This document shows, piece after piece, positions 1-64,000 of a stretch of DNA of 64,000 nt. Position 1 is the stretch's first letter. Each line of letters opens with the position of its first letter. The stretch spans positions 1 through 64,000 of the forward strand of contig PLTD01000218.1 in the NCBI GenBank assembly GCA_003165335.1. The letters are read 5' to 3'. Under the pieces are notes generated by a model. That model ran no database searches. It saw nothing but the letters and a program-made list of their open reading frames with translations, and was not told where the DNA came from. The position numbers were made by a program, and so were the translations under genes. The DNA is from Rhodospirillales bacterium. GTDB taxonomy: Bacteria > Pseudomonadota > Alphaproteobacteria > BOG-932 > Roseiterribacteraceae.

Positions 1-752
1 TTATACATCGCGCCGAAATGGACCGGGCCATAGGTGACGCGATATTTCAGGGCGTCGTCCCATCGGGTGTCCTGGGTGTCGCCGCCGCCAGCCATCAGGC
101 CGTTATAGCCGATGAAGGAAAAGGAATAGGCGCCGCCGGCCGGATCATACGTGAGCATCGCATCGGTACCGAGCGCGCGCTGACGACCGAAGGTCAGCGT
201 GCCGAACTCCGCGGACGATACACCGCCATAAAGTTCGTCGTCGAAGGGTTGGCCCGCCCGCGCGCCATCGCCGGCAAAGGAATAGCTGCTCCTGGGGAGA
301 CCATTATCGCGGATGTTGGTGGCTGCCAGGTTGGCGAGCTGGGCGGACTGCGGATTGATGCCGGTCGAAGCGTTGAACACAACCGACCAGTCGGGCAGAA
401 ACTCCTCCCGGGCCTTGAGGCCCAGACCCGTCTGCGACAGGTTGTTGGGCGCAATCAGCAATCGTGAGTGGTTGCCGTTTCGGTTAACCAGTGATTCGCC
501 TTCGTAGTTGTTGCCGTTCTCCGGTATGCCGTGGCTCACCCAGCCCACCCCGAGGTCATAGGTGCCGTACAGGGTGATACCTCGCCAAGTCAGCGGGCAA
601 TCGCTGAAGAAGACCTCCTGCGCACTCGCGCAGGGTGCGAAGGTGCCAGGGGCAGCCGGAGCCGGGACGGTAGGAAGTTCAGCGTGCGCGGCATGATTCA
701 AAACGAATGTTGAAGCAAGCGCTCCAATGGCGCGCCACCTGACAGACCGCAT
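1..752 (-). CDS. Outer-membrane porin (Gram-negative porin family), C-terminus cut by window edge
   Basis: Reading the minus strand from an ATG at 752 gives 250 codons that run off the start of the window without a stop, so this is the N-terminal part of a longer protein. The first about 24 residues (MRSVRWRAIGALASTF..., ending near AARA) look like a signal peptide. The mature part reads like a trimeric general porin: TLYGTYDLGVGWVSHG at the first beta strand, then alternating aromatic/polar strands, SAEFGTLTFGRQR (a typical porin strand with the constriction-loop region after it) and YSFSFIGYNGLMAGG. It would let small solutes across the outer membrane, and given the neighbourhood a purine-related solute is possible, but substrate cannot be read from sequence. 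A 36-nt inverted repeat lies just upstream (788-823). Family call is by pattern only. Confidence 0.75.
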   Translation of the reverse strand, partial: MRSVRWRAIGALASTFVLNHAAHAELPTVPAPAAPGTFAPCASAQEVFFSDCPLTWRGITLYGTYDLGVGWVSHGIPENGNNYEGESLVNRNGNHSRLLIAPNNLSQTGLGLKAREEFLPDWSVVFNASTGINPQSAQLANLAATNIRDNGLPRSSYSFAGDGARAGQPFDDELYGGVSSAEFGTLTFGRQRALGTDAMLTYDPAGGAYSFSFIGYNGLMAGGGDTQDTRWDDALKYRVTYGPVHFGAMY

Positions 753-787
753 CGTACTTGCCCTTGGGAGAAGCTGTTATAAAAACA

Positions 788-823
788 AAAATACGTTATA
801 TCCAGTTAGATATTACGTATTTT
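788..823. promoter_or_regulatory. 36-nt near-perfect inverted repeat upstream of the porin
   Basis: Two 15-nt arms (AAAATACGTTATATC and GATATTACGTATTTT) pair at 14 of 15 positions around a 6-nt centre, in AT-rich DNA 36 nt upstream of the porin start. Symmetry and position suggest an operator or the -35/-10 region of the porin promoter. It lacks the GC-rich stem and T-tract of a terminator. The rest of 824-1063 holds nothing recognisable. Confidence 0.5.
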
Positions 824-1063
824 ACAGCTGAGCAAGCGTTGCGGCGGGCACTTTGTCCCGGCGAGCATTGTCAAAGGAACGAGGCGGCTAAGATAATAGA
901 CGATGCAACCGATATCGAAGGCCGCCATCAGTTTCCGCGTGACATCATTTGCCAGGCCATATGGCCCTATTGTCGACTTGCCCTGAATTATCGAGGAGTT
1001 GGGGGCGGAACGGGGCTCAGAGGCCATCACCGCTTGAAACGAAGTCACCGCTCCAGAGTGACG

Positions 1064-1266
1064 GCAAACCACACCCTGCACTTGTAGGGAAAACAGCGAT
1101 CCCTTCGCAACAACTACCCGACGCTGTCGGCCGTCTTCTTGATGAACAGCAACCGTTATCCGTTCCTCTCATCTGGGTCATCCAGTTGGCTGATTGTAAG
1201 CGGCGTTTTCATTATCGGATTTCTGGTCAGGCATTCTTTCAAGCTGAAACACTCCGGTCGCGCGGC
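1064..1266 (+). pseudogene. Decayed internal fragment of puuD (urate oxidase), inverted relative to the intact gene
   Basis: Translating this stretch in the frame starting GCA at 1064 gives ANHTLHL, a TAG stop at 1085-1087, then GKQRSLRNNYPTLSAV, FLMNSNRYPFLSSG and WLIVSGVFIIGFLVRHSF. This matches the middle membrane part of the intact PuuD encoded at 5665-6867 almost residue for residue (GKQRSLHNNYLTLPVV, FLMISNHYPFLSSG, WLIVSGVFIIGFLVRHFF). Nucleotide identity to the copy at about 6032-6233 is roughly 85 percent by eye. Similarity stops abruptly near 1266, and no start or C-terminal cytochrome domain is present. It is a remnant of a duplicated or formerly second puuD, not a functional gene. 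Confidence 0.85.
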
Positions 1267-1430
1267 GCTGTTCGAGTTCAGAGCCATATTAACGCAGGCG
1301 TTATCCATTTTTCGGCTGCGTCGGGTGACTTGGCTGCTATATACGCCCAAGGCGAAGGTCGTGGCGAAGATACGACAGCTAATTTGAGAACATTAAGTCG
1401 CCGCTTGGAAAAAAGGGAAGGAACACCGTG

Positions 1431-2081
1431 ATGCTCGATCTCTCTGTCGATGAGGTGCTGACAACGACCCGCACCGTGCGCAAACGCCTGGACCTCAGCC
1501 GTCCGGTCCCGCGCTCTCTGGTCGAGACCTGCTTCGATCTCGCACTCCAAGCGCCTAATGGTTCCAACAACCAGGCTTTCGAATTCGTGATTGTCGAAGA
1601 TAGGGCGATGCGGGCCAAGGTTGCGGACATCTATCGTGCCGGGATGCAGCATTTCGTCGATATGATCACCAAGGATCCATCGATCTATGGAACCCACGAT
1701 GTCGGCCGTTCGCACCGTCGAGAGCAAATGAGCGAATCGACTGCCTTTCTCAACGACCACATGCATGAAGTTCCACTGTTGGTCATTCCGACACTGCTCG
1801 GGCGGATGGAGGGCCAGAACAGTTTCTATCAGGCCAGCCTCTGGGGATCTGTCTGGCCTGTGACCTGGAACTTTATGCTGGCGGCTCGCTCGCGTGGGCT
1901 GGGCACGGCACTGACGACAGTCCATCTGTGGCGCGAACGCGAAATGGCGGATCTGTTGGGCATTCCTTTCGAGAGATATACCCAGGTCGGCCTTATACCG
2001 GTTGCCTATACTTTAGGGACCGATTTCAAGCGAGGTCAGCGCGTGCCGGCCAGTGAGGTTATGCATTGGGACCGCTGGTAG
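1431..2081 (+). CDS. Nitroreductase-family FMN oxidoreductase
   Basis: A 216-residue protein with the nitroreductase fold signature. The N-terminal TTRTVRKRLDLSRPVP matches the family's R-(S/T)-x-R FMN-phosphate-binding start, LALQAPNGSNNQAFEFVIV is the typical A-P-(S/N)...N-x-Q-x-W/F region that contacts FMN, and the C-terminal part has the conserved GLGTALTT (G-L-G-(T/S)) followed by LLGIPF and the vxx-lpvaY strand. Such enzymes are cytosolic homodimers that transfer hydride from NAD(P)H to nitro, quinone or enone substrates. ATG 1431 is chosen over GTG 1428 because AAGGGAAGGA at 1413-1422 is better spaced for it. The physiological substrate is unknown; the next gene follows after 57 nt and may be cotranscribed. 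Confidence 0.8.
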   Translation: MLDLSVDEVLTTTRTVRKRLDLSRPVPRSLVETCFDLALQAPNGSNNQAFEFVIVEDRAMRAKVADIYRAGMQHFVDMITKDPSIYGTHDVGRSHRREQMSESTAFLNDHMHEVPLLVIPTLLGRMEGQNSFYQASLWGSVWPVTWNFMLAARSRGLGTALTTVHLWREREMADLLGIPFERYTQVGLIPVAYTLGTDFKRGQRVPASEVMHWDRW

Positions 2082-2138
2082 TCGAGCCCGGCACCGTCTA
2101 GAAAGTTTCAACGAATTCGACCCCATGGGAGCCTCAGA

Positions 2139-2516
2139 ATGACGACAGCCCGCGACCTCGCCAAAGCTTCGCTCGAAGCGGTAAAGGCCCGTAATAAAGA
2201 GGCGTGGGTGGCGCTCTATGAGGAGGACGGAATGGTGCAGGACCCGGTGGGCGTCTCTCGCTTCGACGCGACCGGCAAAGGCCATCAAGGTCGAAACGCG
2301 ATTGCCGCCTTCTGGGACGTATTTATGGCGAACCAGGAATCCTTCGATTACACGATTCACCATACAGCGATCGGCGGCGACGAAGTGGCGGCTTATGCCA
2401 CACTGCATATCGCCCTGAAGGGTGGCGTCAAATTCGATGTGCCGGTGCTCAACGTCTACAAGATGTCGCCCAACGGCAAGTTGGCTTCCTTGCGTTCCTT
2501 TTGGGAAGGCGGCTGA
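2139..2516 (+). CDS. NTF2-like / SnoaL-like small protein
   Basis: This 125-residue protein has the compact alpha+beta cone pattern of the NTF2/ketosteroid-isomerase superfamily. An N-terminal helix (ARDLAKASLEAVKARNKEAWVALY) leads into the acidic YEEDGMVQDPVG strand, then GHQGRNAIAAFWDVFM, and a sheet ending LNVYKMSPNGKLASLRSFW, the usual closing strand with a conserved tryptophan. Members act as isomerases, small hydrolases or binding proteins. A GGGAG ribosome-binding site precedes the ATG. The gene lies 57 nt after the nitroreductase on the same strand, so the two are probably one transcript. No catalytic assignment is justified from sequence. Confidence 0.75.
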   Translation: MTTARDLAKASLEAVKARNKEAWVALYEEDGMVQDPVGVSRFDATGKGHQGRNAIAAFWDVFMANQESFDYTIHHTAIGGDEVAAYATLHIALKGGVKFDVPVLNVYKMSPNGKLASLRSFWEGG

Positions 2517-2577
2517 TCCGTCGCGGCCTAGCAACGCGAGTCGGCTGATCGCCTTTCGCTTTCCCGTTCAGCCCGAT

Positions 2578-3459
2578 CTATTCCCGCATTTTCCGCCCGA
2601 GCGCCTGCCAGCGGGCTGATAGATCGTCTTCGGTCAGGGCATCGGTCGCCTTGCTGACCGCGTGCAGGATGGGCGTGCCGATATCGACATCCTTGGCCAA
2701 TGTGCTGGCCAGCTTCAGGTCCTTGCGCAGGATGGCGAGCAGCCGTCGTGTGACATCCGGGTCATCGGAATTTGCCAATAACAGGTCGCGATAGGCGCCA
2801 TAATTCCCCGAGGCGAAGTTTCGCCCGGAACTTACCTCCATTACGCCGGTCAGGAACGGCAGATCGATGCCTAGCCGGGCGGCGAGATGCGCCGCCTCGT
2901 TCATCAGCAGCATATTCGCCACGCCCAGAATGTTATTGACGATCTTAACGCCGGCAGCACTTCCGACCGGGCCGCAGCGAAAGACCGGCCGACCAAGTGC
3001 GTCCAAGACAGGTTGCAGTTTGGCAAAAACCTCATCTGAGCCCGACGCCATAATGCTCATCGTTGCATCGGCAGCCCGAACCGGGCCGCCGCTGACAGGG
3101 GCATCGACGACGACGGCATTCTTCGTTCCAAGCGCTGCAGCCGCTTCGCCGATCGTGCGGGGAAGAACTGAGCTCATGATGGCGACATAAGGCGCATGCT
3201 CAGGGTCGATCGATAACAATAAGCCGTCCGGCCCTACTGTCACGTCCGCAACCTCGGCATCGTTTCCGACCATGACAATGATCAGGTCGCTCTGGGCGAG
3301 ATCGCCTGCCCGCGCACTGGCGGCGACACCCTTCGCGCGAAAGGGTTTGAGTGCTTCTTCCCGAATGTCGCAGACGCTGACGCAATAGCCCGCCTTCAGG
3401 AGATTCTCGGCCATGGGACGCCCCATGCTGCCCAGGCCGATAACGCCTATATTCCGCAT
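2578..3459 (-). CDS. 3-hydroxyisobutyrate dehydrogenase / tartronate semialdehyde reductase family oxidoreductase
   Basis: The 293-residue protein starts with a Rossmann motif GLGSMGRPMAENLLKAGY and an acidic NAD(P)-discriminating position (VCDIR). It carries the substrate-binding signature DAPVSGGPVRAADATMSIMASG near residue 120 and the catalytic lysine in VGSAAGVKIVNNILG near residue 170, followed by the all-helical C-terminal domain. The family interconverts small beta-hydroxyacids and semialdehydes. In a purine cluster the attractive role is reduction of tartronate semialdehyde made from glyoxylate, but no glyoxylate carboligase is in the window, so this remains an inference. It is transcribed away from the luciferase-like gene at 3721; the 260 nt between them hold both promoters but no clear operator. 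Confidence 0.85.
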   Translation of the reverse strand: MRNIGVIGLGSMGRPMAENLLKAGYCVSVCDIREEALKPFRAKGVAASARAGDLAQSDLIIVMVGNDAEVADVTVGPDGLLLSIDPEHAPYVAIMSSVLPRTIGEAAAALGTKNAVVVDAPVSGGPVRAADATMSIMASGSDEVFAKLQPVLDALGRPVFRCGPVGSAAGVKIVNNILGVANMLLMNEAAHLAARLGIDLPFLTGVMEVSSGRNFASGNYGAYRDLLLANSDDPDVTRRLLAILRKDLKLASTLAKDVDIGTPILHAVSKATDALTEDDLSARWQALGRKMRE

Positions 3460-3720
3460 TCAAACTCTCCCTCAATCATTTATGCATAATCCGGGTCCAT
3501 GGGGCCGCGCTAAAGCGCTCCCCGTCCTTAACAGTCAAACTAGCGCCAACCTTGATCTAAAGCAGGCGCAAATCGCAACCTTGCTTCGCTAGGATGGCAT
3601 TCTTGGACATTCGCGGTGCAGGACACTTGCATTTCGCCTCGGCCCCCATCAAACGAGAGCTCATCGATACGGATTGCATGTACGGCGGCTTACCGGGGCT
3701 GCCCGCAGGGGGAAATCACT

Positions 3721-4674
3721 ATGACTTCTAAACTCCAGCCGCAGCTATCGCTGCATCTGCTCAATTTCGCACCCGAAGGTCACACGGCCGGCTGGTCGCA
3801 CCTGCTCGCCTTCGCGCGGGCCTGCGATGCGGCAGGTATCGACCGTGTGAACGTGTCGGATCACGTCGTCTACGGCGAAGCGCTGGAGGAATATGCCAAG
3901 CCTGAGGTCGGCGGTCGCGAGGGTGGCAAGCAGCCGACAGGACCCGACGGCCAATGGCTGGACCCGCTGACAACGCTGGCGGTCATCGCCGGCCAGACCA
4001 CGCGGGTGCGCCTGGGAACGCAGATATTGCTGGCGGCGCTCCGCCGGCCGGTGACGCTGGCCAAAAGCGCGGCGACCTTGGATGTGCTTTCGGGAGGGCG
4101 GCTGGACCTTGGCGTGGGCGTCGGCTGGCAGAAGGCCGAATACGATGCGGCGGGCCTGCCGTTCGAGCGGCGGGGCAAGCTTCTGGATCATACCCTGGAG
4201 GTCATTCAGACTCTGTGGCGCGACCGCCGGGCTTCTTTCACATCGCCTGAGTTGACGTTCGACGGCATCCATCAAATGCCCAAGCCGCTTCAGGACGGCG
4301 GCGTGCCGATCTGGATCAGCGGCACCATCCGCGACACCACCGTCCGTCGACTCGTCAGTTACGGCGAACGCTGGATTCCTTGGGGCAAAGACGACAGCGA
4401 TATGACGGAATCCCTGCCGCGGATGAAAGAGGCGCTTGCCAAGGCCGGCGGCAATCCCGACCGGCTTCAGGCCAGCGGACCTCTGCCCGCCGTCTGGACA
4501 GCAGACCGCAAGTTGGACCTACCACGAACAATGGAGCGCGTGCCGGCTAGGGTCGTGGCCGGTCAAACCGACTTCATGCTCCCCTTCCTCCCATCGGCCG
4601 ATTCTGCCGAAACCGAGGCCAAACTTCGCGAGATCGTGCAGGCCTTCCGAAGCGCAACTGGGCGCCCGCAATAG
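3721..4674 (+). CDS. Luciferase-like (LLM class) flavin-dependent oxidoreductase
   Basis: A 317-residue TIM-barrel protein of the bacterial luciferase-like monooxygenase family. Recognisable parts are the N-terminal FARACDAAGIDRVNVSDHVVYGE, LTTLAVIAGQTTRVRLGTQILLAALRRPVTLAKSAATLDVLSGGRLDLGVG (split here between the usual ILLxPLR and LSGGRxxLGVGxGW blocks), and VPIWISGT near residue 195. These enzymes use reduced FMN or F420; nothing here indicates F420 biosynthesis, so FMN is more likely. The upstream in-frame ATG at 3616 is not used: the N-terminal family similarity begins at MTSKLQPQ, where GGGGGAA precedes the ATG. It converges on uraH with a hairpin between them. A monooxygenase acting on a heterocycle is plausible but not shown. 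Confidence 0.8.
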   Translation: MTSKLQPQLSLHLLNFAPEGHTAGWSHLLAFARACDAAGIDRVNVSDHVVYGEALEEYAKPEVGGREGGKQPTGPDGQWLDPLTTLAVIAGQTTRVRLGTQILLAALRRPVTLAKSAATLDVLSGGRLDLGVGVGWQKAEYDAAGLPFERRGKLLDHTLEVIQTLWRDRRASFTSPELTFDGIHQMPKPLQDGGVPIWISGTIRDTTVRRLVSYGERWIPWGKDDSDMTESLPRMKEALAKAGGNPDRLQASGPLPAVWTADRKLDLPRTMERVPARVVAGQTDFMLPFLPSADSAETEAKLREIVQAFRSATGRPQ

Positions 4675-4688
4675 TCCCGATTTCGACT

Positions 4689-4713
4689 CTCAGCGCCCCT
4701 TACAGGCGCTGAG
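4689..4713. terminator. Bidirectional hairpin between convergent genes
   Basis: A 9-bp perfect stem (CTCAGCGCC / GGCGCTGAG) with a 7-nt loop lies between the stop of the luciferase-like gene and the stop of uraH. There is no T-run on either side, so it may terminate inefficiently or act as an mRNA-end stabiliser. Confidence 0.5.
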
Positions 4714-4729
4714 ATGGTCAGGTTGGGCT

Positions 4730-5095
4730 TTAGCTACCGCGGTAGGTCGAATATCCGAACGGAGAAAGCAAGAGAGGGACGTGATAGTGGCTTGATGGAT
4801 CGCTTATTTGGAAGCGGATCGGAATAAAGTCATAAAAGCCTGATCCGGAAACCTCCATTTGGTTCTCCTGATAGGCTCCCGCCGCGAACACAATCTCATA
4901 GGTACCGCTCGTTAGAGCAGCTCCTTCGAGCAAAGGTTGATTCGTCCGGCCTTCGTCGTTGGTTCGACCATGACCGATCTGGTGTCGATCGTCCCCGACG
5001 ATGCGGAAGAGCGTAAATTCCAGCCTTCGCGCCGGTTGGCCCGACCGCACATCGAGGACGTGCGTCGTCAATCTTCCGGCTATTTTTTCGTTCAT
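4730..5095 (-). CDS. uraH: 5-hydroxyisourate hydrolase (HIUase, transthyretin-like)
   Basis: The 121-residue product has all HIUase hallmarks: RLTTHVLDVRSGQPA at the N-terminus with the catalytic histidine, the RTNDEGR turn, and SSHYHVPLLLSPFGYSTYRGS at the C-terminus ending in the diagnostic Y-R-G-S tetrapeptide. It hydrolyses the unstable 5-hydroxyisourate made by urate oxidase to OHCU. It is the last gene of the urate operon puuD-uraD-uraH, starting 10 nt after the uraD stop, so urate would go to (S)-allantoin through three adjacent genes. No signal peptide is seen, so the enzyme is cytosolic; it is normally a tetramer with active sites at dimer interfaces. Confidence 0.96.
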   Translation of the reverse strand: MNEKIAGRLTTHVLDVRSGQPARRLEFTLFRIVGDDRHQIGHGRTNDEGRTNQPLLEGAALTSGTYEIVFAAGAYQENQMEVSGSGFYDFIPIRFQISDPSSHYHVPLLLSPFGYSTYRGS

Positions 5096-5105
5096 GATGA
5101 TGCGC

Positions 5106-5618
5106 TCATGGCTGAATGAGATCGGCTAAGCGGAACCAGGCAATTTTGCCGACTTCGCCCAGCGCCGTTTCGATCTCTTGAACATAGACATTATTGGTCC
5201 GGGTCTCGAGTGCATGCAGGACAGCCTGCCGATCACGCTGGCCGCGCACCGCGATAATGAACGGAAATCCGAACCGATCGCGATATCGTTGGTTCAGCGA
5301 TGCGAGATGCATTGCCTCGTCGCGTGCGAGGTGAGCCAGGCCAACGCTAGCCTGCTCAGCCGACGATTCGGCTGTCAGCGGCGCCGCTCTCGACGTTTTA
5401 TCCGCCAGTTCTGGGTGAGCGTTGAGAAGGCCGAGCTTCTCTCCTTCGGTGGCTTTTGAGACAACTTCCAGCATCCGGCTGTGCAGCGCTTCGATGGAAG
5501 CGAACGGCCGCGTTTCGAAACAGGCTGCGGGAATCCAGGTCGAGTGTTCAAAAACGCCGGTGAGCGTATGGACGAACTCTTCTCTGTCCATCCGATTGAG
5601 TGCCGTCAGCGTGATCAC
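5106..5618 (-). CDS. uraD: 2-oxo-4-hydroxy-4-carboxy-5-ureidoimidazoline (OHCU) decarboxylase
   Basis: The 170-residue protein has the OHCU decarboxylase pattern: an N-terminal LTALNRMDREEFVHTLTGVFEHSTWI (the family's FEHSPWI-like segment), LLNAHPELADK with the catalytic histidine, then FGFPFIIAVRG near the C-terminus. It converts OHCU to (S)-allantoin. The frame stays open upstream into puuD, but GTG at 5618 gives the usual family N-terminus and length and lies 47 nt after the puuD stop, so it is preferred; a better ribosome-binding site is not visible and ATG at 5591 is the only other option downstream of the puuD stop. Second gene of the urate operon. Confidence 0.93.
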   Translation of the reverse strand: MITLTALNRMDREEFVHTLTGVFEHSTWIPAACFETRPFASIEALHSRMLEVVSKATEGEKLGLLNAHPELADKTSRAAPLTAESSAEQASVGLAHLARDEAMHLASLNQRYRDRFGFPFIIAVRGQRDRQAVLHALETRTNNVYVQEIETALGEVGKIAWFRLADLIQP

Positions 5619-5664
5619 AGCAGTAAAATGCCCAAAGCCGGCTCGCGTAGGGTTTGCATCCTCA

Positions 5665-6867
5665 TCACGGCAGTTTTGCTCCCGACGATATCCAGATGGC
5701 CAGCTTGCGACGCTCATCGTCGGTTATTTCGGTCAGATTGTTCAGCGGCATAGCGTGGCTGGCAACGGCCTGAACATAGATTTGCGGGGCCAGCGTCGCG
5801 ATCTCTGCCGGACTATCGAACATGACGCCCTTGGGGGGCTGCGACAGACCCTGGAAACGCGGCACAGCAGAATGGCAGACTTGGCATCGGGTCGACACTA
5901 TTCGCTGCACCTCCGAGAAGTCCACCGGTGTCGCAGTTTCGCTCGCTGCGCCGGTGCCTCGCACGAAGCTGGTGGTCGAGATCATGAGCGCCAGAGTCAC
6001 GAGGCTCGCCAGCGGAAGAAGCCACCATTGCGGCGCGCGACCTGAGTGTTTCAGGTTGAAGAAATGCCTGACCAGAAATCCGATGATGAAAACGCCGCTT
6101 ACAATCAGCCAACTGGATGGCCCGGACGAGAGGAACGGGTAATGGTTGCTGATCATCAAGAAAACGACCGGCAGCGTAAGGTAATTGTTGTGGAGGGACC
6201 GCTGCTTTCCCTGCAAACCCAGAGTGGGGTTTGCCTTCTCGCCGAGCAAAAGCGCCGCGATGATTTTCTTCTGGTTGGGAATGATAACGAAAAATACATT
6301 CGCGACCATGATCGAGCCGACAAGAGCGCCGATTTGCATCATGGCGCCGCGTCCGCTGAATAGGTGGGTCAGCCCCCAGATGGCGACAACCAAAAGAACG
6401 AAACCGGCAATAGAAAGCCGCGCAGGATTTCTGCCCAACGCTGAGCGGCAGATGGAATCATATATCAACCAACTGATCGGCAATGACAGAAGGGCGATTA
6501 TGACTGCGTTCGCGCTGCCGATATCAGCTACCGAGCGGTCGATCAAATAGAGGTCGGGATTGCTATAATAAACGACGACAAGCAGCGCGAAGCCGAAGAT
6601 CCACGTCGAGTAGGCTTCCCACTTGAACCAGGTTAACTCGTTCGGGAGGAAGCTCGGCGCGACCATATATTTTTGAATTCGGTAGAACCCGCCACCGTGG
6701 ACCTGCCAGGCTTCGCCACCGACGCCCGGGTCGAGCATATCATTTTTCTTCAATCCGGCATCAAGGGCTATAAAGTAAAAGGACGATCCAATCCAAGCAA
6801 TTCCCGCAATGACGTGCACCCACCGCAATAAAAGTTCTACCCAATCACCTATCTGCCACAAATCCAT
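5665..6867 (-). CDS. puuD: Membrane-bound urate oxidase PuuD with C-terminal cytochrome c domain
   Basis: The 400-residue protein is a multi-pass membrane protein (helices starting VELLLRWVHVIAGIAWIGSSFYFIALDAGL, then FGFALLVVVYY, VIIALLSLPISWLIY, LSIAGFVLLVVAIWGLTHLF and others) with the urate oxidase N domain. It ends in a periplasmic cytochrome c module with one CXXCH haem motif, RCQVCHSAVPRFQG, near residue 333. PuuD oxidises urate to 5-hydroxyisourate and passes electrons to the respiratory chain rather than making hydrogen peroxide. It heads the operon with uraD and uraH, which process its product. A 19-bp operator-like palindrome lies about 205 nt upstream (7072-7090). A decayed fragment of the same gene lies at 1064-1266. 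Confidence 0.95.
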   Translation of the reverse strand: MDLWQIGDWVELLLRWVHVIAGIAWIGSSFYFIALDAGLKKNDMLDPGVGGEAWQVHGGGFYRIQKYMVAPSFLPNELTWFKWEAYSTWIFGFALLVVVYYSNPDLYLIDRSVADIGSANAVIIALLSLPISWLIYDSICRSALGRNPARLSIAGFVLLVVAIWGLTHLFSGRGAMMQIGALVGSIMVANVFFVIIPNQKKIIAALLLGEKANPTLGLQGKQRSLHNNYLTLPVVFLMISNHYPFLSSGPSSWLIVSGVFIIGFLVRHFFNLKHSGRAPQWWLLPLASLVTLALMISTTSFVRGTGAASETATPVDFSEVQRIVSTRCQVCHSAVPRFQGLSQPPKGVMFDSPAEIATLAPQIYVQAVASHAMPLNNLTEITDDERRKLAIWISSGAKLP

Positions 6868-7071
6868 ATGATCGTCCGAGAAATAGTTACTTCATGGAGC
6901 GCGAAAATTGCAGAATTCGTTAGTGAGTTTAGGCGAGGTATCAGGATATAGATCCGTTGGATTGCAAATCAATCACATAGTTAAATAGAGGAACATCCTT
7001 CGACGGTGGACAACTGCACCCATCATTAGTCGCACTGCAGCAATTCAAATAGCAGAAAATATTCATCACCC

Positions 7072-7090
7072 TGATGCCGAACCGGCATCA
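7072..7090. promoter_or_regulatory. 19-bp palindromic operator-like element, copy A (upstream of puuD)
   Basis: TGATGCCGAACCGGCATCA, two perfect 8-nt arms around AAC. It lies in the 270-nt gap between the MFS gene and puuD, about 205 nt before the puuD start. The same 19-mer pattern recurs at 8395, 12204 and 23381, each time in front of another purine-catabolism transcript. The rest of the gap is AT-rich with no other recognisable element. Confidence 0.75.
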
Positions 7091-7140
7091 TAAGAGCGGT
7101 TCGTTTCCAGATCTCTCCCTATTGCCTGTAATGTTGCAGA

Positions 7141-8295
7141 TCATCGCGCTTGCATTCGGTCTGCCCGGAAACAGGGCAAAAACAACAATAGACCGGCAAC
7201 GGCGAACAACGAGACTACCGCTGTGAGCGCCGAAAAACCGAAACTGAAGATTGCCAGTCCGGACACAAACCCACCGGCTGCAAAGCCCAGAACCTGCGGT
7301 GCGGAGATGGCGGCCGTTGCTCGGCCGGTTGGGTCAAGTGCAACGACCAGTCCCATCTGGTAGACAGCGCCGTAATTCCAGAAAATGTTGATTCCTGAAA
7401 GTGAGGCCGCCAAAGCCGCGAAGTGCCAACTATGCTGAAATGCCACGACCGACAAGCATAGGCAGAGAGTTGCTCCCACGATCGGCCATGACCGACCCCA
7501 CCGGTTCGCTTGCCAGGCCGCCACCGAGGACCCCAATAATCCGACAGCATTGCCGACGGCTAGGGCGATACTGATGTCTTGAACCGACGAGTGTTTTCCG
7601 GCGGCGGCGGCCTCTGCGAAGGTCCAGAACGCGCCCGGCGCGGCGAACCAGAGCGCCATCGCGATCAGCGCGATTACTGCCCAACGGCCGTGGATGCTCT
7701 CGGTCGCGTTCCCTGTCTTCAATTGAGGCGTCTTGGGAAGATGTCGATGAGGCATCCATTTGACGGCGAATATGACTGCCAACGGCAATGCGCCGAGCGG
7801 AAGCAAGACGCCGCTTCCCATGGAGGATCGGTTAAGGGTGGGTGCAGCAGCGAGGACCAGCGACGCGAACATCACTACGGTCGTGAGCGCAATTCCGAGT
7901 GAACGCTCGGGGTTGCGTGTTGATCGCAAAACCAGGAACGACAGGGAAAAGAGAATTCCTTCTCCCAGAAACCCGGCCAAGAAGCGCACGACCAGAAGCA
8001 TCTCGAAACTTCGGCTTAAAAAGGCAACGATGTCGAGGCCGGCGCAGGCGAGGGCGGCTACACTTGCTGCGAGTCTCCGGTCGATCCGGCCGACCCAAAA
8101 CACAGCCAGTAACGCGGCGACACCAATTCCGATATTTTCCGCCGCACTGATCGAGCCCATTTGCGCTTCGTTGAGGTCCAATCGTGTCGCCAGTTCGGAC
8201 AGATATGCCGGGGTGACATATTGGATCGCCGATCCGGCCGTATAGAGCAGACATCCGAGCACTATCGGTCCGGTATCCGAATTATCCTTCGGCAT
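7141..8295 (-). CDS. MFS transporter, 12 membrane segments
   Basis: A 384-residue hydrophobic protein with the major facilitator pattern: alternating membrane helices, a cytoplasmic loop VFWVGRIDRRLAASVAALACAG between helices 2 and 3 (the G-x-x-x-D-R-(R/K) family motif), and a second half that repeats the pattern (AWQANRWGRSWPIVGATL). Start ATG 8295 is chosen because the open frame upstream encodes 55 polar residues unlike a transporter, and helix 1 (GPIVLGCLLYTAG) then begins close to the N-terminus; GGAG lies 11 nt before it. The substrate is not readable. A 19-bp operator element (8395-8413) sits in the divergent region shared with the oxygenase gene at 8606, suggesting coregulation with purine breakdown. 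Confidence 0.85.
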   Translation of the reverse strand: MPKDNSDTGPIVLGCLLYTAGSAIQYVTPAYLSELATRLDLNEAQMGSISAAENIGIGVAALLAVFWVGRIDRRLAASVAALACAGLDIVAFLSRSFEMLLVVRFLAGFLGEGILFSLSFLVLRSTRNPERSLGIALTTVVMFASLVLAAAPTLNRSSMGSGVLLPLGALPLAVIFAVKWMPHRHLPKTPQLKTGNATESIHGRWAVIALIAMALWFAAPGAFWTFAEAAAAGKHSSVQDISIALAVGNAVGLLGSSVAAWQANRWGRSWPIVGATLCLCLSVVAFQHSWHFAALAASLSGINIFWNYGAVYQMGLVVALDPTGRATAAISAPQVLGFAAGGFVSGLAIFSFGFSALTAVVSLFAVAGLLLFLPCFRADRMQAR

Positions 8296-8394
8296 TGAGT
8301 CTTGGAACTCCAGGCTGTTGGCGAGTATTCCGGATTGTCCAGCCAAGGTTAAATGCGCTGAGGCGATCGGACTAGAAGATAGTTTCGTTCGTTG

Positions 8395-8413
8395 TGATGC
8401 CGTTTCGGCATCG
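8395..8413. promoter_or_regulatory. 19-bp palindromic operator-like element, copy B (divergent MFS / oxygenase promoter)
   Basis: TGATGCCGTTTCGGCATCG, with one outer mismatch to the consensus TGATGCCNNNNNGGCATCA. It lies in the 310-nt divergent region, 100 nt upstream of the MFS start and about 193 nt upstream of the oxygenase start at 8606, so one site could control both transcripts. Nothing else was recognised in this gap. Confidence 0.75.
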
Positions 8414-8605
8414 TGCCTCGGCGGGCTGAGCTTTCGCGCGCCCCGATGCGAAATCGGCATCGGATTGCTCTAAAACTTCTGCTAGTGCGAACATGGCGGC
8501 ATCGATAACGTGACCAGGCATTCCCATCGATAAATGGTGAGACGCGAGGGTATGGGCCGCCAGATCCGGCAGCACTCTCAAGTGATCGCGGGAGAGAAAC
8601 AGACT

Positions 8606-9595
8606 GTGGCTAATCGCTTTCCGATCGTCGATCTCGCTGCGTTTTCCGCCAAAGGAACAGCCGGCCGACGGGAGATTGCGGCAACTATCGACGAAGTTTG
8701 CCGCGATATTGGCTTTCTACTGATCACCGGGCACGGCGTTCCGCAAGGCGTTATTCACCGGATGCATGAGGTTTCGGCTCAGTTTTTTTCCCAACCGTTG
8801 CATTACAAACGCCAATGGGAGGTGCCGTCGCTCCAGGATATCGGGTGGAAGGGACCGGAATCGTCATATCTCGCTGATACGCTGACCCCGGGTGCGGACG
8901 GTTCAAAGTCACAGGATCGAAAGGAAAGTTTCGGTATGGGTCCGCTCAGCACGCCGGACGGATTATCTCCAGACGAAGCCGTCTATTTTTCGAAGAACGT
9001 CTATCCGGACGCGCCACCGCAATTCCGTGAAGTGTGCGAGGAATATTACTCCGAGTTGGAGGGGCTTTCGAAAAGGCTTCTGGAAATTATCGCCGTCAGC
9101 CTCGGTCTCGATGACGATTTTTTTGTACCGCGGCTCGATCGGCACACCAGCGACCTGGTGGTGAATTACTATCCGGCACAGGACTGTTCGCCCAATCCGG
9201 GGCATCTGCGGGCCGGGGCTCATACCGACTTCGGCACCATAACCATACTCAACACCGGCGACGATCCGGGGGGGCTTCAGGTTCTCGACAAGACCGGAAC
9301 ATGGCTCGACATCGTCCCGACGTCAGATCTGTTCGTGATGAATATAGGTGATTTGATGGCCCAGTGGACGAACGACCGGTGGGTTTCGACGCTCCACCGT
9401 GTCGTAAACTCGAAGGGTGCCGGAGCCAAAAATGCGCGGCAGTCCATAGCCTTTTTTACACAGCCCAACTATCACACATCTGTCTCGTGCCTACCGACAT
9501 GCTCGGGCCCGGGTAATCCTCCGAAATATGCTCCGGTTGTTTCCGGCGAACATATTTCACTTAAGCTCGCGCGATTACGCGGCCTGGCAGCCTAA
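8606..9595 (+). CDS. Isopenicillin N synthase-family Fe(II)/2-oxoglutarate-type oxygenase, paralogue 1
   Basis: A 329-residue protein with the N-terminal DIOX_N block (FPIVDLAAFSAK..., CRDIGFLLITGHGVP, RQWEVPSLQDIG) and the C-terminal jelly-roll with iron ligands His206 and Asp208 (AHTDFGTITIL) and His264 (STLHRVVN), plus the RQS motif at 278-280 that binds the 2-oxoglutarate carboxylate. The family includes thymine-7-hydroxylase and isopenicillin N synthase; in this purine cluster hydroxylation or demethylation of a heterocycle is a reasonable guess. GTG 8606 is chosen for its GGGAGAG ribosome-binding site and because the paralogues start at the same point relative to PIVDLA. It heads a run of four plus-strand genes to 12154. 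Confidence 0.88.
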   Translation: MANRFPIVDLAAFSAKGTAGRREIAATIDEVCRDIGFLLITGHGVPQGVIHRMHEVSAQFFSQPLHYKRQWEVPSLQDIGWKGPESSYLADTLTPGADGSKSQDRKESFGMGPLSTPDGLSPDEAVYFSKNVYPDAPPQFREVCEEYYSELEGLSKRLLEIIAVSLGLDDDFFVPRLDRHTSDLVVNYYPAQDCSPNPGHLRAGAHTDFGTITILNTGDDPGGLQVLDKTGTWLDIVPTSDLFVMNIGDLMAQWTNDRWVSTLHRVVNSKGAGAKNARQSIAFFTQPNYHTSVSCLPTCSGPGNPPKYAPVVSGEHISLKLARLRGLAA

Positions 9596-9671
9596 CCGGT
9601 GATGTTGATTCAACTTAAGGTATCGAAGGGGCGACGGAATTGAGCACCCACATCCCATCCGGGGAGCCATC

Positions 9672-10574
9672 GTGACGTCAAACGAAATTGCCGAGCTATT
9701 TCCCGCAGAGATTTCAGGCGAATGGATCGTGGTTGCTTCGGCCGCCGATCTGCAACCGGGGACGACATTGATTGTCCGTATCGCCGAGCGGAATCTGCGC
9801 CTTCAGAGATCGATGGACGGACATCTATCTGCACAATTATCGGCAGCTTCCGATCGTCCGGAACCGCGCATTCACCTTCAGACCGCATATAGCTTCATTT
9901 GGTTTTGCTTCGGCGCCCCCAATAAGCCCCTCTTTTTGTTGCCCGAGTATGCGCAAACCGACGGTCGTATCGTCGAATGCGGGTCGTTTGGCGTGCGCAC
10001 GTCCCCGCTACGGGCGGTAGAGAATTTTCTTGATATGGGACATTTTCCCTATGTCCACACGGACATTTTGGGAGCGGAGCCGCGCACGGAGGTGAATGCC
10101 TATCGCATTGAGTTGCGGGAAACTGTGGACGAGCTGTGGGCGATCGATTGTCGCTTTCACCAACCGAAAGCAGCGGCCGGCGCTGCGACGGCTCAAGAGA
10201 CAGACTATACCTATCGCGTCGTGTCGCCGTTCAATGTGATTCTATACAAATCACCGCCCGCTCCCCACACTGGTAACGACGTAATCTGTCTGTTCATCCA
10301 GCCGTTGGCAGAGCAACAACTGCGGGCACATCTTCTCATGGTGCTGAAGGATGACACGAGCACGATGTCGGGCATGATCGCTTTTCAGCAACTGATTTTC
10401 GGCCAGGACAAGCCGATTCTCGAGAACCATATTCCGCTCCTTTTGCCGCTCATCGGCCAGTCGGAAAAGCCGGCTCGTGCCGACGCAATGTCGATGGCCT
10501 ACCGTCGCTGGCTCCTGGCAAAAAACTGGACCTATGGGACTCAACGTTTCGCGCAAAACAGCAAGGCTGCTTGA
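9672..10574 (+). CDS. Rieske-less ring-hydroxylating-type oxygenase catalytic subunit, paralogue 1 (NdmC-like)
   Basis: This 300-residue protein has the catalytic domain of a Rieske non-haem iron oxygenase: VENFLDMGHFPYVHTDILG near residue 115 gives the D-x2-H-x4-H iron ligands, and IFGQDKPILENHIP supplies the third, acidic ligand region. The N-terminal 75 residues keep the outer strands of a Rieske barrel (EWIVVASAADLQPGT, LIVRIAERNLRLQR, SFIWFCFGAP) but the C-x-H and C-x2-H cluster-binding loops are gone, so it cannot hold a [2Fe-2S] centre. It must receive electrons from a separate Rieske protein, for which 21599-22291 is the local candidate. A close paralogue is at 22294-23163. NdmC of caffeine degraders is built the same way. 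GTG start with GGGGAG upstream. Confidence 0.82.
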   Translation: MTSNEIAELFPAEISGEWIVVASAADLQPGTTLIVRIAERNLRLQRSMDGHLSAQLSAASDRPEPRIHLQTAYSFIWFCFGAPNKPLFLLPEYAQTDGRIVECGSFGVRTSPLRAVENFLDMGHFPYVHTDILGAEPRTEVNAYRIELRETVDELWAIDCRFHQPKAAAGAATAQETDYTYRVVSPFNVILYKSPPAPHTGNDVICLFIQPLAEQQLRAHLLMVLKDDTSTMSGMIAFQQLIFGQDKPILENHIPLLLPLIGQSEKPARADAMSMAYRRWLLAKNWTYGTQRFAQNSKAA

Positions 10575-10603
10575 TTAGCTCTTCCCCCAAAACAGGTGAT
10601 TCC

Positions 10604-11086
10604 ATGAGCCGAGACTCCGACCTGGCCTATCTTCGCTTGGCGACTGAGGTGGCTGCCAAGGCAAAGGCCAAAGGCAATCATCCCTTCGGGGCGGTCCTTG
10701 TCGATACTGAAGGCAATGTCTTGGCCGAAGGCGAAAATACCATTCTGACTGACCGCGGGCCCGGCCACGCCGAGACAAACCTGGCACGTTTCGCGGCCCG
10801 GGAATTTTCAGCGGACGTTCTGGCGACCAGCACTCTTTATACCTCGGTCGAGCCTTGCTGCATGTGTGCAGGCACAATCTATTGGGCGGGAATCGGTGCG
10901 GTCGTGTTCGGAATGACCGAACATCGGCTTCTCGAACTCACCAACGGAGACCCGGAAAACCTAACGCAGAATCTTCCGTCACGTACGGTGTTCGCAGCCG
11001 GCCAGCGCAAAGTTGAAGTCCGCGGACCATTCGACGAACTCGCCGACGAGATCGCCGAAGCCCATATCGGATTTTGGAATCATTGA
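10604..11086 (+). CDS. Guanine deaminase, cytidine-deaminase-fold type
   Basis: A 160-residue nucleoside-deaminase-fold protein with both zinc motifs: GPGHAETNLARF (H-A-E, histidine ligand and catalytic glutamate) and SVEPCCMCAGTIYWAG (P-C-x2-C ligands). Length, the AYLRLATEVAAKAKAKGNHPFGAVLV start and the C-terminal tail ending HIGFWNH resemble the small bacterial guanine deaminases of the B. subtilis GuaD type rather than tRNA adenosine deaminases. It would hydrolyse guanine to xanthine and ammonia in the cytosol. ATG 10604 is preferred to an in-frame ATG at 10571, which precedes a non-conserved stretch; ACAGGTGA lies 8 nt before it. It sits between two oxygenase genes on the same strand. 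A related activity such as deamination of a modified guanine is possible. Confidence 0.85.
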   Translation: MSRDSDLAYLRLATEVAAKAKAKGNHPFGAVLVDTEGNVLAEGENTILTDRGPGHAETNLARFAAREFSADVLATSTLYTSVEPCCMCAGTIYWAGIGAVVFGMTEHRLLELTNGDPENLTQNLPSRTVFAAGQRKVEVRGPFDELADEIAEAHIGFWNH

Positions 11087-11170
11087 AGCGAACGTCGACG
11101 ATCGGGACAAGCAGGTTTGGCAGCCGTAACAACCGGTAACGGTACCCGCCACTATAGCGAAGGCGGTTCA

Positions 11171-12154
11171 GTGCCGCGTGGGGTAGATTTCTCCCAGATA
11201 CCTCTTATCGACTTTGCTCTGATGATGAGTGATCGCCGGGCCGACAAGCTTCGGGTCGCGGCGGAGATTCGCGCGGCCTGTGTCGATGTCGGCTTTTTCT
11301 ACCTCGTCAATCACGGTGTCGATGCATCGTTGCGGGACAGGGCGTTTGCTGCGGCGAAACGGTTTTTTGACCAACCGCTGGCGGCAAAATCGGAAATCCA
11401 CATCAGCCAATCACCGCACCTGCGTGGTTATACGCCGATTCTGGAAGAAAATTTCGACACGGCGAATGGCAAGGGCGACCTTAAAGAGTCCTTCGACATG
11501 GCGCTCGAGGTGCCGCTCACCCATCCGATCCTCAGCAGTGATCAGGGCCTATACGGACCGAATGTCTGGCCGGCCGGCGATCCGGCGTTTCAATCCCACA
11601 TTTACGAATATTTTGAGGCGATGCTGCAGTTAAGCCTGCGCCTGCTGCAGGGGTTCGCGCTGGCGCTCGACTTGGCGGAGGATTATTTCGACCCCCTCGT
11701 CCGAATGCCGCTCGCCTCGATGCGCTTGTTGCATTATCCCACTCAGCCGGATTGCGCGCCGGAGGGACAGATCGGCGCCGGCGCACACAGCGATTATGAA
11801 TGTTTCACCATCTTGGCACAGGATGATGTCGGCGGCTTGCAGGTGCTGAATTTGCGCGGTGAGTGGGTAGCCGCACCACCGATTCGCGGCAGCTTTGTCG
11901 TCAATATCGCCGATATGATGTCGCGTTGGTCGAATAACCGATTTGTCTCTACCGTTCACCGCGTTGTTAACACTGGCGATCGCGAACGATATTCGATCCC
12001 ATTTTTCTTCGGCCCATCCTACGACACCGTAATCGCTCCCCTCCCAAGTTGTGTCAGCAGTGAACACCCTGCTGGGTACCCGCCGATTCTCGCTGGCCAC
12101 TATCTCGAAGGTCGTTTCGCGGCGACCTATAGTCATCTCAATGAAGGGGGTTGA
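11171..12154 (+). CDS. Isopenicillin N synthase-family Fe(II)/2-oxoglutarate-type oxygenase, paralogue 2
   Basis: A 327-residue DIOX_N/2OG-FeII protein. It has the N-terminal IPLIDFALMM and ACVDVGFFYLVNHGV blocks, the family segment SPHLRGYTPILEENFD, iron ligands His206 and Asp208 (GAHSDYECFTIL) and His263 (STVHRVVN), and the RYS 2-oxoglutarate-binding motif at 273-275. It resembles paralogue 4 at 62868 (HLVGYVGMGEEN, GAHTDHECFTIL) more than paralogue 1. GTG 11171 follows an AAGGCGG ribosome-binding site and matches the paralogue starts; an in-frame TTG at 11117 would add 18 residues. Substrate unknown; heterocycle hydroxylation is inferred from context. The 263 nt to the TonB receptor contain operator copy C. 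Confidence 0.86.
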   Translation: MPRGVDFSQIPLIDFALMMSDRRADKLRVAAEIRAACVDVGFFYLVNHGVDASLRDRAFAAAKRFFDQPLAAKSEIHISQSPHLRGYTPILEENFDTANGKGDLKESFDMALEVPLTHPILSSDQGLYGPNVWPAGDPAFQSHIYEYFEAMLQLSLRLLQGFALALDLAEDYFDPLVRMPLASMRLLHYPTQPDCAPEGQIGAGAHSDYECFTILAQDDVGGLQVLNLRGEWVAAPPIRGSFVVNIADMMSRWSNNRFVSTVHRVVNTGDRERYSIPFFFGPSYDTVIAPLPSCVSSEHPAGYPPILAGHYLEGRFAATYSHLNEGG

Positions 12155-12203
12155 TGAGCATCGCGGGCTCGGCCGGAATGGAGGTAGAAGGGAACGATCC
12201 GAG

Positions 12204-12222
12204 TGATGCTAAAATGGCATCA
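12204..12222. promoter_or_regulatory. 19-bp palindromic operator-like element, copy C (upstream of TonB receptor)
   Basis: TGATGCTAAAATGGCATCA, with TGATGC/GCATCA arms and the same length and spacing as copies A, B and D. It is about 196 nt upstream of the TonB receptor start and also upstream of the following BMP transporter genes. No terminator was recognised between the oxygenase stop and this site. Confidence 0.72.
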
Positions 12223-12417
12223 GGCCGCGCGAAATATTCTGCTGTTGCGAGCGGCACTGCGTGCGTATTCTGATAAGCAAGGCCAGACATAAAAAAGGGG
12301 AAGGCGAGTTGGGTTGACGAGACGAAGGTCTCACCTGCCACACTATGAAAGCGTTGCTGGACTTGGGTGCTGCTATCGCAACGACGATAAAAACGAATAT
12401 TTTGCAGGAGTGATCGG

Positions 12418-14763
12418 ATGTCAGCCAAAAAACACAAAAGACTCGCAAAGCGCCTGTTCGCCTCAGCCTCGGTAATTTGTCTCGCTGCAATCAATTCCGC
12501 TCTCGCCCAAGATCAGCCATCCGCATCGCCAACTGGCGGCGCGCTTGAGGAAATCGTGGTCGTCGCGCAAAAGCGCCAAGTCAACATTCAAAAAGCACCC
12601 GAAGCGATCACGGCCGTTTCGGGGGTGCAAATGGATCAAGCAAATGTTGTTGATCCAGTCGATCTGAACGGTCAGGTTCCCAGTCTGGTCATCACGACCA
12701 GCGAAGGTTTTAACAATAGCGTCGCCATCCGTGGCGTCGGCTTTAACGTGCCGCAAAACGATGCGGCGCAACCGTCGGTCTCGTACCATATCGATGGCAT
12801 CTACATTGCCAATCCTGTCGCGCTCGGCACAGGCTTCCTTGATGTTGATCATGTCGAAGTCTTGCGAGGGCCGCAGGGGACCGTGTTTGGACAAAACTCG
12901 GTCGGTGGGGCGATCAATGTGATCTCTAAACTGCCGACGACGGACGATATCAACGGATTCACGGACCTCAGCGTTGGTAGCTACAATCTGGTGCGGTTCC
13001 GGGGTGCGCTGAACGTGCCGGTCAACGACGAGTTCGCCATTCGCGCTTCGATCGACCAGGACCGGCATGACGGCTACGCCAACGCGACTCAGGTCCCCGG
13101 CACGAACGGACACTACGACCTCAGCAACAACGATAGCGTCCATGCGCGTCTTCAATTCCTGTGGAAACCGACCGATGATTTCAGCGCTCTGATTCGCGCC
13201 GAATATGCCGATGCCGACAATCATGAAGCCGAATTCAAAAACATCCTCGACCCCAATCCGAACCCCTATCAGGAATCGTCGGATTGGCCGGGTCGGTTCA
13301 TGTACCGCCAGGAAGTTTATAGCGCGACCCTGACTTACAACTTGCCCTTTGCCAGTTTGAAGTCTTTGACCAGTTGGCAGTCGGTCAAACAGTCGGGCTC
13401 GGTGAACGAAGACGGCTTATCCACGGCGCTTGCATCTGCTATTTCGCCGAATTTTTACCACGATGTTGAATTCTTCTTCCACAAGTCTGAGGCAATCACT
13501 CAGGAAGTGGATCTGAGTTCTTTGCCGGGTGGCGATCTCGATTGGATTGTCGGCGCGTTCTTTTTGAATTCAAAAGAAAAGGTCGGCTACGATCAATATT
13601 CGGTTACGCCCGCAGACCCGTATGCCGCGAATCAATTAAGTGCTTCGGCAGTCACCGGAAATTTCGACAATCTCTACTTCCAGTCCGCCTCGAGACTTTA
13701 CCGGCAGTCATACTCATTCTACGGGCAAAGCACCTATCACTTCACCGACTATCTGCGTTTCACCGGCGGTGTGCGTTACACTCATGATTCGGATCGCACT
13801 GAGATCAGCGATTTCTTTAGTGCCCAGCCGATCATCGTATCGCAAAGCGCCAATGTCCTGACCGGCAAGGCCGAAATCGATTTGGATTTGACCTCCAACA
13901 ACATGCTCTATGCCAGCTTTACGACCGGCTTCAAGCCCGGCGGCGGCAATATTTCGCCTGCACCCCAGGTGGTCCCATTCGAGTTTAAACCCGAAGATAT
14001 AAAGTCGTATGAAATCGGATCAAAAAATTCGTTCATGGACAATAAGATCAGAGTAAATACTGCTGCGTTCTACTACCAATATAATAACTTGCAGTACGAA
14101 GCTGAGGATCTGGCAACCTATCAGGGCGGAGTCGCGAATATTCCCAGCGCCGACATCTATGGCGCTGAGGCGGAGTTGTCGTATTTGCTGCCCTACAATC
14201 TTCGGTTGGATACCAACCTGACCATCGAAAAGGGAGAGATCACCTCTCACTTCCTGGCACTGGACAATGTCGCGGGAAATGCGGCGAACGCTCTCGCCCT
14301 ATCGCAGGGTGTTAATTTGGACGGGATTTTCCCCGGACCAAACGGCTATGCGCCGTCGGATTTGGCACTATTTAAGCAGTATCGCGGTCCGGCATATCAC
14401 GACGTCTATGGTAACAGCCCGCCGATGCTTCCCGAGATCACGGCATCAGCAACCTTGAGCCACACACTCGATTTTGCGGACACTTCACAATTGCTTTCGC
14501 GCGTTGAAGTCCAATATCGCGACAGCTTCTCCAACACGGTCTTCGGGAACAGCCCGATATATACGGCCCCCTCTTACGTCTTGTGGAATCTGTATTTCGA
14601 TTACTCGTTTGCCGATGAAAATTGGGATGCTTCCTTCGCCATCGACAATGTCTTCAACAAGGCTGCTGTCGTTTCTCAATTCACCAACCAGTACGGCGGT
14701 GAGACCTCACGCTCCTACGAGGCACCCCGGCAGTTTATCGTTCGCCTCGGGTATAAATTCTGA
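12418..14763 (+). CDS. TonB-dependent outer-membrane receptor
   Basis: A 781-residue receptor with a signal peptide ending near NSALAQ and the sphingomonad-type plug start GALEEIVVVAQKRQVNIQKAPEAITAVSG. The plug domain carries NSVAIRGVGFN, SYHIDGIYI and VEVLRGPQGTVFGQNSVGGAINVISK, and the barrel ends YEAPRQFIVRLGYKF with the terminal aromatic expected for BAM-dependent insertion. It would take up a substrate too large or scarce for porins, energised by TonB-ExbBD (not in the window). It lies upstream of and codirectional with the BMP-type ABC importer, so outer- and inner-membrane uptake of the same purine-like compound is likely. The upstream region carries operator copy C; GCAGGAG precedes the ATG. 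Confidence 0.93.
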   Translation: MSAKKHKRLAKRLFASASVICLAAINSALAQDQPSASPTGGALEEIVVVAQKRQVNIQKAPEAITAVSGVQMDQANVVDPVDLNGQVPSLVITTSEGFNNSVAIRGVGFNVPQNDAAQPSVSYHIDGIYIANPVALGTGFLDVDHVEVLRGPQGTVFGQNSVGGAINVISKLPTTDDINGFTDLSVGSYNLVRFRGALNVPVNDEFAIRASIDQDRHDGYANATQVPGTNGHYDLSNNDSVHARLQFLWKPTDDFSALIRAEYADADNHEAEFKNILDPNPNPYQESSDWPGRFMYRQEVYSATLTYNLPFASLKSLTSWQSVKQSGSVNEDGLSTALASAISPNFYHDVEFFFHKSEAITQEVDLSSLPGGDLDWIVGAFFLNSKEKVGYDQYSVTPADPYAANQLSASAVTGNFDNLYFQSASRLYRQSYSFYGQSTYHFTDYLRFTGGVRYTHDSDRTEISDFFSAQPIIVSQSANVLTGKAEIDLDLTSNNMLYASFTTGFKPGGGNISPAPQVVPFEFKPEDIKSYEIGSKNSFMDNKIRVNTAAFYYQYNNLQYEAEDLATYQGGVANIPSADIYGAEAELSYLLPYNLRLDTNLTIEKGEITSHFLALDNVAGNAANALALSQGVNLDGIFPGPNGYAPSDLALFKQYRGPAYHDVYGNSPPMLPEITASATLSHTLDFADTSQLLSRVEVQYRDSFSNTVFGNSPIYTAPSYVLWNLYFDYSFADENWDASFAIDNVFNKAAVVSQFTNQYGGETSRSYEAPRQFIVRLGYKF

Positions 14764-14866
14764 CCGCCCGATGAGACGATCAGCGAGAACTGTTATCGAT
14801 TGATGGGAATACCTGGCGCCGGTCAGATCTTTCTGTACCGGGGCCGGAGTTGGAAGAGCGCATGAC

Positions 14867-15967
14867 ATGATACGTCACCTTTCACGACGCGATCTTATTC
14901 GGTACTGCGGTGCCGCCGGAGCCTGCCTGGCGGCCGGTTACACCTGTTCGGAAGCCAAAGCCGACGAAATTCTCAAAGTCGGAATCGCCTTAGTTTCGCC
15001 GGTTGCAGAAGTCGGTTGGACCAAGCAGCACAGCCTGGGCGTTGCAGCGATAAAGTCCGCAATGGGCGACAGGGTCGAAGTCAATATCATAGACAATGTC
15101 TTTCAGCCCCAGGATGCCGAACGCGTGTTCCGCGGCTTTGCGGCCTCAGGACACAAATTGATATTTGGCACGAGTTTTTCACACGGCGCCCCAATCGCCA
15201 GAGTCGCGCCGCAATTTCCCAATGTCGCTTTCGACTGTTGCGCCGGATCAAAGGTTCTCGGGAATCTCGGTGCGTTCGAGGCAAAATATTATGAGGGTGC
15301 ATTCCTAGGCGGTATCGCTGCCGGGAAGATGTCCAAAGGTGGGAAGTTGGGCTTCATCGGCGGCTTCCCGATTCCCGATATCGTCGGACCGGCAAATGCG
15401 ATCTTGCTCGGTGCACAAAGCGTGCGACCGGAATCTACCTGCAACATAATATTTATGAATTCCTGGTCTGACCCGGGCAAAGAAAAAGAGGCAGCGCTCG
15501 CGCTCATCGCTCAAGGTTGCGACGTGATCTGTGCGATGACAGACAGTCCGGCCGCCGTTCAGGCTGCCGAGCAGAGCGGTGTCTGGTCCACCGGCTATGC
15601 AAGCGACATGAGCAAATTCGCTCCGACAAAGCAATTAACGGCTTTCACCGTCGACTGGAGCAGCATTTACGTTAAAGATGCGCTGGACGTTGTTGCCGGC
15701 AACTGGAAACCGCAATCGCGTTGGCAAGGCCTGAAAGATGGTGTGGTTAAAATGGCGCCCTATGCCGCTGGTATACCCGGTGATGTGCGGGCCATCCTTG
15801 CCAAGGCGGAAGAAGACATAAAGTCCGGTGCACTGCAGCCTTATGCAGGCGAAATCAAGGATCAGGGCGGAGCCATACGTATCGCGAAGGGCGCGGTCAT
15901 GGCGGATGCCGATGTCCGGAGCGCCAACTGGCTCGTAGCTGGCATGCTGGGCCAGATGAAGGGCTGA
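14867..15967 (+). CDS. BMP-family (PnrA-like) purine-type ABC transporter substrate-binding protein
   Basis: The 366-residue protein begins with a twin-arginine-like signal (HLSRRDLIRYCGAAGACLAAG...) and continues with the basic membrane protein fold: LKVGIALVSPVAEVGWTKQHSLGVAAI near residue 37, GHKLIFGTSFSHG, FEAKYYEGAFLGGIAAGKMSK and GCDVICAMTDSPAAVQAAEQ. BMP proteins bind nucleosides, nucleobases or related heterocycles and deliver them to an ABC importer. The next three genes encode its ATPase and two permeases, and the fifth a guanine deaminase, which points to a purine base such as guanine or xanthine as ligand. A cysteine follows the hydrophobic stretch, so lipoprotein anchoring is an alternative to a soluble periplasmic form. 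Confidence 0.9.
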   Translation: MIRHLSRRDLIRYCGAAGACLAAGYTCSEAKADEILKVGIALVSPVAEVGWTKQHSLGVAAIKSAMGDRVEVNIIDNVFQPQDAERVFRGFAASGHKLIFGTSFSHGAPIARVAPQFPNVAFDCCAGSKVLGNLGAFEAKYYEGAFLGGIAAGKMSKGGKLGFIGGFPIPDIVGPANAILLGAQSVRPESTCNIIFMNSWSDPGKEKEAALALIAQGCDVICAMTDSPAAVQAAEQSGVWSTGYASDMSKFAPTKQLTAFTVDWSSIYVKDALDVVAGNWKPQSRWQGLKDGVVKMAPYAAGIPGDVRAILAKAEEDIKSGALQPYAGEIKDQGGAIRIAKGAVMADADVRSANWLVAGMLGQMKG

Positions 15968-16038
15968 AGGAACGATGCAGCGGATCGCATGGCTGTGATA
16001 TCGCGCCGGCGGGCGGTTCGCTGCGGATCGCGAAAGCC

Positions 16039-17556
16039 ATGAGCGCATATCGGCTTGAACTGTGCGGCGTGACCAAGCGTTATCCCGGCATCGTCGCGAA
16101 CGACGGTATTTCACTGCAGGTCGGCCCGGGCGAAATTCATGCCGTGTTGGGCGAAAACGGCGCCGGCAAAAGCACGCTGATGAAGATCATTTACGGCGCC
16201 GTCGAAGCTGACAGCGGCGATGTTTTGTGGAACGGCGAAAAAGTAAAAATCGCAAACCCGGCTGCGGCACGGCGGCTGGGTATAGGGATGGTCTATCAGC
16301 ATTTTTCGCTGTTCGAGTCCGTATCGGTCGTGGAAAACATCGCTGTCGCAATGAGCGGGCGTTTCGATCTTCCAGCACTATCGACACGAATCGTCCGGCT
16401 ATCCGAACGCTATGGTCTACCAGTCGACCCCAACCGGCTTTTACACCATTTGTCGGTTGGCGAGCGGCAACGGGTCGAGATCATCCGTTGTCTTTTGCAA
16501 AATCCGAAGCTGCTGATCCTGGACGAGCCGACCTCGGTTTTGACGCCGCAAGCGGTGCGACGCCTGTTCGAGGTTTTGCGCACTCTTGCGGCGGAAGGTT
16601 GCAGCATTCTCTATATCAGTCACAAGCTCGACGAGATCAGGGAGCTTTGCGACACAGCCACGGTTTTGCGCAGTGGTCGAGTGGTTGGCACCGCCAGTCC
16701 GAAGCTGGTCAGTGCTGCCGAACTGGCTCGATTCATGGTCGGAGCCGAGTTGCCTGATGTGCATCGCGATCCGGTTGCCCTAACCCCTCATCCACGGTTG
16801 GAGGCAATTGGGCTTTCAGCTCGATCCGATGATCCCTTCGGCACCGATCTCAGCGATCTTTCATTGGCGGTGCATGGCGGAGAGATATTGGGAATCGCTG
16901 GCGTCTCCGGAAACGGTCAGGGCGAACTTCTCTCCCTGTTAAGCGGCGAACGAACGGCGAGCGCGGATATGATCCAGCTCGACGGTCAACCCGTCGGAGA
17001 CTTGCCCGTTGCCGATCGACGTGCCCTCGGTGTCGCCTTTGTGCCGGAGGAACGTCTGGGCCGAGGCGCGGTGCCGACAATCAGCCTGGCCGATAACGGT
17101 CTGCTGACCGCTCATGCGGATGGTTTGGTTAAGCGGGGTTTCATCGACCGTCAGCGCGTCGCCGGCTTTGCCAAGGCGATCATCAGTCAATTCGGCGTTA
17201 AATGTACGGGCCCAGCGGCTCTTGCCCATAGCCTATCGGGCGGAAATCTGCAGAAATTTATAGTTGGTCGTGAAATCAGCTTGTCGCCGCGGGTCCTGAT
17301 CGTATCGCAACCGACTTGGGGCGTAGACGTCGCTGCGTCGGCTTTTATCCGCCAAGCGCTTATCGATCTCAGCCGCAGCGGCGCGGCGGTGCTCGTTATT
17401 TCGGAAGAGCTTGAAGAGCTGTTTCAGATAAGCGACCGGATCGCCGTGATCTATCAGGGCCGCCTTTCCCGAGCCACATCGCGCACGGCGACAAATGTAG
17501 AAGAAATCGGCCTGCTGATGGCGGGGGTCGGTCCGGCCTTCCAGACGGCGGCGTGA
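16039..17556 (+). CDS. BMP-type ABC importer ATPase, two fused nucleotide-binding domains
   Basis: A 505-residue double ATPase like those of the ribose/purine-nucleoside importers. Domain 1 has Walker A GENGAGKST, the signature LSVGERQRVEI, Walker B LLILDEPTSVL and switch histidine ISHKLDEI. Domain 2 has a degenerate Walker A (GVSGNGQGELLSLLSG), signature LSGGNLQKFIVGREIS and an altered Walker B with SQPTWGVDV where a glutamate would be expected. One good and one degenerate site is usual for this family. It powers uptake of the ligand bound by the protein encoded just upstream, working with the permeases at 17558 and 18622. It is 1 nt from the next gene. Confidence 0.93.
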   Translation: MSAYRLELCGVTKRYPGIVANDGISLQVGPGEIHAVLGENGAGKSTLMKIIYGAVEADSGDVLWNGEKVKIANPAAARRLGIGMVYQHFSLFESVSVVENIAVAMSGRFDLPALSTRIVRLSERYGLPVDPNRLLHHLSVGERQRVEIIRCLLQNPKLLILDEPTSVLTPQAVRRLFEVLRTLAAEGCSILYISHKLDEIRELCDTATVLRSGRVVGTASPKLVSAAELARFMVGAELPDVHRDPVALTPHPRLEAIGLSARSDDPFGTDLSDLSLAVHGGEILGIAGVSGNGQGELLSLLSGERTASADMIQLDGQPVGDLPVADRRALGVAFVPEERLGRGAVPTISLADNGLLTAHADGLVKRGFIDRQRVAGFAKAIISQFGVKCTGPAALAHSLSGGNLQKFIVGREISLSPRVLIVSQPTWGVDVAASAFIRQALIDLSRSGAAVLVISEELEELFQISDRIAVIYQGRLSRATSRTATNVEEIGLLMAGVGPAFQTAA

Positions 17557-17557
17557 C

Positions 17558-18622
17558 ATGATGCGAATCGTGCTGGAGCCGCGCCCATCCCCGCTGCCGT
17601 TTATGCGGATCGTGGCGCCGATTATTGCCCTGGTGCTGACGGTAATCGTCAGCTCTCTATTGTTCCTTTCGCTTGGCCTTAACCCGCTTTCAACCCTGGA
17701 AATCTTCTTTATTGAGCCGCTGAGCACCCTAAACGGGGTCTCGGAATGGCTGCTGAAGGCCTCGCCTCTGATCCTGATTGGTCTGGGCATAACCATCGGA
17801 ATCCGCGCCAATGTTTGGAATATCGGCGCTGAAGGCATGTTTACCGTGGGCGCCATTGCGGCCGGTTGGCTGGCAATTACTTTCGGTGGCGGCAACCATA
17901 TCTGGTTGCTTCCGGCGATGATCCTGGCCGGCGCACTGGGCGGGATGGCCTGGGCCGCGATCCCGGCGTTTCTGAAGGTCAAAGCGAACGCCAACGAGAT
18001 TCTCGTTACCTTGATGCTGAATTATGTCGCTGCGCTGATATTGTCCTATCTCGTCAACGGGCCGATGCAAGATCCCGAGGGTATGAACTATCCGCAGACC
18101 GCCGCGTTCGACCCGTCGGCGATGTTCCCGCCCCTGGTTGAGGGCATGCGAATCAACGGTTCGATCGTCATCACCGTTGTTGCGGTCATCCTGGCCTGGC
18201 TGTTTCTTGACCGTAGCTTCGTCGGCTTTCAGATGAGTGTCGGTGGGGCCGCTCCGGCGGCTGCGCGCTACGCAGGCTTTAATCAATCCCGGTCGATTTG
18301 GGTCGGCCTTCTGGTCAGCGGCGCAACAGCAGGGCTCGCCGGCATGATGGAAGCGGCGGGGCCGCTTGGCCAACTGACGCCGGTACTGTCCCCTGGCTAT
18401 GGCTTTACCGCAATTATCGTCGCTTTTGTCGGTCGGCTGACCCCGATCGGGGTCGTATTCGGCGGTTTGCTGCTGTCTCTGCTCTATCTGGGCGGCGAGG
18501 CGGTACAGATGTCGCTCAGCCTTCCGGCATCGGTCACGCGGACGTTTCAGGGAACGCTTCTTTTCTTTCTGCTCGCCGCGGACGTACTGATTCTTTACCG
18601 CATTCGCATTCGGAGGCGGTGA
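17558..18622 (+). CDS. BMP-type ABC importer permease 1
   Basis: A 354-residue integral membrane protein of the BPD_transp_2 (LivHM/ribose-type) permease family. It has about nine to ten helices, starting IVAPIIALVLTVIVSSLLFLSLG, with the family segments NVWNIGAEGMFTVGAIAAG and FLKVKANANEILVTLMLNYVA near residues 85-165, the latter being the contact region for the ATPase. The late GYGFTAIIVAFVGRLTPIGV is typical of nucleoside/purine permeases (YufP-like). The stop overlaps the start of permease 2 by 1 nt. ATG 17561 is an equivalent alternative start. Confidence 0.92.
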   Translation: MMRIVLEPRPSPLPFMRIVAPIIALVLTVIVSSLLFLSLGLNPLSTLEIFFIEPLSTLNGVSEWLLKASPLILIGLGITIGIRANVWNIGAEGMFTVGAIAAGWLAITFGGGNHIWLLPAMILAGALGGMAWAAIPAFLKVKANANEILVTLMLNYVAALILSYLVNGPMQDPEGMNYPQTAAFDPSAMFPPLVEGMRINGSIVITVVAVILAWLFLDRSFVGFQMSVGGAAPAAARYAGFNQSRSIWVGLLVSGATAGLAGMMEAAGPLGQLTPVLSPGYGFTAIIVAFVGRLTPIGVVFGGLLLSLLYLGGEAVQMSLSLPASVTRTFQGTLLFFLLAADVLILYRIRIRRR

Positions 18623-19548
18623 TGATCGAACATCTTCTTGTTCCAATTCTGAGCGGCACGATCGTAGCGGCCACGCCACTGATCTATGCCGCCATTGGCG
18701 AGCTCGTCGCGGAACGGTCGGGCGTGGTCAATCTCGGTGTCGAGGGCATTATGCTGATCGGCACGGTTACCGCCTTTGCGGTCGCATTTGCCGGCTACCC
18801 GGCGTTTGTCGCCGGCCTGGCCGCCGCCGGTGCCGGAGCACTGGCATCCCTCGTGTTCGCGGTCCTCGCGCTCAGTCTTGCCACCAACCAATATGCCGCG
18901 GGCCTGGCTCTCACTATTCTGGGGTCTGGATTGTCGGCCTTCATCGGTCATAATTTCGGCAGCGCATCGCTGAAGACAATCGCCAAGATTCACGTGCCCA
19001 TATTGTCGGACTTGCCGGTGATCGGGCCGGTATTGTTCGCGCATGACGCTATGACTTACCTGGCGCTGGCAATAACCGCAGCCGTGTGGTGGTTTCTCTA
19101 TCGCACCAAAGCCGGTCTGGTGGTGAGGATCGTCGGGGAGGCGCCGCAGTCGGCTCATGCGATAGGCTATCCGGTCATTTTTATCCGTTACCTGACGACC
19201 ATGTTCGGCGGATCGATGGCCGGGCTTGGCGGCGCCTACCTGGCACTGGCCTATACCCCGCTCTGGGTCGAAAATATGACGGCTGGACGCGGCTGGATCG
19301 CACTGGCGCTAGTCGTATTTGCCGCTTGGCGTCCGGGGCGCGTGCTGTTGGGTGCTTGGTTGTTCGGGGGCGTTACAGTGCTGCAGCTTTTCGCTCAGGG
19401 CATCGGGATCAAGGTGCCGTCTGAACTTCTGTCGTCATTGCCCTATATAGCAACGATCATCGTGCTGGTGGCAATTTCGCGGAATCCTCAGACCCTGCGG
19501 CTCAACGCGCCGGTGTCGCTCGGTCAGTCGTTCCGGCCTCAAGGCTGA
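18622..19548 (+). CDS. BMP-type ABC importer permease 2
   Basis: A 308-residue membrane protein of the same permease family as its neighbour (YufQ-like shorter partner). It opens MIEHLLVPILSGTIVAATPLIYAAIGELVAERSGVVNLGVEGIM (read in pieces), with the conserved ER-S-G-V-x-N-x-G-x-E-G motif, and contains LATNQYAAGLALTILGSGLSAFIG and GEAPQSAHAIG. The start at 18622 shares one base with the preceding stop and follows GGAGG, which decides it over upstream in-frame ATGs that lie inside permease 1. It completes the SBP-ATPase-permease-permease importer and is 16 nt before the guanine deaminase gene, consistent with one operon for uptake and first metabolic step. Confidence 0.93.
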   Translation: MIEHLLVPILSGTIVAATPLIYAAIGELVAERSGVVNLGVEGIMLIGTVTAFAVAFAGYPAFVAGLAAAGAGALASLVFAVLALSLATNQYAAGLALTILGSGLSAFIGHNFGSASLKTIAKIHVPILSDLPVIGPVLFAHDAMTYLALAITAAVWWFLYRTKAGLVVRIVGEAPQSAHAIGYPVIFIRYLTTMFGGSMAGLGGAYLALAYTPLWVENMTAGRGWIALALVVFAAWRPGRVLLGAWLFGGVTVLQLFAQGIGIKVPSELLSSLPYIATIIVLVAISRNPQTLRLNAPVSLGQSFRPQG

Positions 19549-19564
19549 GCCGCAGGAGCAAACC

Positions 19565-20938
19565 GTGCCTGACCAAGCATTTCTCGGCACGGCGTTTCAC
19601 GCGCCTGCGCCGGATCGACTGGACGTTCTCGAAAACAGCTTGATCGTCGTCGACGATAACGGAATGATCACAGCGGTCCACGCGAGCGGATCGACCGATG
19701 CCCTGAGCGAGGCCGAGCGATTTCGTGCAAGCGGCCGGCTGGTGGTTCTGAAGCCCGGCCAGTTTCTATTGCCAGGTCTCATCGATCTGCATGTTCATGC
19801 GCCCCAATGGCCGCAACTTGGCAAGGCGCTCGACGTCCCGTTGGAAGTCTGGTTACAGAAATATACTTTCCCGCTGGAGGCTCGGTACGCCGATACTGGC
19901 TTTGCCGAACCGATCTATGAATCGCTGGTCGATAGTTTGCTGGCCAATGGAACCACGACGGCGCTCTATTTCGCCACGACCCATCTACCGGCGACCGAGT
20001 TGCTTGCCAATATATGCCTGCGACGCGGTCAGCGTGCGCTGATAGGCAAGGTCGCGATGGACGATCCGAACGAGTGCCCGTCTTATTATCGCGACGCCTC
20101 CGCCGAACTGGCGGCCGCCGATACGCGTGCTTTCATCGATTATGTGCGCCGCCTGCCGGGAAACGAGACGCAGTTGATCCAGCCGGTGGTCACACCACGC
20201 TTTATCCCGTCTTGCACAGATGACCTGCTGTTCAGGCTAGGCGGGCTCGCAAAGGAAACCGGTTGCCACGTGCAGACCCATTGTTCGGAAAGCGATTGGG
20301 AGCATGACTTTGTGATCGCACGCTGCGGCATGACCGATGCTGAGGCGCTTGATCGATTTGGATTGTTGACGCGTAAGACTGTGCTGGCCCATGGAAATTT
20401 CCTCGGCGACACCGATATCGCGCTGATTAAGCAGAAGGGGGCTGGTATCGCCCACTGCCCGCTATCGAATGTCTATTTTGCCAATGCGGTGCTCCCGGTG
20501 CGCAAGCTGATCGACCAGGATGTGCATGTCGGCCTGGGTACCGACATCGCCGGCGGTGCCAGTCCGTCGATTTTCGATAATGCCCGCCAGGCAGTGGTGG
20601 CGTCGCGCAGCCTCGAAGGGGGCGTAGATGTCGCGATACCGCCCGACAGACGCGGCGTCCCAGACTCTAGGATCACTGCGGTTGAGGCTTTCTGGCTGGC
20701 GACAGCAGGAGGCGGCATCGCACTCGACATGCCGATCGGGGTATTTGCGCCGGCCTATCAGTTCGATGCCATTCTCGTGGATGCCAATGCGGGCGACAGC
20801 AACTTGCTGCTTTATCCGGACGATGGCCCCTACGATATCCTGCAGAAGATCATTTACAGTGCGGGTCGAACAAATGTGAGCAAGGTATGGGTGGCTGGCA
20901 GGCTGGTTCGAACGATCGGCCCGAAGTCGCAGGACTGA
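19565..20938 (+). CDS. guaD: Guanine deaminase, amidohydrolase-superfamily type, paralogue 1
   Basis: A 457-residue metal-dependent amidohydrolase close in layout to bacterial/eukaryotic guanine deaminase. It has the metal pair in LPGLIDLHVHAPQWPQLG, the guanine-deaminase-specific WLQKYTFPLE segment, VQTHCSESDWE, VLAHGNFL, AHCPLSNVYF and VGLGTDIAGGASPSI, where the last Asp is a metal ligand. It hydrolyses guanine to xanthine, feeding xanthine dehydrogenase. GTG start is supported by AGGAG at 19554-19558. It is the last gene of the BMP importer operon; its stop abuts the stop of the convergent GST-like gene with no spacer. A second amidohydrolase-type enzyme is at 29948 and a small unrelated one at 10604. 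Confidence 0.9.
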   Translation: MPDQAFLGTAFHAPAPDRLDVLENSLIVVDDNGMITAVHASGSTDALSEAERFRASGRLVVLKPGQFLLPGLIDLHVHAPQWPQLGKALDVPLEVWLQKYTFPLEARYADTGFAEPIYESLVDSLLANGTTTALYFATTHLPATELLANICLRRGQRALIGKVAMDDPNECPSYYRDASAELAAADTRAFIDYVRRLPGNETQLIQPVVTPRFIPSCTDDLLFRLGGLAKETGCHVQTHCSESDWEHDFVIARCGMTDAEALDRFGLLTRKTVLAHGNFLGDTDIALIKQKGAGIAHCPLSNVYFANAVLPVRKLIDQDVHVGLGTDIAGGASPSIFDNARQAVVASRSLEGGVDVAIPPDRRGVPDSRITAVEAFWLATAGGGIALDMPIGVFAPAYQFDAILVDANAGDSNLLLYPDDGPYDILQKIIYSAGRTNVSKVWVAGRLVRTIGPKSQD

Positions 20939-21586
20939 TTACTCGGATGCGGCCGGGCTCGCCCCGAAAATTCCGGGCATCACCATAAACCCGGGAATGC
21001 GCTTGACGCGGTCGGTCCAGCGACGGACTGCCGGATAGGGCAGGCGCGAAACTCCGCCTTCCTCAGACAGCATGACATAGGGGAAGCAAGCTATATCGGC
21101 GATCGTCGGGTGCTTGCTGCTGCACAGCCAATCATTGCCTTCCTGTTCGGCGAACCAAAGATGTTCGTCCAGAACCCGAAACAGCGCGTGCGCACCTGCG
21201 CGACATTTGTCGATATCGAAATCGTAGAACAGAGAATCATGCAGTCGTGCCGCCGACGCGGTAGCGGTAATGCTGTCGGCGCAGCCTAACCACATCGCGA
21301 TCCGACCCAGCATCCTGGCGTCGTCGCGGGGATACCACAGACCCGACGGATCGTACGCGCAGGCGAGATAGACGAGGATGGCCTGAGCATCCCGCAGAAT
21401 GAAGCCGTGATCGTCGATAACCGGCAATTGGCCCAGCGGGTTGATCTTCAGAAACCATGGGCTTTTGTGCTCACGACCGGGATAGAAGTCGATTGCAATC
21501 CGTTCGAATGGAACGCCCAGAATCCCCATCAGCAAGCGAAGCTTGTAACAGTTGCCCGATAGTTCAAAATCGTAAAGTTTGATCAA
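20939..21586 (-). CDS. Glutathione S-transferase-like protein, possible structural subunit of the split Rieske oxygenase (NdmE-like)
   Basis: The 215-residue protein has an N-terminal thioredoxin-fold domain (IKLYDFELSGNCYKLRLLMGILG, then FLKINPLGQLPVIDDHGFILRDAQAILVYLA with the cis-Pro and the E/D-S/A glutathione-binding turn, here D-A) and an all-helical C-terminal domain (ADIACFPYVMLSEEGG). It is the third gene of an operon with a catalytic Rieske-oxygenase subunit lacking a Rieske centre and a separate Rieske protein. In caffeine-degrading Pseudomonas the GST-like NdmE forms a complex with Rieske-less NdmC, so a scaffold role is inferred here; ordinary glutathione chemistry remains possible. 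It starts 12 nt after the Rieske gene stop. Confidence 0.82.
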   Translation of the reverse strand: MIKLYDFELSGNCYKLRLLMGILGVPFERIAIDFYPGREHKSPWFLKINPLGQLPVIDDHGFILRDAQAILVYLACAYDPSGLWYPRDDARMLGRIAMWLGCADSITATASAARLHDSLFYDFDIDKCRAGAHALFRVLDEHLWFAEQEGNDWLCSSKHPTIADIACFPYVMLSEEGGVSRLPYPAVRRWTDRVKRIPGFMVMPGIFGASPAASE

Positions 21587-21598
21587 GATAGCGATCCC

Positions 21599-22291
21599 TC
21601 AGGCAGCAGCGCGTTCGATCGCGTCGCGCATCTCGCTCACTCGGCCGTTGAATTGGCGCAAAACGCTCAGCCGGTCTGCGTCTCGGACCAAGCTTGGGAT
21701 AAGTCCGTGGATGACAGTCTGTTCGGCATTCATCGGCTGAAGGAGAAGGACAGACTTTTCACCGGGTCCGGTGGTCTCAAGGATATAGTTACCTGCAGAT
21801 GTCGCCGGCTCGAAGTTGTGGGCTTCGATCAAGCTTTGGGCCACCAGGTCGACCGGCGCTTGGGTGAAGACGCTTCGCATAGTCGTGTAGGAATCGAGTT
21901 GCAGCACCGGAACGGCCGCCGCGTCGGGCTGATCACCCAGATTGATCCAGATAAACCCGTATTGTTCGGCGCAACCGTAACGCTTGGTCTTGATGACGTT
22001 CGGCGGCTTCTGGCCGGGATGTGCCGGGATGTACGTGCATTGGCCGGTGATGCTTGCATACCACCAGCCGTGGTACTGGCAGCGCAATTCGCTTCCGGTG
22101 TTGAGCCCGATCGACAGTCTGACACCGCGATGAGGGCAGCGATTTTCCCATGCGTTAACGAAACCCAAATCGTCGCGCCAGAGCGCGGCTTCCTGTCCCA
22201 GCAACTCTGTCTGAACCACATTGCGGGGGACGATTTCCTCGCAGCGGGAAACCGGAAACCACAGCCTTATAGCCTCTTCTGCGTCACTCAT
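21599..22291 (-). CDS. Rieske [2Fe-2S] protein with decayed catalytic domain (electron-transfer subunit of split oxygenase)
   Basis: A 230-residue protein whose first 120 residues form a complete Rieske domain of the ring-hydroxylating oxygenase type: WFPVSRCEEI, then ENRCPHRGVRLS (C-x-H) and LRCQYHGWWY (C-x2-H). The following region starts like the catalytic domain (VPVLQLDSYTTMRSVF...APVDLVAQSLIEAHNFEPAT) but lacks the D-x2-H-x4-H iron ligands and is far too short. It is therefore an electron donor, not an oxygenase. It lies 2 nt after the gene for a catalytic subunit that has lost the Rieske centre, so the two proteins complement each other. No NAD(P)H:flavin reductase for the Rieske centre is visible in the window. 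The two halves may descend from duplicated full-length oxygenases that degenerated in opposite ways. Confidence 0.88.
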   Translation of the reverse strand: MSDAEEAIRLWFPVSRCEEIVPRNVVQTELLGQEAALWRDDLGFVNAWENRCPHRGVRLSIGLNTGSELRCQYHGWWYASITGQCTYIPAHPGQKPPNVIKTKRYGCAEQYGFIWINLGDQPDAAAVPVLQLDSYTTMRSVFTQAPVDLVAQSLIEAHNFEPATSAGNYILETTGPGEKSVLLLQPMNAEQTVIHGLIPSLVRDADRLSVLRQFNGRVSEMRDAIERAAA

Positions 22292-22293
22292 TC

Positions 22294-23163
22294 TTAGACA
22301 CCCAGGTCATGCGGTATTGCGCCGTATCGTATGTCGCCCTCGTGCAACCACCGCCGATAAGCGGCAGAGGCGGCATCTGCTCGAATTGGAACCTCCGCGC
22401 GTGGATTGAGAGGAAGGCGTTTTGGCAACTGATTCTCTAATATCGGCTTGTCCTGGTTGAAGATCATCTGTGCAAACTGGCGCACCGCTGCTTCAGTCAG
22501 CTCATCCTTTAGATAGGCCAGCAGCATGTGGACGACGCAGCGTTCTTCCGAAACCGGCTGCACGAACAGCGCAATCATGTCGCTGCGGGATGGATCAATC
22601 GGGTTGGCCTTGTGAAGCATGATCGTGTAGGGCCGAACGATCCTGTAGACGTAGTCGACATCGAATCCTTCGGTTGCTACGGGTGATGCCAAAGGCTGGT
22701 AGAATTTGCAGTCGGTGGCGACGATGCCGCCGTCCGGCAGAGTGGCAACCTTGTATTTCGGGACTTCTGTATGCGGTTCCTCGCCCAGATAACCGGCATG
22801 AACAAAAGCCAGATGGCTCATATCGAGAAAGTTCTCTACGGCCCTTAAGCCCGACACAGCGACGCCGAACGACCCTGCATTCACTATCCAGCGGTCCCGA
22901 TCGGCACATTCCGGGAAATCGACGATATCGCGGTTGGGCGTGCCGAGGCAGACCCAGACATAGCCGTATTTCACCTTCGCGGGGGCAACGCCGCCGGACT
23001 CCAGATCTACGCTAGGGATCACCGATCGGTTGTCCAATTCAACCACGAGCGAGAACCCGAGCAACTGAGTCGCAATTCGCCCAAGACGGGTAAGCTCGGC
23101 GATTTCGGCAACCACATGCCAATCGTCCCAGAGCGCGGATTCAACGCCAGAACCTTCGGGCAC
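22294..23163 (-). CDS. Rieske-less ring-hydroxylating-type oxygenase catalytic subunit, paralogue 2 (NdmC-like)
   Basis: The 289-residue protein keeps the oxygenase catalytic domain: AVENFLDMSHLAFVHAGYLG near residue 112 with D-x2-H-x4-H, and MIFNQDKPILENQLPKRLP near residue 238 with the acidic ligand region. Its N-terminal DDWHVVAEIAELTRLG and YGYVWVCLGTPN correspond to outer Rieske-barrel strands, but no cluster-binding Cys or His pairs are present. It is clearly paralogous to the product of 9672-10574 (shared VENFLDM, QDKPILEN, ADA.S.AYRRWL). It starts with GTG after GGAAGG and heads the operon with the Rieske and GST-like genes. The likely reaction is mono-oxygenation or N-/O-demethylation of a small heterocycle. 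Operator copy D lies about 218 nt upstream. Confidence 0.85.
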   Translation of the reverse strand: MPEGSGVESALWDDWHVVAEIAELTRLGRIATQLLGFSLVVELDNRSVIPSVDLESGGVAPAKVKYGYVWVCLGTPNRDIVDFPECADRDRWIVNAGSFGVAVSGLRAVENFLDMSHLAFVHAGYLGEEPHTEVPKYKVATLPDGGIVATDCKFYQPLASPVATEGFDVDYVYRIVRPYTIMLHKANPIDPSRSDMIALFVQPVSEERCVVHMLLAYLKDELTEAAVRQFAQMIFNQDKPILENQLPKRLPLNPRAEVPIRADAASAAYRRWLHEGDIRYGAIPHDLGV

Positions 23164-23380
23164 TATCCAAGCCTTCCAAATTGGCGAACAAGATAATTAT
23201 ACAAATAAATATGGCCGACCTCAACGCGTCAGGTTGCGTTTTTGCCAAATGAAAAATCAACATATGAGGATTTTTCGTATTACTTTGGAAGTAAATAAAT
23301 CCGAATATGTACTTGGTTTAGCCCGTTTATTTTTTGGTGTTATTTATATGAATTCTTTAGTGATCGCTTTTAATGACACG

Positions 23381-23399
23381 TGATGCCCAAACGGCATCA
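23381..23399. promoter_or_regulatory. 19-bp palindromic operator-like element, copy D (upstream of split Rieske operon)
   Basis: TGATGCCCAAACGGCATCA, one mismatch within the arms. It lies 35 nt past the end of the GntR gene, between that gene and the Rieske operon, in an AT-rich 270-nt gap. Its closeness to a GntR gene makes that regulator the first candidate to bind the whole A-D family; this is inference. Confidence 0.75.
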
Positions 23400-23433
23400 A
23401 CCTGAACGATATTTTCTTCCGGGTGGGCTGGGT

Positions 23434-24111
23434 TTACGCGACCTTGAGGGCGAAAGCCTGTTCCAGAGGAAAGGCTTGATGCGGTAGGTCTTCGATACGA
23501 AATCCGCGCAGTATGGCGCGATAGTGATCGTCGATCAGGTCTCGTGCCCGACGCGCCTGCCGCCGCTCGATAAGTTGCACCAAGCGTTCGTGATCGTCGC
23601 ACAGGCGGCAGCGGTCATAGTCGCGAGGATAGAGGGCATGCAACAACTTTGACCGGCGGTTGAGCTGGTCGTGTATTTCGGAAATCACCCGGTTATTGCT
23701 GAGGCTCATCAACTCGGCGTGGAACTCCAGTCCCAATTGATCAGCCCGGACATGATTGTCGCTTTCGGTGGCATGGCGCTGGCGCGCAATATTGTCGTTT
23801 AGCCGGGTGAGCGCGACCGGGACGACGCCGTCGCAAAGCTGCGCCACCATTCCCTGCTCCAGCAGGATGAGAGCCTCGTAGACTTCGATAGCTTCTTGAA
23901 GTGTCGGGTTGGCGACAAAGGCGCCCCGATTGCGCTCAATCTTGACCAGCCCATCTTCCGCCAACCGGATCAGCGCTTGACGAACGACGATCCGGCTGGT
24001 GCCCAGCACTTCGCCCAACTCGCGTTCGCCGAGCTTGGTCGCCGGGGCCAGCCGATGCGTCAGTATGGCCTCGGATATTCGGGCCGCAATGTCTTGGGAA
24101 AGAGATGACAT
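23434..24111 (-). CDS. GntR-family regulator, FadR/FCD subfamily
   Basis: A 225-residue repressor-type protein with an N-terminal winged helix (ISEAILTHRLAPATKLGERELGEVLGTSRIVVRQALIRLAEDGLV) and a helical FCD effector domain. The latter has the metal/effector histidines expected at LEFHAELMSLSNN, CDDHERLVQLIERR and LIDDHYRAIL. Such regulators sense small carboxylates or pathway intermediates. ATG 24111 is chosen since it gives the usual N-terminus and lies after the cysteine desulfurase stop; an in-frame ATG at 24141 overlaps that gene. It sits between the xanthine dehydrogenase block and the Rieske operon and may be the last gene of the former. It is a candidate reader of the 19-bp palindromes. 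Confidence 0.85.
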   Translation of the reverse strand: MSSLSQDIAARISEAILTHRLAPATKLGERELGEVLGTSRIVVRQALIRLAEDGLVKIERNRGAFVANPTLQEAIEVYEALILLEQGMVAQLCDGVVPVALTRLNDNIARQRHATESDNHVRADQLGLEFHAELMSLSNNRVISEIHDQLNRRSKLLHALYPRDYDRCRLCDDHERLVQLIERRQARRARDLIDDHYRAILRGFRIEDLPHQAFPLEQAFALKVA

Positions 24112-24118
24112 GACTAGG

Positions 24119-25267
24119 TCAAGCCGCACTGAGCGGTGCATTGGCTCGTCGCCAGCGCGCCGTTGCGTCGGTCAGTAAGTCTATGGCCATATCGATTTCC
24201 TCCCCAGTATTTGTTCTTCCGATTCCAAATCTGATGCTTCCATGCATTGCATATTCAGTGTGTCCCATCGCAGCCAAAACATGCGACGGTTCTCCATTCC
24301 CGCAGGCCGATCCGGTCGAGAGCACGACAGATGGAATGTCGAGCAACATGTCTGCAGCATCGACTCCATCGATTGAGACATTGAGGCAGCCGGGCAGGCA
24401 GTCCTTTGCCGCGCTGTTACGCCGGATGTCGGGAATAGCGGCGGCTAGCCCGGCATCGAGTCTTCCCTTGAGTACGGAGATATGTTTTGCGTCGTCGGTC
24501 CTGCGTTCCTGCGCCAAGCGGCTAGCGGCTCCAAGCCCAACAGCCAAAGCTGTCGGCACGGTCCCCGAACGACGCCTGGACTGTTGTTTGCCGCCGAAGA
24601 ACATCGGCCGAAATGGCAGGCCGTCCCGTACGAACAACGCTCCGATACCCATTGGGCCATAAAGCTTGTGGCCGGAAAGACTAAGGAGATCGATGCCGGT
24701 TGCGGCAACGTCCATCGCGCAAGTCGAAAGCGACTGCGCCGCATCGACATGAAGCGTAGCCCCGAATTGGCGGCAAAGCGCTGCGATCTGGTCCAGCGCC
24801 TGAAAACTGCCGACCTCATTGTTCGCACTCATCACCGAAACGAAAGCAGGACCCTCTGCCAGCAGTTGGGACAACCGGCTCACATCGACGAAGCCATAAG
24901 GATCGACTGGAAGCTTGGTGGTTGGGTGGCCGCGAAGCGCCAGGGTAGGAAGGCAATTGATCACACTGGGATGTTCGATTGCGGAGACAATAACCTGCCA
25001 GCCTTCAGGGACGGCTCCGAGCAGGGCTAGATTATTCGACTCTGTCGCACCCGACGTGAAGACTATCTCGCCGGCAGTGGCTCCGATTAGCTTTGCGACC
25101 TCCGCGCGCGCGCGATCCAGCGCCTCGGCCGCGCGCCATCCGGCGCTATTGGCAGCATGGGGATTTCCGACGCCGCCCGCCCCCAGCCACGGCAGCATTG
25201 CGTCGAGAACGGCCGCATCGATCGGCGTTGACGCCAGATGATCGAGATAAATTTCGGTTCTCGACAT
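24119..25267 (-). CDS. Cysteine desulfurase (NifS/IscS-like, PLP enzyme), probably for XDH cofactor sulfuration
   Basis: A 382-residue class-V aminotransferase-fold protein: IYLDHLASTPID at the start, GEIVFTSGATESNNLAL near residue 65, HVDAAQSLSTCAMD, the PLP-lysine motif LLSLSGHKLYGPMGIGALFVR near 195-215, and the active-site cysteine loop VVLSTGSACGNGEPSHVL near 320. It lies in the xanthine dehydrogenase operon directly after xdhC. XdhC-type chaperones need a cysteine desulfurase to give the molybdenum its terminal sulfido ligand, so a dedicated role here is likely (known in Rhodobacter with NifS4). ATG 25267 is preferred to an upstream in-frame ATG because it falls just after the xdhC stop and has GGGGGA in front. 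Confidence 0.9.
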   Translation of the reverse strand: MSRTEIYLDHLASTPIDAAVLDAMLPWLGAGGVGNPHAANSAGWRAAEALDRARAEVAKLIGATAGEIVFTSGATESNNLALLGAVPEGWQVIVSAIEHPSVINCLPTLALRGHPTTKLPVDPYGFVDVSRLSQLLAEGPAFVSVMSANNEVGSFQALDQIAALCRQFGATLHVDAAQSLSTCAMDVAATGIDLLSLSGHKLYGPMGIGALFVRDGLPFRPMFFGGKQQSRRRSGTVPTALAVGLGAASRLAQERRTDDAKHISVLKGRLDAGLAAAIPDIRRNSAAKDCLPGCLNVSIDGVDAADMLLDIPSVVLSTGSACGNGEPSHVLAAMGHTEYAMHGSIRFGIGRTNTGEEIDMAIDLLTDATARWRRANAPLSAA

Positions 25268-25280
25268 GAATCCCCCGCAG

Positions 25281-26132
25281 TCAGGCAAATTTCCGGCGGT
25301 CGGAAAATGGGACTACCCGTTCGGCAGCTCGATCTGTGGCAATGAGCAATTCGGCCGCAACCATCGCGGCGATGACCGCAGGGCGCTTGTCACGGTTGAG
25401 GCCGGCTCCGATCGGACAGATGAGCCGTCCAAGATCGTCCGGCGTACCGCAGCGCCCGACATACCATCGCTCGAACCGTCTCCGTTTGGTTGCAGACCCG
25501 ATCAACCCCGTATAGCCCATATCTGTCCGGCGTAATGCGGCTCCGGCCAGTTCGAAATCGAGCGCGTGGCTATGGGTGAGGATGAGAATGCTGGCTCCGG
25601 CCTCCGCATCACGAAGGCGGGCGACCGGGTCGGAACTCACCAACCGCACTACGCCGTTTGGCATCGGATCGGGAAACTCTTCGGCCCGGCTGTCGACCCA
25701 GACCAGTCTCATCGGCAAGGGAGCCAGCGCGTTCGCTATAGCCTTTCCGACATGTCCGGCACCAAACAGATATATGCCGGGCAGTGCCTCACGCTCATTC
25801 TGCTCAAGACGGTCGATACGCTCTAACGTTCCCAGGTCTGCTCTTTCCAACCGCACGCTGACGTGGCCGCCGCAGCACTGGCCGATGGATGGACCAAGCG
25901 CAATCTCCATTTCGTGGTCTGTGGCGCCGCTCTCGATCAAGCGTCGCGCTGCGGAGATGGCCTCGTATTCGAGCCGTCCCCCACCGATCGTACCGATCGA
26001 CCGCGTGCTCAAGACCAGCATATGTGCGCCCGCCTCACGCGGTGTCGAGCCGCGCGTTTCGGCCAAGGTCACTATGACCGACGGCTCCCCAGCATCCAGG
26101 GATTGTCGCAACATATCGCCCAAGCCAGTCAT
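25281..26132 (-). CDS. xdhC: XdhC-type molybdenum cofactor insertion/sulfuration chaperone
   Basis: A 283-residue XdhC/CoxI protein. The N-terminal half has VTLAETRGSTPREAGAHMLV, the GTIGGGRLEYEAI segment and SIGQCCGGHVSV (conserved cysteines). The C-terminal half is a Rossmann-like domain with YLFGAGHVGKAIANALAPL and ends near CPIGAGLNRDKRPAVIAAMVAAELL. XdhC binds molybdopterin cofactor, protects its sulfido form and hands it to the XdhB subunit. ATG 26132 overlaps the xdhB stop in an ATGA, which decides the start over more distant in-frame ATGs. It is not part of the mature enzyme. Confidence 0.94.
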   Translation of the reverse strand: MTGLGDMLRQSLDAGEPSVIVTLAETRGSTPREAGAHMLVLSTRSIGTIGGGRLEYEAISAARRLIESGATDHEMEIALGPSIGQCCGGHVSVRLERADLGTLERIDRLEQNEREALPGIYLFGAGHVGKAIANALAPLPMRLVWVDSRAEEFPDPMPNGVVRLVSSDPVARLRDAEAGASILILTHSHALDFELAGAALRRTDMGYTGLIGSATKRRRFERWYVGRCGTPDDLGRLICPIGAGLNRDKRPAVIAAMVAAELLIATDRAAERVVPFSDRRKFA

Positions 26133-28483
26133 GGTTCGGGCTTCCCGGTGGCGTTGCGCTGGCGCAGGTCTTCTATTGTGAATAGCACGCGTTCCGGTGT
26201 CGCCGGGGCGTCGAGCCGCGGACAAAGGCGGTAATCGGCCACGCTGGCGATCGCATCGGACAGGGCATGGAGTACGCAGGCCGCCAGCATCAATGGCGGC
26301 TCACCGACCGCCTTGGACCGGTGAATCGTTTCGGACCGATTCTCGATACCTTCGGCAAGCCGAACATTGAATATCGGCGGACAGTCGCCGCAAGCCGGGA
26401 TCTTGTAGGTACTCGGCGCATGGGTTCGCAGTTTGCCTTTGTCGTCCCACCATAGTTCTTCGGTGGTTAACCATCCCATGCCCTGGACGAAGCCGCCCTC
26501 AACCTGGCCGCGATCGATTGCCGGGTTCAGCGAGCGTCCCGCGTCATGCAGAATATCAACACGGTCGACCCGATACTCACCGGTCAGTGTATCGATCGTC
26601 ACTTCCGCCACGGCTGCCCCGTACGCGAAGTAGTAAAATGGATGGCCGCGGCCTGCGGCACGATCCCAATGAATAAGCGGCGTTTTGTAGTAACCCGTGG
26701 CCGATAGCGAAATCCGCGATTGATAGGCTTGGCCGACTAGGGCGGTGAAAGTTTGACTCTCGGTCCCGGCGCTTACTGTCCCTGCTGCGAAGACGATATC
26801 TTCCGGCGTTACGCCCCATTTTTCCGCTGCAAATGCTGCGAGCCGCTGTTTTATCGTGCGCGCCGCGGCCTGGGCCGCCATGCCGTTCAGATCAGCGCCT
26901 GACGACGCTGCGGTCGCAGATGTGTTTGGCACCTTGCCGGTATTTGTCGCCGTGATCCTGATACAGTCGAGATCGACTTGAAACTCTTCGGCAACGATCT
27001 GCGCCACCTTGGTGTAGAGTCCTTGCCCCATCTCCGTGCCACCGTGGTTCAGCTGGATGCTGCCGTCGGCATAAACATGGACCAGCGCGCCGGCCTGATT
27101 GTACTGCGTCGCCGTAAATGAGATGCCGAACTTAACGGGAGTCAGTGCGATGCCGCGTCGAAGGATTGGATTCGTGGCATTGTGCGCACGGATCGTGTCA
27201 CGGCGCTGCTGATAATCGGAACTTCGCTCCAGATCGGCGACCAGCCCCTGGATGATATTGTCTCCGACGGTTTGGTGATAGGGCGTGACGTTCCGGTCCG
27301 TTGTTCCGTAGAAGTTTAGTTTGCGGATTTCCAGCGGGTCCTTGCCGACCGCATAGGCGATTTCGTCGATGATGCGTTCCGCAACCATCACGCCCTGGGG
27401 GCCGCCAAAACCGCGAAACGCGGTGTTGGACGCGGTGTTCGTTTTCAGAGGCTGCGACCGTATCGATGCGTTCCCATAGAAATAGCAGTTGTCGGCGTGG
27501 AAGCATGCGCGGTCGGTCACCGGACCGGAAAGATCAGCCGAAAAACCACAGCGCGCGGCAAGCACCATTTCGACACCGTCGATAACTCCGTCATCGTCGA
27601 AGCCAATTTCGTAATCCATTTCGAAATCGTGCCGTTTGCCCGTGATGATCATGTCGTCGTCGCGATCCGGGCGAATCTTGGCCGACCGACCGAGGCGCTG
27701 AGCGACCAAAGCCACGACTACGGCAAACAGATTGGACTGAGTCTCCTTGCCGCCAAAACCGCCGCCCATGCGACGCGCTTCGACCGTGATCGCGTGTGCA
27801 GGGATCGCCAGGATACGCGAAACAACGTGCTGCACCTCACTTGGATGCTGAGTTGAGCTATAGACAGTCACATCGCCATCTTCGCCGGGCACCGCTATCG
27901 CGGCCTGACTTTCTAGATAGAAATGCTCTTGCCCACCGACTTTGAGCCTCCCGCTCAGGCGGTGCTTGGCTGTGGCGAGGGCGGCGCCGGAATCGCCTAG
28001 ACGAAGTTGCAGAGGCGAAAATACGAGCTTGCCGCCCGGACGGGCGGTCTCAATGTCGAGGACGGCATCTAAAATTTCATAGTCGATCTCGGCCAGCCGA
28101 ACTGCACGACGGGCCTGATCGCGAGTCTCAGCTGCCACTGCGAAGATCGGCTGCCCGACATACTCCACGAGCCTATCGGCAAGAAGCGGTTCGTCGCCCA
28201 GGCCCATGCTTCCCACATCGTTCTTGCCGCCGACATCGGCGGCCGTGAACACTCGGACAACGCCGGGCGCCGAAATTACTTTGGTCAAATCCAGCGAATT
28301 GATCCGTGCATGGGCATGTTCGCTGAGGCCAAGATAGACATGGAGCAACCCCGCCGGCTCTGGGATGTCGTCGATGAACAGGGCCTCGCCGGACACATGT
28401 TTGCGTGCGCTGTCGTGCGCCGGAGATTCGTGGACGCCACCTCGAATTTGGGGGAACGAATTGGGCGGAGCTCCCTCAGGCAT
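26129..28483 (-). CDS. xdhB: Xanthine dehydrogenase molybdopterin-binding large subunit
   Basis: A 784-residue molybdenum hydroxylase subunit. Visible family segments are GEALFIDDIPEPAGLLHVYLGLSEHAHARI near the start, EARRMGGGFGGKETQ (Mo-cofactor contact), AFRGFGGPQGVMVAERIIDEIA containing the active-site Arg of the AFRGFG loop, GGTEMGQGLYTKVAQI, and VGEPPLMLAACVLHAL near the C-terminus, which holds the catalytic glutamate (GEPP). It hydroxylates hypoxanthine/xanthine to urate. ATG 28483 overlaps xdhA by 8 nt and is preceded by GGAGA; a further upstream in-frame ATG lies well inside xdhA. Xanthine as substrate is inferred from the guaD and puuD neighbours. Confidence 0.95.
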   Translation of the reverse strand: MPEGAPPNSFPQIRGGVHESPAHDSARKHVSGEALFIDDIPEPAGLLHVYLGLSEHAHARINSLDLTKVISAPGVVRVFTAADVGGKNDVGSMGLGDEPLLADRLVEYVGQPIFAVAAETRDQARRAVRLAEIDYEILDAVLDIETARPGGKLVFSPLQLRLGDSGAALATAKHRLSGRLKVGGQEHFYLESQAAIAVPGEDGDVTVYSSTQHPSEVQHVVSRILAIPAHAITVEARRMGGGFGGKETQSNLFAVVVALVAQRLGRSAKIRPDRDDDMIITGKRHDFEMDYEIGFDDDGVIDGVEMVLAARCGFSADLSGPVTDRACFHADNCYFYGNASIRSQPLKTNTASNTAFRGFGGPQGVMVAERIIDEIAYAVGKDPLEIRKLNFYGTTDRNVTPYHQTVGDNIIQGLVADLERSSDYQQRRDTIRAHNATNPILRRGIALTPVKFGISFTATQYNQAGALVHVYADGSIQLNHGGTEMGQGLYTKVAQIVAEEFQVDLDCIRITATNTGKVPNTSATAASSGADLNGMAAQAAARTIKQRLAAFAAEKWGVTPEDIVFAAGTVSAGTESQTFTALVGQAYQSRISLSATGYYKTPLIHWDRAAGRGHPFYYFAYGAAVAEVTIDTLTGEYRVDRVDILHDAGRSLNPAIDRGQVEGGFVQGMGWLTTEELWWDDKGKLRTHAPSTYKIPACGDCPPIFNVRLAEGIENRSETIHRSKAVGEPPLMLAACVLHALSDAIASVADYRLCPRLDAPATPERVLFTIEDLRQRNATGKPEP

Positions 28484-29951
28484 GGGTAATTCTCCGCTGG
28501 CCGACAAGTCTTGTTTGCGGATCGCCAACCGTCGTTTCGTTGAAGAACTTCATCAGCAAATTCGCCGACACGGTGCGGCGATATTCTGACGACGCACGCC
28601 AATCGGCGAGCGGCGTAAAATCGCCGCGCAGAGCCTCCATCGCGACAGCAACAGTGCCCAAATCCCAGTTTTTCCCGGTCAGGGCTGCTTCGGCGCCGGC
28701 CGCTCGCTTGGGCGTTCCGGCCATACCTCCAAATGCGATCCGTACGCGTGTAACGATTCCGCCACTCAGTTCGACCAGGAACGCGCCGCACACAGCGGAA
28801 ATGTCCTGATCGAAGCGCTTGGAAATCTTGTAGGCGCCGAACGTCGTGCCGGGAGCCGGTTTGGGTATAACGACGCGTTCGATGAACTCGCCGGGCCTAC
28901 GGTCCTGCTTTCCATAGGCTATGAAATAATCCTCGATCGGCATACTGCGCCGTTCGTTTCCATGTCTCAGAACTACCGTCGCGCCGATCGCGATCAGCGC
29001 GGGAGGTGTATCGCCGATCGGCGAGCCGTTGCCGATATTGCCGCCGAATGTGCCGACATTGCGTACCTGTAATCCCCCCGTGCGCCGCAGCAACTCGCCA
29101 AAATCGGGATAGAGCGCCGTTAGTGCGGCTTCTGCATCTGCAAAGGTTGCAGCCCCACCGATTTCGAGAGAGTCGTGGGTTTCGACGATCCTGCGCAACT
29201 CAGGAATACCACCGAGATAGACGATGCTGTCCAATATCTTCTGCGATTTGGTGACCCAAAGCCCTACATCCGTTGCGCCGGACACGATGGTGGCACCCGG
29301 GTTCGCTACGAGCACATCCGCGAGAGACTCAACAGTCGGGGGTGCGAAGTACCGCTTGCCGGCATTTTCCAGAAAAACCGATGCAATTTTGTCCCCACCG
29401 TTGAGCCGAGAATTCAGCTCTTCGGCAGTCAGCACCAGCGCGTCGGTAGAGCGATCTCCCAACTCGTACATGTGCCGTGCCGCGGCGATGATCGGCGCAT
29501 ATCCGGTGCAGCGGCAGAGATTACCAGCCAGTACATCGCGGATCCTATCCTCGCTTGGGCAGGCCTCGCTCAAATAGAGCGCAAACAGCGACATGACGAA
29601 GCCTGGGGTACAAAATCCACATTGCGATCCATGACAGTCCACCATCGCCTGTTGGACCGGATGAAAACCGCCGTCCCGCTTGCGCAAGTGTTCGACGGTC
29701 AGAAGGTGACAGCCGTCAAGCGTCGGCACGAAGCGAATGCAGGCATTGACCGCTTCATAGCGCACCCGTTCACCATCGATACGGCCGATCACCACGGTGC
29801 AGGCGCCGCAATCGCCCTCGGCGCAGCCTTCTTTCGTGCCGTTGAGCCTCTTGTGCAGTCGCAACCAGTCCAACACAGTCGTCGTAGGATCGATGTTGCC
29901 GATTTCTTGGATCTTGTCGCCGAGCAGAAATCGTACGACTGATCGGGTCAT
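28476..29951 (-). CDS. xdhA: Xanthine dehydrogenase small subunit (two [2Fe-2S] centres and FAD domain)
   Basis: A 491-residue protein. Its N-terminal plant-ferredoxin-like cluster motif is NGTKEGCAEGDCGACTVV (residues about 38-55), the second helical [2Fe-2S] domain has GSQCGFCTPGFVMSL and LAGNLCRCTGYAPI, and the FAD domain runs from about residue 190 with NPGATIVSGATDVGLWV, VRNVGTFGGNIGNGSPIGDTPPALIA (FAD contacts) and a CO-dehydrogenase-flavoprotein-like C-terminus. It relays electrons from the molybdenum site in XdhB to FAD and NAD. The ATG start overlaps the guanine deaminase stop as ATGA, so deamination and oxidation are translationally coupled. Confidence 0.96.
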   Translation of the reverse strand: MTRSVVRFLLGDKIQEIGNIDPTTTVLDWLRLHKRLNGTKEGCAEGDCGACTVVIGRIDGERVRYEAVNACIRFVPTLDGCHLLTVEHLRKRDGGFHPVQQAMVDCHGSQCGFCTPGFVMSLFALYLSEACPSEDRIRDVLAGNLCRCTGYAPIIAAARHMYELGDRSTDALVLTAEELNSRLNGGDKIASVFLENAGKRYFAPPTVESLADVLVANPGATIVSGATDVGLWVTKSQKILDSIVYLGGIPELRRIVETHDSLEIGGAATFADAEAALTALYPDFGELLRRTGGLQVRNVGTFGGNIGNGSPIGDTPPALIAIGATVVLRHGNERRSMPIEDYFIAYGKQDRRPGEFIERVVIPKPAPGTTFGAYKISKRFDQDISAVCGAFLVELSGGIVTRVRIAFGGMAGTPKRAAGAEAALTGKNWDLGTVAVAMEALRGDFTPLADWRASSEYRRTVSANLLMKFFNETTVGDPQTRLVGQRRITHA

Positions 29952-31354
29952 ATGCGCATCTCCGCCTGCTCGCGTCGGATGTTATTCCGGTCGTCTCGGT
30001 CATGTGCCAACCGCCCCTGAACAAAGGTCGCGCGAACCGCTCGGTCGTCGCCGAGGGTCATCAGCACAAACAGCTCGTCTTCGATTGCGCCGTCCCAGGC
30101 CGCCATCCGATGCGCCATGGCGGGTGTCGCCCTGGTGTCGAGGACTACGAGATCGCCATAGCAGCCCAAGTCGAGCGAGCCGATTTCGGATTGAAGTCCC
30201 AGCGCGACGGCGTTGCCGCGCGTAATCTGGTGCATTGCCTCCAAAGCTGAGAAATTTTGCCCGCGCAACTGCAGAACCTTGTAAGCTTCGGCGGCGGTAC
30301 GCAGCATGGAAAAACTGGTCCCGCCGCCGACGTCGGTCGCGAGACCGATTGTAATCGGTGTCGCCTGCTCCTTCATGCGAGAGCGATTGAACAGCCCGCT
30401 TCCCAGAAACAGGTTAGAGGTCGGGCAGAACACTGCGACCGATCCGCTCTCGGATAAACGGCCGAGTTCATTGTCATCCAAATGAATGCAGTGACCGAAT
30501 AGAGATCGCGGGCCGAGCAGATCGTATCGGTCATAGATGTCGACATAGTCGCGCGCCCAAGGATAGAGCGACTTCACAAGTGCGACTTCGCCCAGATTCT
30601 CAGACAGGTGGGTCTGAAGATGCGTATCGGGAAATTCGTCGAACAGCGCCTTGGCCGCCGCCATTTGGGCATCCGACGACGTAACCACAAATCGGGGCGT
30701 GACCGCGTAGCGCAACCGCCCCCGCCGGTGCCATCGCTCAATCAGCGCCTTGCTGTCGTCGTATGATGTCTGAGCGGTGTCGAGGACCGAATCGGGAGCC
30801 GATCGATCCATCATGACCTTACCTGCGATCATGCAGGCGCCTCGGCGATCCGCTTCCTCAAAGAGGGCTTCGGCCGATTGGCGGTGAACGGACCCAAAGG
30901 TGACAGCTGTCGTGGTTCCACTACGGAATAGTTCGTCGATCAGAAATCGTGCGTTTGTTGCGGCATGCACGGGGTCGGCGAATTTTGCCTCAGCCGGAAA
31001 TACATAAGTCTCCAGCCAATCGAGCAATTGGGCGCCGAATGATGCGATCATCTGCACTTGAGGCAAGTGGATATGCAGGTCGATGAAACCCGGCATGATT
31101 AGACAATCAGGGTAATGGGCGACGGCACAATCCGAAGGTAAAGACGCCACCAGTGTCGCCGCCGGGCCAACGGTACAGATTTTTCCTTCGTCGATCAGAA
31201 TCAGGCCGTCTTCGATGTAGCGGTAAGAGCCGCCGTCGCCATGCCCCATCGGTTCGCGGACAAAGGCGAATAGCCTTCCGCGCACGGCCGACATGCCCTT
31301 GTTCTGGGGCGCTCGAGGTGCGCGAGAATCCATACCTGCCATGCCCTCTGCCAT
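29948..31354 (-). CDS. guaD: Guanine deaminase, amidohydrolase-superfamily type, paralogue 2 (xdh operon)
   Basis: A 468-residue amidohydrolase with IMPGFIDLHIHLPQVQMIASFG, the guanine-deaminase segment LLDWLETYVFPAEAKFAD, LQTHLSENLGEVALV, SLFGHCIHLDD, FCPTSNLFLGSG and IGLATDVGGGTSFSMLRT. It makes xanthine for the xdhAB enzyme encoded immediately downstream. It is distinct from paralogue 1 (WLQKYTFPLE, HAPQ), so the two arose by old divergence or separate acquisition. The N-terminal 20 residues look non-conserved and ATG codons at 31342, 31333 and 31294 are possible starts. It heads the operon guaD-xdhA-xdhB-xdhC-cysteine desulfurase and is divergent from a LysR gene with tandem repeats between them. 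Confidence 0.9.
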   Translation of the reverse strand: MAEGMAGMDSRAPRAPQNKGMSAVRGRLFAFVREPMGHGDGGSYRYIEDGLILIDEGKICTVGPAATLVASLPSDCAVAHYPDCLIMPGFIDLHIHLPQVQMIASFGAQLLDWLETYVFPAEAKFADPVHAATNARFLIDELFRSGTTTAVTFGSVHRQSAEALFEEADRRGACMIAGKVMMDRSAPDSVLDTAQTSYDDSKALIERWHRRGRLRYAVTPRFVVTSSDAQMAAAKALFDEFPDTHLQTHLSENLGEVALVKSLYPWARDYVDIYDRYDLLGPRSLFGHCIHLDDNELGRLSESGSVAVFCPTSNLFLGSGLFNRSRMKEQATPITIGLATDVGGGTSFSMLRTAAEAYKVLQLRGQNFSALEAMHQITRGNAVALGLQSEIGSLDLGCYGDLVVLDTRATPAMAHRMAAWDGAIEDELFVLMTLGDDRAVRATFVQGRLAHDRDDRNNIRREQAEMRI

Positions 31355-31406
31355 CGGTTAACGGCCGAAACAGTTTGACGGTCTCTGCGCGAAGTTGCAA
31401 CATAAT

Positions 31407-31439
31407 TGGATATCAATCCATTAAATGTGGATATCAATC
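31407..31439. promoter_or_regulatory. Tandem repeated half-palindromes in the guaD-xdh / lysR divergent promoter
   Basis: TGGATATCAATC occurs at 31407-31418 and again at 31428-31439, exactly 21 bp (two helical turns) apart. The first copy is part of a dyad TGGAT-ATCA-ATCCA. Two phased sites in a divergent LysR promoter are what a LysR-type activator uses (recognition and activation sites). A TTGACG-like -35 and a TATATT -10-like stretch are nearby. Confidence 0.6.
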
Positions 31440-31545
31440 TGGTATATTTTGAGAATAAATGGTGCACTGCAGAATCGAGCCGAATAATGCGCTATTATCA
31501 GCTCATCTGCTTCCGGCCTGACCCCGATTGTCGATAGAGAGTCAT

Positions 31546-32460
31546 ATGCGCATTCATTCCCCCGCAATCCGTTATTTCGATGCAGTGCGTAAGGCCGGGT
31601 CGATCCGTGAGGCGGCACGTCGCCTGAACGTCGCTTCGTCAGCCGTCAATCGGCAAATTCTGAAACTTGAAGCCGAGCTTGGAACGCCATTATTCGAGCG
31701 GTTGCCAGGGGGACTGAAACTCTCGTCCGCGGGCGAAGTTTTGACTCGCCATGTCGCCATCGTGCTGCGCGACGCCGAGCGCGCGCGGTCGGAATTGGAT
31801 GCGCTTAAGGGGATCAAAACTGGCCGTGTCGAGGTCACCGCAGTTGAAGGATTAAGTGCGGATTTTCTGCCGAGCGTCATCGGACAAATGCAGCGAGAGC
31901 ACAGTCGCGTGCGGATCCGCGTTATGAGCGCCGGCTCATTGAACGTCCCGGCTGCCGTTCTCAACGGAGACGTCGACCTAGGTATGGCATTCTCGCTCCC
32001 GCGCAATCCGGAACTTCACCAACTTGCGGTCGGACGATTTCAGTTGGGGGCGGTCGTAACGCCCGACCATCCGCTGGCTTCTAAGAAGAAAGTTCGAATT
32101 GCCGATTGTGCCGACTTTCCGCTGATTATGTCCGATACGCAGCTTTCGATACGGACATTGATGCACCCTATGATTGTTCACTCTGGCCGGGCGATTACGC
32201 CGACTATTGAAGCAAATTCGATCGAACTGATGAAGAATTTGGCTGAGCGCAATCTTGGCATCGCCTTCATGTCACGCATCGGCCTTGAGAAGGAGATTCG
32301 CGGCGGCACATTGGTTCACGTTCCTCTTGAGGATCGTGGGCCGGTATTCACCGAATTGGGCCTGTATATGCGCGCGAACGCCAGCCTGCCGGTCGCGGTC
32401 GATGCATTTGTTCAAATCGCCGTCGCGGAAATTCGACGACGCGCGCAGGAAGAAGAATAG
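31546..32460 (+). CDS. LysR-family transcriptional regulator 1 (divergent from xdh operon)
   Basis: A 304-residue LysR protein. The N-terminal winged helix is IRYFDAVRKAGSIREAARRLNVASSAVNRQILKLEAELGTPLFERLP (read as helix-turn-helix then wing), followed by a periplasmic-binding-protein-like effector domain beginning TGRVEVTAVEGLSADFLPSVI. ATG 31546 with GAGAG in front is preferred to the in-frame TTG at 31528. It is transcribed away from guaD-xdhABC and very probably controls it, perhaps with xanthine, urate or another intermediate as ligand. It closely resembles LysR 2 at 47653 (both have LNVASSA(V/L)NRQIL and LFERLP(G/R)G). Confidence 0.9.
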   Translation: MRIHSPAIRYFDAVRKAGSIREAARRLNVASSAVNRQILKLEAELGTPLFERLPGGLKLSSAGEVLTRHVAIVLRDAERARSELDALKGIKTGRVEVTAVEGLSADFLPSVIGQMQREHSRVRIRVMSAGSLNVPAAVLNGDVDLGMAFSLPRNPELHQLAVGRFQLGAVVTPDHPLASKKKVRIADCADFPLIMSDTQLSIRTLMHPMIVHSGRAITPTIEANSIELMKNLAERNLGIAFMSRIGLEKEIRGGTLVHVPLEDRGPVFTELGLYMRANASLPVAVDAFVQIAVAEIRRRAQEEE

Positions 32461-32503
32461 ACGCCGCACTCTTGGCAATAGTGATCGGACACAGTTGCCC
32501 GAC

Positions 32504-32527
32504 GCCCGACAGAAATCGGTGTCGGGC
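32504..32527. terminator. Hairpin between convergent lysR 1 and SDR genes
   Basis: GCCCGACA and TGTCGGGC form a perfect 8-bp stem with an 8-nt loop between two gene ends. There is no T-run, so termination strength is uncertain. Confidence 0.45.
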
Positions 32528-32595
32528 TGACCGCTTTGCCGCCGATATCAAAGCCCTTCGCACAATTTTGGAAGGACTGTGAAGTCCCTCAACGA

Positions 32596-33441
32596 TCAAT
32601 CGGGCGATTGTCCTCGCTTCACCGCATCCATCGCTGCCTGGCCGAACATCTGCGTCACCAGATCGGTCATATCCGGGTTACGGCGCAATTCGTGGCCACC
32701 GTCTACCGCGAAGCTTTGGCCAGTCACCCAGGATGAGTCAGGTCCTGCCAAGTACCGGACCGCCTTCGCGACATCCTCGGGTTCTCCGCCGCAGCGGCCA
32801 AGGGGTGTCTGCTCGGTATAGCGGTCGAGGAAGGTTTTTTCGGTGAACATCATCGAGGAGGCATCGGTACGGGTCAGGCCGGGACGGACAGCGTTGACCC
32901 TTATGCCGGCCACTCCGAGCTCTTCTGCCGCCGCGCGGACCAATCCCTCCAAACCACTTTTCCCGGCGTGGTAGGCTGACAGATAGGCGAAGGGCATCTT
33001 TCCGACATTGGATGAAATACAGACGATGGAGCCGCCTTCCTTCATCATCGGCGCGCCATATCGCATCGCGATGAATGCGGTAGTGATGCAAAGATCCAGT
33101 GTCTTCCGAAAAGTTTCCACATCCAGCATCAGGAACGGCTTAAACGGCCCACCGCCCACCAGCGGCACGATAATGTCCAGCCGCCCTCTGATGGCAAAGG
33201 CCTTATCCAGACCGGCGCGGACATCCTCGACCGAATTGGCGTCACCGACATGGATTTCGACCTGTGCATCGGGGACTGACCGCAGAATGTCCGCCTGAAC
33301 TTTGCGCAGCCCATCCTCACCCCGGCTCATGATCAGGACGGCCGCACCGTCTCTGGCCAACAGCTTCGCCGTTGCCGACCCGATGCTGCCGGAGCCGCCG
33401 GTGATGAAGGCGGCTTTTCCAGCCAGTGGTTGCGCTTGCAT
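32596..33441 (-). CDS. Short-chain dehydrogenase/reductase
   Basis: A 281-residue Rossmann-fold SDR: AAFITGGSGSIGSATAKLLARDG (cofactor motif T-G-x3-G-x-G), VHVGDANS-like acidic strand, IIVPLVGGGPF at the usual NNAG position, catalytic Ser in SIVCISSNVG, YHAGK (Y-x3-K) near residue 165, and the C-terminal YLAGPDSSWVTGQSFAVDGGHEL. The frame is open well upstream into the divergent GST gene, but ATG 33441 with GGAG 8 nt before it gives the standard SDR N-terminus. Substrate cannot be inferred. The start regions of this gene and of the GST at 33584 face each other across 140 nt. Confidence 0.9.
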   Translation of the reverse strand: MQAQPLAGKAAFITGGSGSIGSATAKLLARDGAAVLIMSRGEDGLRKVQADILRSVPDAQVEIHVGDANSVEDVRAGLDKAFAIRGRLDIIVPLVGGGPFKPFLMLDVETFRKTLDLCITTAFIAMRYGAPMMKEGGSIVCISSNVGKMPFAYLSAYHAGKSGLEGLVRAAAEELGVAGIRVNAVRPGLTRTDASSMMFTEKTFLDRYTEQTPLGRCGGEPEDVAKAVRYLAGPDSSWVTGQSFAVDGGHELRRNPDMTDLVTQMFGQAAMDAVKRGQSPD

Positions 33442-33583
33442 GGGAATAGTCTCCGTTAAAGATATGTCGTTGCGACTAAGGATTGCTAAAGTCACTATAG
33501 TCGCGGACGGCAGCACCGGCGAAGGCCAGATTTTAACGAGACCGGGCATACCGGCGCGTCCGCCCGACACAGGAGTTCGAGAC

Positions 33584-34459
33584 ATGACCGACACGCCCGC
33601 ATACACACCGCCTAAGGTTTGGACCTGGAATAGAGAGAATGGCGGCAGGTTTGCGAACATCAATCGCCCGATTGCGGGCCCGACGCATGACAAAGACCTC
33701 CCGATCGGCCGTCATCCCTTACAGCTCTATTCTCTTGCCACGCCGAACGGCATCAAGGTCACGGTGATGTTGGAAGAACTGCTGGCGCTTGGCCACCTGG
33801 GTGCCGAATACGACGCCTGGCTTATTCGGATCAATGAAGGGGATCAGTTTTCCAGCGGATTCGTGGCGGCGAACCCGAATTCCAAGATTCCGGCGTTGGT
33901 TGACCACAGCGGGCCGACACCAATTCGGGTATTCGAATCCGGCGCGATATTGCTCTATCTGGCTGAGAAGTTCGGCTCCTTCCTGCCTAAAGACGCGACG
34001 CGCGCAGAATGCCTGTCGTGGCTATTTTGGCAAATGGGAAGCGCCCCTTACCTCGGCGGCGGGTTTGGACATTTCTATGCCTATGCGCCGATGAAGATCG
34101 AATATGCGATTGACCGGTTTGCGATGGAGACAAAGCGGCAGCTCGATGTCCTCGACCGGCGCCTTGGCGAGAGCGCCTATCTGGCCGGCGATGCCTATAC
34201 GATTGCCGACATGGCCGTCTGGCCCTGGTATGGCGGGCTGGCAAAAGGCCAGCTTTACAACGACTCTGCCGAATTCCTGCAAGTCCAGGACTATAAAAAC
34301 CTCCAACGCTGGACCGATAAAATTGCCGAACGGCCGGCGGTAAAGAGGGGGCGTATGGTCAATTCCGCCTGGGGCGAGCCTTCCGGTCAGTTGCCCGAAC
34401 GCCATGACGCCAGCGACTTCCAAAACAAGACCGGAGATAAGCTTAAAACGCCGGATTAA
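33584..34459 (+). CDS. Glutathione S-transferase, YghU/nu-class-like
   Basis: A 291-residue GST with the long N-terminal extension typical of YghU (KVWTWNRENGGRFANINRPIAGPTHDK, read in parts). The thioredoxin-fold domain contains PLQLYSLATPNGIKVTVMLEEL, with the TPNG(x)K(V)xxxLEE signature, and NPNSKIPALVDHSG and RVFESGAILLYLAEKFG. The helical domain follows with YLAGDAYTIADMAVWPWYGG. YghU-type enzymes show disulfide-bond reductase or organic-peroxide activity. AGGAG at 33571 supports the start; in-frame codons upstream overlap the divergent SDR. No link to purine breakdown is evident, and it is unrelated to the GST-like protein at 20939. Confidence 0.9.
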   Translation: MTDTPAYTPPKVWTWNRENGGRFANINRPIAGPTHDKDLPIGRHPLQLYSLATPNGIKVTVMLEELLALGHLGAEYDAWLIRINEGDQFSSGFVAANPNSKIPALVDHSGPTPIRVFESGAILLYLAEKFGSFLPKDATRAECLSWLFWQMGSAPYLGGGFGHFYAYAPMKIEYAIDRFAMETKRQLDVLDRRLGESAYLAGDAYTIADMAVWPWYGGLAKGQLYNDSAEFLQVQDYKNLQRWTDKIAERPAVKRGRMVNSAWGEPSGQLPERHDASDFQNKTGDKLKTPD

Positions 34460-34613
34460 AAGCCTCTCCACTTGGTGCTTGGGTTGAAGGCATCCCATGG
34501 CTAGGCTTGGCATAAAAGGCGGCCTGGTTGAGCGATGAGCTGACCGCATATCCGGCGTAAGGCATAGAATAACAGCTGCCGTGGAAAACTTCGGCGGGGT
34601 GAAGGGGATTGCG

Positions 34614-36458
34614 ATGAAGCGTTTTGTAGGATTTGGGCTCGCCCTATTCGCTCTGCTTGCCGGAACGGCGCGCGCAGGTACCGAAGCGGCAATCGATACG
34701 GCCGCACGCGGGGCCGAACTCTTCGGGCAGCGCTGTGCAGTCTGCCACGATCATCCGACCGGCCGCATCCCGCCCCATTATGTGCTGAGCCATCTGACTT
34801 CGGACCAGGTTCAGGCCACGCTGACCACCGGGCCGATGCGCCAGCAGACGCAGGGCTTAAGCCCCGAGGATATAGCCCAACTCGTCATCTTCCTGACCTA
34901 CAAGAACCCCGGCGCCTGGCCCAAGCCCGATCCGCACGCAAATATGTGCAAGGAGCCGGCATCGGCCGGGGAGGGAGGTCCCGAGTGGGGCAGCTGGGGG
35001 CGTGATCCGCAGAACACGCGCTTCGACCCCAACCCTGGCATCGTCGCCGCCGATGTGCCGCGGCTGAAGCTGAAATGGGCCTTCGCTTATCCGGGCAGCG
35101 AGGCCGTGGGCCAGCCGACACGCATGGGCAATCTGCTATTCGTGCCCAGTGCCACCGGCATGATCTTCGCGCTCGACGCCCGGACGGGCTGCACCTATTG
35201 GTCGCTGGACGCTGGCGCGCCGGTTAAGAGCGCGATCGGGGTTGGCCCGGCAGGTGGCAAGCTGATGGCCTTCTTTGGCGACATGACGGGCTCCGTTCAT
35301 GGTGTGGATGCGCTGACCGGCCAGCCGGTTTGGACGGTCAAGGCCGACTCTCATCCATTGGCACAGGTCCGCGGGTCGCCTCGGCTCTATAAGGGACGGC
35401 TCTATGCGCCAGTGTCGTCGGGCGAGGAATCGGCAGCGGTCGATCCGGCCTATCCTTGCTGCACCTTCCGCGGCGCACTGGTCGCCTTCGACGCCGCCAC
35501 CGGAAAGATCATCTGGAAGGCCTATACGATCCCCAACGAGCCGGAGAAGCTGAAGATCAATGCGGCGGGCGTCCAGGGGCTTGGCCCCTCGGGCGCCGGA
35601 ACCTGGGCGTCACCGACGATCGACGAAAAGCGCAACCGCATCTATGTCGGCACCGGCAACGGCTATAGCGGCCCGGACACCGGCACCAGCGATGCGGTGA
35701 TGGCCTTCGACCTCACGACAGGCAAGCGCCTGTGGGCGACCCAGGGCACGGCCAAGGACATCTATGTCGTCTGCCAAAAAGTCGGCACGGGAAACTGCCC
35801 GGATACGCTTGGCCAGGATATCGATTTCGGCAGCGCGACCGTGCTGCAGACCCTGCCCGACGGGAAGCAGGTTCTGCTGGCCGGGCAAAAAAGCGGCATG
35901 GTCTTCGCCTTCGACCCCGATCATGACGGCAAGATCGTCTGGAAGACCCGGCTGGGCGTTGGCGGGGCCTATGGCGGGGTGGAGCACGGCATCACGACGG
36001 ACGGCGACCGGCTCTATGTCCCGATCTCGGACATCAAGGCGAGCGTGGCGATTCCGTCGGCCGCCGAGAAGCCTCATCCCGAGGGTGGATTGACTGCGCT
36101 TTCTCTCGCTACCGGCGCGAAGCTGTGGCACACGCCGGCCGTGCCGCCGGTCTGCGGCTGGGGCACGCTGAGCTGCTCCGGCGCTCAACCTGCGGCGCCG
36201 GTCGCCATTCCCGGCATCGTGTTTTCCGGCTCGCTGGATGGCCATATTCGGGCCTATGCCGCCGCCGACGGCCATGTGACCTGGGATTTCGACACCGGCC
36301 ACGCCTTCGACGCCGTCAACGGCGGCCACGCCCACGGCGGTGCGGTCACCGGATATGGCGAGATCGTGTCGGGCGGGATGCTCTATGTGAATTCCGGCGG
36401 CGGCTATTACGGCCCGGCGGGCAATGCGCTTCTGGTGTTCAGTGTGGACGGAAAGTAG
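34614..36458 (+). CDS. Exported cytochrome c / PQQ beta-propeller protein (polyvinyl-alcohol-dehydrogenase-like)
   Basis: A 614-residue protein: signal peptide MKRFVGFGLALFALLAGTARA, a cytochrome c module with one haem motif RCAVCHDHPTG near residue 44, then an eight-bladed quinoprotein propeller from about residue 125 with repeated blade closers (ALDARTGCTYWSLDAG, GVDALTGQPVWTVKAD, AFDAATGKIIWKAYT, AFDLTTGKRLWATQG, AFDPDHDGKIVWKTRLG, LSLATGAKLWHT). Order haem domain then propeller is that of PVA dehydrogenase rather than methanol dehydrogenase. It probably oxidises an alcohol in the periplasm. ATG 34614 is chosen over 34581 for AAGGGGA and the signal peptide. Its codon use is more GC-rich than the purine genes upstream. 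Confidence 0.83.
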   Translation: MKRFVGFGLALFALLAGTARAGTEAAIDTAARGAELFGQRCAVCHDHPTGRIPPHYVLSHLTSDQVQATLTTGPMRQQTQGLSPEDIAQLVIFLTYKNPGAWPKPDPHANMCKEPASAGEGGPEWGSWGRDPQNTRFDPNPGIVAADVPRLKLKWAFAYPGSEAVGQPTRMGNLLFVPSATGMIFALDARTGCTYWSLDAGAPVKSAIGVGPAGGKLMAFFGDMTGSVHGVDALTGQPVWTVKADSHPLAQVRGSPRLYKGRLYAPVSSGEESAAVDPAYPCCTFRGALVAFDAATGKIIWKAYTIPNEPEKLKINAAGVQGLGPSGAGTWASPTIDEKRNRIYVGTGNGYSGPDTGTSDAVMAFDLTTGKRLWATQGTAKDIYVVCQKVGTGNCPDTLGQDIDFGSATVLQTLPDGKQVLLAGQKSGMVFAFDPDHDGKIVWKTRLGVGGAYGGVEHGITTDGDRLYVPISDIKASVAIPSAAEKPHPEGGLTALSLATGAKLWHTPAVPPVCGWGTLSCSGAQPAAPVAIPGIVFSGSLDGHIRAYAAADGHVTWDFDTGHAFDAVNGGHAHGGAVTGYGEIVSGGMLYVNSGGGYYGPAGNALLVFSVDGK

Positions 36459-36460
36459 GG

Positions 36461-37213
36461 CTAAAGCATCAAGGCGCCGCCGTTTACGACCATTGTTTGA
36501 CCCGTAACGAAGCTGCTCTGTCGCCCAATCAGAAAGCTGACAGCCCGGCCGATGTCGCTCTCCGCGTCTCCCATCCGGTGCAGGGGTGAGCGCGCGATAA
36601 GATGTTTGCGCATATGGGGCTCGCGCTTTAGATAAGACTCTTGTGCTGGTGTCATCGCCGAGGGCGCGACGGCGTTGACGCGCACGCCTAGCGGGCCCCA
36701 TTCGCGGGCCAGGCTTTTCACCAGTGCGCGTTGAGCGCCCTTCACGGCGGAATAGACCGGCAGGATCGCTGTCCCGTCGATACCCGACTGCGAGGTGAGC
36801 ACGATCATACAGCCCTGGCTTTCGATCAAGGCGGGTAAAGCAGCGCGTGCCGAATAGAAGATTGGCCGCAATCCGACATCGAGCGGCAACTTCCAGTCTT
36901 GGTCTCCGATATCTTCGACCGACCGGGCGCGAGCGCCGGTCAGGTTAGCATTGTGAACAATAGCGTCCAGCCGGCCGAAGGTTTCCCGGGCGAGCGCGAC
37001 GGCGCCCTCGATGTTGTCTCTGCGGGTTACGTCGCAGGCGATAAAGGTGGACTGGCCACCGCGATCACGGATTTCGCCCGCGACGCTTTCAGCCGCCAAA
37101 GCGTCGATGGCACTTACAACGACCCTGGCGCCGGCACTGCCTGCGGCCAGCGCGATGCCGCGGCCTATCCCTTCCGAGGCGCCGGTAACCAATATCGAAT
37201 AACCATCCAGCAT
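36461..37213 (-). CDS. Short-chain dehydrogenase/reductase
   Basis: A 250-residue classical SDR with SILVTGASEGIGRGIALAAGSAG, the adenine-binding ACDVTRRD, IVHNANLTG at the NNAG position, catalytic SQSGIDGTAILPVYSAVKGAQRALV with Y-x3-K, and the closing SFLIGRQSSFVTGQTMVVNGG. Likely an NAD(P)-dependent oxidoreductase of a small hydroxy or keto compound. Its stop lies 2 nt from the stop of the convergent PQQ protein. The 150 nt between its start and the racemase-like gene at 37365 hold a small hairpin. Confidence 0.9.
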   Translation of the reverse strand: MLDGYSILVTGASEGIGRGIALAAGSAGARVVVSAIDALAAESVAGEIRDRGGQSTFIACDVTRRDNIEGAVALARETFGRLDAIVHNANLTGARARSVEDIGDQDWKLPLDVGLRPIFYSARAALPALIESQGCMIVLTSQSGIDGTAILPVYSAVKGAQRALVKSLAREWGPLGVRVNAVAPSAMTPAQESYLKREPHMRKHLIARSPLHRMGDAESDIGRAVSFLIGRQSSFVTGQTMVVNGGALML

Positions 37214-37322
37214 CGACTGATGTCCGCCGCCCTATAGCCTCTCATGTTCTGTCTTTAACATTTCGTACGCGGTTTGCTTAGATGGCATTCATCAATCTGA
37301 TTTAACTTGCTAATCTATGCTT

Positions 37323-37340
37323 GGCAGTCGTCGGACTGCC
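37323..37340. promoter_or_regulatory. Short hairpin in the leader of the racemase-like gene
   Basis: GGCAGTC-GTCG-GACTGCC is a perfect 7-bp stem with a 4-nt loop, 25 nt before the TTG start and 13 nt before its AGGAG. It could be an operator or an RNA structure affecting translation start. Confidence 0.35.
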
Positions 37341-37364
37341 GATTCCGGCGATTAGGAGCTTCCT

Positions 37365-38099
37365 TTGATTTATCGGGCGCGCAAACAGCAGATGAGTTAT
37401 GGCCGGCCGATCGGGATTATTGCGCTGGACGAGCAGATTCCTTGCCCACCGGGGACACCGGGAAACCCGACGACTTTCTCGCACCCGGTTATTTATGAGG
37501 TCGTTAAGGGTGTCGATATCCGCAGTCTGATCGGTCTCAACGACCCAGACAGTCGACAAAGCTTCATCGATGCGGGGAGGGCGCTTGTCGATAAGGGCGC
37601 CTGTGCTGTCGCGGGAAATTGCGGCTTGATGATTGTTCACCAAGCAGCAATGGCCCGGGCTCTACCGGTGCCGGTTCTGATGTCCAGTTTGCTTCAATTG
37701 CCGTTGATCGCAAGCTTGCTGGGCCCCGATCGGAAAATCGGGATCATGGCCTCGAGCCGGAAGAGTCTCAAAGACGAACATCTGCGCCTGGCGACCGGCG
37801 GAGCGAAAATCGACACCGTGCTGGCCACGATGGATGGTCGTCCGCACTTTCGCGCGGCGGTCGGGGATCAAAGCGGTGTACTCGATTTCGAGAAGGTTGA
37901 GGGCGAGGTTGTCGAGGTGGCTCAAGGGCTGGTGGCGGATAATCCCGACGTAGGCGCAATCCTGCTCGAATGCGTTGATTTGCCTCCCTATGCCTATGCC
38001 GTCCAGGAAGCGGTTGGGCTTCCTGTTTTCGATATGACCACATTGATCGGCCATGCGCTCAGCGCTCTGGTACGCAAACCCTTCGTCGGCGTTTATTGA
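37365..38099 (+). CDS. Asp/Glu/hydantoin racemase-superfamily protein
   Basis: A 244-residue protein of the Asp/Glu racemase fold. One catalytic cysteine lies in ACAVAGNCGLMIVHQ (near residue 85) and the partner in GAILLECVDLPPYA (near residue 205), each at the end of a central strand as in the family; DRKIGIMASS marks the start of the second lobe. The family includes aspartate and hydantoin racemases and maleate isomerases. TTG 37365 is preferred because AGGAG lies 7 nt upstream; ATG 37392 is the alternative. It is convergent with the alpha/beta hydrolase at 38115. Its exact substrate is unknown. Confidence 0.78.
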   Translation: MIYRARKQQMSYGRPIGIIALDEQIPCPPGTPGNPTTFSHPVIYEVVKGVDIRSLIGLNDPDSRQSFIDAGRALVDKGACAVAGNCGLMIVHQAAMARALPVPVLMSSLLQLPLIASLLGPDRKIGIMASSRKSLKDEHLRLATGGAKIDTVLATMDGRPHFRAAVGDQSGVLDFEKVEGEVVEVAQGLVADNPDVGAILLECVDLPPYAYAVQEAVGLPVFDMTTLIGHALSALVRKPFVGVY

Positions 38100-38114
38100 C
38101 GCGGTACGTCCTGG

Positions 38115-38963
38115 TCAATCGTATGCCGCTTCGCCCAGCAGCTGCAGAAGAGCTTTGGTCAACCTGCCGTCCGGTTCCGCCAGTTCATCCATGATTGTGA
38201 AATGGTCGGTGCCATTTGGATGAACTAGCCAGCCTGACAGCCCTGCCTGTATCCAGGCGGCGTGATAGTCGTCGGTCTGACGGATCTTTTCGGGCAGTTC
38301 GCCAGCACCGACGGCGAAGCAGACCGGCCCGGCACGAGCTGGCAAGTGCCATATGGGTGAGTTGCGGTCCGCGCAAACGACATCCATTCCGATGGCGTCG
38401 TTGTAGCGCGACAGCCTAATCGGCTCCAGATCATAAGATCCGCTGACCAACAGCGCCGCCCCGACATCGGGTCTGCCTGTCAGCATTGCGGCCAGATGGG
38501 CGCCTGCGGAACTGCCGGCGACGACCAGCCGGTCTTGCGCGGCCCCAAAATCGCCAAGACGCGGGACCAGCCAATCCAGGGCGGCCTTTATCTCCGCGAT
38601 GATTCCGTCCAGGTTGATCTCAGGGCACAGTGTATATTCCACGATCGCGACATTCACGCCGTGGGCAAGCGGTCCGCGTGCGATGAACGCTTCGCCTTCC
38701 TTATCGCACCATTGCCAATAGCCGCCATGGATGAAGAGCAGGGTCGGCTGCCCCGGGCGGTTCGTGGGGAAGAAATCCAGGCGGTTGCGCGAACCTGAGC
38801 CGTAGCGCAAATCGCGCAGGACCGGCACAGATCGGTACAGCACGGCGCTGGCTTCAGCCCATCGCTCCAGTATGGCTGCGGATTCTCGAACCTGGGCACG
38901 ACTATCGTATGCGCGGTCGAGTTCGGCCCGCGTCATGCCGCGAAAGATCGGCCGATCCGGCAT
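38115..38963 (-). CDS. Alpha/beta hydrolase, kynurenine-formamidase-like
   Basis: A 282-residue hydrolase with the arylformamidase-like oxyanion motif LLFIHGGYWQWCDK (H-G-G-Y-W) near residue 77, the nucleophile elbow VVAGSSAGAHLAAML near residue 150, a late Asp region and the catalytic His in HPNGTDHFTIMDEL near 255. This combination is seen in bacterial formamidase/esterase enzymes cleaving N-formyl or ester bonds of aromatic or heterocyclic compounds. It follows the binding-protein gene by 11 nt on the same strand, so its substrate may be derived from the imported ligand. No signal peptide, so cytosolic. Confidence 0.82.
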   Translation of the reverse strand: MPDRPIFRGMTRAELDRAYDSRAQVRESAAILERWAEASAVLYRSVPVLRDLRYGSGSRNRLDFFPTNRPGQPTLLFIHGGYWQWCDKEGEAFIARGPLAHGVNVAIVEYTLCPEINLDGIIAEIKAALDWLVPRLGDFGAAQDRLVVAGSSAGAHLAAMLTGRPDVGAALLVSGSYDLEPIRLSRYNDAIGMDVVCADRNSPIWHLPARAGPVCFAVGAGELPEKIRQTDDYHAAWIQAGLSGWLVHPNGTDHFTIMDELAEPDGRLTKALLQLLGEAAYD

Positions 38964-38974
38964 CGCGGCCGCGA

Positions 38975-40201
38975 TCAGTTCCGGAAGCGGGCGGCGGCCT
39001 GCTCATAGAATTCCAAGCTCGGTGTATAGCCGGGGTCCCAATAGAGATCCTTCTTGAACTTGACGTTCATCTTGTCGACGGTCGCCTGAATTGCCGCCAC
39101 TTTTTCCGCCGGCCAGCCATGCTGCTGTGCGTAGGTAATGCCGAGATCGGCCCGCGCTGTGAGATAGCCATCTTGGGATGATTTCTCGGCGGCGTAGGCT
39201 CCGCCCATAAACCAGTCAATCAGCGCCATGGATTTGTCGACCGTGCCGCGATTCTTGGCCGCGGCGGGGATCATCAGGTTCTGGGACCACTTGTCGTAGC
39301 CTTCGATGGTGTAGGCGTGGGCAACGTCCATTCCCTTGGCCTGAGCCGCGCGGGTCGCCGGTTCCCAACAGCTGATCGCCAGTACCTCGCGGTTCTCCAA
39401 GAGCTGCACCTGCTCGTCGAAGGACTTGTAGAGCGTGCGGAATTGTCCCGCTTTCTTTCGTTCGATCAGATAGTCGGCTACACTCTCGCACTCACTCTTG
39501 GTCATCGTGGCGATGTCTTTGATGTCCACGATCTTGTGATATTTTAGATAGATCGCGCAGTAGGGGATCGAGAACAGGCCGATGTCCAGCGCGACTTTCC
39601 CTTTCGTGCGCTCATCGTCGAACAGAAGCTTCCAGGATACTTCGGCCGGCGCGTTGGGCTCGCCCAAATCCTTCCAGAAATAGGCAAAGGCGTCGGCGTT
39701 GATCTGGAACGGCATGCCCCAGACGTTCTTGCCGTTGGGCGATGACGGCGCGGCGTCGCGCACAATCTGCGGCGTTCCTGCCCAATGGCTGAGCTTCGCT
39801 GTATCGATCGGCAGCAGCAGGTCCTGGTCGATCAGCATTTCGTAGGTACCGCTGAGGCTGGTGACGACGTCGTAATGATCGCCGGCGTCGTTGGCGATCA
39901 TCTCGTGCAGAAAGATACCGATATCGTCGCCCAAGGGCGTCCACTCGACTTTGAGCCCCGTATCTTTCTCGAACTCTTGCCAGCTATTGGGCATGCCGTT
40001 GGTGACGCCCAGGACCCGCACAATATTGTCATTCGGTGCGGAAGCCCTGGCGCGTCGCGGCCGTGCAGGGAAAAGCGTTTCGCCAGCTGCGGCGGCGGCT
40101 ATCGCCAGTCCCGCACCCCGCATGAAGCGCCGCCTGTCGAACGGGCGGCGCTTTGTCAGGGCTCCAGGGTGAGTCGGGGGCTCTTGCCTCTTTTCGGTCA
40201 T
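38975..40201 (-). CDS. Spermidine/putrescine-type ABC transporter substrate-binding protein (Tat exported)
   Basis: A 408-residue binding protein of the PotD/extracellular-solute-binding family. It starts with a twin-arginine signal (FDRRRFMRGAGLAIAAAAAGETLF), then NIVRVLGVTNGMPNSWQEFEKDTGLKVEW, YDVVTSLSGTYEMLIDQDLLLPID, WGMPFQINADAFAYFWKDL and the hinge-closing FMGGAYAAEKSSQDGY. AGGAGGGACGAG in front of ATG 40201 decides the start; the frame is open far upstream. It is separated from its probable permeases and ATPase (51353-54287), but both loci carry the same 12-bp operator. The ligand need not be a polyamine. It shares a divergent promoter region with the TonB receptor at 40546. Confidence 0.87.
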   Translation of the reverse strand: MTEKRQEPPTHPGALTKRRPFDRRRFMRGAGLAIAAAAAGETLFPARPRRARASAPNDNIVRVLGVTNGMPNSWQEFEKDTGLKVEWTPLGDDIGIFLHEMIANDAGDHYDVVTSLSGTYEMLIDQDLLLPIDTAKLSHWAGTPQIVRDAAPSSPNGKNVWGMPFQINADAFAYFWKDLGEPNAPAEVSWKLLFDDERTKGKVALDIGLFSIPYCAIYLKYHKIVDIKDIATMTKSECESVADYLIERKKAGQFRTLYKSFDEQVQLLENREVLAISCWEPATRAAQAKGMDVAHAYTIEGYDKWSQNLMIPAAAKNRGTVDKSMALIDWFMGGAYAAEKSSQDGYLTARADLGITYAQQHGWPAEKVAAIQATVDKMNVKFKKDLYWDPGYTPSLEFYEQAAARFRN

Positions 40202-40313
40202 CTCGTCCCTCCTGTCGCTTGGGATCCGGTCAAGCCGGACCAGGTCATCCCAGAGACATGCAGGAATGATGCCGGTCTCGCGACAGGCAGAATGACCGGT
40301 CGCCGCGCACCAA

Positions 40314-40325
40314 ATTGTTAACAAT
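40314..40325. promoter_or_regulatory. 12-bp palindrome ATTGTNNACAAT, copy 1 (divergent binding protein / TonB receptor)
   Basis: ATTGTTAACAAT, a perfect palindrome 113 nt upstream of the PotD-like start and 220 nt upstream of the TonB receptor start. It fits the TNGTNNACNA consensus described for FadR-subfamily GntR regulators. The remainder of the 345-nt divergent gap (40202-40545) holds no gene. Confidence 0.75.
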
Positions 40326-40545
40326 GTATTTGAGTTTAGTGCACATCGAATAGGCAGTTGTTGGCAATGTGCTTCCGTTTTAGACACCGCCCGAAAAGCC
40401 GCAGGCTTAAGGCCTTGACGACGACGGCGCAGATGTCCGGGCTGCAGCCCTCGCGGCAAATTGGCGTGCTTTTTGCAGTGCACCAAACAGGAAATCTCTT
40501 CCGGACCTGAACCAAGGATTGCAACAAAGCCAACGGAGGCAAAAA

Positions 40546-42990
40546 ATGCGCCAATTGTCAGTTTATCTTGGATTGCCTCATCTTTTCGCCGTGGCGCTTC
40601 TTTTCGCGCCTACGCCCGCCGCGGCACAGCAGGAGGCCGCCGCATCTGCTACGTCCGATCAGCCCGAAGAGATTGTCGTTACAGCCCGCAAACGATCTGA
40701 AGATGTTCAAAAGATTCCGGAAAGCATCTCGGTTCTCAGCGGCTATGCGCTGACGCAGAACCATGTGCTCGACTTCCAGGATATTGCGCGCACGGTTCCG
40801 GGCATGTCGTTCAATGTCGGCAGCTCGGTGTTGGGCGGCACTGTCGGGCCGGGTTCATCGAACATCGTGATCCGCGGCATCAGCTCCCAGTCCGGATCGG
40901 CGACGGTCGCGCTCTACCAGGACGATACGTCGCTGACGGAAAGCAACATCTATGATGGCGCCGTTGACCCGAAATATGTCGACATCAGCCAGATCGAAGT
41001 GCAGCGCGGTCCGCAAGGCACGCTGTTCGGCGCCAGCGCGATGGGCGGCCTAGTGCGCATCATCAGCAACCAGCCCAAGTTCAATGAATATGAAACCACC
41101 GTGACGCTGGATGCGTCCGGCACCTCCAATGCCTCAGGTAACTATGTCGGCACCTTGGTCACCAACATACCGATCGTCGAAGACAAGCTCGCGATCCGCT
41201 TCGCGGCACAGGAGGGTTACAATAGCGGCTGGATCAACCAGTACGCCCAAGTGTCGACGCCTGCGATGCCGGTCAACAACTTCACCCAAGCCGGTGCGCT
41301 GGTGCACTCTGGTATCAACTGGGAGCTGTGGGACACGGGACGGCTGACAGCAAAGTTCCAGCCCATGGACAACCTGGTCGTCACGGCGACGATCTTCGCG
41401 CAGTATGACCATAGCGGCGATACGCCGGTCTTCTATAGCGAGTCCGGCCTTTTCGCGACGGAAAAGCAGGTGCGCGAACCAATCGAAGACGAGGTCGTGA
41501 CGCCGACCCTAAAGGTCGTCGATTCATTCAGCGATTTCGACCTGACGTCGGTGACCGGCTATTTCTATCGCCAGTTCAAGTTCCAGACTGACGGAACCGT
41601 GTTCAACGACGTGCCGTTCGCCACCGCTTTCGTCGACGGGAACTTGGCCGGCGTTCCGGGATTCGTTCCTAATACAGCGGCCGACGACACGATCCTTGCT
41701 GGTACGCCCGACCGTGTACTCCGGCAGAACAATACCTACGATTGGTCTCAGGAAATCCGCGCCACTTCGAACAACGCCGAATTCATGGGCCATTCGCTCA
41801 ACTGGATCGCAGGCGTTTATGTCGACGCGTCGCGTTCCGACCGCGACGACAATCAGTTTTCATACGGAATTTCGCAAGAATTCCAAAACATCTACGGCTT
41901 CGGCATCAATAGTCCGCAGTCGCCGGTGTCGCCGATTTATTTCCCAGCCTTCCAAAAGACCGCCACTATCGGGGACGAGATCTATTTCGACCACGATAAA
42001 CTCGACCAGGTGCAGATTTCCGGGTTCACCCAGGCGGACTATGAAATCATCCCGAACCTGAAGGCTACGGCGGGAATACGGTACGAATATTCCCATATCA
42101 GCTATTTCCGCGAGAGCGGCGGCATCTACGACGCCGGCTCGCTGACCAATCCGCTCACCCTGACCCAGAAGGGCTATGCGGCAACGCCGAAATTCTCGCT
42201 CTCCTACGACATTTCGCCTAACGACACGGTCTATACGACAATCGCCAAGGGCTACCGTATCGGCGGCCCGACGGGACCGGCCAGTACGGCTGGCTGTCTG
42301 GCCTTGCTGGCCGCTTTCGGCGACACAACACCGGGCGGACCGACCAAATACGGCGCCGATAAGCTGTGGAGCTATGAGGCCGGCGCCAAGGGCCGGGCGC
42401 TGGACGGCAATCTGAGCTACGACGTCGATGCCTTCTATGTCGACTGGACGAACATCCAGCAGTCCATTCCGCTTGCCGGCTCCTGCGGCGAGAACGTCGT
42501 GCAGAATGCCGGCAACGCCGAAAGCTACGGCGGCGAAGCCGAGCTCACGTATCGCCTGATGAAGGGGCTCACCATCGGCATGAATGCCAGCATCACACAT
42601 TCGGTGTTCACGGCGACGACGCCGCTTCTCGCGGGCGTCGTCGCCGTCGGCGAGGAGGTGCCGGATGTGCCGCGTTATCAACTGACGCCTTCGATCGAAT
42701 ACAACTTCGCAGTAGGCAACGGGTACACCGGCTTCGCCCACATCGATTATACCGAGGTCGGGCCGTCGCACGGTACGACGTTGACGACCGATCCGGACTA
42801 TTATCAGCCCGCCTACGGCGTGATGAACGCGAATGTGGGCATCGATATCGATGCGCTGGAAGTTCAGCTCTACGCAAAGAACCTGCTCAACGATCACACG
42901 ATCATCGCTCGTCCGACGGTCAACTATAACGAGGAGGGCTATACGGTGCGGCCGCTGACGGTCGGTGTAAAAGTACAGACGACGTTCTGA
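40546..42990 (+). CDS. TonB-dependent outer-membrane receptor
   Basis: An 814-residue receptor. The signal peptide ends near PTPAAAQQ, the plug begins SDQPEEIVVTARKRSEDVQKIPESISVLSG, and the plug motifs NIVIRGISSQSG, VALYQDDTSL and IEVQRGPQGTLFGASAMGGLVRIISNQP follow; the barrel ends GVKVQTTF with a terminal Phe. It differs from the receptor at 12418 and is probably the outer-membrane door of the second island, with the divergent PotD-like protein in the periplasm. ATG 40546 follows GGAGG with 6 nt spacing; an in-frame TTG at 40519 is less likely. Substrate unknown. Confidence 0.93.
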   Translation: MRQLSVYLGLPHLFAVALLFAPTPAAAQQEAAASATSDQPEEIVVTARKRSEDVQKIPESISVLSGYALTQNHVLDFQDIARTVPGMSFNVGSSVLGGTVGPGSSNIVIRGISSQSGSATVALYQDDTSLTESNIYDGAVDPKYVDISQIEVQRGPQGTLFGASAMGGLVRIISNQPKFNEYETTVTLDASGTSNASGNYVGTLVTNIPIVEDKLAIRFAAQEGYNSGWINQYAQVSTPAMPVNNFTQAGALVHSGINWELWDTGRLTAKFQPMDNLVVTATIFAQYDHSGDTPVFYSESGLFATEKQVREPIEDEVVTPTLKVVDSFSDFDLTSVTGYFYRQFKFQTDGTVFNDVPFATAFVDGNLAGVPGFVPNTAADDTILAGTPDRVLRQNNTYDWSQEIRATSNNAEFMGHSLNWIAGVYVDASRSDRDDNQFSYGISQEFQNIYGFGINSPQSPVSPIYFPAFQKTATIGDEIYFDHDKLDQVQISGFTQADYEIIPNLKATAGIRYEYSHISYFRESGGIYDAGSLTNPLTLTQKGYAATPKFSLSYDISPNDTVYTTIAKGYRIGGPTGPASTAGCLALLAAFGDTTPGGPTKYGADKLWSYEAGAKGRALDGNLSYDVDAFYVDWTNIQQSIPLAGSCGENVVQNAGNAESYGGEAELTYRLMKGLTIGMNASITHSVFTATTPLLAGVVAVGEEVPDVPRYQLTPSIEYNFAVGNGYTGFAHIDYTEVGPSHGTTLTTDPDYYQPAYGVMNANVGIDIDALEVQLYAKNLLNDHTIIARPTVNYNEEGYTVRPLTVGVKVQTTF

Positions 42991-43015
42991 CGACGGACCA
43001 GATTTTGGGCTAGGC

Positions 43016-43888
43016 TCAGGCGGTGTCTTCCCGCTCGAGTCTGGCCCAAATTGCTTTCACATGGTCGCGCAAAATTAAAGCGTCGCTCCACCGATCCGAC
43101 AGTTCCCACCCATTGGCATCGGTGATGGCATAATCGGTCGGACCCAGCTCGCAGAGGAAATTGAGCACGCGGCCGGGCCGCTGCGCGCGATGTTTGCGCC
43201 ACAGGCGGAACCCGCGCTCCCACCAAGCGAGAAACAGATCCAGCCAAGGCTTGGTCTGGGGAAAGGCGACCGGCAACTGTATCTGCTGGTTCGAGGCGAT
43301 ACGACCTTGGAACGATTCGGCACGATCGAGAATACGGTCGATGTGGTTCTGTGTAATCTCGGGCAGCGGAAGGTAGAACTCCCGACCGAGGACGTAGTGT
43401 GAAAGATCGGCGCTGATCAGAAGATCGGGGACCGAATCGAGGAACTGCAACATCGCGAACATGTCATTTGAGAGGCTGTTGCGGTGTGTTTCCAGATGCA
43501 TCTCGACGCCCGCCGCTTCGGCCATCTCCATCAGTCTGAACAGCACCGGCACCCCGGCGGCGACTTCCACCGGCATGATTTGGCAGATGATATCGAGGTA
43601 GCGGACCTCCAGTTCCTGGGACAGCCTGAGAATTTCCGGAAAATCGGCGAAGCGCGCCGGGAAGGCAGTCAGCGTGCAGCCCATCCCGTGCCGATCGATC
43701 AGCGGTTTCAGCCGGCGCGCCCGCGCCATGTCGGTGACGCTGAGATCGATGCAGACGCCGTCATAGCCGGCGCCGACGATCTTTTCGAAGATCGCCTCAT
43801 CGGAATCCTCGACACCGTCCGGCCGCCTCAACTCCATAGCCCAAAGCGATTGGAATATCTCGAGCTTGAGCGGCGGGGCGTCGCTCAC
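43016..43888 (-). CDS. Sugar phosphate isomerase/epimerase-like TIM-barrel protein
   Basis: A 290-residue AP-endonuclease-2-fold (xylose-isomerase-like) protein. Typical features are the N-terminal LKLEIFQSLWAMEL, IVGAGYDGVCIDLS, LEVRYLDIICQ, VEMHLETHRNSLSNDMFAML with the metal-binding His/Glu, and DLLISADLSHYVLG with the Asp/His pair. Relatives isomerise or epimerise small hydroxy-keto compounds (for example hydroxypyruvate isomerase). GTG start overlaps the desaturase stop as GTGA with AGGAGG upstream, so the two proteins are translated together. Function in the pathway is not evident. Confidence 0.78.
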   Translation of the reverse strand: MSDAPPLKLEIFQSLWAMELRRPDGVEDSDEAIFEKIVGAGYDGVCIDLSVTDMARARRLKPLIDRHGMGCTLTAFPARFADFPEILRLSQELEVRYLDIICQIMPVEVAAGVPVLFRLMEMAEAAGVEMHLETHRNSLSNDMFAMLQFLDSVPDLLISADLSHYVLGREFYLPLPEITQNHIDRILDRAESFQGRIASNQQIQLPVAFPQTKPWLDLFLAWWERGFRLWRKHRAQRPGRVLNFLCELGPTDYAITDANGWELSDRWSDALILRDHVKAIWARLEREDTA

Positions 43889-44838
43889 GCGGCGGCCTCC
43901 TGCCGGGCTGCTTCGGCGCGGCGAAAGCCACGCACGACATCGATCTGCGCCTGTATATAGCCGCGTGTCGTCGCCTCAGCGGCGTTGGTCTTGCGGCGGA
44001 TTTCACGGTCGAGCGTGGGTAGCAGATGAAAGGGAACGCTGGGATAGGTGTGGTGCGCCGCGTGGTAGGACATGTTCCAAACAAGCCAGCGCATCCAGAA
44101 CGGCCCCTTCAAGGTGCGCGTGCATTTGAGCGTGTCGGGGTCGTAGCCGAGACCGGTGTGCTCTCCCATGTTCTGGAACTGATAGAAGACCTTCATCACC
44201 AGCAGCGGACCCAGCCAATATTCGAGCGCGATCCAGGACTGAAATCCGAGCGACAGCAGAAGGATCATCGCATATCCCGCGAGATGGAAGCGCGCCTCTC
44301 GGACCATCAGCGAACGCTCCGAATCGTTCAGCCACCAGACATAGCTGGGGAAAATTCCTCGCGCGGCCGACACCATTGCCTGCACCTGGCCCCAGCCGAA
44401 CGGCAAACCTGAGAGGCTCATCCGCCAGCCCTTCATATCGTAGATGCCGTAAGCCAACAGCTCGGGGTCCTTGGCCGGATTCTGGGTATTGCGATGGTGC
44501 GCGAAATGAAACTTCCGGTCCCACTGCGCCGGCAGGATCATCAGGAAGCCGATGATCTCACCGATCCAGGCGTTGAGCGCGCGTGAACGGAAAGCCGTGC
44601 GGTGCGACATCTCATGCTGGCCGGCATAGAGGCAGTTCAGCACGATGCCCTGTGTCATGAATGGCAGGATTACCCACCACGTGCCGTTTGCGACAGCGAT
44701 CAGCGTCGATGTCGCGGCGAGCGCCGCCACCTGATTGAAAAGTTGGATCAGGCCGCGACGATCCGACCGGACGCTGAGCTGCTTCAGCCGTTCCGGCGCG
44801 ACGAGCGGTCCCGAACCCTGATTTGTCCAGTCATCCAT
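43885..44838 (-). CDS. Fatty-acid-desaturase-family membrane di-iron protein
   Basis: A 317-residue membrane protein with the three histidine boxes of the desaturase superfamily: AGQHEMSHRTAF (H-x3-H) near residue 72, FHFAHHRNTQNP (H-x2-HH) near 110 and SYHAAHHTYPSVPF (H-x2-HH) near 260. Hydrophobic pairs lie before box 1 (TSTLIAVANGTWWVILPFMTQ) and between boxes 2 and 3. Members desaturate or hydroxylate lipid or small-molecule substrates using O2 and an electron donor; here no lipid gene is nearby, so a small-molecule role is possible. ATG 44838 is preferred to the upstream in-frame ATG on the basis of AAGGGTGA. A 12-bp operator lies 116 nt upstream. Confidence 0.85.
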   Translation of the reverse strand: MDDWTNQGSGPLVAPERLKQLSVRSDRRGLIQLFNQVAALAATSTLIAVANGTWWVILPFMTQGIVLNCLYAGQHEMSHRTAFRSRALNAWIGEIIGFLMILPAQWDRKFHFAHHRNTQNPAKDPELLAYGIYDMKGWRMSLSGLPFGWGQVQAMVSAARGIFPSYVWWLNDSERSLMVREARFHLAGYAMILLLSLGFQSWIALEYWLGPLLVMKVFYQFQNMGEHTGLGYDPDTLKCTRTLKGPFWMRWLVWNMSYHAAHHTYPSVPFHLLPTLDREIRRKTNAAEATTRGYIQAQIDVVRGFRRAEAARQEAAA

Positions 44839-44953
44839 CCGATCACCCTTGTGCTGCTCTCTCGGTCGTCGCTTTCGGGTATGCACAGAATGTGCCAGCA
44901 GACTTGTTTGCCAAGGCCTCTGAAAATAAATCGGCTGCGAGCGCGCCTATAAA

Positions 44954-44965
44954 ATTGTGTACAAT
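44954..44965. promoter_or_regulatory. 12-bp palindrome ATTGTNNACAAT, copy 2 (upstream of desaturase pair)
   Basis: ATTGTGTACAAT with perfect 5-nt arms, 116 nt before the desaturase start, in the gap after atzH. Confidence 0.7.
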
Positions 44966-45046
44966 ATGATAAGTGATGGAGCGCATAATTTAGGCATGTG
45001 TAAACATGCTGGGCGTTTTTTAGTCATCGCCCAGCTACGAAATTCA

Positions 45047-45430
45047 TCATGGTGTCTCGGCTTCGAGCGATACGTGGGCGCTCACGATGCGCCAGCCGTC
45101 CGCGGTCCGCACCCAGGTCTGACTTTGTCTGCCGATGCGTTGCTCGCCGGTTCGATGGAACTCGGTGTTTGCGGTACCAAAATCATATCCGAAGCTGGTG
45201 ATAACCGTTGTACCGAGCGTGCGTTGGGGGGATCCGCCCGAGCGTGCCCGCCGGAAAGCGGTGATCGCCTCGTATCCATAGAGCCGTTCGCCGACGCCAT
45301 AGCGAAGGGTGAGCGGCGAATTCCAGAAGAACGCATCGAGCGCGGCTATGTCGTTTTGAATCAGCGCTGTTTCGTAGCGTTCGAATGCAGCCGTAATATC
45401 GGCGAGGGTTGAGGGATCGTTAACAATCAC
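45047..45430 (-). CDS. AtzH/HpxZ-like NTF2-fold protein (DUF3225 type)
   Basis: A 127-residue protein resembling AtzH (1,3-dicarboxyurea decarboxylase of cyanurate breakdown) and HpxZ (oxalurate utilisation). It reads [73 protein letters not shown] and GRQSQTWVRTADGWRIVSAHVS. GTG 45430 overlaps the amidase stop by 11 nt with GGGAG 8 nt before it, and gives the family length; upstream in-frame codons lie inside the amidase. The AtzG-AtzE-AtzH order is the known gene order of both atz and hpx loci. Which carboxylated urea is processed depends on the ring-opening enzyme at 48749. Confidence 0.87.
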   Translation of the reverse strand: MIVNDPSTLADITAAFERYETALIQNDIAALDAFFWNSPLTLRYGVGERLYGYEAITAFRRARSGGSPQRTLGTTVITSFGYDFGTANTEFHRTGEQRIGRQSQTWVRTADGWRIVSAHVSLEAETP

Positions 45431-46847
45431 TGCGCATCTCCCTATTGGCCCAGGCCGATGCCGGCGTACGCACCTTCGCGACGCCAACTTGCTCAAGTTC
45501 GGCCGCAACCCTCAGAGCGGTTTCCTCCCGCCATGCTGCAGCGATGATCTGCACACCGATCGGCAAACCGCTCGGTAGGTTGACCGGCACGGATACGATC
45601 GGCAGGCCAATAAAACTAAGCGGTTGGGTATAAATCCCAATATTGGGGCGAAGTGGGACTTCGCGGTCGCCCAACTGTAGCGTCGTTTGATCCAAGCGCG
45701 GCGCTGTGGATGGTGCGACAGGGGCGATCAGCACATCATAATTTTGGAATATGGTCCGAAGTTGGTTCTTGAAGGCGCCGCGAATTCGGTGTGTGCGATC
45801 GATAACGGCGCCCGGTAACAAGGCGCCTGCAAATAGACGATCACGCGTAGCCGGATCGAAATCCTGAGGCCGCGTTAAAAGGTTTTTTAGGTGAAACGCA
45901 CCGCCGCTGGCGGCTGTCAGGCAGAAAGCAGCGGCTCTTGCCTCTGCGACGCCGGATAGAGTGACAGTTCGATATGTGCCCAGCGCAGATGCAACTTTGA
46001 CCGTTGCCTCCAGCACTTCAGGGGTCGCACCGGCATGGAACCAGCCGTCGAGCATGCCCACTCGCCAACCTGCTATGGGGTGACTTAGGGTGGGCAGGGC
46101 GCGTTCGACCGGCCGTTGCAGGCAAAATTGGTCTTCCGGATCGGGCCCCTGCATCAGATCGTAAACAAGCGCCAAATCGCGAACCGACCGCGCAAAAAGT
46201 CCGACATGATCCAGCGCATGAACGAACGGGTAAACGCCTGTGCGCGACAGCCGACCTAATGTCGGCTTGAGGCCGAAGACGCCGCAAAAGCCGGCGGGCA
46301 CGCGAATCGAGCCATTTGTATCGGAACCTAGGCTGAAGGGGACTATGCCTGCAGCTACGGCCGCTGCCGATCCGCCTGACGACCCCCCTGCGGATCTCTC
46401 TAGGTCGTGGGGATTATGGGTCGGGCCGTAATGTGCGTTTTGCGTTGTAAAACCATAAGCGAACTCATCCATATTGTTTGTACCGACCAATATCGCCCCA
46501 GCCGATTTCAACCGAGCGATGACCGTGGCGTCCTGCGAAGCTGCAGGCAAATCCCGCAATATCTTCGAGCCGGCAAGCGTGGTTTCGCCTTTGACGTCAA
46601 AGAGATTCTTGACCGCAAACGGGACGCCGGCCAAGGGACCGGGGTCTAAGTTTCGGGCGATATTTTGGTCGACCGCATCGGCATCCTTCATCGCATTTCG
46701 AGAGAAAACGGAGGTAAAGCAATTCAAACTTTCGTTGAGCGCGGTAATGCGTCCCAGTGAGGCATCTGTGACGACGGCAGCACTAATGCGCTGCCGTCTG
46801 ACCTCGTGAGCAATTGCGGTCCCATCTAGAGCAAGTATATCGCTCAC
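45420..46847 (-). CDS. Amidase-signature hydrolase, AtzE/HpxY-like
   Basis: A 475-residue amidase-signature enzyme with the Ser-cisSer-Lys triad: Lys80 in [14 protein letters not shown], the cis-Ser in [14 protein letters not shown] (near 156) and nucleophile Ser180 in [16 protein letters not shown]. AtzE hydrolyses 1-carboxybiuret and HpxY acts in oxalurate use; both need the tiny AtzG/HpxX partner, encoded here immediately upstream with a GTGA overlap. So an AtzEG heterotetramer hydrolysing an acyclic carboxylated (bi)uret or ureido acid is the best reading. Ureidomalonase, the enzyme after barbiturase, is also an amidase-signature protein and cannot be excluded. GTG start. Confidence 0.9.
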
Positions 46848-47023
46848 GGCTCGAATTCTTCTGCGGAAACCACGTCGCCGGGGATCTGAGCCTTCATGAC
46901 CAGAGCTGCTTCGACCATCAGTCTTTGGAAGTTCCCAATTACACTCTCGCGATACGCCTCGGGGATGTCGATCCCCAGAGATTTGGCCATCTCAACTATG
47001 GCGCTCGCGTTTGGTGACTCCAT
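46844..47023 (-). CDS. AtzG/HpxX-like small subunit (DUF4089 type)
   Basis: A 59-residue protein, too short for most callers: MESPNASAIVEMAKSLGIDIPEA, YRESVIGNFQRLMVEAALVMKA, then an acidic tail ending EEFEP. The LGI-x-I-P-E-x-Y-R-E-x-V-x-x-N-F/L-x-R-L pattern is that of AtzG, which wraps the AtzE amidase and is needed for its stability. It sits between the RidA-like gene and the amidase and overlaps the latter by 4 nt. An in-frame ATG at 47068 would overlap ridA by 32 nt and is less likely. Confidence 0.83.
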   Translation of the reverse strand: MESPNASAIVEMAKSLGIDIPEAYRESVIGNFQRLMVEAALVMKAQIPGDVVSAEEFEP

Positions 47024-47036
47024 TTTGGTATCCGAC

Positions 47037-47438
47037 TTAGAGTTCGACCGCGACGGCGTCGATTTCAATCAGCCAGGATGGGTCCATCAGCGAATGGACA
47101 CAGATCATCGTCGATGCAGGCCGATTTTCCCCCAGGAACGTCGTCCGCAGCTTATTGAATGCGAGCTTGGCTTCAGGCGTCATATCGACTGAGGGCGTGA
47201 TAAAAATTCCGGTTCTGACGATATTGGCCGACGACATCCCCGCCGAGCGCAAGACCGCGCCGACATTGTCCCAGGTCAACTTTGCCTGAGCGAGAAACCC
47301 ATTCGCCACTTTGCCGGTCGGGTCTGCGCCCACTTGGCCCGAAACATAGACCATGCGTTTCGGTTTCCCGATCTCCAGGCCCCAGCTCAAGGGCGCGCCA
47401 ATCGATGCGATCGTCGGGGGATTATGCGGCACAAACAA
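47037..47438 (-). CDS. RidA/YjgF/Rid-family protein
   Basis: A 133-residue Rid-fold protein: APLSWGLEIGKPKRMVYVSGQVGADPTGKVANG, QAKLTWDNVGAVLRSAGMSSANIVRTGIFIT (read in parts), and the C-terminal ICVHSLMDPSWLIEIDAVAVEL with the typical L-x2-P-x2-x-I-E-I-(D/E)-A-V/I-A ending. Classical RidA carries an Arg before the P of that ending; here it is HSLMDPSW, so enamine deaminase activity is uncertain, and a RutC-like or other subgroup role is possible. It starts the RidA-AtzG-AtzE-AtzH operon. TTG 47438 with GAGGAG 7 nt upstream is the probable start, GTG 47432 the alternative. Confidence 0.85.
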   Translation of the reverse strand: MFVPHNPPTIASIGAPLSWGLEIGKPKRMVYVSGQVGADPTGKVANGFLAQAKLTWDNVGAVLRSAGMSSANIVRTGIFITPSVDMTPEAKLAFNKLRTTFLGENRPASTMICVHSLMDPSWLIEIDAVAVEL

Positions 47439-47496
47439 GCGGCGGCTCCTCGAAAGTTTCAGTTTTGGCGTGGATATTCATAGCGCTTCCTGATCA

Positions 47497-47569
47497 TAAC
47501 CGCACGCCGCTGACTGGCAGTGCAATCGCGTGCCGAAACATTACGGTCAGACAGCCTAACCGTATGCCG
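47497..47569. promoter_or_regulatory. Repeated TAACCGnAnGCCG elements upstream of the ridA-atz operon
   Basis: TAACCGCACGCCG at 47497-47509 and TAACCGTATGCCG at 47557-47569 are direct repeats 60 nt apart in the 214-nt gap between the LysR 2 stop and the ridA-like start. They could be binding sites for LysR 2. Both differ from the two palindrome families elsewhere in the window. Confidence 0.4.
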
Positions 47570-47652
47570 GGCGTCACCAGATAGCACTGATTTCCGCCAG
47601 CAGTGGCCGTTTTTTTGCATCGCTGGAAGGAGACGTCGAACTGCCGCCGAGA

Positions 47653-48582
47653 TCAGGTATCATGCGTTGGAGAGCTAAGAAGATCGGCCTTCATGCTTTC
47701 TAGAAAAACGGCCGCAGCGCTTGGCAGTTGGCGATTTTTTTTGACGCCGATGACCAATCGTCCGCGAAGCCCTCGGTCCGTCAGGGGGATCGCCTTCAGT
47801 TGTAGCTCCCCCTCAGGTTGGACGCCGATCTGAAAACATATCGCTTGGCATTCAGCGGCAATCCTTTTCATCACCTCAATCGAGTTGCCGGTTACGATCG
47901 GGTCTAGCGGCAAGGAGGCCTGTTCGGCTGCAGCGTCGATAAGGCGCCGCCCACCGAGACTCTCATCACCCAGCAATAACGGGTATCCCGAACAGTCGGT
48001 GAGTCGCAACGAGGATTTTCCGGCCAACGGATGATCGCTAGCCATGATGGCATGAAGGGTCTCGCCCCTTTCGGCGATCACCTGGAATCCTCGGTCCGTA
48101 GGCGGATTAAAAGCATAACCTATATCGGCCTCTTCCGAGAGAACGGCCGACACGACCTCACGGCTTCCGGTAACGCTGTACTCGAAGCTGACTCTGGGAT
48201 GGTTTCTCTGGGACGCGACGATCAGCCTGCCGATCAACTCTGCCTTTGCTTCAATCACGGCGACACGGACATGACCCCGCCTCAAGCCCCGCAAATCCTC
48301 GATTTGTGAGCGGGTCATTTCGAAGTCGCGCGCCATGCGCCTGACATGACCCAACAACATCTCACCCGCGCTGGTCAACCGGACGCCGCGCGGCAGTCTT
48401 TCGAACAGATGCACGCCTAGATTTGCCTCCAGATCGAGAATCTGCCGATTGAGGGCGGAAGAAGCGACATTCAGAGTTCCTGCCGCTTTGCGCATTGAGC
48501 CATGCTGTGCGACCGCTTCGAAATAAGCGAAAGAGCGCGATCGCGATTGATGAAGCGTTCCGTGTCCTTGGCTTTGAGTCAC
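47653..48582 (-). CDS. LysR-family transcriptional regulator 2
   Basis: A 309-residue LysR protein with winged helix FAYFEAVAQHGSMRKAAGTLNVASSALNRQILDLEANLGVHLFERLP (read in parts) and an effector domain starting RGHVRVAVIEAKAELIGRLIV. GTG 48582 is chosen because GGAGAGAG precedes it; the open frame upstream codes for 20 polar residues. It lies between the ridA-atzGEH operon (downstream, same strand) and the ring-opening amidohydrolase (divergent), so it probably activates one or both, as AtzR does for atzDEF. Closely similar to LysR 1 at 31546. Confidence 0.9.
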   Translation of the reverse strand: MTQSQGHGTLHQSRSRSFAYFEAVAQHGSMRKAAGTLNVASSALNRQILDLEANLGVHLFERLPRGVRLTSAGEMLLGHVRRMARDFEMTRSQIEDLRGLRRGHVRVAVIEAKAELIGRLIVASQRNHPRVSFEYSVTGSREVVSAVLSEEADIGYAFNPPTDRGFQVIAERGETLHAIMASDHPLAGKSSLRLTDCSGYPLLLGDESLGGRRLIDAAAEQASLPLDPIVTGNSIEVMKRIAAECQAICFQIGVQPEGELQLKAIPLTDRGLRGRLVIGVKKNRQLPSAAAVFLESMKADLLSSPTHDT

Positions 48583-48748
48583 ATACTCTCTCCGATCGCG
48601 TTCACCTTCCGGAATTGGAGCGAGGGTAGCATGACTGGCCAAGAGTGCTGCAAAAAAGCGGTCGGTGCACTCGGAAAACGATGCTAGGCCTTGGTGTCTC
48701 CCATGCGTTTAAGCTTCACTGGATGAATTCGGCCAGGGAGCTGACAGT

Positions 48749-49894
48749 ATGACCGATCGCGGTATTGACGCCGGGATGCGCCGAAATCGGCGATGCCGCG
48801 TCGACCTTGTGCCTATGGGTCATCCTGGCGATCTATCAGGCATCACCCGGCTGCTGGACCAGGACGACATCCAACCGGGTTCGATAGTCGCCATACTCGG
48901 TAAGACCGAGGGAAATGGCTGCGTGAACGATTTCACGCGGGCTTACGCCGTTACCGTTCTGCAGGTGATGCTGGCTGAGCGACTGGGCTGCTCGGCAGCA
49001 GAAGCCGGCGATCGCGTATCGCTGATCATGTCTGGTGGAACTGAAGGGGGAATATCGCCCCATTTTCTAGTGTTTTCCGTTTGTGCTTCGTCGTTACCGC
49101 AGGACGGATTGCCTTCACTGGCGATCGGAACTGCCTTCACCCGCGATATTCTGCCAGAGGAAATCGGTAGTCTGGCTCAGGTCCATGCGACGGCTGCCGC
49201 GGTTCGGGAGGCTATGGCTAGGGCATCGCTGAGCATCCAGGACGCGGTCCATTTCGTTCAGGTCAAATGCCCCCTCCTGACCAATGCCCGTGTCGCGGAT
49301 GCGGAAAGCCGCGGGCTGGCAGTAGCGACCAAGGATACTTATGCGTCTATGGGCGTATCGCGCGGCGCGTCTGCTCTCGGTGTCGCCGTCGCCTTGGGGG
49401 AGATAGACGGGTCTGTGTTGACCGAGGCAGACATTAACCGTAATTTTTCGCTGTGGTCGGGCTGCGCGAGCGCTTCAGCCGGCATTGAGTTGATGCGAAG
49501 CGAAATCGTAGTAATGGGCAACAGTTCCGAGTGGTGTGGCGACCTGACTATCGGACATGCAGTTATGCAGGACGCGATCGATTTTCCCGCTGTAAAATCT
49601 GCATTGCGATCGGTCGGCATTGTGGAAGACGACCAGTTGCCGCCAGATGAGCGGTCACGGATTCATGCCGTTCTGGCGAAGGCAGAGGCCTCACGTTCCG
49701 GATTGATTCGAGGCAATCGTCACATCATGTCGGATGATAGCGACATCAATGCCACACGGCACGCGCGTGCTATGGTCGGAGGGGTCGTTGCGGCTGCAAT
49801 CGGGCGCACCGATTTGTTCGTCTCTGGTGGCGCCGAGCACCAGGGTCCGGACGGTGGCGGACCGATAGCGATCATCGCTCGCAAACGTCATTGA
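48749..49894 (+). CDS. Ring-opening amidohydrolase (cyanuric acid hydrolase / barbiturase family)
   Basis: A 381-residue protein of the unique AtzD/barbiturase fold made of three repeating units. Unit 1 has VAILGKTEGNGCVNDFTR (Lys) and SLIMSGGTEGGISPH (Ser), unit 2 HFVQVKCPLLT (Lys) and VMGNSSEWCGDLTIGHAVM (Ser), unit 3 VLAKAEASRSGLIRGNRHIM (Lys) and LFVSGGAEHQGPDGGGPIAII (Ser plus metal-site loop). The three Lys-Ser pairs are those expected. Family members open cyanuric acid to carboxybiuret or barbiturate to ureidomalonate; sequence alone does not decide which. It faces a LysR gene and the AtzGEH-like operon that would take either product on. GGGAG precedes the ATG. Confidence 0.9.
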   Translation: MTDRGIDAGMRRNRRCRVDLVPMGHPGDLSGITRLLDQDDIQPGSIVAILGKTEGNGCVNDFTRAYAVTVLQVMLAERLGCSAAEAGDRVSLIMSGGTEGGISPHFLVFSVCASSLPQDGLPSLAIGTAFTRDILPEEIGSLAQVHATAAAVREAMARASLSIQDAVHFVQVKCPLLTNARVADAESRGLAVATKDTYASMGVSRGASALGVAVALGEIDGSVLTEADINRNFSLWSGCASASAGIELMRSEIVVMGNSSEWCGDLTIGHAVMQDAIDFPAVKSALRSVGIVEDDQLPPDERSRIHAVLAKAEASRSGLIRGNRHIMSDDSDINATRHARAMVGGVVAAAIGRTDLFVSGGAEHQGPDGGGPIAIIARKRH

Positions 49895-50017
49895 GCCGCG
49901 GTGGATGTTCGTTCGTCTGCCGATCGATTTCGAGCGGATCGGCCCCATCCAAGGAGTGATTAAAAGCAAAGCAAATTGGTCTTGGATGCCTATATATTGC
50001 ACACTATGACAATGAAT

Positions 50018-50029
50018 ATTGTCAACAAT
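50018..50029. promoter_or_regulatory. 12-bp palindrome ATTGTNNACAAT, copy 3 (upstream of oxygenase 3)
   Basis: ATTGTCAACAAT, perfect arms, 226 nt upstream of the oxygenase start. A weaker copy (ATTGCACACTAT, 49996-50007) precedes it, and GACAAT/ATTGTC at 50008-50023 adds an overlapping dyad, so several binding sites may be clustered. The rest of the 360-nt gap 49895-50254 holds no recognisable gene. Confidence 0.72.
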
Positions 50030-50254
50030 AAATGACAATGATATCGGCAACTCTCTGTTTGCAAGAACAATAACCAAGCCGGTTTGTTGGCATGAAGGAT
50101 GCAATAGTTCCGCTACGGGTCATTTCCCGGTGACCGTCAGACGGGACGATCCAGCGATGTTAGAGACGATCCGATCAGCGTGCCACAATTGCCATATGAA
50201 GCAGTTTGTCGATGGTCTGAGTTCGGGCGTCATTTCGCCGGTGAGTGTCGTGCG

Positions 50255-51259
50255 ATGAGCTATCCGACGGCGCGAGCAATTCCGATATCCGCTTTGCCGT
50301 TGATCGATATTGCAAAGCTGAAATCCACGAAACTTTCCGATCGTGAAGTTGTCGCACAACAGATTCGCCAAGCCTGTCTCGATAAAGGCTTCTTCTATAT
50401 TGCGAACCATGATGTCCCGGCGCCTCTCGTCGACGCGGTTTTTCGCGAGTCTCGTAGCTTCTTTGCTCTCCCACTCGCAGACAGGATGTCAGTCCGTCGC
50501 AGTCGTTCCGCCTGCAATCGCGGGTTCGAGCCGATGGGCGGCCAGGATCTGGAGCGGACCGGGTTTCCGGATCTGAAGGAGGCTTACGATCTGGGGGTCG
50601 AGCAGGTTGAAGCTGATCATGTCGTCCGCCTGCAATACGCGAATATTGGTCTTAACCAATGGCCGAGTGGCGCCCCGCTGTTTCGCCGGGTGATGGAGGC
50701 ATATTTCGAAGCGATGCTGGCACTCGCGATCCGATTGATGGGTGCACTCGCGCTCTCCTTGGGCTTGGCAGAGAATTATTTCGATGGCTTTTGCGCGCAG
50801 TCGGTAGCTTTGCTTCGCCTGCTGCATTACCCGCAACAACCGGTAAAGCCCTATGCCGGTGAGAAGGGATGCGGCGCTCACACCGATTGGGGCGCTATCA
50901 CAGTATTGCTCCAAGATGATGCCGGCGGTCTTCAGATTAACGACCCTGCGCATGGTTGGCTTCACGCACCGCCTCGGACAGGTTCATTCGTGGTCAATCT
51001 GGGAGATATCGTTGCCCGATGGACTAATGATCGATATCGTTCGACCGAACATCGGGTGATCAACCTGTCCGGACGCGATCGCTATTCCGTGCCGTTCTTC
51101 TTCGACGGTAATCCCGACCATCTCATTTCCTGCCTACCCGGTTGTTCAGGTCCGAACGATCCACCGAAATATGCGCCGGTCACGGTAGCGGCCCATACTG
51201 ACGCAATGCATCGTCTGGCGGCGGTTACCACTCCAGCTGAACGATCGGCCAATGGCTGA
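50255..51259 (+). CDS. Isopenicillin N synthase-family Fe(II)/2-oxoglutarate-type oxygenase, paralogue 3
   Basis: A 334-residue DIOX_N/2OG-FeII oxygenase: ALPLIDIAKLKS, ACLDKGFFYIANHDVPAPL, the family segment FPDLKEAYDLGVE, iron ligands in GAHTDWGAITVLLQDD and STEHRVINLS, and RYSVPFF for 2-oxoglutarate. The C-terminal SCLPGCSGPNDPPKYAPV is shared with paralogue 1 (SCLPTCSGPGNPPKYAPV), so these two form one subgroup. ATG 50255 aligns with the paralogue starts although its ribosome-binding site is weak; an in-frame upstream codon at 50180 would add 25 unconserved residues. Preceded by operator copy 3 and followed by the ABC importer genes. Confidence 0.87.
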   Translation: MSYPTARAIPISALPLIDIAKLKSTKLSDREVVAQQIRQACLDKGFFYIANHDVPAPLVDAVFRESRSFFALPLADRMSVRRSRSACNRGFEPMGGQDLERTGFPDLKEAYDLGVEQVEADHVVRLQYANIGLNQWPSGAPLFRRVMEAYFEAMLALAIRLMGALALSLGLAENYFDGFCAQSVALLRLLHYPQQPVKPYAGEKGCGAHTDWGAITVLLQDDAGGLQINDPAHGWLHAPPRTGSFVVNLGDIVARWTNDRYRSTEHRVINLSGRDRYSVPFFFDGNPDHLISCLPGCSGPNDPPKYAPVTVAAHTDAMHRLAAVTTPAERSANG

Positions 51260-51340
51260 GAGCGTCAAGTCGGAGAAGATCGCAAGCCGAGACTCTATCC
51301 GGTCTGGTGGGCGGATATACTCCGTACTAAGCTTGCACAA

Positions 51341-51352
51341 ATTGTTAACAAT
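51341..51352. promoter_or_regulatory. 12-bp palindrome ATTGTNNACAAT, copy 4 (abuts the permease start)
   Basis: ATTGTTAACAAT, identical to copy 1. Its last base is directly followed by the first possible ATG (51353) of the permease gene. There is no room for a ribosome-binding site between operator and ATG. Confidence 0.75.
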
Positions 51353-52324
51353 ATGAGCAGTCCCGCGCTCCCGATGACAAGTGAATTCCTTGAGCGAACC
51401 CGATCTACGTCGCAGGCAGGCGGTTTCGCCCGACACTTCGCCGCGGCCAGGGAATGGCTGTCGTCCGAGCGCGCGCCGGTTTATATTTTCGCGTTCATCT
51501 GGTGCCTCGGCGTGATCGTGCCGGTGATCATTTCCGCCGTCCTTTCTTTGCTGAAGGCCAGAGGCCTTCACATCGTTTGGGCCGTCTCACTTCACGCCTA
51601 TCGCGATATCGTAGAAAGCGGCAGATGGGAGGTGGTAGTGCGTACGCTGACCGCCGCTGGGATAGTCACAGCGATTTGCCTAGTCACGGGGTTTCCGTTT
51701 GCCCTGTGGCTTGTCAAACGCGCTAAGTCGCAAAAGTTAACCCAGTTTGTCTTCATGGCGCTTACCGTGCCCTTCTTCCTGGATCCATCGGCAAGGACGC
51801 TGGTTTGGCGCGGAGTTCTGGGGTCGACGGGGTTGATTAATGCCGCCCTGATGAAACTCCATCTGATCGACGCACCGATCGAATGGCTTCTGTTCTCGGA
51901 TTTCTCGGTCTATCTCGGACTAGTCGGTCCCTATTTCCCGAATATGGTGATGCCGATCTATTTGGCGATACTGCTGATCGACAACGAACTGATCCAAGCG
52001 AGCGCGGATTTGGGGGCCACGCCGGCGGCTACGCTGCGCAATATCGTCATTCCTCTTGCGATGCCCGGGATTATCGCCGGAGTCATCTTCACTTTCGTCC
52101 CCGTCATGGGCGACAGCATCGTCCCGACCATTCTGGGTGGCGGAAAGAAGGAGTATCTCGCCGACACCGTGATGTCGCTGTCGACGGCGATGAATTATGC
52201 GGGCGCGGCTGCCTTTGCGACGATCATATTGATGCTGACCGCAGTGCTTGCAGCAGTCTTTCTACTGTTTCGCCAGCGCATGACGCTGGCACGCGGCATC
52301 GCCGACCGGGGGATTACGGCGTGA
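51353..52324 (+). CDS. Spermidine/putrescine-type ABC importer permease (PotB-like)
   Basis: A 323-residue permease of the binding-protein-dependent type. Six membrane segments follow a cytoplasmic N-terminus: FAFIWCLGVIVPVIISAVLSLL, TLTAAGIVTAICLVTGFPFALWLV, KLTQFVFMALTVPFFLDPSARTLVW, VYLGLVGPYFPNMVMPIYLAILLI with the EAA-like loop QASADLGATPAATLRNIVIPLAMPG near residue 220, and two more. It pairs with the PotC-like and PotA-like genes downstream. ATG 51353 abuts an operator and has no ribosome-binding site, so either a leaderless message or ATG 51374 is used. The periplasmic partner is probably encoded at 38975-40201. Confidence 0.88.
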   Translation: MSSPALPMTSEFLERTRSTSQAGGFARHFAAAREWLSSERAPVYIFAFIWCLGVIVPVIISAVLSLLKARGLHIVWAVSLHAYRDIVESGRWEVVVRTLTAAGIVTAICLVTGFPFALWLVKRAKSQKLTQFVFMALTVPFFLDPSARTLVWRGVLGSTGLINAALMKLHLIDAPIEWLLFSDFSVYLGLVGPYFPNMVMPIYLAILLIDNELIQASADLGATPAATLRNIVIPLAMPGIIAGVIFTFVPVMGDSIVPTILGGGKKEYLADTVMSLSTAMNYAGAAAFATIILMLTAVLAAVFLLFRQRMTLARGIADRGITA

Positions 52325-53163
52325 CTGCCGCCACCTTCGACAATTTTGCCCACAGGGCGGCGCGCCGCGAGGCACGACTGATTGGGATTGCAATCTGGCT
52401 GACGCTAATCGCCGGTTTCGGCATCACCACACTGATTTATGCTCCGGTGGTCTGGCTGGGGGTGCTTTCGATCAGCTCCGACCCTTTAGCCGGACTCCCC
52501 GGCTCGTTCACGCTGGGTTGGTACTACGGGCTGTTCACCGACACCCGTTGGCTCCATCCGCTGATCGTCTCGTTGGAAATTGCTGTCGCGGTCTCCACCC
52601 TGTGCATGATTTCAGCGACGCTGGTCGGCAGGGTCCTGCCTCGCCTTAAGCGTGGACGGGCGCCGTTGTTGGCGGCCTTTCTCTTGCCTTTGGTCGTTCC
52701 CGGCATCGTCGTCGGGATCGATGTTTTCATTTATTACAAGATGTTCCTGACCTTAAAAATGGGCATCTGGTCACTCATCCTGGTTCATTTTATCTGGGCC
52801 TTTCCATTCGCACTGATCGGCATGCTGGTCGTCAGCAGCCGTTTCGATGTGCGACTTCTTGAGGCCGCTGCAGATCTGGGGGCGTCCCCATGGCGTCGGT
52901 TCTGGGATATAGAAAGGCCGTTGCTGACTTCGGGTGTGGTCACTGCCGGGATGTTCGGATTCCTGCTGTCCCTGACAGAATTGCCGCGCAGTATATTTGT
53001 CGCTGGTCACACACAGACCTTGCCGCTTTTTACTTGGGCCGAGACGATGTCGCGCGGCTCGCATGTTTCGTTGATCTACTGCCTAAATACGATCATCGCC
53101 ATCGTAAGCATTGCGCTCAGCGTTCTTTCGGTTTGGTTGTTAGGGCGGCGGGTGAAGTCTTGA
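52321..53163 (+). CDS. Spermidine/putrescine-type ABC importer permease (PotC-like)
   Basis: A 280-residue permease: helix 1 AIWLTLIAGFGITTLIYAPVVWLGVL, SLEIAVAVSTLCMISATLVG, LLAAFLLPLVVPGIVVGIDVFIYY, LILVHFIWAFPFALIGMLVV, and the EAA loop LEAAADLGASPWRRFWDIERPLL near residue 185. GTG start overlaps the PotB-like stop as GTGA and is preceded by GGGGGA. Second transmembrane half of the importer. Its stop is 5 nt before the ATPase ATG. Confidence 0.9.
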   Translation: MTAATFDNFAHRAARREARLIGIAIWLTLIAGFGITTLIYAPVVWLGVLSISSDPLAGLPGSFTLGWYYGLFTDTRWLHPLIVSLEIAVAVSTLCMISATLVGRVLPRLKRGRAPLLAAFLLPLVVPGIVVGIDVFIYYKMFLTLKMGIWSLILVHFIWAFPFALIGMLVVSSRFDVRLLEAAADLGASPWRRFWDIERPLLTSGVVTAGMFGFLLSLTELPRSIFVAGHTQTLPLFTWAETMSRGSHVSLIYCLNTIIAIVSIALSVLSVWLLGRRVKS

Positions 53164-53168
53164 GCACC

Positions 53169-54287
53169 ATGGCAAATATCCTTCACCCCCAGGCTTCAGT
53201 CGAATTCTCATGCCCGGCACTGGAGGCGATCGATATCGTCCATCGCTACGGCAGCGTCACGGCGTTGGACCATGTTTCCTTGGCAGTCGAGGAGGGAGAG
53301 TTCGTGACCATTCTAGGGCCGAGCGGCTCTGGAAAAACAACCCTACTGCGCGTCATTGGAGGTTTCGAAACACCAACCAGCGCCGGGCGTCTCGATATCG
53401 CTGGGGTCGATGTACGCGGCCTGCCCGCCAACCATCGTGAAGTGGCCACCGTGTTCCAGCATTATGCTCTCTTCCCCCATATGACGGTGGGGCAGAACGT
53501 CGAATATGGGTTGAAGGTTCGCGGTGTGATGCCCGCAGGCCGCAGACGGCAGGCCGAAGAGGCGCTCAGACTGGTCCGGTTGTCTGACAAATATAATCGC
53601 CAAGTCCACCAGTTGAGCGGCGGTGAAAAACAGCGCGTCGCATTTGCCCGCGCACTTGTTACCGAACCCAGAATATTGCTGCTTGACGAGCCAATGGGCG
53701 CCCTCGACGAGAAATTACGCCGGGAAATGCAGGTCGAGATTCGTGCTTTGCAGCGCGAGTTGAAGGCGACATTCATCCAGGTGACCCACAGCCAGGAGGA
53801 AGCGCTGACAATGAGCGATCGGATCGCGGTGATGAATCGCGGCCGTATCGAACAGTTGGGGACGCCGGCCGAGATATTCGACCGGCCAGCGACCCGCTTC
53901 GTCGCATCCTTCATGGGGATGACAAATATATATGACGGAACCGTGCGTGCCGTTGATGGCAAAACAGTTCGATTGGACGTCGCTGGTCATATTCTATGCG
54001 GTCTTTGGACCGGACCAAACTCGCCGCTAATCGGCTCCCGTGCATTCGCGGCAATTCACCCTCAGCGTGTCGCCATCAATCCGCTGCCAGACGGGGGATC
54101 GTTCGGTCTGCGAGGGCAAGTACAGTCGGCTGCCTACAGAGGGGCCCATACCGATATCGTCCTTGAGACAGCCATCGGCGACTTTACCGCATCCGTTGGC
54201 GGTTTCGCTCCAGTCGGTGGCACCGAGGTTGCGGTGAGCTGGCACCCCGAAGACTGCGCTATCGGCGCGATCGGAGAGGCGACCTGA
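53169..54287 (+). CDS. Spermidine/putrescine-type ABC importer ATPase (PotA-like)
   Basis: A 372-residue ATPase: Walker A GPSGSGKTT, Q-loop VFQHYALFPHMTVGQNV, signature LSGGEKQRVAFARAL, Walker B ILLLDEPMGALD, switch VTHSQEEAL, and a C-terminal TOBE-type domain (GPNSPLIGSRAFAAIHPQRVAI). ATG 53169 is in a suitable position; TTG 53160 overlapping the preceding stop as TTGA is an alternative with a close GGTGAAG. It shares one base with the next gene. Part of one long plus-strand operon 51353-57484. Confidence 0.92.
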   Translation: MANILHPQASVEFSCPALEAIDIVHRYGSVTALDHVSLAVEEGEFVTILGPSGSGKTTLLRVIGGFETPTSAGRLDIAGVDVRGLPANHREVATVFQHYALFPHMTVGQNVEYGLKVRGVMPAGRRRQAEEALRLVRLSDKYNRQVHQLSGGEKQRVAFARALVTEPRILLLDEPMGALDEKLRREMQVEIRALQRELKATFIQVTHSQEEALTMSDRIAVMNRGRIEQLGTPAEIFDRPATRFVASFMGMTNIYDGTVRAVDGKTVRLDVAGHILCGLWTGPNSPLIGSRAFAAIHPQRVAINPLPDGGSFGLRGQVQSAAYRGAHTDIVLETAIGDFTASVGGFAPVGGTEVAVSWHPEDCAIGAIGEAT

Positions 54288-55033
54288 TGCATATTAAAAT
54301 CATAAATCCCAACACCAACGCGATCTTTACTCAACGCAATCTCCTGCTGGGACGCGCGGTTGCTTCTGCCGGGACCGTGATATCGGCCGCGGAGCCCCGA
54401 TTGGGCACGGCATCGGTCGAATGTCACATAGAGGAGGCTATTGCTTCCATCGGCGTAGTCGAGGAAGTGCTCGCTGGAGAGCGTGACGGTGTCGACGGTT
54501 ATGTGACCGCCTGCTTTGGCGACACCGGCATCCATGCCGCGCGTGAAGCCGCAACCGGACCTGTCGTGGGCATGACAGAGGCATCCTTGTTCGCCGCAGC
54601 GCTTATCGCTGCAAAATTTTCGATCGTTACGTTGCCGAGCAGGACCCGAATTCAAGCAGAGCGTGTCGTTCGCGAACTGGGTATGCAGGAACGCTGCTGG
54701 CCGGTCCGGGCGATCGATGTCGACGTTCTGGATTGCGAGGACGAAGATGCGGCGATTGCCCAAGCCTTTCTCGTTGAGGCGCGGCGAGCCATTGCCGACG
54801 ATCATGCGGAGGCGATCATCCTAGGGTGCGCCGGCCTGTCACCTCTGGTGACGCCGCTGACCGCAGCGTTGGGCATGCCGGTGATCGAAGGTGTCTCGGT
54901 CGCCGTTAAAATGGCCGAGGGGTTGGTATCGCTGGAACTGAGAACAAGCAAGGTCAGCAGCTACGCCAATCCGCCTCCGAAACCACGCAGCAGCGCATTT
55001 TTTCACGGCGCTTTCGGAGACCTGGCATCTTGA
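54287..55033 (+). CDS. Hydantoin racemase-like Asp/Glu racemase-superfamily protein
   Basis: A 248-residue protein with the hydantoin racemase pattern: IKIINPNTNAIFT at the N-terminus, first catalytic cysteine in VDGYVTACFGDTGIHAAREAATGPVVG near residue 83 and the second in AEAIILGCAGLSPLVTPL near residue 185. These enzymes racemise 5-substituted hydantoins; allantoin is itself a 5-ureidohydantoin, so racemising allantoin before the stereospecific allantoinase is an appealing role here. It follows the importer ATPase with a 1-nt overlap and overlaps the next gene by 4 nt. More hydantoin-racemase-like than the protein at 37365. Confidence 0.82.
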   Translation: MHIKIINPNTNAIFTQRNLLLGRAVASAGTVISAAEPRLGTASVECHIEEAIASIGVVEEVLAGERDGVDGYVTACFGDTGIHAAREAATGPVVGMTEASLFAAALIAAKFSIVTLPSRTRIQAERVVRELGMQERCWPVRAIDVDVLDCEDEDAAIAQAFLVEARRAIADDHAEAIILGCAGLSPLVTPLTAALGMPVIEGVSVAVKMAEGLVSLELRTSKVSSYANPPPKPRSSAFFHGAFGDLAS

Positions 55034-56562
55034 GGACCATCATCCGCAATGCGCGCGTTCTGACGATGGATGATCGCGATACGATCATTGAGCGCGCCAA
55101 TGTCCTGATCGACGGTCCGTTCATTGTCGCCGTAGGCCCGGACGCAGAGTTCCTCGAAGCGACGCCTTCCGCGGTACGCGAGATCGACGGCCAAGGCCGG
55201 CTCGTGATGCCCGGGCTGGTCAATGGTCACTTTCATTCGCCGGTTAACCATCTCAAGGGTTCGCTCGACAGCCTGCCGCTCGAAGTTTTCATGCTCTATG
55301 AATCGCCGGCACTCGACGCGGCGGCCATGAGTCCGCGCGCCGCCTATGTGCGCACGATGCTTGGGGCGCTCGAGATGCTGAAGAACGGCGTTACCGCGGT
55401 ACAGGACGATGCATTTTTCGTTCCCGCCCCAACGCCCGAGATGATCGACGCCGTCATGCAGGCATACGCCGACTGCGGTATCCGCGCGACCTTGGCGCTG
55501 GATCAACCGAATGTGCCGGAAATCGACAAGCTGCCGTTCCTGGGAGATATGTTGCCGCCGCGCCTCAAGGCTGACCTCGCCGCGCCGGCGCCGATGGATT
55601 CGGTGGGCTTACTCTCTTGCTATGATCACTTGATCCGCAGTTGGCACGGCGCGGAGGGTGGACGGCTGCGCGCTGCGGTGTCTTGTTCGGCGCCGCAGCG
55701 CGTCACGCCCGACTATTTTGGCGCGCTGGACGATCTCAGCCGGACTCACGATCTGCCATTCTATGTCCACATGCTGGAAACGAAGCTGCAGCGTGTGCTG
55801 GGCGATGAAAAGTTCGGCGGCCGTTCGCTGATCCGCTATGTCCACGACCTCGGCTTCCTAAGCGAACGTCTTAATATCATTCATGCGGTTTGGATCGATG
55901 AGGCCGATATCGATCTGATAGCTGCGGCGGGCTCAATCGTTGCGCACAATCCGATCAGCAACCTGCGACTGGGAAGCGGAATAATGCCGTTTCGCAGGTT
56001 GAGGGAGAAAGCTGTACCGATTTGTCTGGGAACCGACGAGGCGATTGCCGACGATGCGATCAACATGTGGCTGGTGGCGAAAATAGCCGGGTTGATCCAC
56101 AATATTTCCGACCCCGACTACGAGCGCTGGCCGACTGCTGCTGAGGTACTCGACTGCTTGATCCGCGGTGGCGCCAAGGCGATGCGGTCAGCGGCTAAAC
56201 TGGGCTGCATTGTGCCCGGATACCAAGCCGATTTGATATTGGTTGATCTGGATACGCTTCCTTTCACACCACTCAACGATTTGAAGCGACAACTGGTGTA
56301 TTGCGAATCCGGCAGCTCGGTGCGCCTTACCATGGTGGCAGGTCGGATAGTGGTCGAGAACGGGCAGGTGACAACGGTCGATGAAAGTGCTGTGCGCGCC
56401 GAGGCGCGGGCCCATGCGGCGCGCTTTTCTGGAAATCAGGGCGTGGTCGACCGAGCCGCAAGCGAACTGCAACCATTCTATCGCGCGATGTATATGAAGG
56501 CAGCGGGACGACAGGTCGGCATGAACCGGTGGGTCGGCGACGCCGCCCCTTCCATTCGATAA
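55030..56562 (+). CDS. Metal-dependent amidohydrolase (TrzA/AtzA/SsnA-like deaminase family)
   Basis: A 510-residue amidohydrolase of the cytosine-deaminase/chlorohydrolase branch: IRNARVLTMDDRD, LVMPGLVNGHFHSPVNHLKG (H-x-H), LPFYVHMLETKLQ (His), IIHAVWIDEADI (His), VAHNPISNLRLGSG and PICLGTDEAIADD (Asp). The H-x-H...H...H...D metal set is complete. Members deaminate or dechlorinate N-heterocycles such as triazines, guanine or 8-oxo-purines. TTG start overlaps the racemase stop as TTGA, with GGAGA upstream. Position between a racemase and a PuuE-like hydrolase suggests ring or amine hydrolysis of the imported heterocycle. Confidence 0.87.
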   Translation: MRTIIRNARVLTMDDRDTIIERANVLIDGPFIVAVGPDAEFLEATPSAVREIDGQGRLVMPGLVNGHFHSPVNHLKGSLDSLPLEVFMLYESPALDAAAMSPRAAYVRTMLGALEMLKNGVTAVQDDAFFVPAPTPEMIDAVMQAYADCGIRATLALDQPNVPEIDKLPFLGDMLPPRLKADLAAPAPMDSVGLLSCYDHLIRSWHGAEGGRLRAAVSCSAPQRVTPDYFGALDDLSRTHDLPFYVHMLETKLQRVLGDEKFGGRSLIRYVHDLGFLSERLNIIHAVWIDEADIDLIAAAGSIVAHNPISNLRLGSGIMPFRRLREKAVPICLGTDEAIADDAINMWLVAKIAGLIHNISDPDYERWPTAAEVLDCLIRGGAKAMRSAAKLGCIVPGYQADLILVDLDTLPFTPLNDLKRQLVYCESGSSVRLTMVAGRIVVENGQVTTVDESAVRAEARAHAARFSGNQGVVDRAASELQPFYRAMYMKAAGRQVGMNRWVGDAAPSIR

Positions 56563-56575
56563 GGGTAACGAGAAG

Positions 56576-57484
56576 ATGCGGATGTTGCCGTCGCACGGTC
56601 GCTATGAACACTCATCGATTGTCGATCGCCCGGTTTATGATTGGCCGAACGGCACGCGTCTTGCCGTCTACTTCGCGCTGGGCGTCGAGCATTATGCCTT
56701 CAACGAAGGGATGGTCGAAAATCTGGTGCCGGGCATTCCCAAACCCGATGTGCTGAACACGTCCTGGCGCGAGTATGGTAACCGCGTCGGCGCCTGGCGT
56801 GTGCTCAACGCCTTTGCCGAGTATGGATTGCCGCTCAGCATCCTGCTCAACACCGCAGTGTATGACGAAGCGCCCGACCTCATGGCTGCCTGCCGCAAAG
56901 CCGATTGTGAGATGATTGCTCACGGCTATTCGAACTCCGAAATGCTCGCCGGATTGAGCGAATCCGACGAAGCTGCCTATATCCGCGGGGTCACTGACAG
57001 CATTGCGCAGGCCGAAGGCAAACGGCCGCTCGGTTGGGCCAGTCCCTGGATCGCAGAAACCCTGGTCACGCCAGACATATTGGATGAGGCGGGGTATAGC
57101 TATTTGCTGGATTGGTGCATGGACGATCAGCCCATCTGGATGAAAACGCGTAAAGGGCGAATCTTGTCGGTACCTTATTCGCAGGAACTCAACGACAGTT
57201 CGAGCGGTATTGGGCGGCAGCTGACCGGTAACGAATTCGCGGATATGATCGTCGACCAGTTTGACGAGATGCTGCAATCTTCCGTCGACGCTCCTCAGGT
57301 GATGAGCGTCATTACGCATTCTTTCATCAGCGGGCAGCCTTTCCGCTTACGGGCATTGCGCCGGGCGATCGATCACATCATGAAGAATTCAGGTTCGATC
57401 TGGATTACACGGCCTGGGGCGATTGCAGCCCATATTGCGTCGTTGCAATCTGACAGCGCGCCGTCTCTGGCGGTGAATCAATAA
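56576..57484 (+). CDS. Polysaccharide-deacetylase-fold hydrolase, PuuE-like paralogue
   Basis: A 302-residue NodB-fold protein that looks like PuuE allantoinase in layout: YDWPNGTRLAVYFALGVEHYAFNEG, SWREYGNRVGAWRVLNAFAEYGLPLSILLNTAV, DCEMIAHGYSNSEMLAGLSE, GKRPLGWASPWIAETLVTPDILDEAGYSYLLDWCMDDQP and MSVITHSFISGQPFRLRAL. The Y-G-x-R-x-G-x-W and G-W-x-S-P motifs are shared with deacetylase-type amide hydrolases. It is clearly divergent from the canonical PuuE at 60710, so it may act on a related cyclic amide or ureide. It begins 14 nt after the amidohydrolase gene. Confidence 0.83.
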   Translation: MRMLPSHGRYEHSSIVDRPVYDWPNGTRLAVYFALGVEHYAFNEGMVENLVPGIPKPDVLNTSWREYGNRVGAWRVLNAFAEYGLPLSILLNTAVYDEAPDLMAACRKADCEMIAHGYSNSEMLAGLSESDEAAYIRGVTDSIAQAEGKRPLGWASPWIAETLVTPDILDEAGYSYLLDWCMDDQPIWMKTRKGRILSVPYSQELNDSSSGIGRQLTGNEFADMIVDQFDEMLQSSVDAPQVMSVITHSFISGQPFRLRALRRAIDHIMKNSGSIWITRPGAIAAHIASLQSDSAPSLAVNQ

Positions 57485-57498
57485 AAGCGGGTGGAAAC

Positions 57499-58239
57499 GT
57501 GGCGGTAGCAGCAAATCGTAAAACGCGTGTCGTCGGCGGTAAGGTTGCGGCGGATCGGGTGAAAGCATCCGAATCTCCGGAAACGGCGATCTATAACAAA
57601 ATTCATCGGGCGATCGCGGAGCGGCGACTGCTGCCGGGCTCTCGGCTGATCGAGGACCAGTTGGCAGAGGTTTTTGGCGTCAGCCGCATGCGTATACGAT
57701 GGGTCTTGCAGTCCTTGGCCCGGGATAAAGTCGTCACCCTGCATCGCAACCGCGGCGCCTGTGTTGCCGAGCCGACCGTGAAGGAGGCCAAGGAAGTCTT
57801 TGCGGCCCGCCGGTTGATAGAAGGCGCGCTGGCGCGCGAGGTCGTGCGTGCCACCGACGACAAGGCATTAAAACGCCTGAAAGCGCATATCAAGAAAGAG
57901 GTTGCTTCTGAGAAAAGCCACGACAGGGCTATGGAACTGCGAACTTCGCACGAATTTCATACGCTCCTGGCGGAAATTGTCGGAAACAGCGTGGTGGTCG
58001 ATTTCTTGCGGGAACTGATGGCGCGATCGGCCTTGATCACCGCCATCTTCGAGCGGCCGGATATCAGCGTTTGCTCGCATTTCACGCATAGTCGCTTGAT
58101 CGAACTTATCGAAAAGCGGGATGAGCAGGGGCTGGTCGACGCGATGTTGGGACATCTCGACGAGATCGAGAGTTACCTCACCCTCTATGAGAAGGAAGAT
58201 CAGCCGGTCGATATTAAGACCATTTTTTCGGGCCTCTAA
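57499..58239 (+). CDS. GntR-family regulator, FadR/FCD subfamily
   Basis: A 246-residue regulator with a winged helix (AIYNKIHRAIAERRLLPGSRLIEDQLAEVFGVSRMRIRWVLQSLARDKVV, read in parts) and an FCD domain carrying the expected histidines in TSHEFHTLLAEIVGNSVV, CSHFTHSRLIELIEKRD and MLGHLDEIESY. GTG start follows GGTGGAAA. It is embedded in the catabolic operon and is the nearest candidate to bind the ATTGTNNACAAT palindromes, which match the FadR-subfamily operator consensus. This assignment is inference; the GntR at 23434 is the alternative. Confidence 0.87.
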   Translation: MAVAANRKTRVVGGKVAADRVKASESPETAIYNKIHRAIAERRLLPGSRLIEDQLAEVFGVSRMRIRWVLQSLARDKVVTLHRNRGACVAEPTVKEAKEVFAARRLIEGALAREVVRATDDKALKRLKAHIKKEVASEKSHDRAMELRTSHEFHTLLAEIVGNSVVVDFLRELMARSALITAIFERPDISVCSHFTHSRLIELIEKRDEQGLVDAMLGHLDEIESYLTLYEKEDQPVDIKTIFSGL

Positions 58240-58251
58240 GTTACGGTGCGC

Positions 58252-59478
58252 ATGGGGCCGGAAATCTGCCGCCGCATCGACGAACTCGCCGCGATCAGTG
58301 AAGATTTGGCCTGTTTGACGCGGATTTTTTTGAGCCACCAGCAAAGACAAGCATCCGATTTGGTGCTGTCCTGGATGCGGCAGGCCGGAATGACCGCTCA
58401 CACCGATGCCATAGGCAATGTCGTGGGCCGTTATGAGGGCAATCTGCCCGGCTTGCCCGCACTGATTCTCGGTTCCCACCTCGATACTGTCCGCGATGCC
58501 GGCAAATATGACGGAATGCTTGGCGTCGTAACCGCGATCGCTTGCGTCGACCGGCTGAATTGCGAAGGCTGCCGCCCGGAATTTGCGATCGAGGTCATCG
58601 GTTTCAGCGATGAGGAAGGCGTGCGGTTCGGCACGACTATGCTGGGAAGTAAGGCAGTAGCCGGGACATTCGATCCCGCCGTTCTGACTCGTGTCGATAG
58701 GGACGGCATCGGCATGGATCGGGCCTTACGCGATTTTGGTCTGGACCCGGAAAATATCTCGGCCGCTGCGCACAGCCGGGATGCTGTACTGGCCTATGTC
58801 GAATTTCATATCGAGCAAGGGCCGGTCTTGGAAATGCGGGGTATTCCCGTTGGCTGCGTTACCTCGATCAGCGGCGCGACGCGCTTCGAGGTTGAGATCA
58901 GGGGCCAGGCGGGTCATGCAGGCACAGTGCCGATGACCGATCGGAAGGACGCCCTGGCGGCAGCCGCCGAATGTGTGCTCGCGATCGAAACGCGCTGTAA
59001 TGGCGAGCCAGGCTTGGTCGGCACGGTCGGCCGGTTGGAAACCAGTCCCGGCGCGATCAATGTCATCCCTGGATTGGTGCGCTTCACAATCGACCTTAGG
59101 GCGCCGGACAACACACAGCGGATGCGGTGCGCCGACGACATTGTCGAGAAGATCGAGCAAATCTCCGATAGACGCGGCGTCGCCCAGACTATGCGCAAGA
59201 TCCACGATATGGCGGCGGCGCCTTGCGCCGGCTGGTTGATGGAGCAGATCGACAGCAGCCTCATCGGCGAGGGAATCCCGGCATTTCATCTTCCCAGCGG
59301 CGCCGGTCATGACGGCATGGCGATGATCGATTTGGCAGATATCGGGATGATCTTCCTGCGTTGCGCCGGGGGAATCAGTCATAATCCCGCCGAGGCGATT
59401 TCGGTCGCGGACGCCGAGATAGGCGCGAATGTTTTGCTGCGCTTTATCCGCGATTTTCAACCAAAGGCGCAGTCATGA
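58252..59478 (+). CDS. M20 allantoate amidohydrolase / N-carbamoyl-amino-acid hydrolase family
   Basis: A 408-residue M20-family di-metal hydrolase: GSHLDTVRDAGKYDGMLGV (His-x-Asp metal ligands, near residue 80), VIGFSDEEGVRFGTTMLGSKAVAG (catalytic Glu and metal Glu), YVEFHIEQGPVLE, GQAGHAGTVPMTDRKDAL in the lid domain, and SGAGHDGMAMIDLADIGMIFLRCAGGISHNPAE (His). The layout is that of AllC/HpxK and hydantoinase-associated carbamoylases. With PuuE two genes downstream, allantoate hydrolysis to ureidoglycine/ureidoglycolate is the best guess. ATG 58252 is chosen over GTG 58246. Its stop overlaps the next start as ATGA. Confidence 0.88.
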   Translation: MGPEICRRIDELAAISEDLACLTRIFLSHQQRQASDLVLSWMRQAGMTAHTDAIGNVVGRYEGNLPGLPALILGSHLDTVRDAGKYDGMLGVVTAIACVDRLNCEGCRPEFAIEVIGFSDEEGVRFGTTMLGSKAVAGTFDPAVLTRVDRDGIGMDRALRDFGLDPENISAAAHSRDAVLAYVEFHIEQGPVLEMRGIPVGCVTSISGATRFEVEIRGQAGHAGTVPMTDRKDALAAAAECVLAIETRCNGEPGLVGTVGRLETSPGAINVIPGLVRFTIDLRAPDNTQRMRCADDIVEKIEQISDRRGVAQTMRKIHDMAAAPCAGWLMEQIDSSLIGEGIPAFHLPSGAGHDGMAMIDLADIGMIFLRCAGGISHNPAEAISVADAEIGANVLLRFIRDFQPKAQS

Positions 59479-60713
59479 CACCGGCACAGATTCAAGCCCT
59501 TCGCGATTACGTCGACCGTCACCATGCCGAACAAGTGTCCTTTCTCGGCGAACTTGTAAAAGTGCCGTCGGACAACCCTCCCGGCGACTGCGCCCCGCAC
59601 GCGGCGCGCGCGGCCGAATTGCTGGAGGCGATGGGTTTCCCGGTTGAACGCCATGTCGTTCCGGCTGATGTTGTCGCGGCGAACGGAATGATCAGCGCGA
59701 CTAATCTCGTTGTCCGCCAGCGGTTCGGACCGGGCCCGACTATCGCGTTGAACGCGCACGGCGACGTCGTGCCGCCGGGTGAAGGCTGGTCGGTCGATCC
59801 TTACGGCGGCGTGGTGCGGGACGGCGTAATGTATGGCCGCGGCGTCGCTGTCTCAAAGTCAGACTTCGCGACCTATGCCTTCGCACTCAGAGCGCTGGCG
59901 GAAAGCGGTTTGGCGTTAAAGGGCTCCGTTGAGCTGCATTTGACCTATGATGAGGAAGCCGGCGGATTGATCGGTCCCGGCTGGCTCTTGGCCCAGGGAA
60001 TTACCAAGCCCGATTACGCGATCAGCGCGGGCTTTTCCTACAATGTGGTCGTTGCCCATAACGGTTGTTTGCATCTCGAGGTGCGGCTGGAGGGGCGTTC
60101 AGCCCATGCGGCGCGCCCCGATACAGGTATCGATGCGCTGGAGGCGGCAACCGGCCTGCTGACATCACTCTATGCGCTGCGCGAGACCTACAAGGCGGTT
60201 CGCTCCGAGGTTCCGGGTATCACACATCCGACGCTTGTCGTCGGTTTGATTTCCGGCGGCATCAACACAAACGTCGTGCCGGATGTCGTGTCGATGCGGA
60301 TCGATCGTCGGATCATTCCCGAGGAGAGTTCCGCGCAGGTCGAACGCGATCTGGTTAGTCACATCGAGCGCGTCTGCGCGGCGATGCCCGGCATTAAGGT
60401 CGTAGTCCGGCGCATTTTGCTGGCCGAGCCGTTTCGGGTGCAACCGGGTCAAGAAAGACTGACGGCTCTTCTGCAAAAATACGGCGGTGAAATTATGGGA
60501 GAGGCGATTCCGACGGACGGTGTGCCGATCTATACCGATGCACGTCTCTATAGCGCAGCGGGCATTCCGACTGTGCTCTATGGCGCTGGGCCGCATTCGC
60601 TGCTGGAAGCAAACGGCCATCGCGCTGACGAAAGGCTGGTGCTGGAGGATTTGCGCAAGGCGACCCAGGTCGTCGCTTTGACTGTGGCCGAACTTCTGAC
60701 GAGCGAGGGATGA
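59475..60713 (+). CDS. M20 ArgE/DapE-family amidohydrolase
   Basis: A 412-residue M20 peptidase-type enzyme: VSFLGELVKVPSDNPPG, IALNAHGDVVPPGEGW (His, Asp metal ligands near residue 97), MYGRGVAVSKSDFATYAFAL, ELHLTYDEEAGGLIGPGW (Glu-Glu), GRSAHAARPDTGIDALEAAT in the lid domain and VLYGAGPHSLLEANGHRADE (His). Such enzymes cleave N-acyl or N-carbamoyl groups; in this operon a ureido acid such as ureidoglycolate or a carbamoyl compound may be the substrate. ATGA overlaps on both sides tie it to the allantoate-amidohydrolase-like and PuuE genes. Confidence 0.88.
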   Translation: MTPAQIQALRDYVDRHHAEQVSFLGELVKVPSDNPPGDCAPHAARAAELLEAMGFPVERHVVPADVVAANGMISATNLVVRQRFGPGPTIALNAHGDVVPPGEGWSVDPYGGVVRDGVMYGRGVAVSKSDFATYAFALRALAESGLALKGSVELHLTYDEEAGGLIGPGWLLAQGITKPDYAISAGFSYNVVVAHNGCLHLEVRLEGRSAHAARPDTGIDALEAATGLLTSLYALRETYKAVRSEVPGITHPTLVVGLISGGINTNVVPDVVSMRIDRRIIPEESSAQVERDLVSHIERVCAAMPGIKVVVRRILLAEPFRVQPGQERLTALLQKYGGEIMGEAIPTDGVPIYTDARLYSAAGIPTVLYGAGPHSLLEANGHRADERLVLEDLRKATQVVALTVAELLTSEG

Positions 60714-61621
60714 CGATGGCCGATTATCCGCGCGACATGGTGGGTTACGGTGCGCAACCGCCGCACGCGCGCTGGCCGGGCGATGCCCGTGTCGCGCTGC
60801 AGATCGTCGTCAATTACGAGGAGGGCGCAGAGAACAATGTGCTGCACGGCGATGCGGCATCGGAAACTTTCCTGTCCGAGATCATCGGCGCCGCTGCATT
60901 CGAGGGGCGACGTCACATGAGTATGGAATCGATCTATGAGTACGGCAGTCGAGCCGGCTTTTGGCGTCTGATGCGCTTGTTTGAGGAACGTGAGCTGCCC
61001 GTCACCATGTTCGCAGTCGCCATGGCTTTGGAGCGTCACCCGGACGCGGCGAAGGCGATGGTGGGACTGGGCCATGAGGTCGCCAGCCACGGCTGGCGCT
61101 GGATCAACTATGATCAGATCGACGAGGCGACGGAACGCGATCACCTCAATCGCGCTATCGGTTCAATCGAAAAACTCACCGGCCAACGGCCGCTTGGCTG
61201 GTATACCGGCCGCACCAGCGAGCAAACCCAGCGCATTGTGGCGGAGGAGGGCGGCTTTCTCTATGACGCGGATTCCTATGCCGACGACCTGCCTTATTGG
61301 GTGAAGGTGGCCGGCCGTGACCAACTGATCGTGCCCTATACGCTGGACGCGAACGACATGCGCTTTGCCACCGCACAAGGCTTCAACACCGGTGACCAGT
61401 TCTTCACCTATCTGCGCGATACATTCGACACGCTGTATGAGGAGGGCGCGAGCGCGCCCAAGATGATGTCGGTTGGGCTGCATTGCCGCTTAGCCGGACG
61501 CCCTGGGCGCATCGTCGGGCTGAAGCGGTTCTTGGATCACGTGCAAAGACACGACAAGGTCTGGATCTGCCGTCGGGTGGATATTGCTCGACATTGGCGA
61601 CAGGCACATCCAGCAGCCTAG
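60710..61621 (+). CDS. puuE: Allantoinase PuuE (metal-independent, polysaccharide-deacetylase fold)
   Basis: A 303-residue protein with canonical PuuE signatures: YPRDMVGYGAQPPHARWPGD at the start, ALQIVVNYEEGAENNVLHGD, MSMESIYEYGSRAGFWRLMRLFEE, GHEVASHGWRWINYDQID, GQRPLGWYTGRTSEQTQRIV, DLPYWV and FNTGDQFFTYLRDTFDTLYEEG. It hydrolyses allantoin to allantoate and so continues the pathway from the puuD-uraD-uraH operon 54 kb away. The start overlaps the M20 stop as ATGA. Its stop overlaps that of the convergent FrhB-like gene by 4 nt. Confidence 0.94.
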   Translation: MTMADYPRDMVGYGAQPPHARWPGDARVALQIVVNYEEGAENNVLHGDAASETFLSEIIGAAAFEGRRHMSMESIYEYGSRAGFWRLMRLFEERELPVTMFAVAMALERHPDAAKAMVGLGHEVASHGWRWINYDQIDEATERDHLNRAIGSIEKLTGQRPLGWYTGRTSEQTQRIVAEEGGFLYDADSYADDLPYWVKVAGRDQLIVPYTLDANDMRFATAQGFNTGDQFFTYLRDTFDTLYEEGASAPKMMSVGLHCRLAGRPGRIVGLKRFLDHVQRHDKVWICRRVDIARHWRQAHPAA

Positions 61622-62871
61622 TCTGTCTGCGGTATCGTTTCTACATTGTCCCCAGCTATCAGTCGGTCAGTCATGCCGTGATAGTTGGCCTCGCGTTCCG
61701 CCTCGGTGATCATGGTGGCTGCTTCGTCGAGACGCAGATGGGGGAAGCTTGGCACGACCAATTCCCGGTCGCGCATTGCGGCAAGACGGGAGGTAATCGA
61801 CTGCTTCTTGTACATGTGTGAGCCCTGCGCGAGCTCCAGCCCATCGTAGCCGAGCGAATGGCTGATGGTGATCGCATTGTCGCGGACGGAGCCTTCCAAC
61901 AGATCCTGGCCACGCTTGGTGCGGGCGATGAACCCGTTGAAGCCCAGGCCTTCCGAATCAGGGCGGCCGCCGGGCCAGACGTCAGCTACAGTGATGTCCG
62001 CCAAGTCGCCGATTGAATCCGGGCAGATTTTGCAACGGAACATCAACTGCCAACGGGCCTCGTCCTCCCACATCTCGTGGTAGCTGAACTGAAAGGCTTG
62101 TCCGCCGTGGCTTTTCATCACCATCGGTCCGGGGCAGCCGTCACCGCGATAGCGAAGATGGGAGATATCGTCCTCGACTAGCCCGACCTTGCGGACATAG
62201 TCCATCGTCTTGCCGAATTCCGATACACCGCCGCAATAGAAGTTGAGCGTATATTTGAGCAACTCGTCGACGCGCGGGTCGAACCGGGCGTAGTTGCGGA
62301 TCGCTGAGATGTCGCATGCCTTGCCGACGAAAGCGAAAGGCCGCCCGCGGTCCAGCACACGCCTAAAGTCTACCAAGGGCGCGGCCGGACCGTAGCGTGA
62401 ACCCGATGCCTCGATTACTTCAGCCTTGTCGAAACTCAGATGGTCCACCGTGCGCAGCGGGCTGCTTTTCGACGCCGCAACATGCAGTATGAAATCGACG
62501 GCTCCGCTTTCCAGCATGTAGATGCTGAGCGCCGAGAGTGCGCCTCCTGAGGAGGCGTGAAAGCGCACTTCGGGATCTGCGGCGTGGCCGGTGAACATCA
62601 AGCGCGTCGGCCCCCAAATCGGATGAATCTCGGGCGGATCTTCTGAGACCTCGACCGATGTATCGTGGACATAACCTTCGACATGAAGGCCCGGGCATAC
62701 CGTGTTGATGAGCCATAGCGTCGGCTCGTCGACCGTGCCGGTTACGACGGGGCGCTCTCCGCCCTCCTTGTTCATCACCATCTCGACATTGCCCGGTCCG
62801 GCCAGGCTCTTGCACAGGCCGCAGCCGATGCAAAGTCCCTGGGTGACGATGGTTTCGAGCGTATGCATCAT
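61618..62871 (-). CDS. FrhB-family iron-sulfur flavoprotein (coenzyme F420 hydrogenase beta-subunit-like)
   Basis: A 417-residue protein with an N-terminal 4Fe-4S motif GLCIGCGLCKSLAGP near residue 15, FHASSGGALSALSIYMLESGAVDFILHV, ASGSRYGPAAPLVDFRRVL, FAFVGKACDISAIRNYA near residue 180, LNFYCGGVSEFGKT, and MFRCKICPDSIGDLADITVADVWPGG with further cysteines. This is the FrhB N and C domain arrangement of F420 hydrogenase beta subunits and related NAD(P)H- or ferredoxin-linked flavoproteins found outside F420-makers. The ATG overlaps the oxygenase stop, so it is cotranslated with paralogue 4 and may donate electrons in the same pathway. Role unknown. Confidence 0.85.
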   Translation of the reverse strand: MMHTLETIVTQGLCIGCGLCKSLAGPGNVEMVMNKEGGERPVVTGTVDEPTLWLINTVCPGLHVEGYVHDTSVEVSEDPPEIHPIWGPTRLMFTGHAADPEVRFHASSGGALSALSIYMLESGAVDFILHVAASKSSPLRTVDHLSFDKAEVIEASGSRYGPAAPLVDFRRVLDRGRPFAFVGKACDISAIRNYARFDPRVDELLKYTLNFYCGGVSEFGKTMDYVRKVGLVEDDISHLRYRGDGCPGPMVMKSHGGQAFQFSYHEMWEDEARWQLMFRCKICPDSIGDLADITVADVWPGGRPDSEGLGFNGFIARTKRGQDLLEGSVRDNAITISHSLGYDGLELAQGSHMYKKQSITSRLAAMRDRELVVPSFPHLRLDEAATMITEAEREANYHGMTDRLIAGDNVETIPQTD

Positions 62872-63875
62872 TGCGCCGGCTTAGCCGGATGCGGAGCCGA
62901 GTGCTGATGAATGTTGTGGTAGATGAGTTGGCTGACATACTCACCGGCCACCACCGGTTCGTATTGAGGCGGGTTTTCGTCGCTGATGCAGCTGGGTAAG
63001 GCGCGGATCACGGCGTCCGCATTGGCGCCGACAAAGGTCGGGATCGAATAGCGTATGCGGCCTGTCGCGTTAAAGACTCGGTGGAATGTCGAGGCGAAGG
63101 CGCCGTTGGTCCAGCGGGCCATCAGGTCGCCGATATTGACCACAAAGGTACCGGGGATCGGCGGGGCGTCGATCCATTCGCCTCGCCGGTTGCGAACCTG
63201 CAGCGCCGGCACCGAGTCCTGCGCCAGAATGGTGAAACATTCGTGGTCGGTGTGAGCGCCGACGCCCATATGGGCGAGGTCCAGCGGGCCGCTCTGGCTC
63301 GGGTAATACATCATCCGGGTCAGCGCCATCGGCTTGTTCGACATTGGCGCGAAATAGTCCTCGGGCAGGTCGAGCCCGAGCGCGAATGCGGCGAACAGCC
63401 GGCGGGCAAGCAGACGCACCGCGATGGTGTATTCGGTCATCACCTCGCGGAAGCCGGGCAGATTCGCCGGCCATTGGTTGCCGGCCTTGCGGAAGTCGCC
63501 CTCCATAAAGCCGAACGTCGTCTCGACATCTTCGGCGATGAAGTCGAAGCCCTCATGGACGTCGCCCTTGCTGACCGTGGGATCGGCATTTTCCTCGCCC
63601 ATGCCGACATAGCCGACGAGGTGGGGCGACTTCTTGACATGGATGGCCTTCTTGTCGGCCGCCGGTATTCGGAAAAAGCGCTCGGATTGAGCGAACATCC
63701 TGTCCATCAGCGCCTGAGGGATGCCGTGGTTCCTGATGTAAAAGAACCCGACATTGGAACAGGCATCCCTGAGGTTTGCCGCGACGTCCGCCTTGGCTGC
63801 GGGATCGCCCGTCAGCATGCCTGCGAAATCGATGACTGGGACGCTATCGAAATCGGTTCGAACGAGACGACTCAT
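62868..63875 (-). CDS. Isopenicillin N synthase-family Fe(II)/2-oxoglutarate-type oxygenase, paralogue 4
   Basis: A 335-residue DIOX_N/2OG-FeII oxygenase: VPVIDFAGMLTGDP, ACSNVGFFYIRNHGIPQALM, SPHLVGYVGMGEENAD, KGDVHEGFDFIAED, iron ligands in GVGAHTDHECFTILAQD and STFHRVFN, and RYSIPTF. It is nearest to paralogue 2 among the four. GAGGAG precedes the ATG. A 12-bp operator ends 33 nt upstream. It forms an operon with the FrhB-like gene. Hydroxylation of a ring or methyl group of a heterocycle is inferred only from context. Confidence 0.88.
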   Translation of the reverse strand: MSRLVRTDFDSVPVIDFAGMLTGDPAAKADVAANLRDACSNVGFFYIRNHGIPQALMDRMFAQSERFFRIPAADKKAIHVKKSPHLVGYVGMGEENADPTVSKGDVHEGFDFIAEDVETTFGFMEGDFRKAGNQWPANLPGFREVMTEYTIAVRLLARRLFAAFALGLDLPEDYFAPMSNKPMALTRMMYYPSQSGPLDLAHMGVGAHTDHECFTILAQDSVPALQVRNRRGEWIDAPPIPGTFVVNIGDLMARWTNGAFASTFHRVFNATGRIRYSIPTFVGANADAVIRALPSCISDENPPQYEPVVAGEYVSQLIYHNIHQHSAPHPAKPAQ

Positions 63876-63907
63876 CCCGGGCTCCTCATGACGATCGACG
63901 CATCAAT

Positions 63908-63919
63908 ATTGTAAACAAT
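63908..63919. promoter_or_regulatory. 12-bp palindrome ATTGTNNACAAT, copy 5 (upstream of oxygenase 4)
   Basis: ATTGTAAACAAT with perfect 5-nt arms, 33 nt upstream of the oxygenase start. Position so close to the start fits repression by occlusion. The remaining 81 nt to the window end hold nothing recognised. Confidence 0.72.
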
Positions 63920-64000
63920 CTGAAGACATATTGCTAATGACCATGCTGTGATTCCGGCTGAAACCCCGATGCCGCGATGCGACAAAACAGCCCTTATGCC

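Follow-up and report, generated by a model that had tools for sequence, protein, structure and literature searches.

A Rieske oxygenase of the NdmC/NdmE lineage with its Rieske centre on a separate, reciprocally reduced subunit: a probable methylpurine N-demethylase

In an alphaproteobacterial genome we identified a three-gene operon that encodes a Rieske oxygenase divided between two polypeptides, together with a GST-like protein. Sequence and structure prediction show that one subunit (CAT) has a complete mononuclear iron site and the other (RIE) a complete Rieske site, and that each carries a vestige of the domain it is missing. We judge it probable (roughly 0.78) that the trio assembles into a heteromeric Rieske oxygenase belonging to the NdmC/NdmE lineage, with the [2Fe-2S] centre on an electron-transfer subunit of its own, and that it acts as a ferredoxin-fed N-demethylase of methylpurines.

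Results

The operon lies in the window, a stretch of 64,000 nucleotides, and consists of the following genes:

22294-23163 (-): CAT, Rieske-less catalytic subunit, NdmC homologue; 289 aa, VanA_C match, iron site D114-x2-H117-x4-H122 plus D238
21599-22291 (-): RIE, free-standing Rieske subunit; 230 aa, vestigial C-terminal catalytic domain without iron ligands
20939-21586 (-): GST-like subunit, NdmE homologue; 215 aa, GST_N/GST_C matches

The three genes are co-directional, with 2 nt between the CAT stop and the RIE start and 12 nt between the RIE stop and the GST start. CAT matches the VanA_C profile (E 9e-26) and no Rieske family, and RIE matches the Rieske profile only (E 3e-18). Residues E110, N111, D114, H117, H122 and D238 of CAT are invariant in an alignment of 33 sequences. 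Judged by alignment with SxtT, NdmA and NdmB, D114 is the bridging aspartate, H117 and H122 are the histidine ligands, and D238 occupies the third-ligand position. The cluster ligands of RIE (C52-x-H54 and C71-x2-H74) are intact, and the D-x2-H-x4-H motif is absent from it. The Rieske motif and the 2-His-1-carboxylate site, which a canonical alpha subunit carries on one chain, are therefore found here on two. These results bear out the initial annotation, which had described an oxygenase with D-x2-H-x4-H ligands and without C-x-H/C-x2-H motifs, a protein with an intact Rieske site and a shortened, ligand-free catalytic domain, and a GST-like third product. The CAT-RIE-GST grouping, reduced in the same reciprocal way, is present at dozens of loci, so the arrangement in the window is not due to chance.

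The reduction of each subunit can be traced in sequence and in predicted structure. CAT is ~45 residues shorter than its full-length relatives. It has lost the part of the Rieske domain that binds the cluster and has kept the outer strands. These strands align to the N-terminus of RIE with an hhalign probability of 97% (E 5e-11; both are pairwise values, uncalibrated to any database). RIE has ~100 residues where the catalytic domain of full-length relatives has ~200. AlphaFold2 models of CAT (pLDDT 87.1, pTM 0.87) and RIE (pLDDT 91.7, pTM 0.87) were compared with solved structures using Foldseek, and each half was found to have the overall fold of a Rieske oxygenase alpha subunit. The best PDB fold for CAT is that of SxtT/GxtA (TMq 0.77-0.82), with NdmA/NdmB at 0.68-0.74. 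The RIE model can be superposed on complete oxygenases across most of its length (TM 0.69-0.82), with values over its length of 0.75-0.82 on GxtA/SxtT and 0.70-0.77 on NdmA. As evidence for the remnant in RIE we rank this structural comparison above the profile match of its C-terminus to CAT, which covers one hairpin only (probability 77%). From the match of CAT and RIE to the same solved oxygenases it follows that both are descended from complete oxygenases. Reciprocal decay, as first proposed from the sequence, thus stands, with CAT keeping the outer Rieske strands and the RIE model spanning whole oxygenases. Of the earlier proposal that the arrangement arose by complementary loss after duplication, the complementary loss is supported by the hhalign result and the folds; a single duplication that gave rise to both CAT and RIE is the natural and likely reading of its source.

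A point against the favoured reading is the rapid divergence of the vestigial half of RIE: among Rhizobium-group sequences it shows 44-58% identity, compared with 63-82% for the Rieske half. Free-standing RIE proteins of Rhizobium, Agrobacterium and Sinorhizobium are nevertheless under purifying selection (dN/dS mostly <0.3), the vestigial half included.

The closest characterised relatives of the trio belong to caffeine degradation. NdmCDE is the 7-methylxanthine N7-demethylase of Pseudomonas putida CBB5; NdmC is without a Rieske cluster, NdmD carries an extra one, and NdmE is a GST-like protein required for solubility and activity (PMC4408171). Clusters homologous to NdmCDE also exist in Sinorhizobium and Mesorhizobium (PMC4408171). 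The plasmid of Paraburkholderia caffeinilytica CF1 encodes two full-length oxygenases, NdmC, an NdmD fusion, NdmE and formaldehyde-detoxifying genes; the NdmC, NdmD and NdmE labels for this strain were assigned here by homology and gene order. Against these proteins, CAT is 44% identical to NdmC, the GST-like protein is 59% identical to NdmE, and RIE is 36% identical to residues 15-245 in the N-terminal part of NdmD. Another NdmD-like plasmid protein, from locus L084, matches the NdmD ferredoxin domain (PDB 6icm_D, E 3e-33).

Phylogenetic trees place both halves in lineages of their own. Split CATs (n=51) form a single clade (support 100/99), within which the CAT of the window groups (97/90) with the first of two tandem catalytic subunits in Sinorhizobium, Mesorhizobium and relatives. 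The split Rieske subunits (n=43) likewise form a single clade relative to full-length oxygenases (100/98), which falls into two halves. One half comprises 22 sequences, all of them stand-alone (91/85). The other 21 (98/90) include every fusion and also basal stand-alone proteins, the RIE of the window among them. Together with the identities to the P. caffeinilytica proteins, the trees uphold the original suggestion that the three subunits are related to NdmC/NdmE and that the Rieske centre stands on a subunit of its own. Changes between the fused and the stand-alone state number three by parsimony, several deep forks being only moderately supported. Because the fused NdmD type is nested in mostly stand-alone lineages, the fusion looks derived; on the sequences compared, the ancestral state is most simply taken to be stand-alone.

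The trees also bear on whether RIE could instead be a recent truncation of an NdmD-type fusion in this genome, non-functional or in the course of being lost. It shares its clade with all the fused proteins, the genome yielded no NdmD-type reductase, and a stand-alone protein at locus L005 is nested among fusions, so such losses do happen. However, the cluster ligands of RIE are intact and its AlphaFold2 model is confident, its nearest partner (L108, 96/87) is itself stand-alone, the other clade is stand-alone throughout, and stand-alone proteins are basal in its own clade too. We consider recent truncation very improbable.

Loci were collected from GTDB species genomes, from plasmids and from two samples, one of 385 genomes at class level and one of 399 at phylum level. 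Split loci were inspected in 19 genomes of these samples, of which 13 have a stand-alone Rieske subunit and five an NdmD-type fusion. The remaining one (L143, 6107-7417(-)) encodes a Rieske subunit fused to a plant-type [2Fe-2S] ferredoxin domain alone, without flavin or NADH domains, and is an intermediate between the stand-alone and NdmD types. Gene order differs between groups: CAT-RIE-GST in the window and in L004, L005, L104 and L108; RIE-CAT-GST and then an amidohydrolase and a Bmp importer in Rhizobium, Agrobacterium and Qingshengfaniella; and CAT-(CAT)-[RIE-reductase]-GST in Sinorhizobium, Mesorhizobium, Pseudomonas and Klebsiella. Stand-alone Rieske subunits have a VanB-type reductase beside them as a separate gene in L150 and L139. 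The latter is Komagataeibacter nataicola plasmid pKNA08 from a kombucha tea culture, where positions 923-7474 hold a full-length oxygenase, two split sets and one VanB-type reductase; the first split set is highly divergent (CAT at 1984-2802, Rieske protein of 177 aa). On a Lichenihabitans plasmid, the region 7983-9186 (L113) encodes a Rieske protein of 136 aa beside a GST gene that is apparently broken up, while its CAT gene (L087) lies at the opposite end of the record; this set is possibly a decaying copy. GST matches at L092, L093 and L116 adjoin TetR regulators or stand in other contexts, and were excluded as members of the trio.

To find the source of electrons, the genome containing the window (5.19 Mb, 95.6% complete, so that a gene in the missing remainder is possible) was searched with the reductase domain of NdmD. 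No NdmD/VanB-type reductase was found in it, the sole match being a flavohaemoglobin-like protein. The PF00970 (FAD_binding_6) profile proved too insensitive to test for the absence of a reductase, as genuine NdmD-type reductases do not exceed its cut-off, and the search with the NdmD domain took its place. The genome does encode Fer2 ferredoxins and two Reductase_C ferredoxin reductases. As no dedicated reductase of the NdmD/VanB type was found, RIE would be reduced by a general cellular [2Fe-2S] ferredoxin and its ferredoxin reductase.

An alternative is that RIE is a Rieske ferredoxin that diffuses between several oxygenases of this genome and supplies them, rather than a structural subunit of the CAT complex. 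RIE is a separate polypeptide, the genome contains 33 Rieske matches, and a second catalytic subunit (CAT2, below) is a possible further client. Against this, RIE has an oxygenase-type Rieske domain and a vestigial catalytic domain, at 230 aa compared with the ~105 aa of Rieske ferredoxins, and its gene accompanies those of CAT and GST in the inspected loci. The diffusible role appears distinctly unlikely, and we retain RIE as a subunit of the oxygenase.

The surroundings of the operon are rich in genes for purine metabolism:

14867-19548 (+): Bmp/PnrA-type ABC importer (PF02608) with binding protein, ATPase and two permeases; borders of the second permease approximate
19565-20938 (+): GDA1, guanine deaminase, divergent; TIGR02967, 404 bits (cut-off 375); convergent with the GST gene
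23434-24141 (-): GntR/FCD regulator upstream of CAT; homologues adjoin the trio in S. meliloti and Mesorhizobium
25281-29951 (-): XDH (xanthine dehydrogenase) genes, comprising an XdhC-like factor (XdhC families) and large and small subunits; Fer2 match at 29739-29900; the two large genes are named from sequence
29948-31354 (-): GDA2, canonical guanine deaminase; NF006679, 610 bits against a cut-off of 351

The same island holds urate oxidase (Urate_ox_N family) and OHCU decarboxylase. Between the XdhC and GntR genes lies a class-V aminotransferase of cysteine-desulfurase-like type (24119-25288(-)), which may sulfurate the XDH cofactor. Elsewhere in the window, positions 45420-60713 carry a second set of nitrogen-heterocycle genes: an amidase, a 2OG oxygenase, an Asp/Glu/hydantoin racemase, an amidohydrolase, an allantoate amidohydrolase and an AtzD/TrzD-type cyanuric acid amidohydrolase (535 bits, cut-off 360).

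Parts of the purine context recur at other loci. Orthologues of GDA1 adjoin the trio in L091, L108 and L114 (556-628 bits), and homologues of the Bmp importer stand beside most trio loci as well as beside the full-length relatives L131-L135. The full-length, NdmA/B-like oxygenase of the kombucha plasmid groups in the tree with oxygenases of caffeine clusters. The recurrent guanine deaminase and importer, and the plasmid with its NdmA/B-like oxygenase, point to N-methylpurine demethylation, and we think that the CAT system probably demethylates some N-methylpurine. The substrate class suggested by the initial annotation, a purine or similar ring, is consistent with this circumstantial context of guanine deaminases, XDH and Bmp importer. 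It counts against the favoured reading that no formaldehyde-handling genes, of the kind present with ndmCDE in P. caffeinilytica, were identified beside the operon in the window.

The specificity site of CAT differs from those of its relatives. At the two positions exchanged in the NdmA 'QL' mutant structures, NdmA reads FNDLVF, NdmB FQKRVL, the tandem first subunits FMQLIF, and the CAT of the window FAQMIF. Nearly all other split CATs, CAT2 included, read FQ there; CAT has Ala231 where most have Gln. This departure at the NdmA/NdmB regiospecificity site suggests that the substrate of CAT may not be that of NdmC. It also lends some support to the alternative that the trio hydroxylates a purine or another N-heterocycle, in a manner comparable to HpxDE, rather than acting as an N-demethylase; distant relatives from the plasmid search, at 28-30% identity, are annotated as HpxD. 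HpxD is, however, far more distant than NdmC and NdmE are, and the window already encodes xanthine dehydrogenase genes with XdhC. We therefore regard a hydroxylase as unlikely and prefer demethylation.

The window contains a second catalytic gene that the earlier reading did not include:

9672-10574 (+): CAT2, another Rieske-less catalytic subunit; 300 aa, no Rieske gene of its own, in the split-CAT clade

CAT2 is 45% identical to CAT over residues 62-281. Relatives have tandem catalytic genes beside one Rieske gene, so that RIE may plausibly serve both CAT and CAT2 in the window; CAT2 may use RIE for a different position or substrate. The FA of CAT and the FQ of CAT2 at the specificity site are consistent with such a difference. 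CAT2 is flanked by 2OG-Fe(II) oxygenase genes with DIOX_N/2OG-FeII_Oxy matches (8534-9595(+) and 11117-12154(+)). Genes of this type also occur beside split sets in L004, L084, L104, L136, L138 and L143.

Discussion

Ordinary Rieske oxygenases are C3-symmetric, with each Rieske centre ~12 A from the iron of the neighbouring subunit (PMC12445004). By analogy, RIE would dock on CAT much as a Rieske domain contacts the catalytic domain of the adjacent subunit in these trimers, and electrons received from ferredoxin would pass to the iron through the invariant Asp114, which would bridge a Rieske histidine and the iron. A ring of three cannot alternate strictly between donor and acceptor when these are on different chains; either RIE would dock on a CAT trimer, or the assembly would differ. 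The GST-like protein may hold the complex together, as has been proposed for NdmE.

The reaction would be the oxidative N-demethylation of a methylated purine. One route, which we favour only tentatively, has GDA1 convert 7-methylguanine to 7-methylxanthine, the trio demethylate this to xanthine with release of formaldehyde, and XDH take up the xanthine. Published accounts of 7-methylguanine catabolism by split Rieske enzymes were not found in the literature searched.

A broader reading, speculative at present, is that the trio represents a widespread class in which a free-standing, catalytically dead Rieske paralogue serves exchangeable catalytic subunits and draws on general ferredoxins. Its assembly would not be a homotrimer, its job would be the salvage of N-methylpurines from nucleic-acid turnover, and the caffeine-type NdmCDE would be a derived offshoot.

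Studies of electron transfer between the subunits of Rieske oxygenases normally use homotrimers, in which every chain carries both centres and these cannot be varied independently. Their natural separation allows Rieske potential, docking and stoichiometry to be adjusted singly. The survey also suggests that the unusual NdmCDE complex of caffeine degradation arose by a late fusion in a larger family that is common in rhizobia and uncharacterised, and for which methylpurine catabolism is a testable natural role.

The initial annotation had regarded the architecture as possibly undescribed. This holds in part. The split itself is already published for NdmCDE (PMC4408171). No paper in the literature searched, which covered few subscription journals, described a Rieske subunit that stands alone or its probable ancestral status; the form is widespread and not confined to the window.

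Comparison with known systems

NdmCDE resembles the window trio most closely: it has a Rieske-less catalytic subunit, a Rieske centre on another polypeptide and a GST-like partner, and its homologues fall in the same clades of both trees. The difference is that the Rieske domain of NdmD is fused to an FMN/NADH/[2Fe-2S] reductase, whereas RIE, at 230 aa, is without a reductase domain. Among solved proteins, CAT and RIE are both closest to SxtT and GxtA (PDB 6wn3, 6wnc) in sequence and in fold, but SxtT and GxtA carry both metal centres on one chain. NdmA and NdmB (PDB 6ick, 6icl), the N1- and N3-methylxanthine demethylases, share with CAT the catalytic fold and the iron site, and their substrates are purines; they differ in being full-length chains and in the residues of the regiospecificity site. 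HpxDE, the molybdenum-independent xanthine hydroxylase, is likewise a Rieske system that oxidises purines, but HpxD is only 28-30% identical to CAT, and the pairing of a full-length HpxD with a reductase, HpxE, is not the composition found in the window, where the catalytic and Rieske sites are parted between CAT and RIE.
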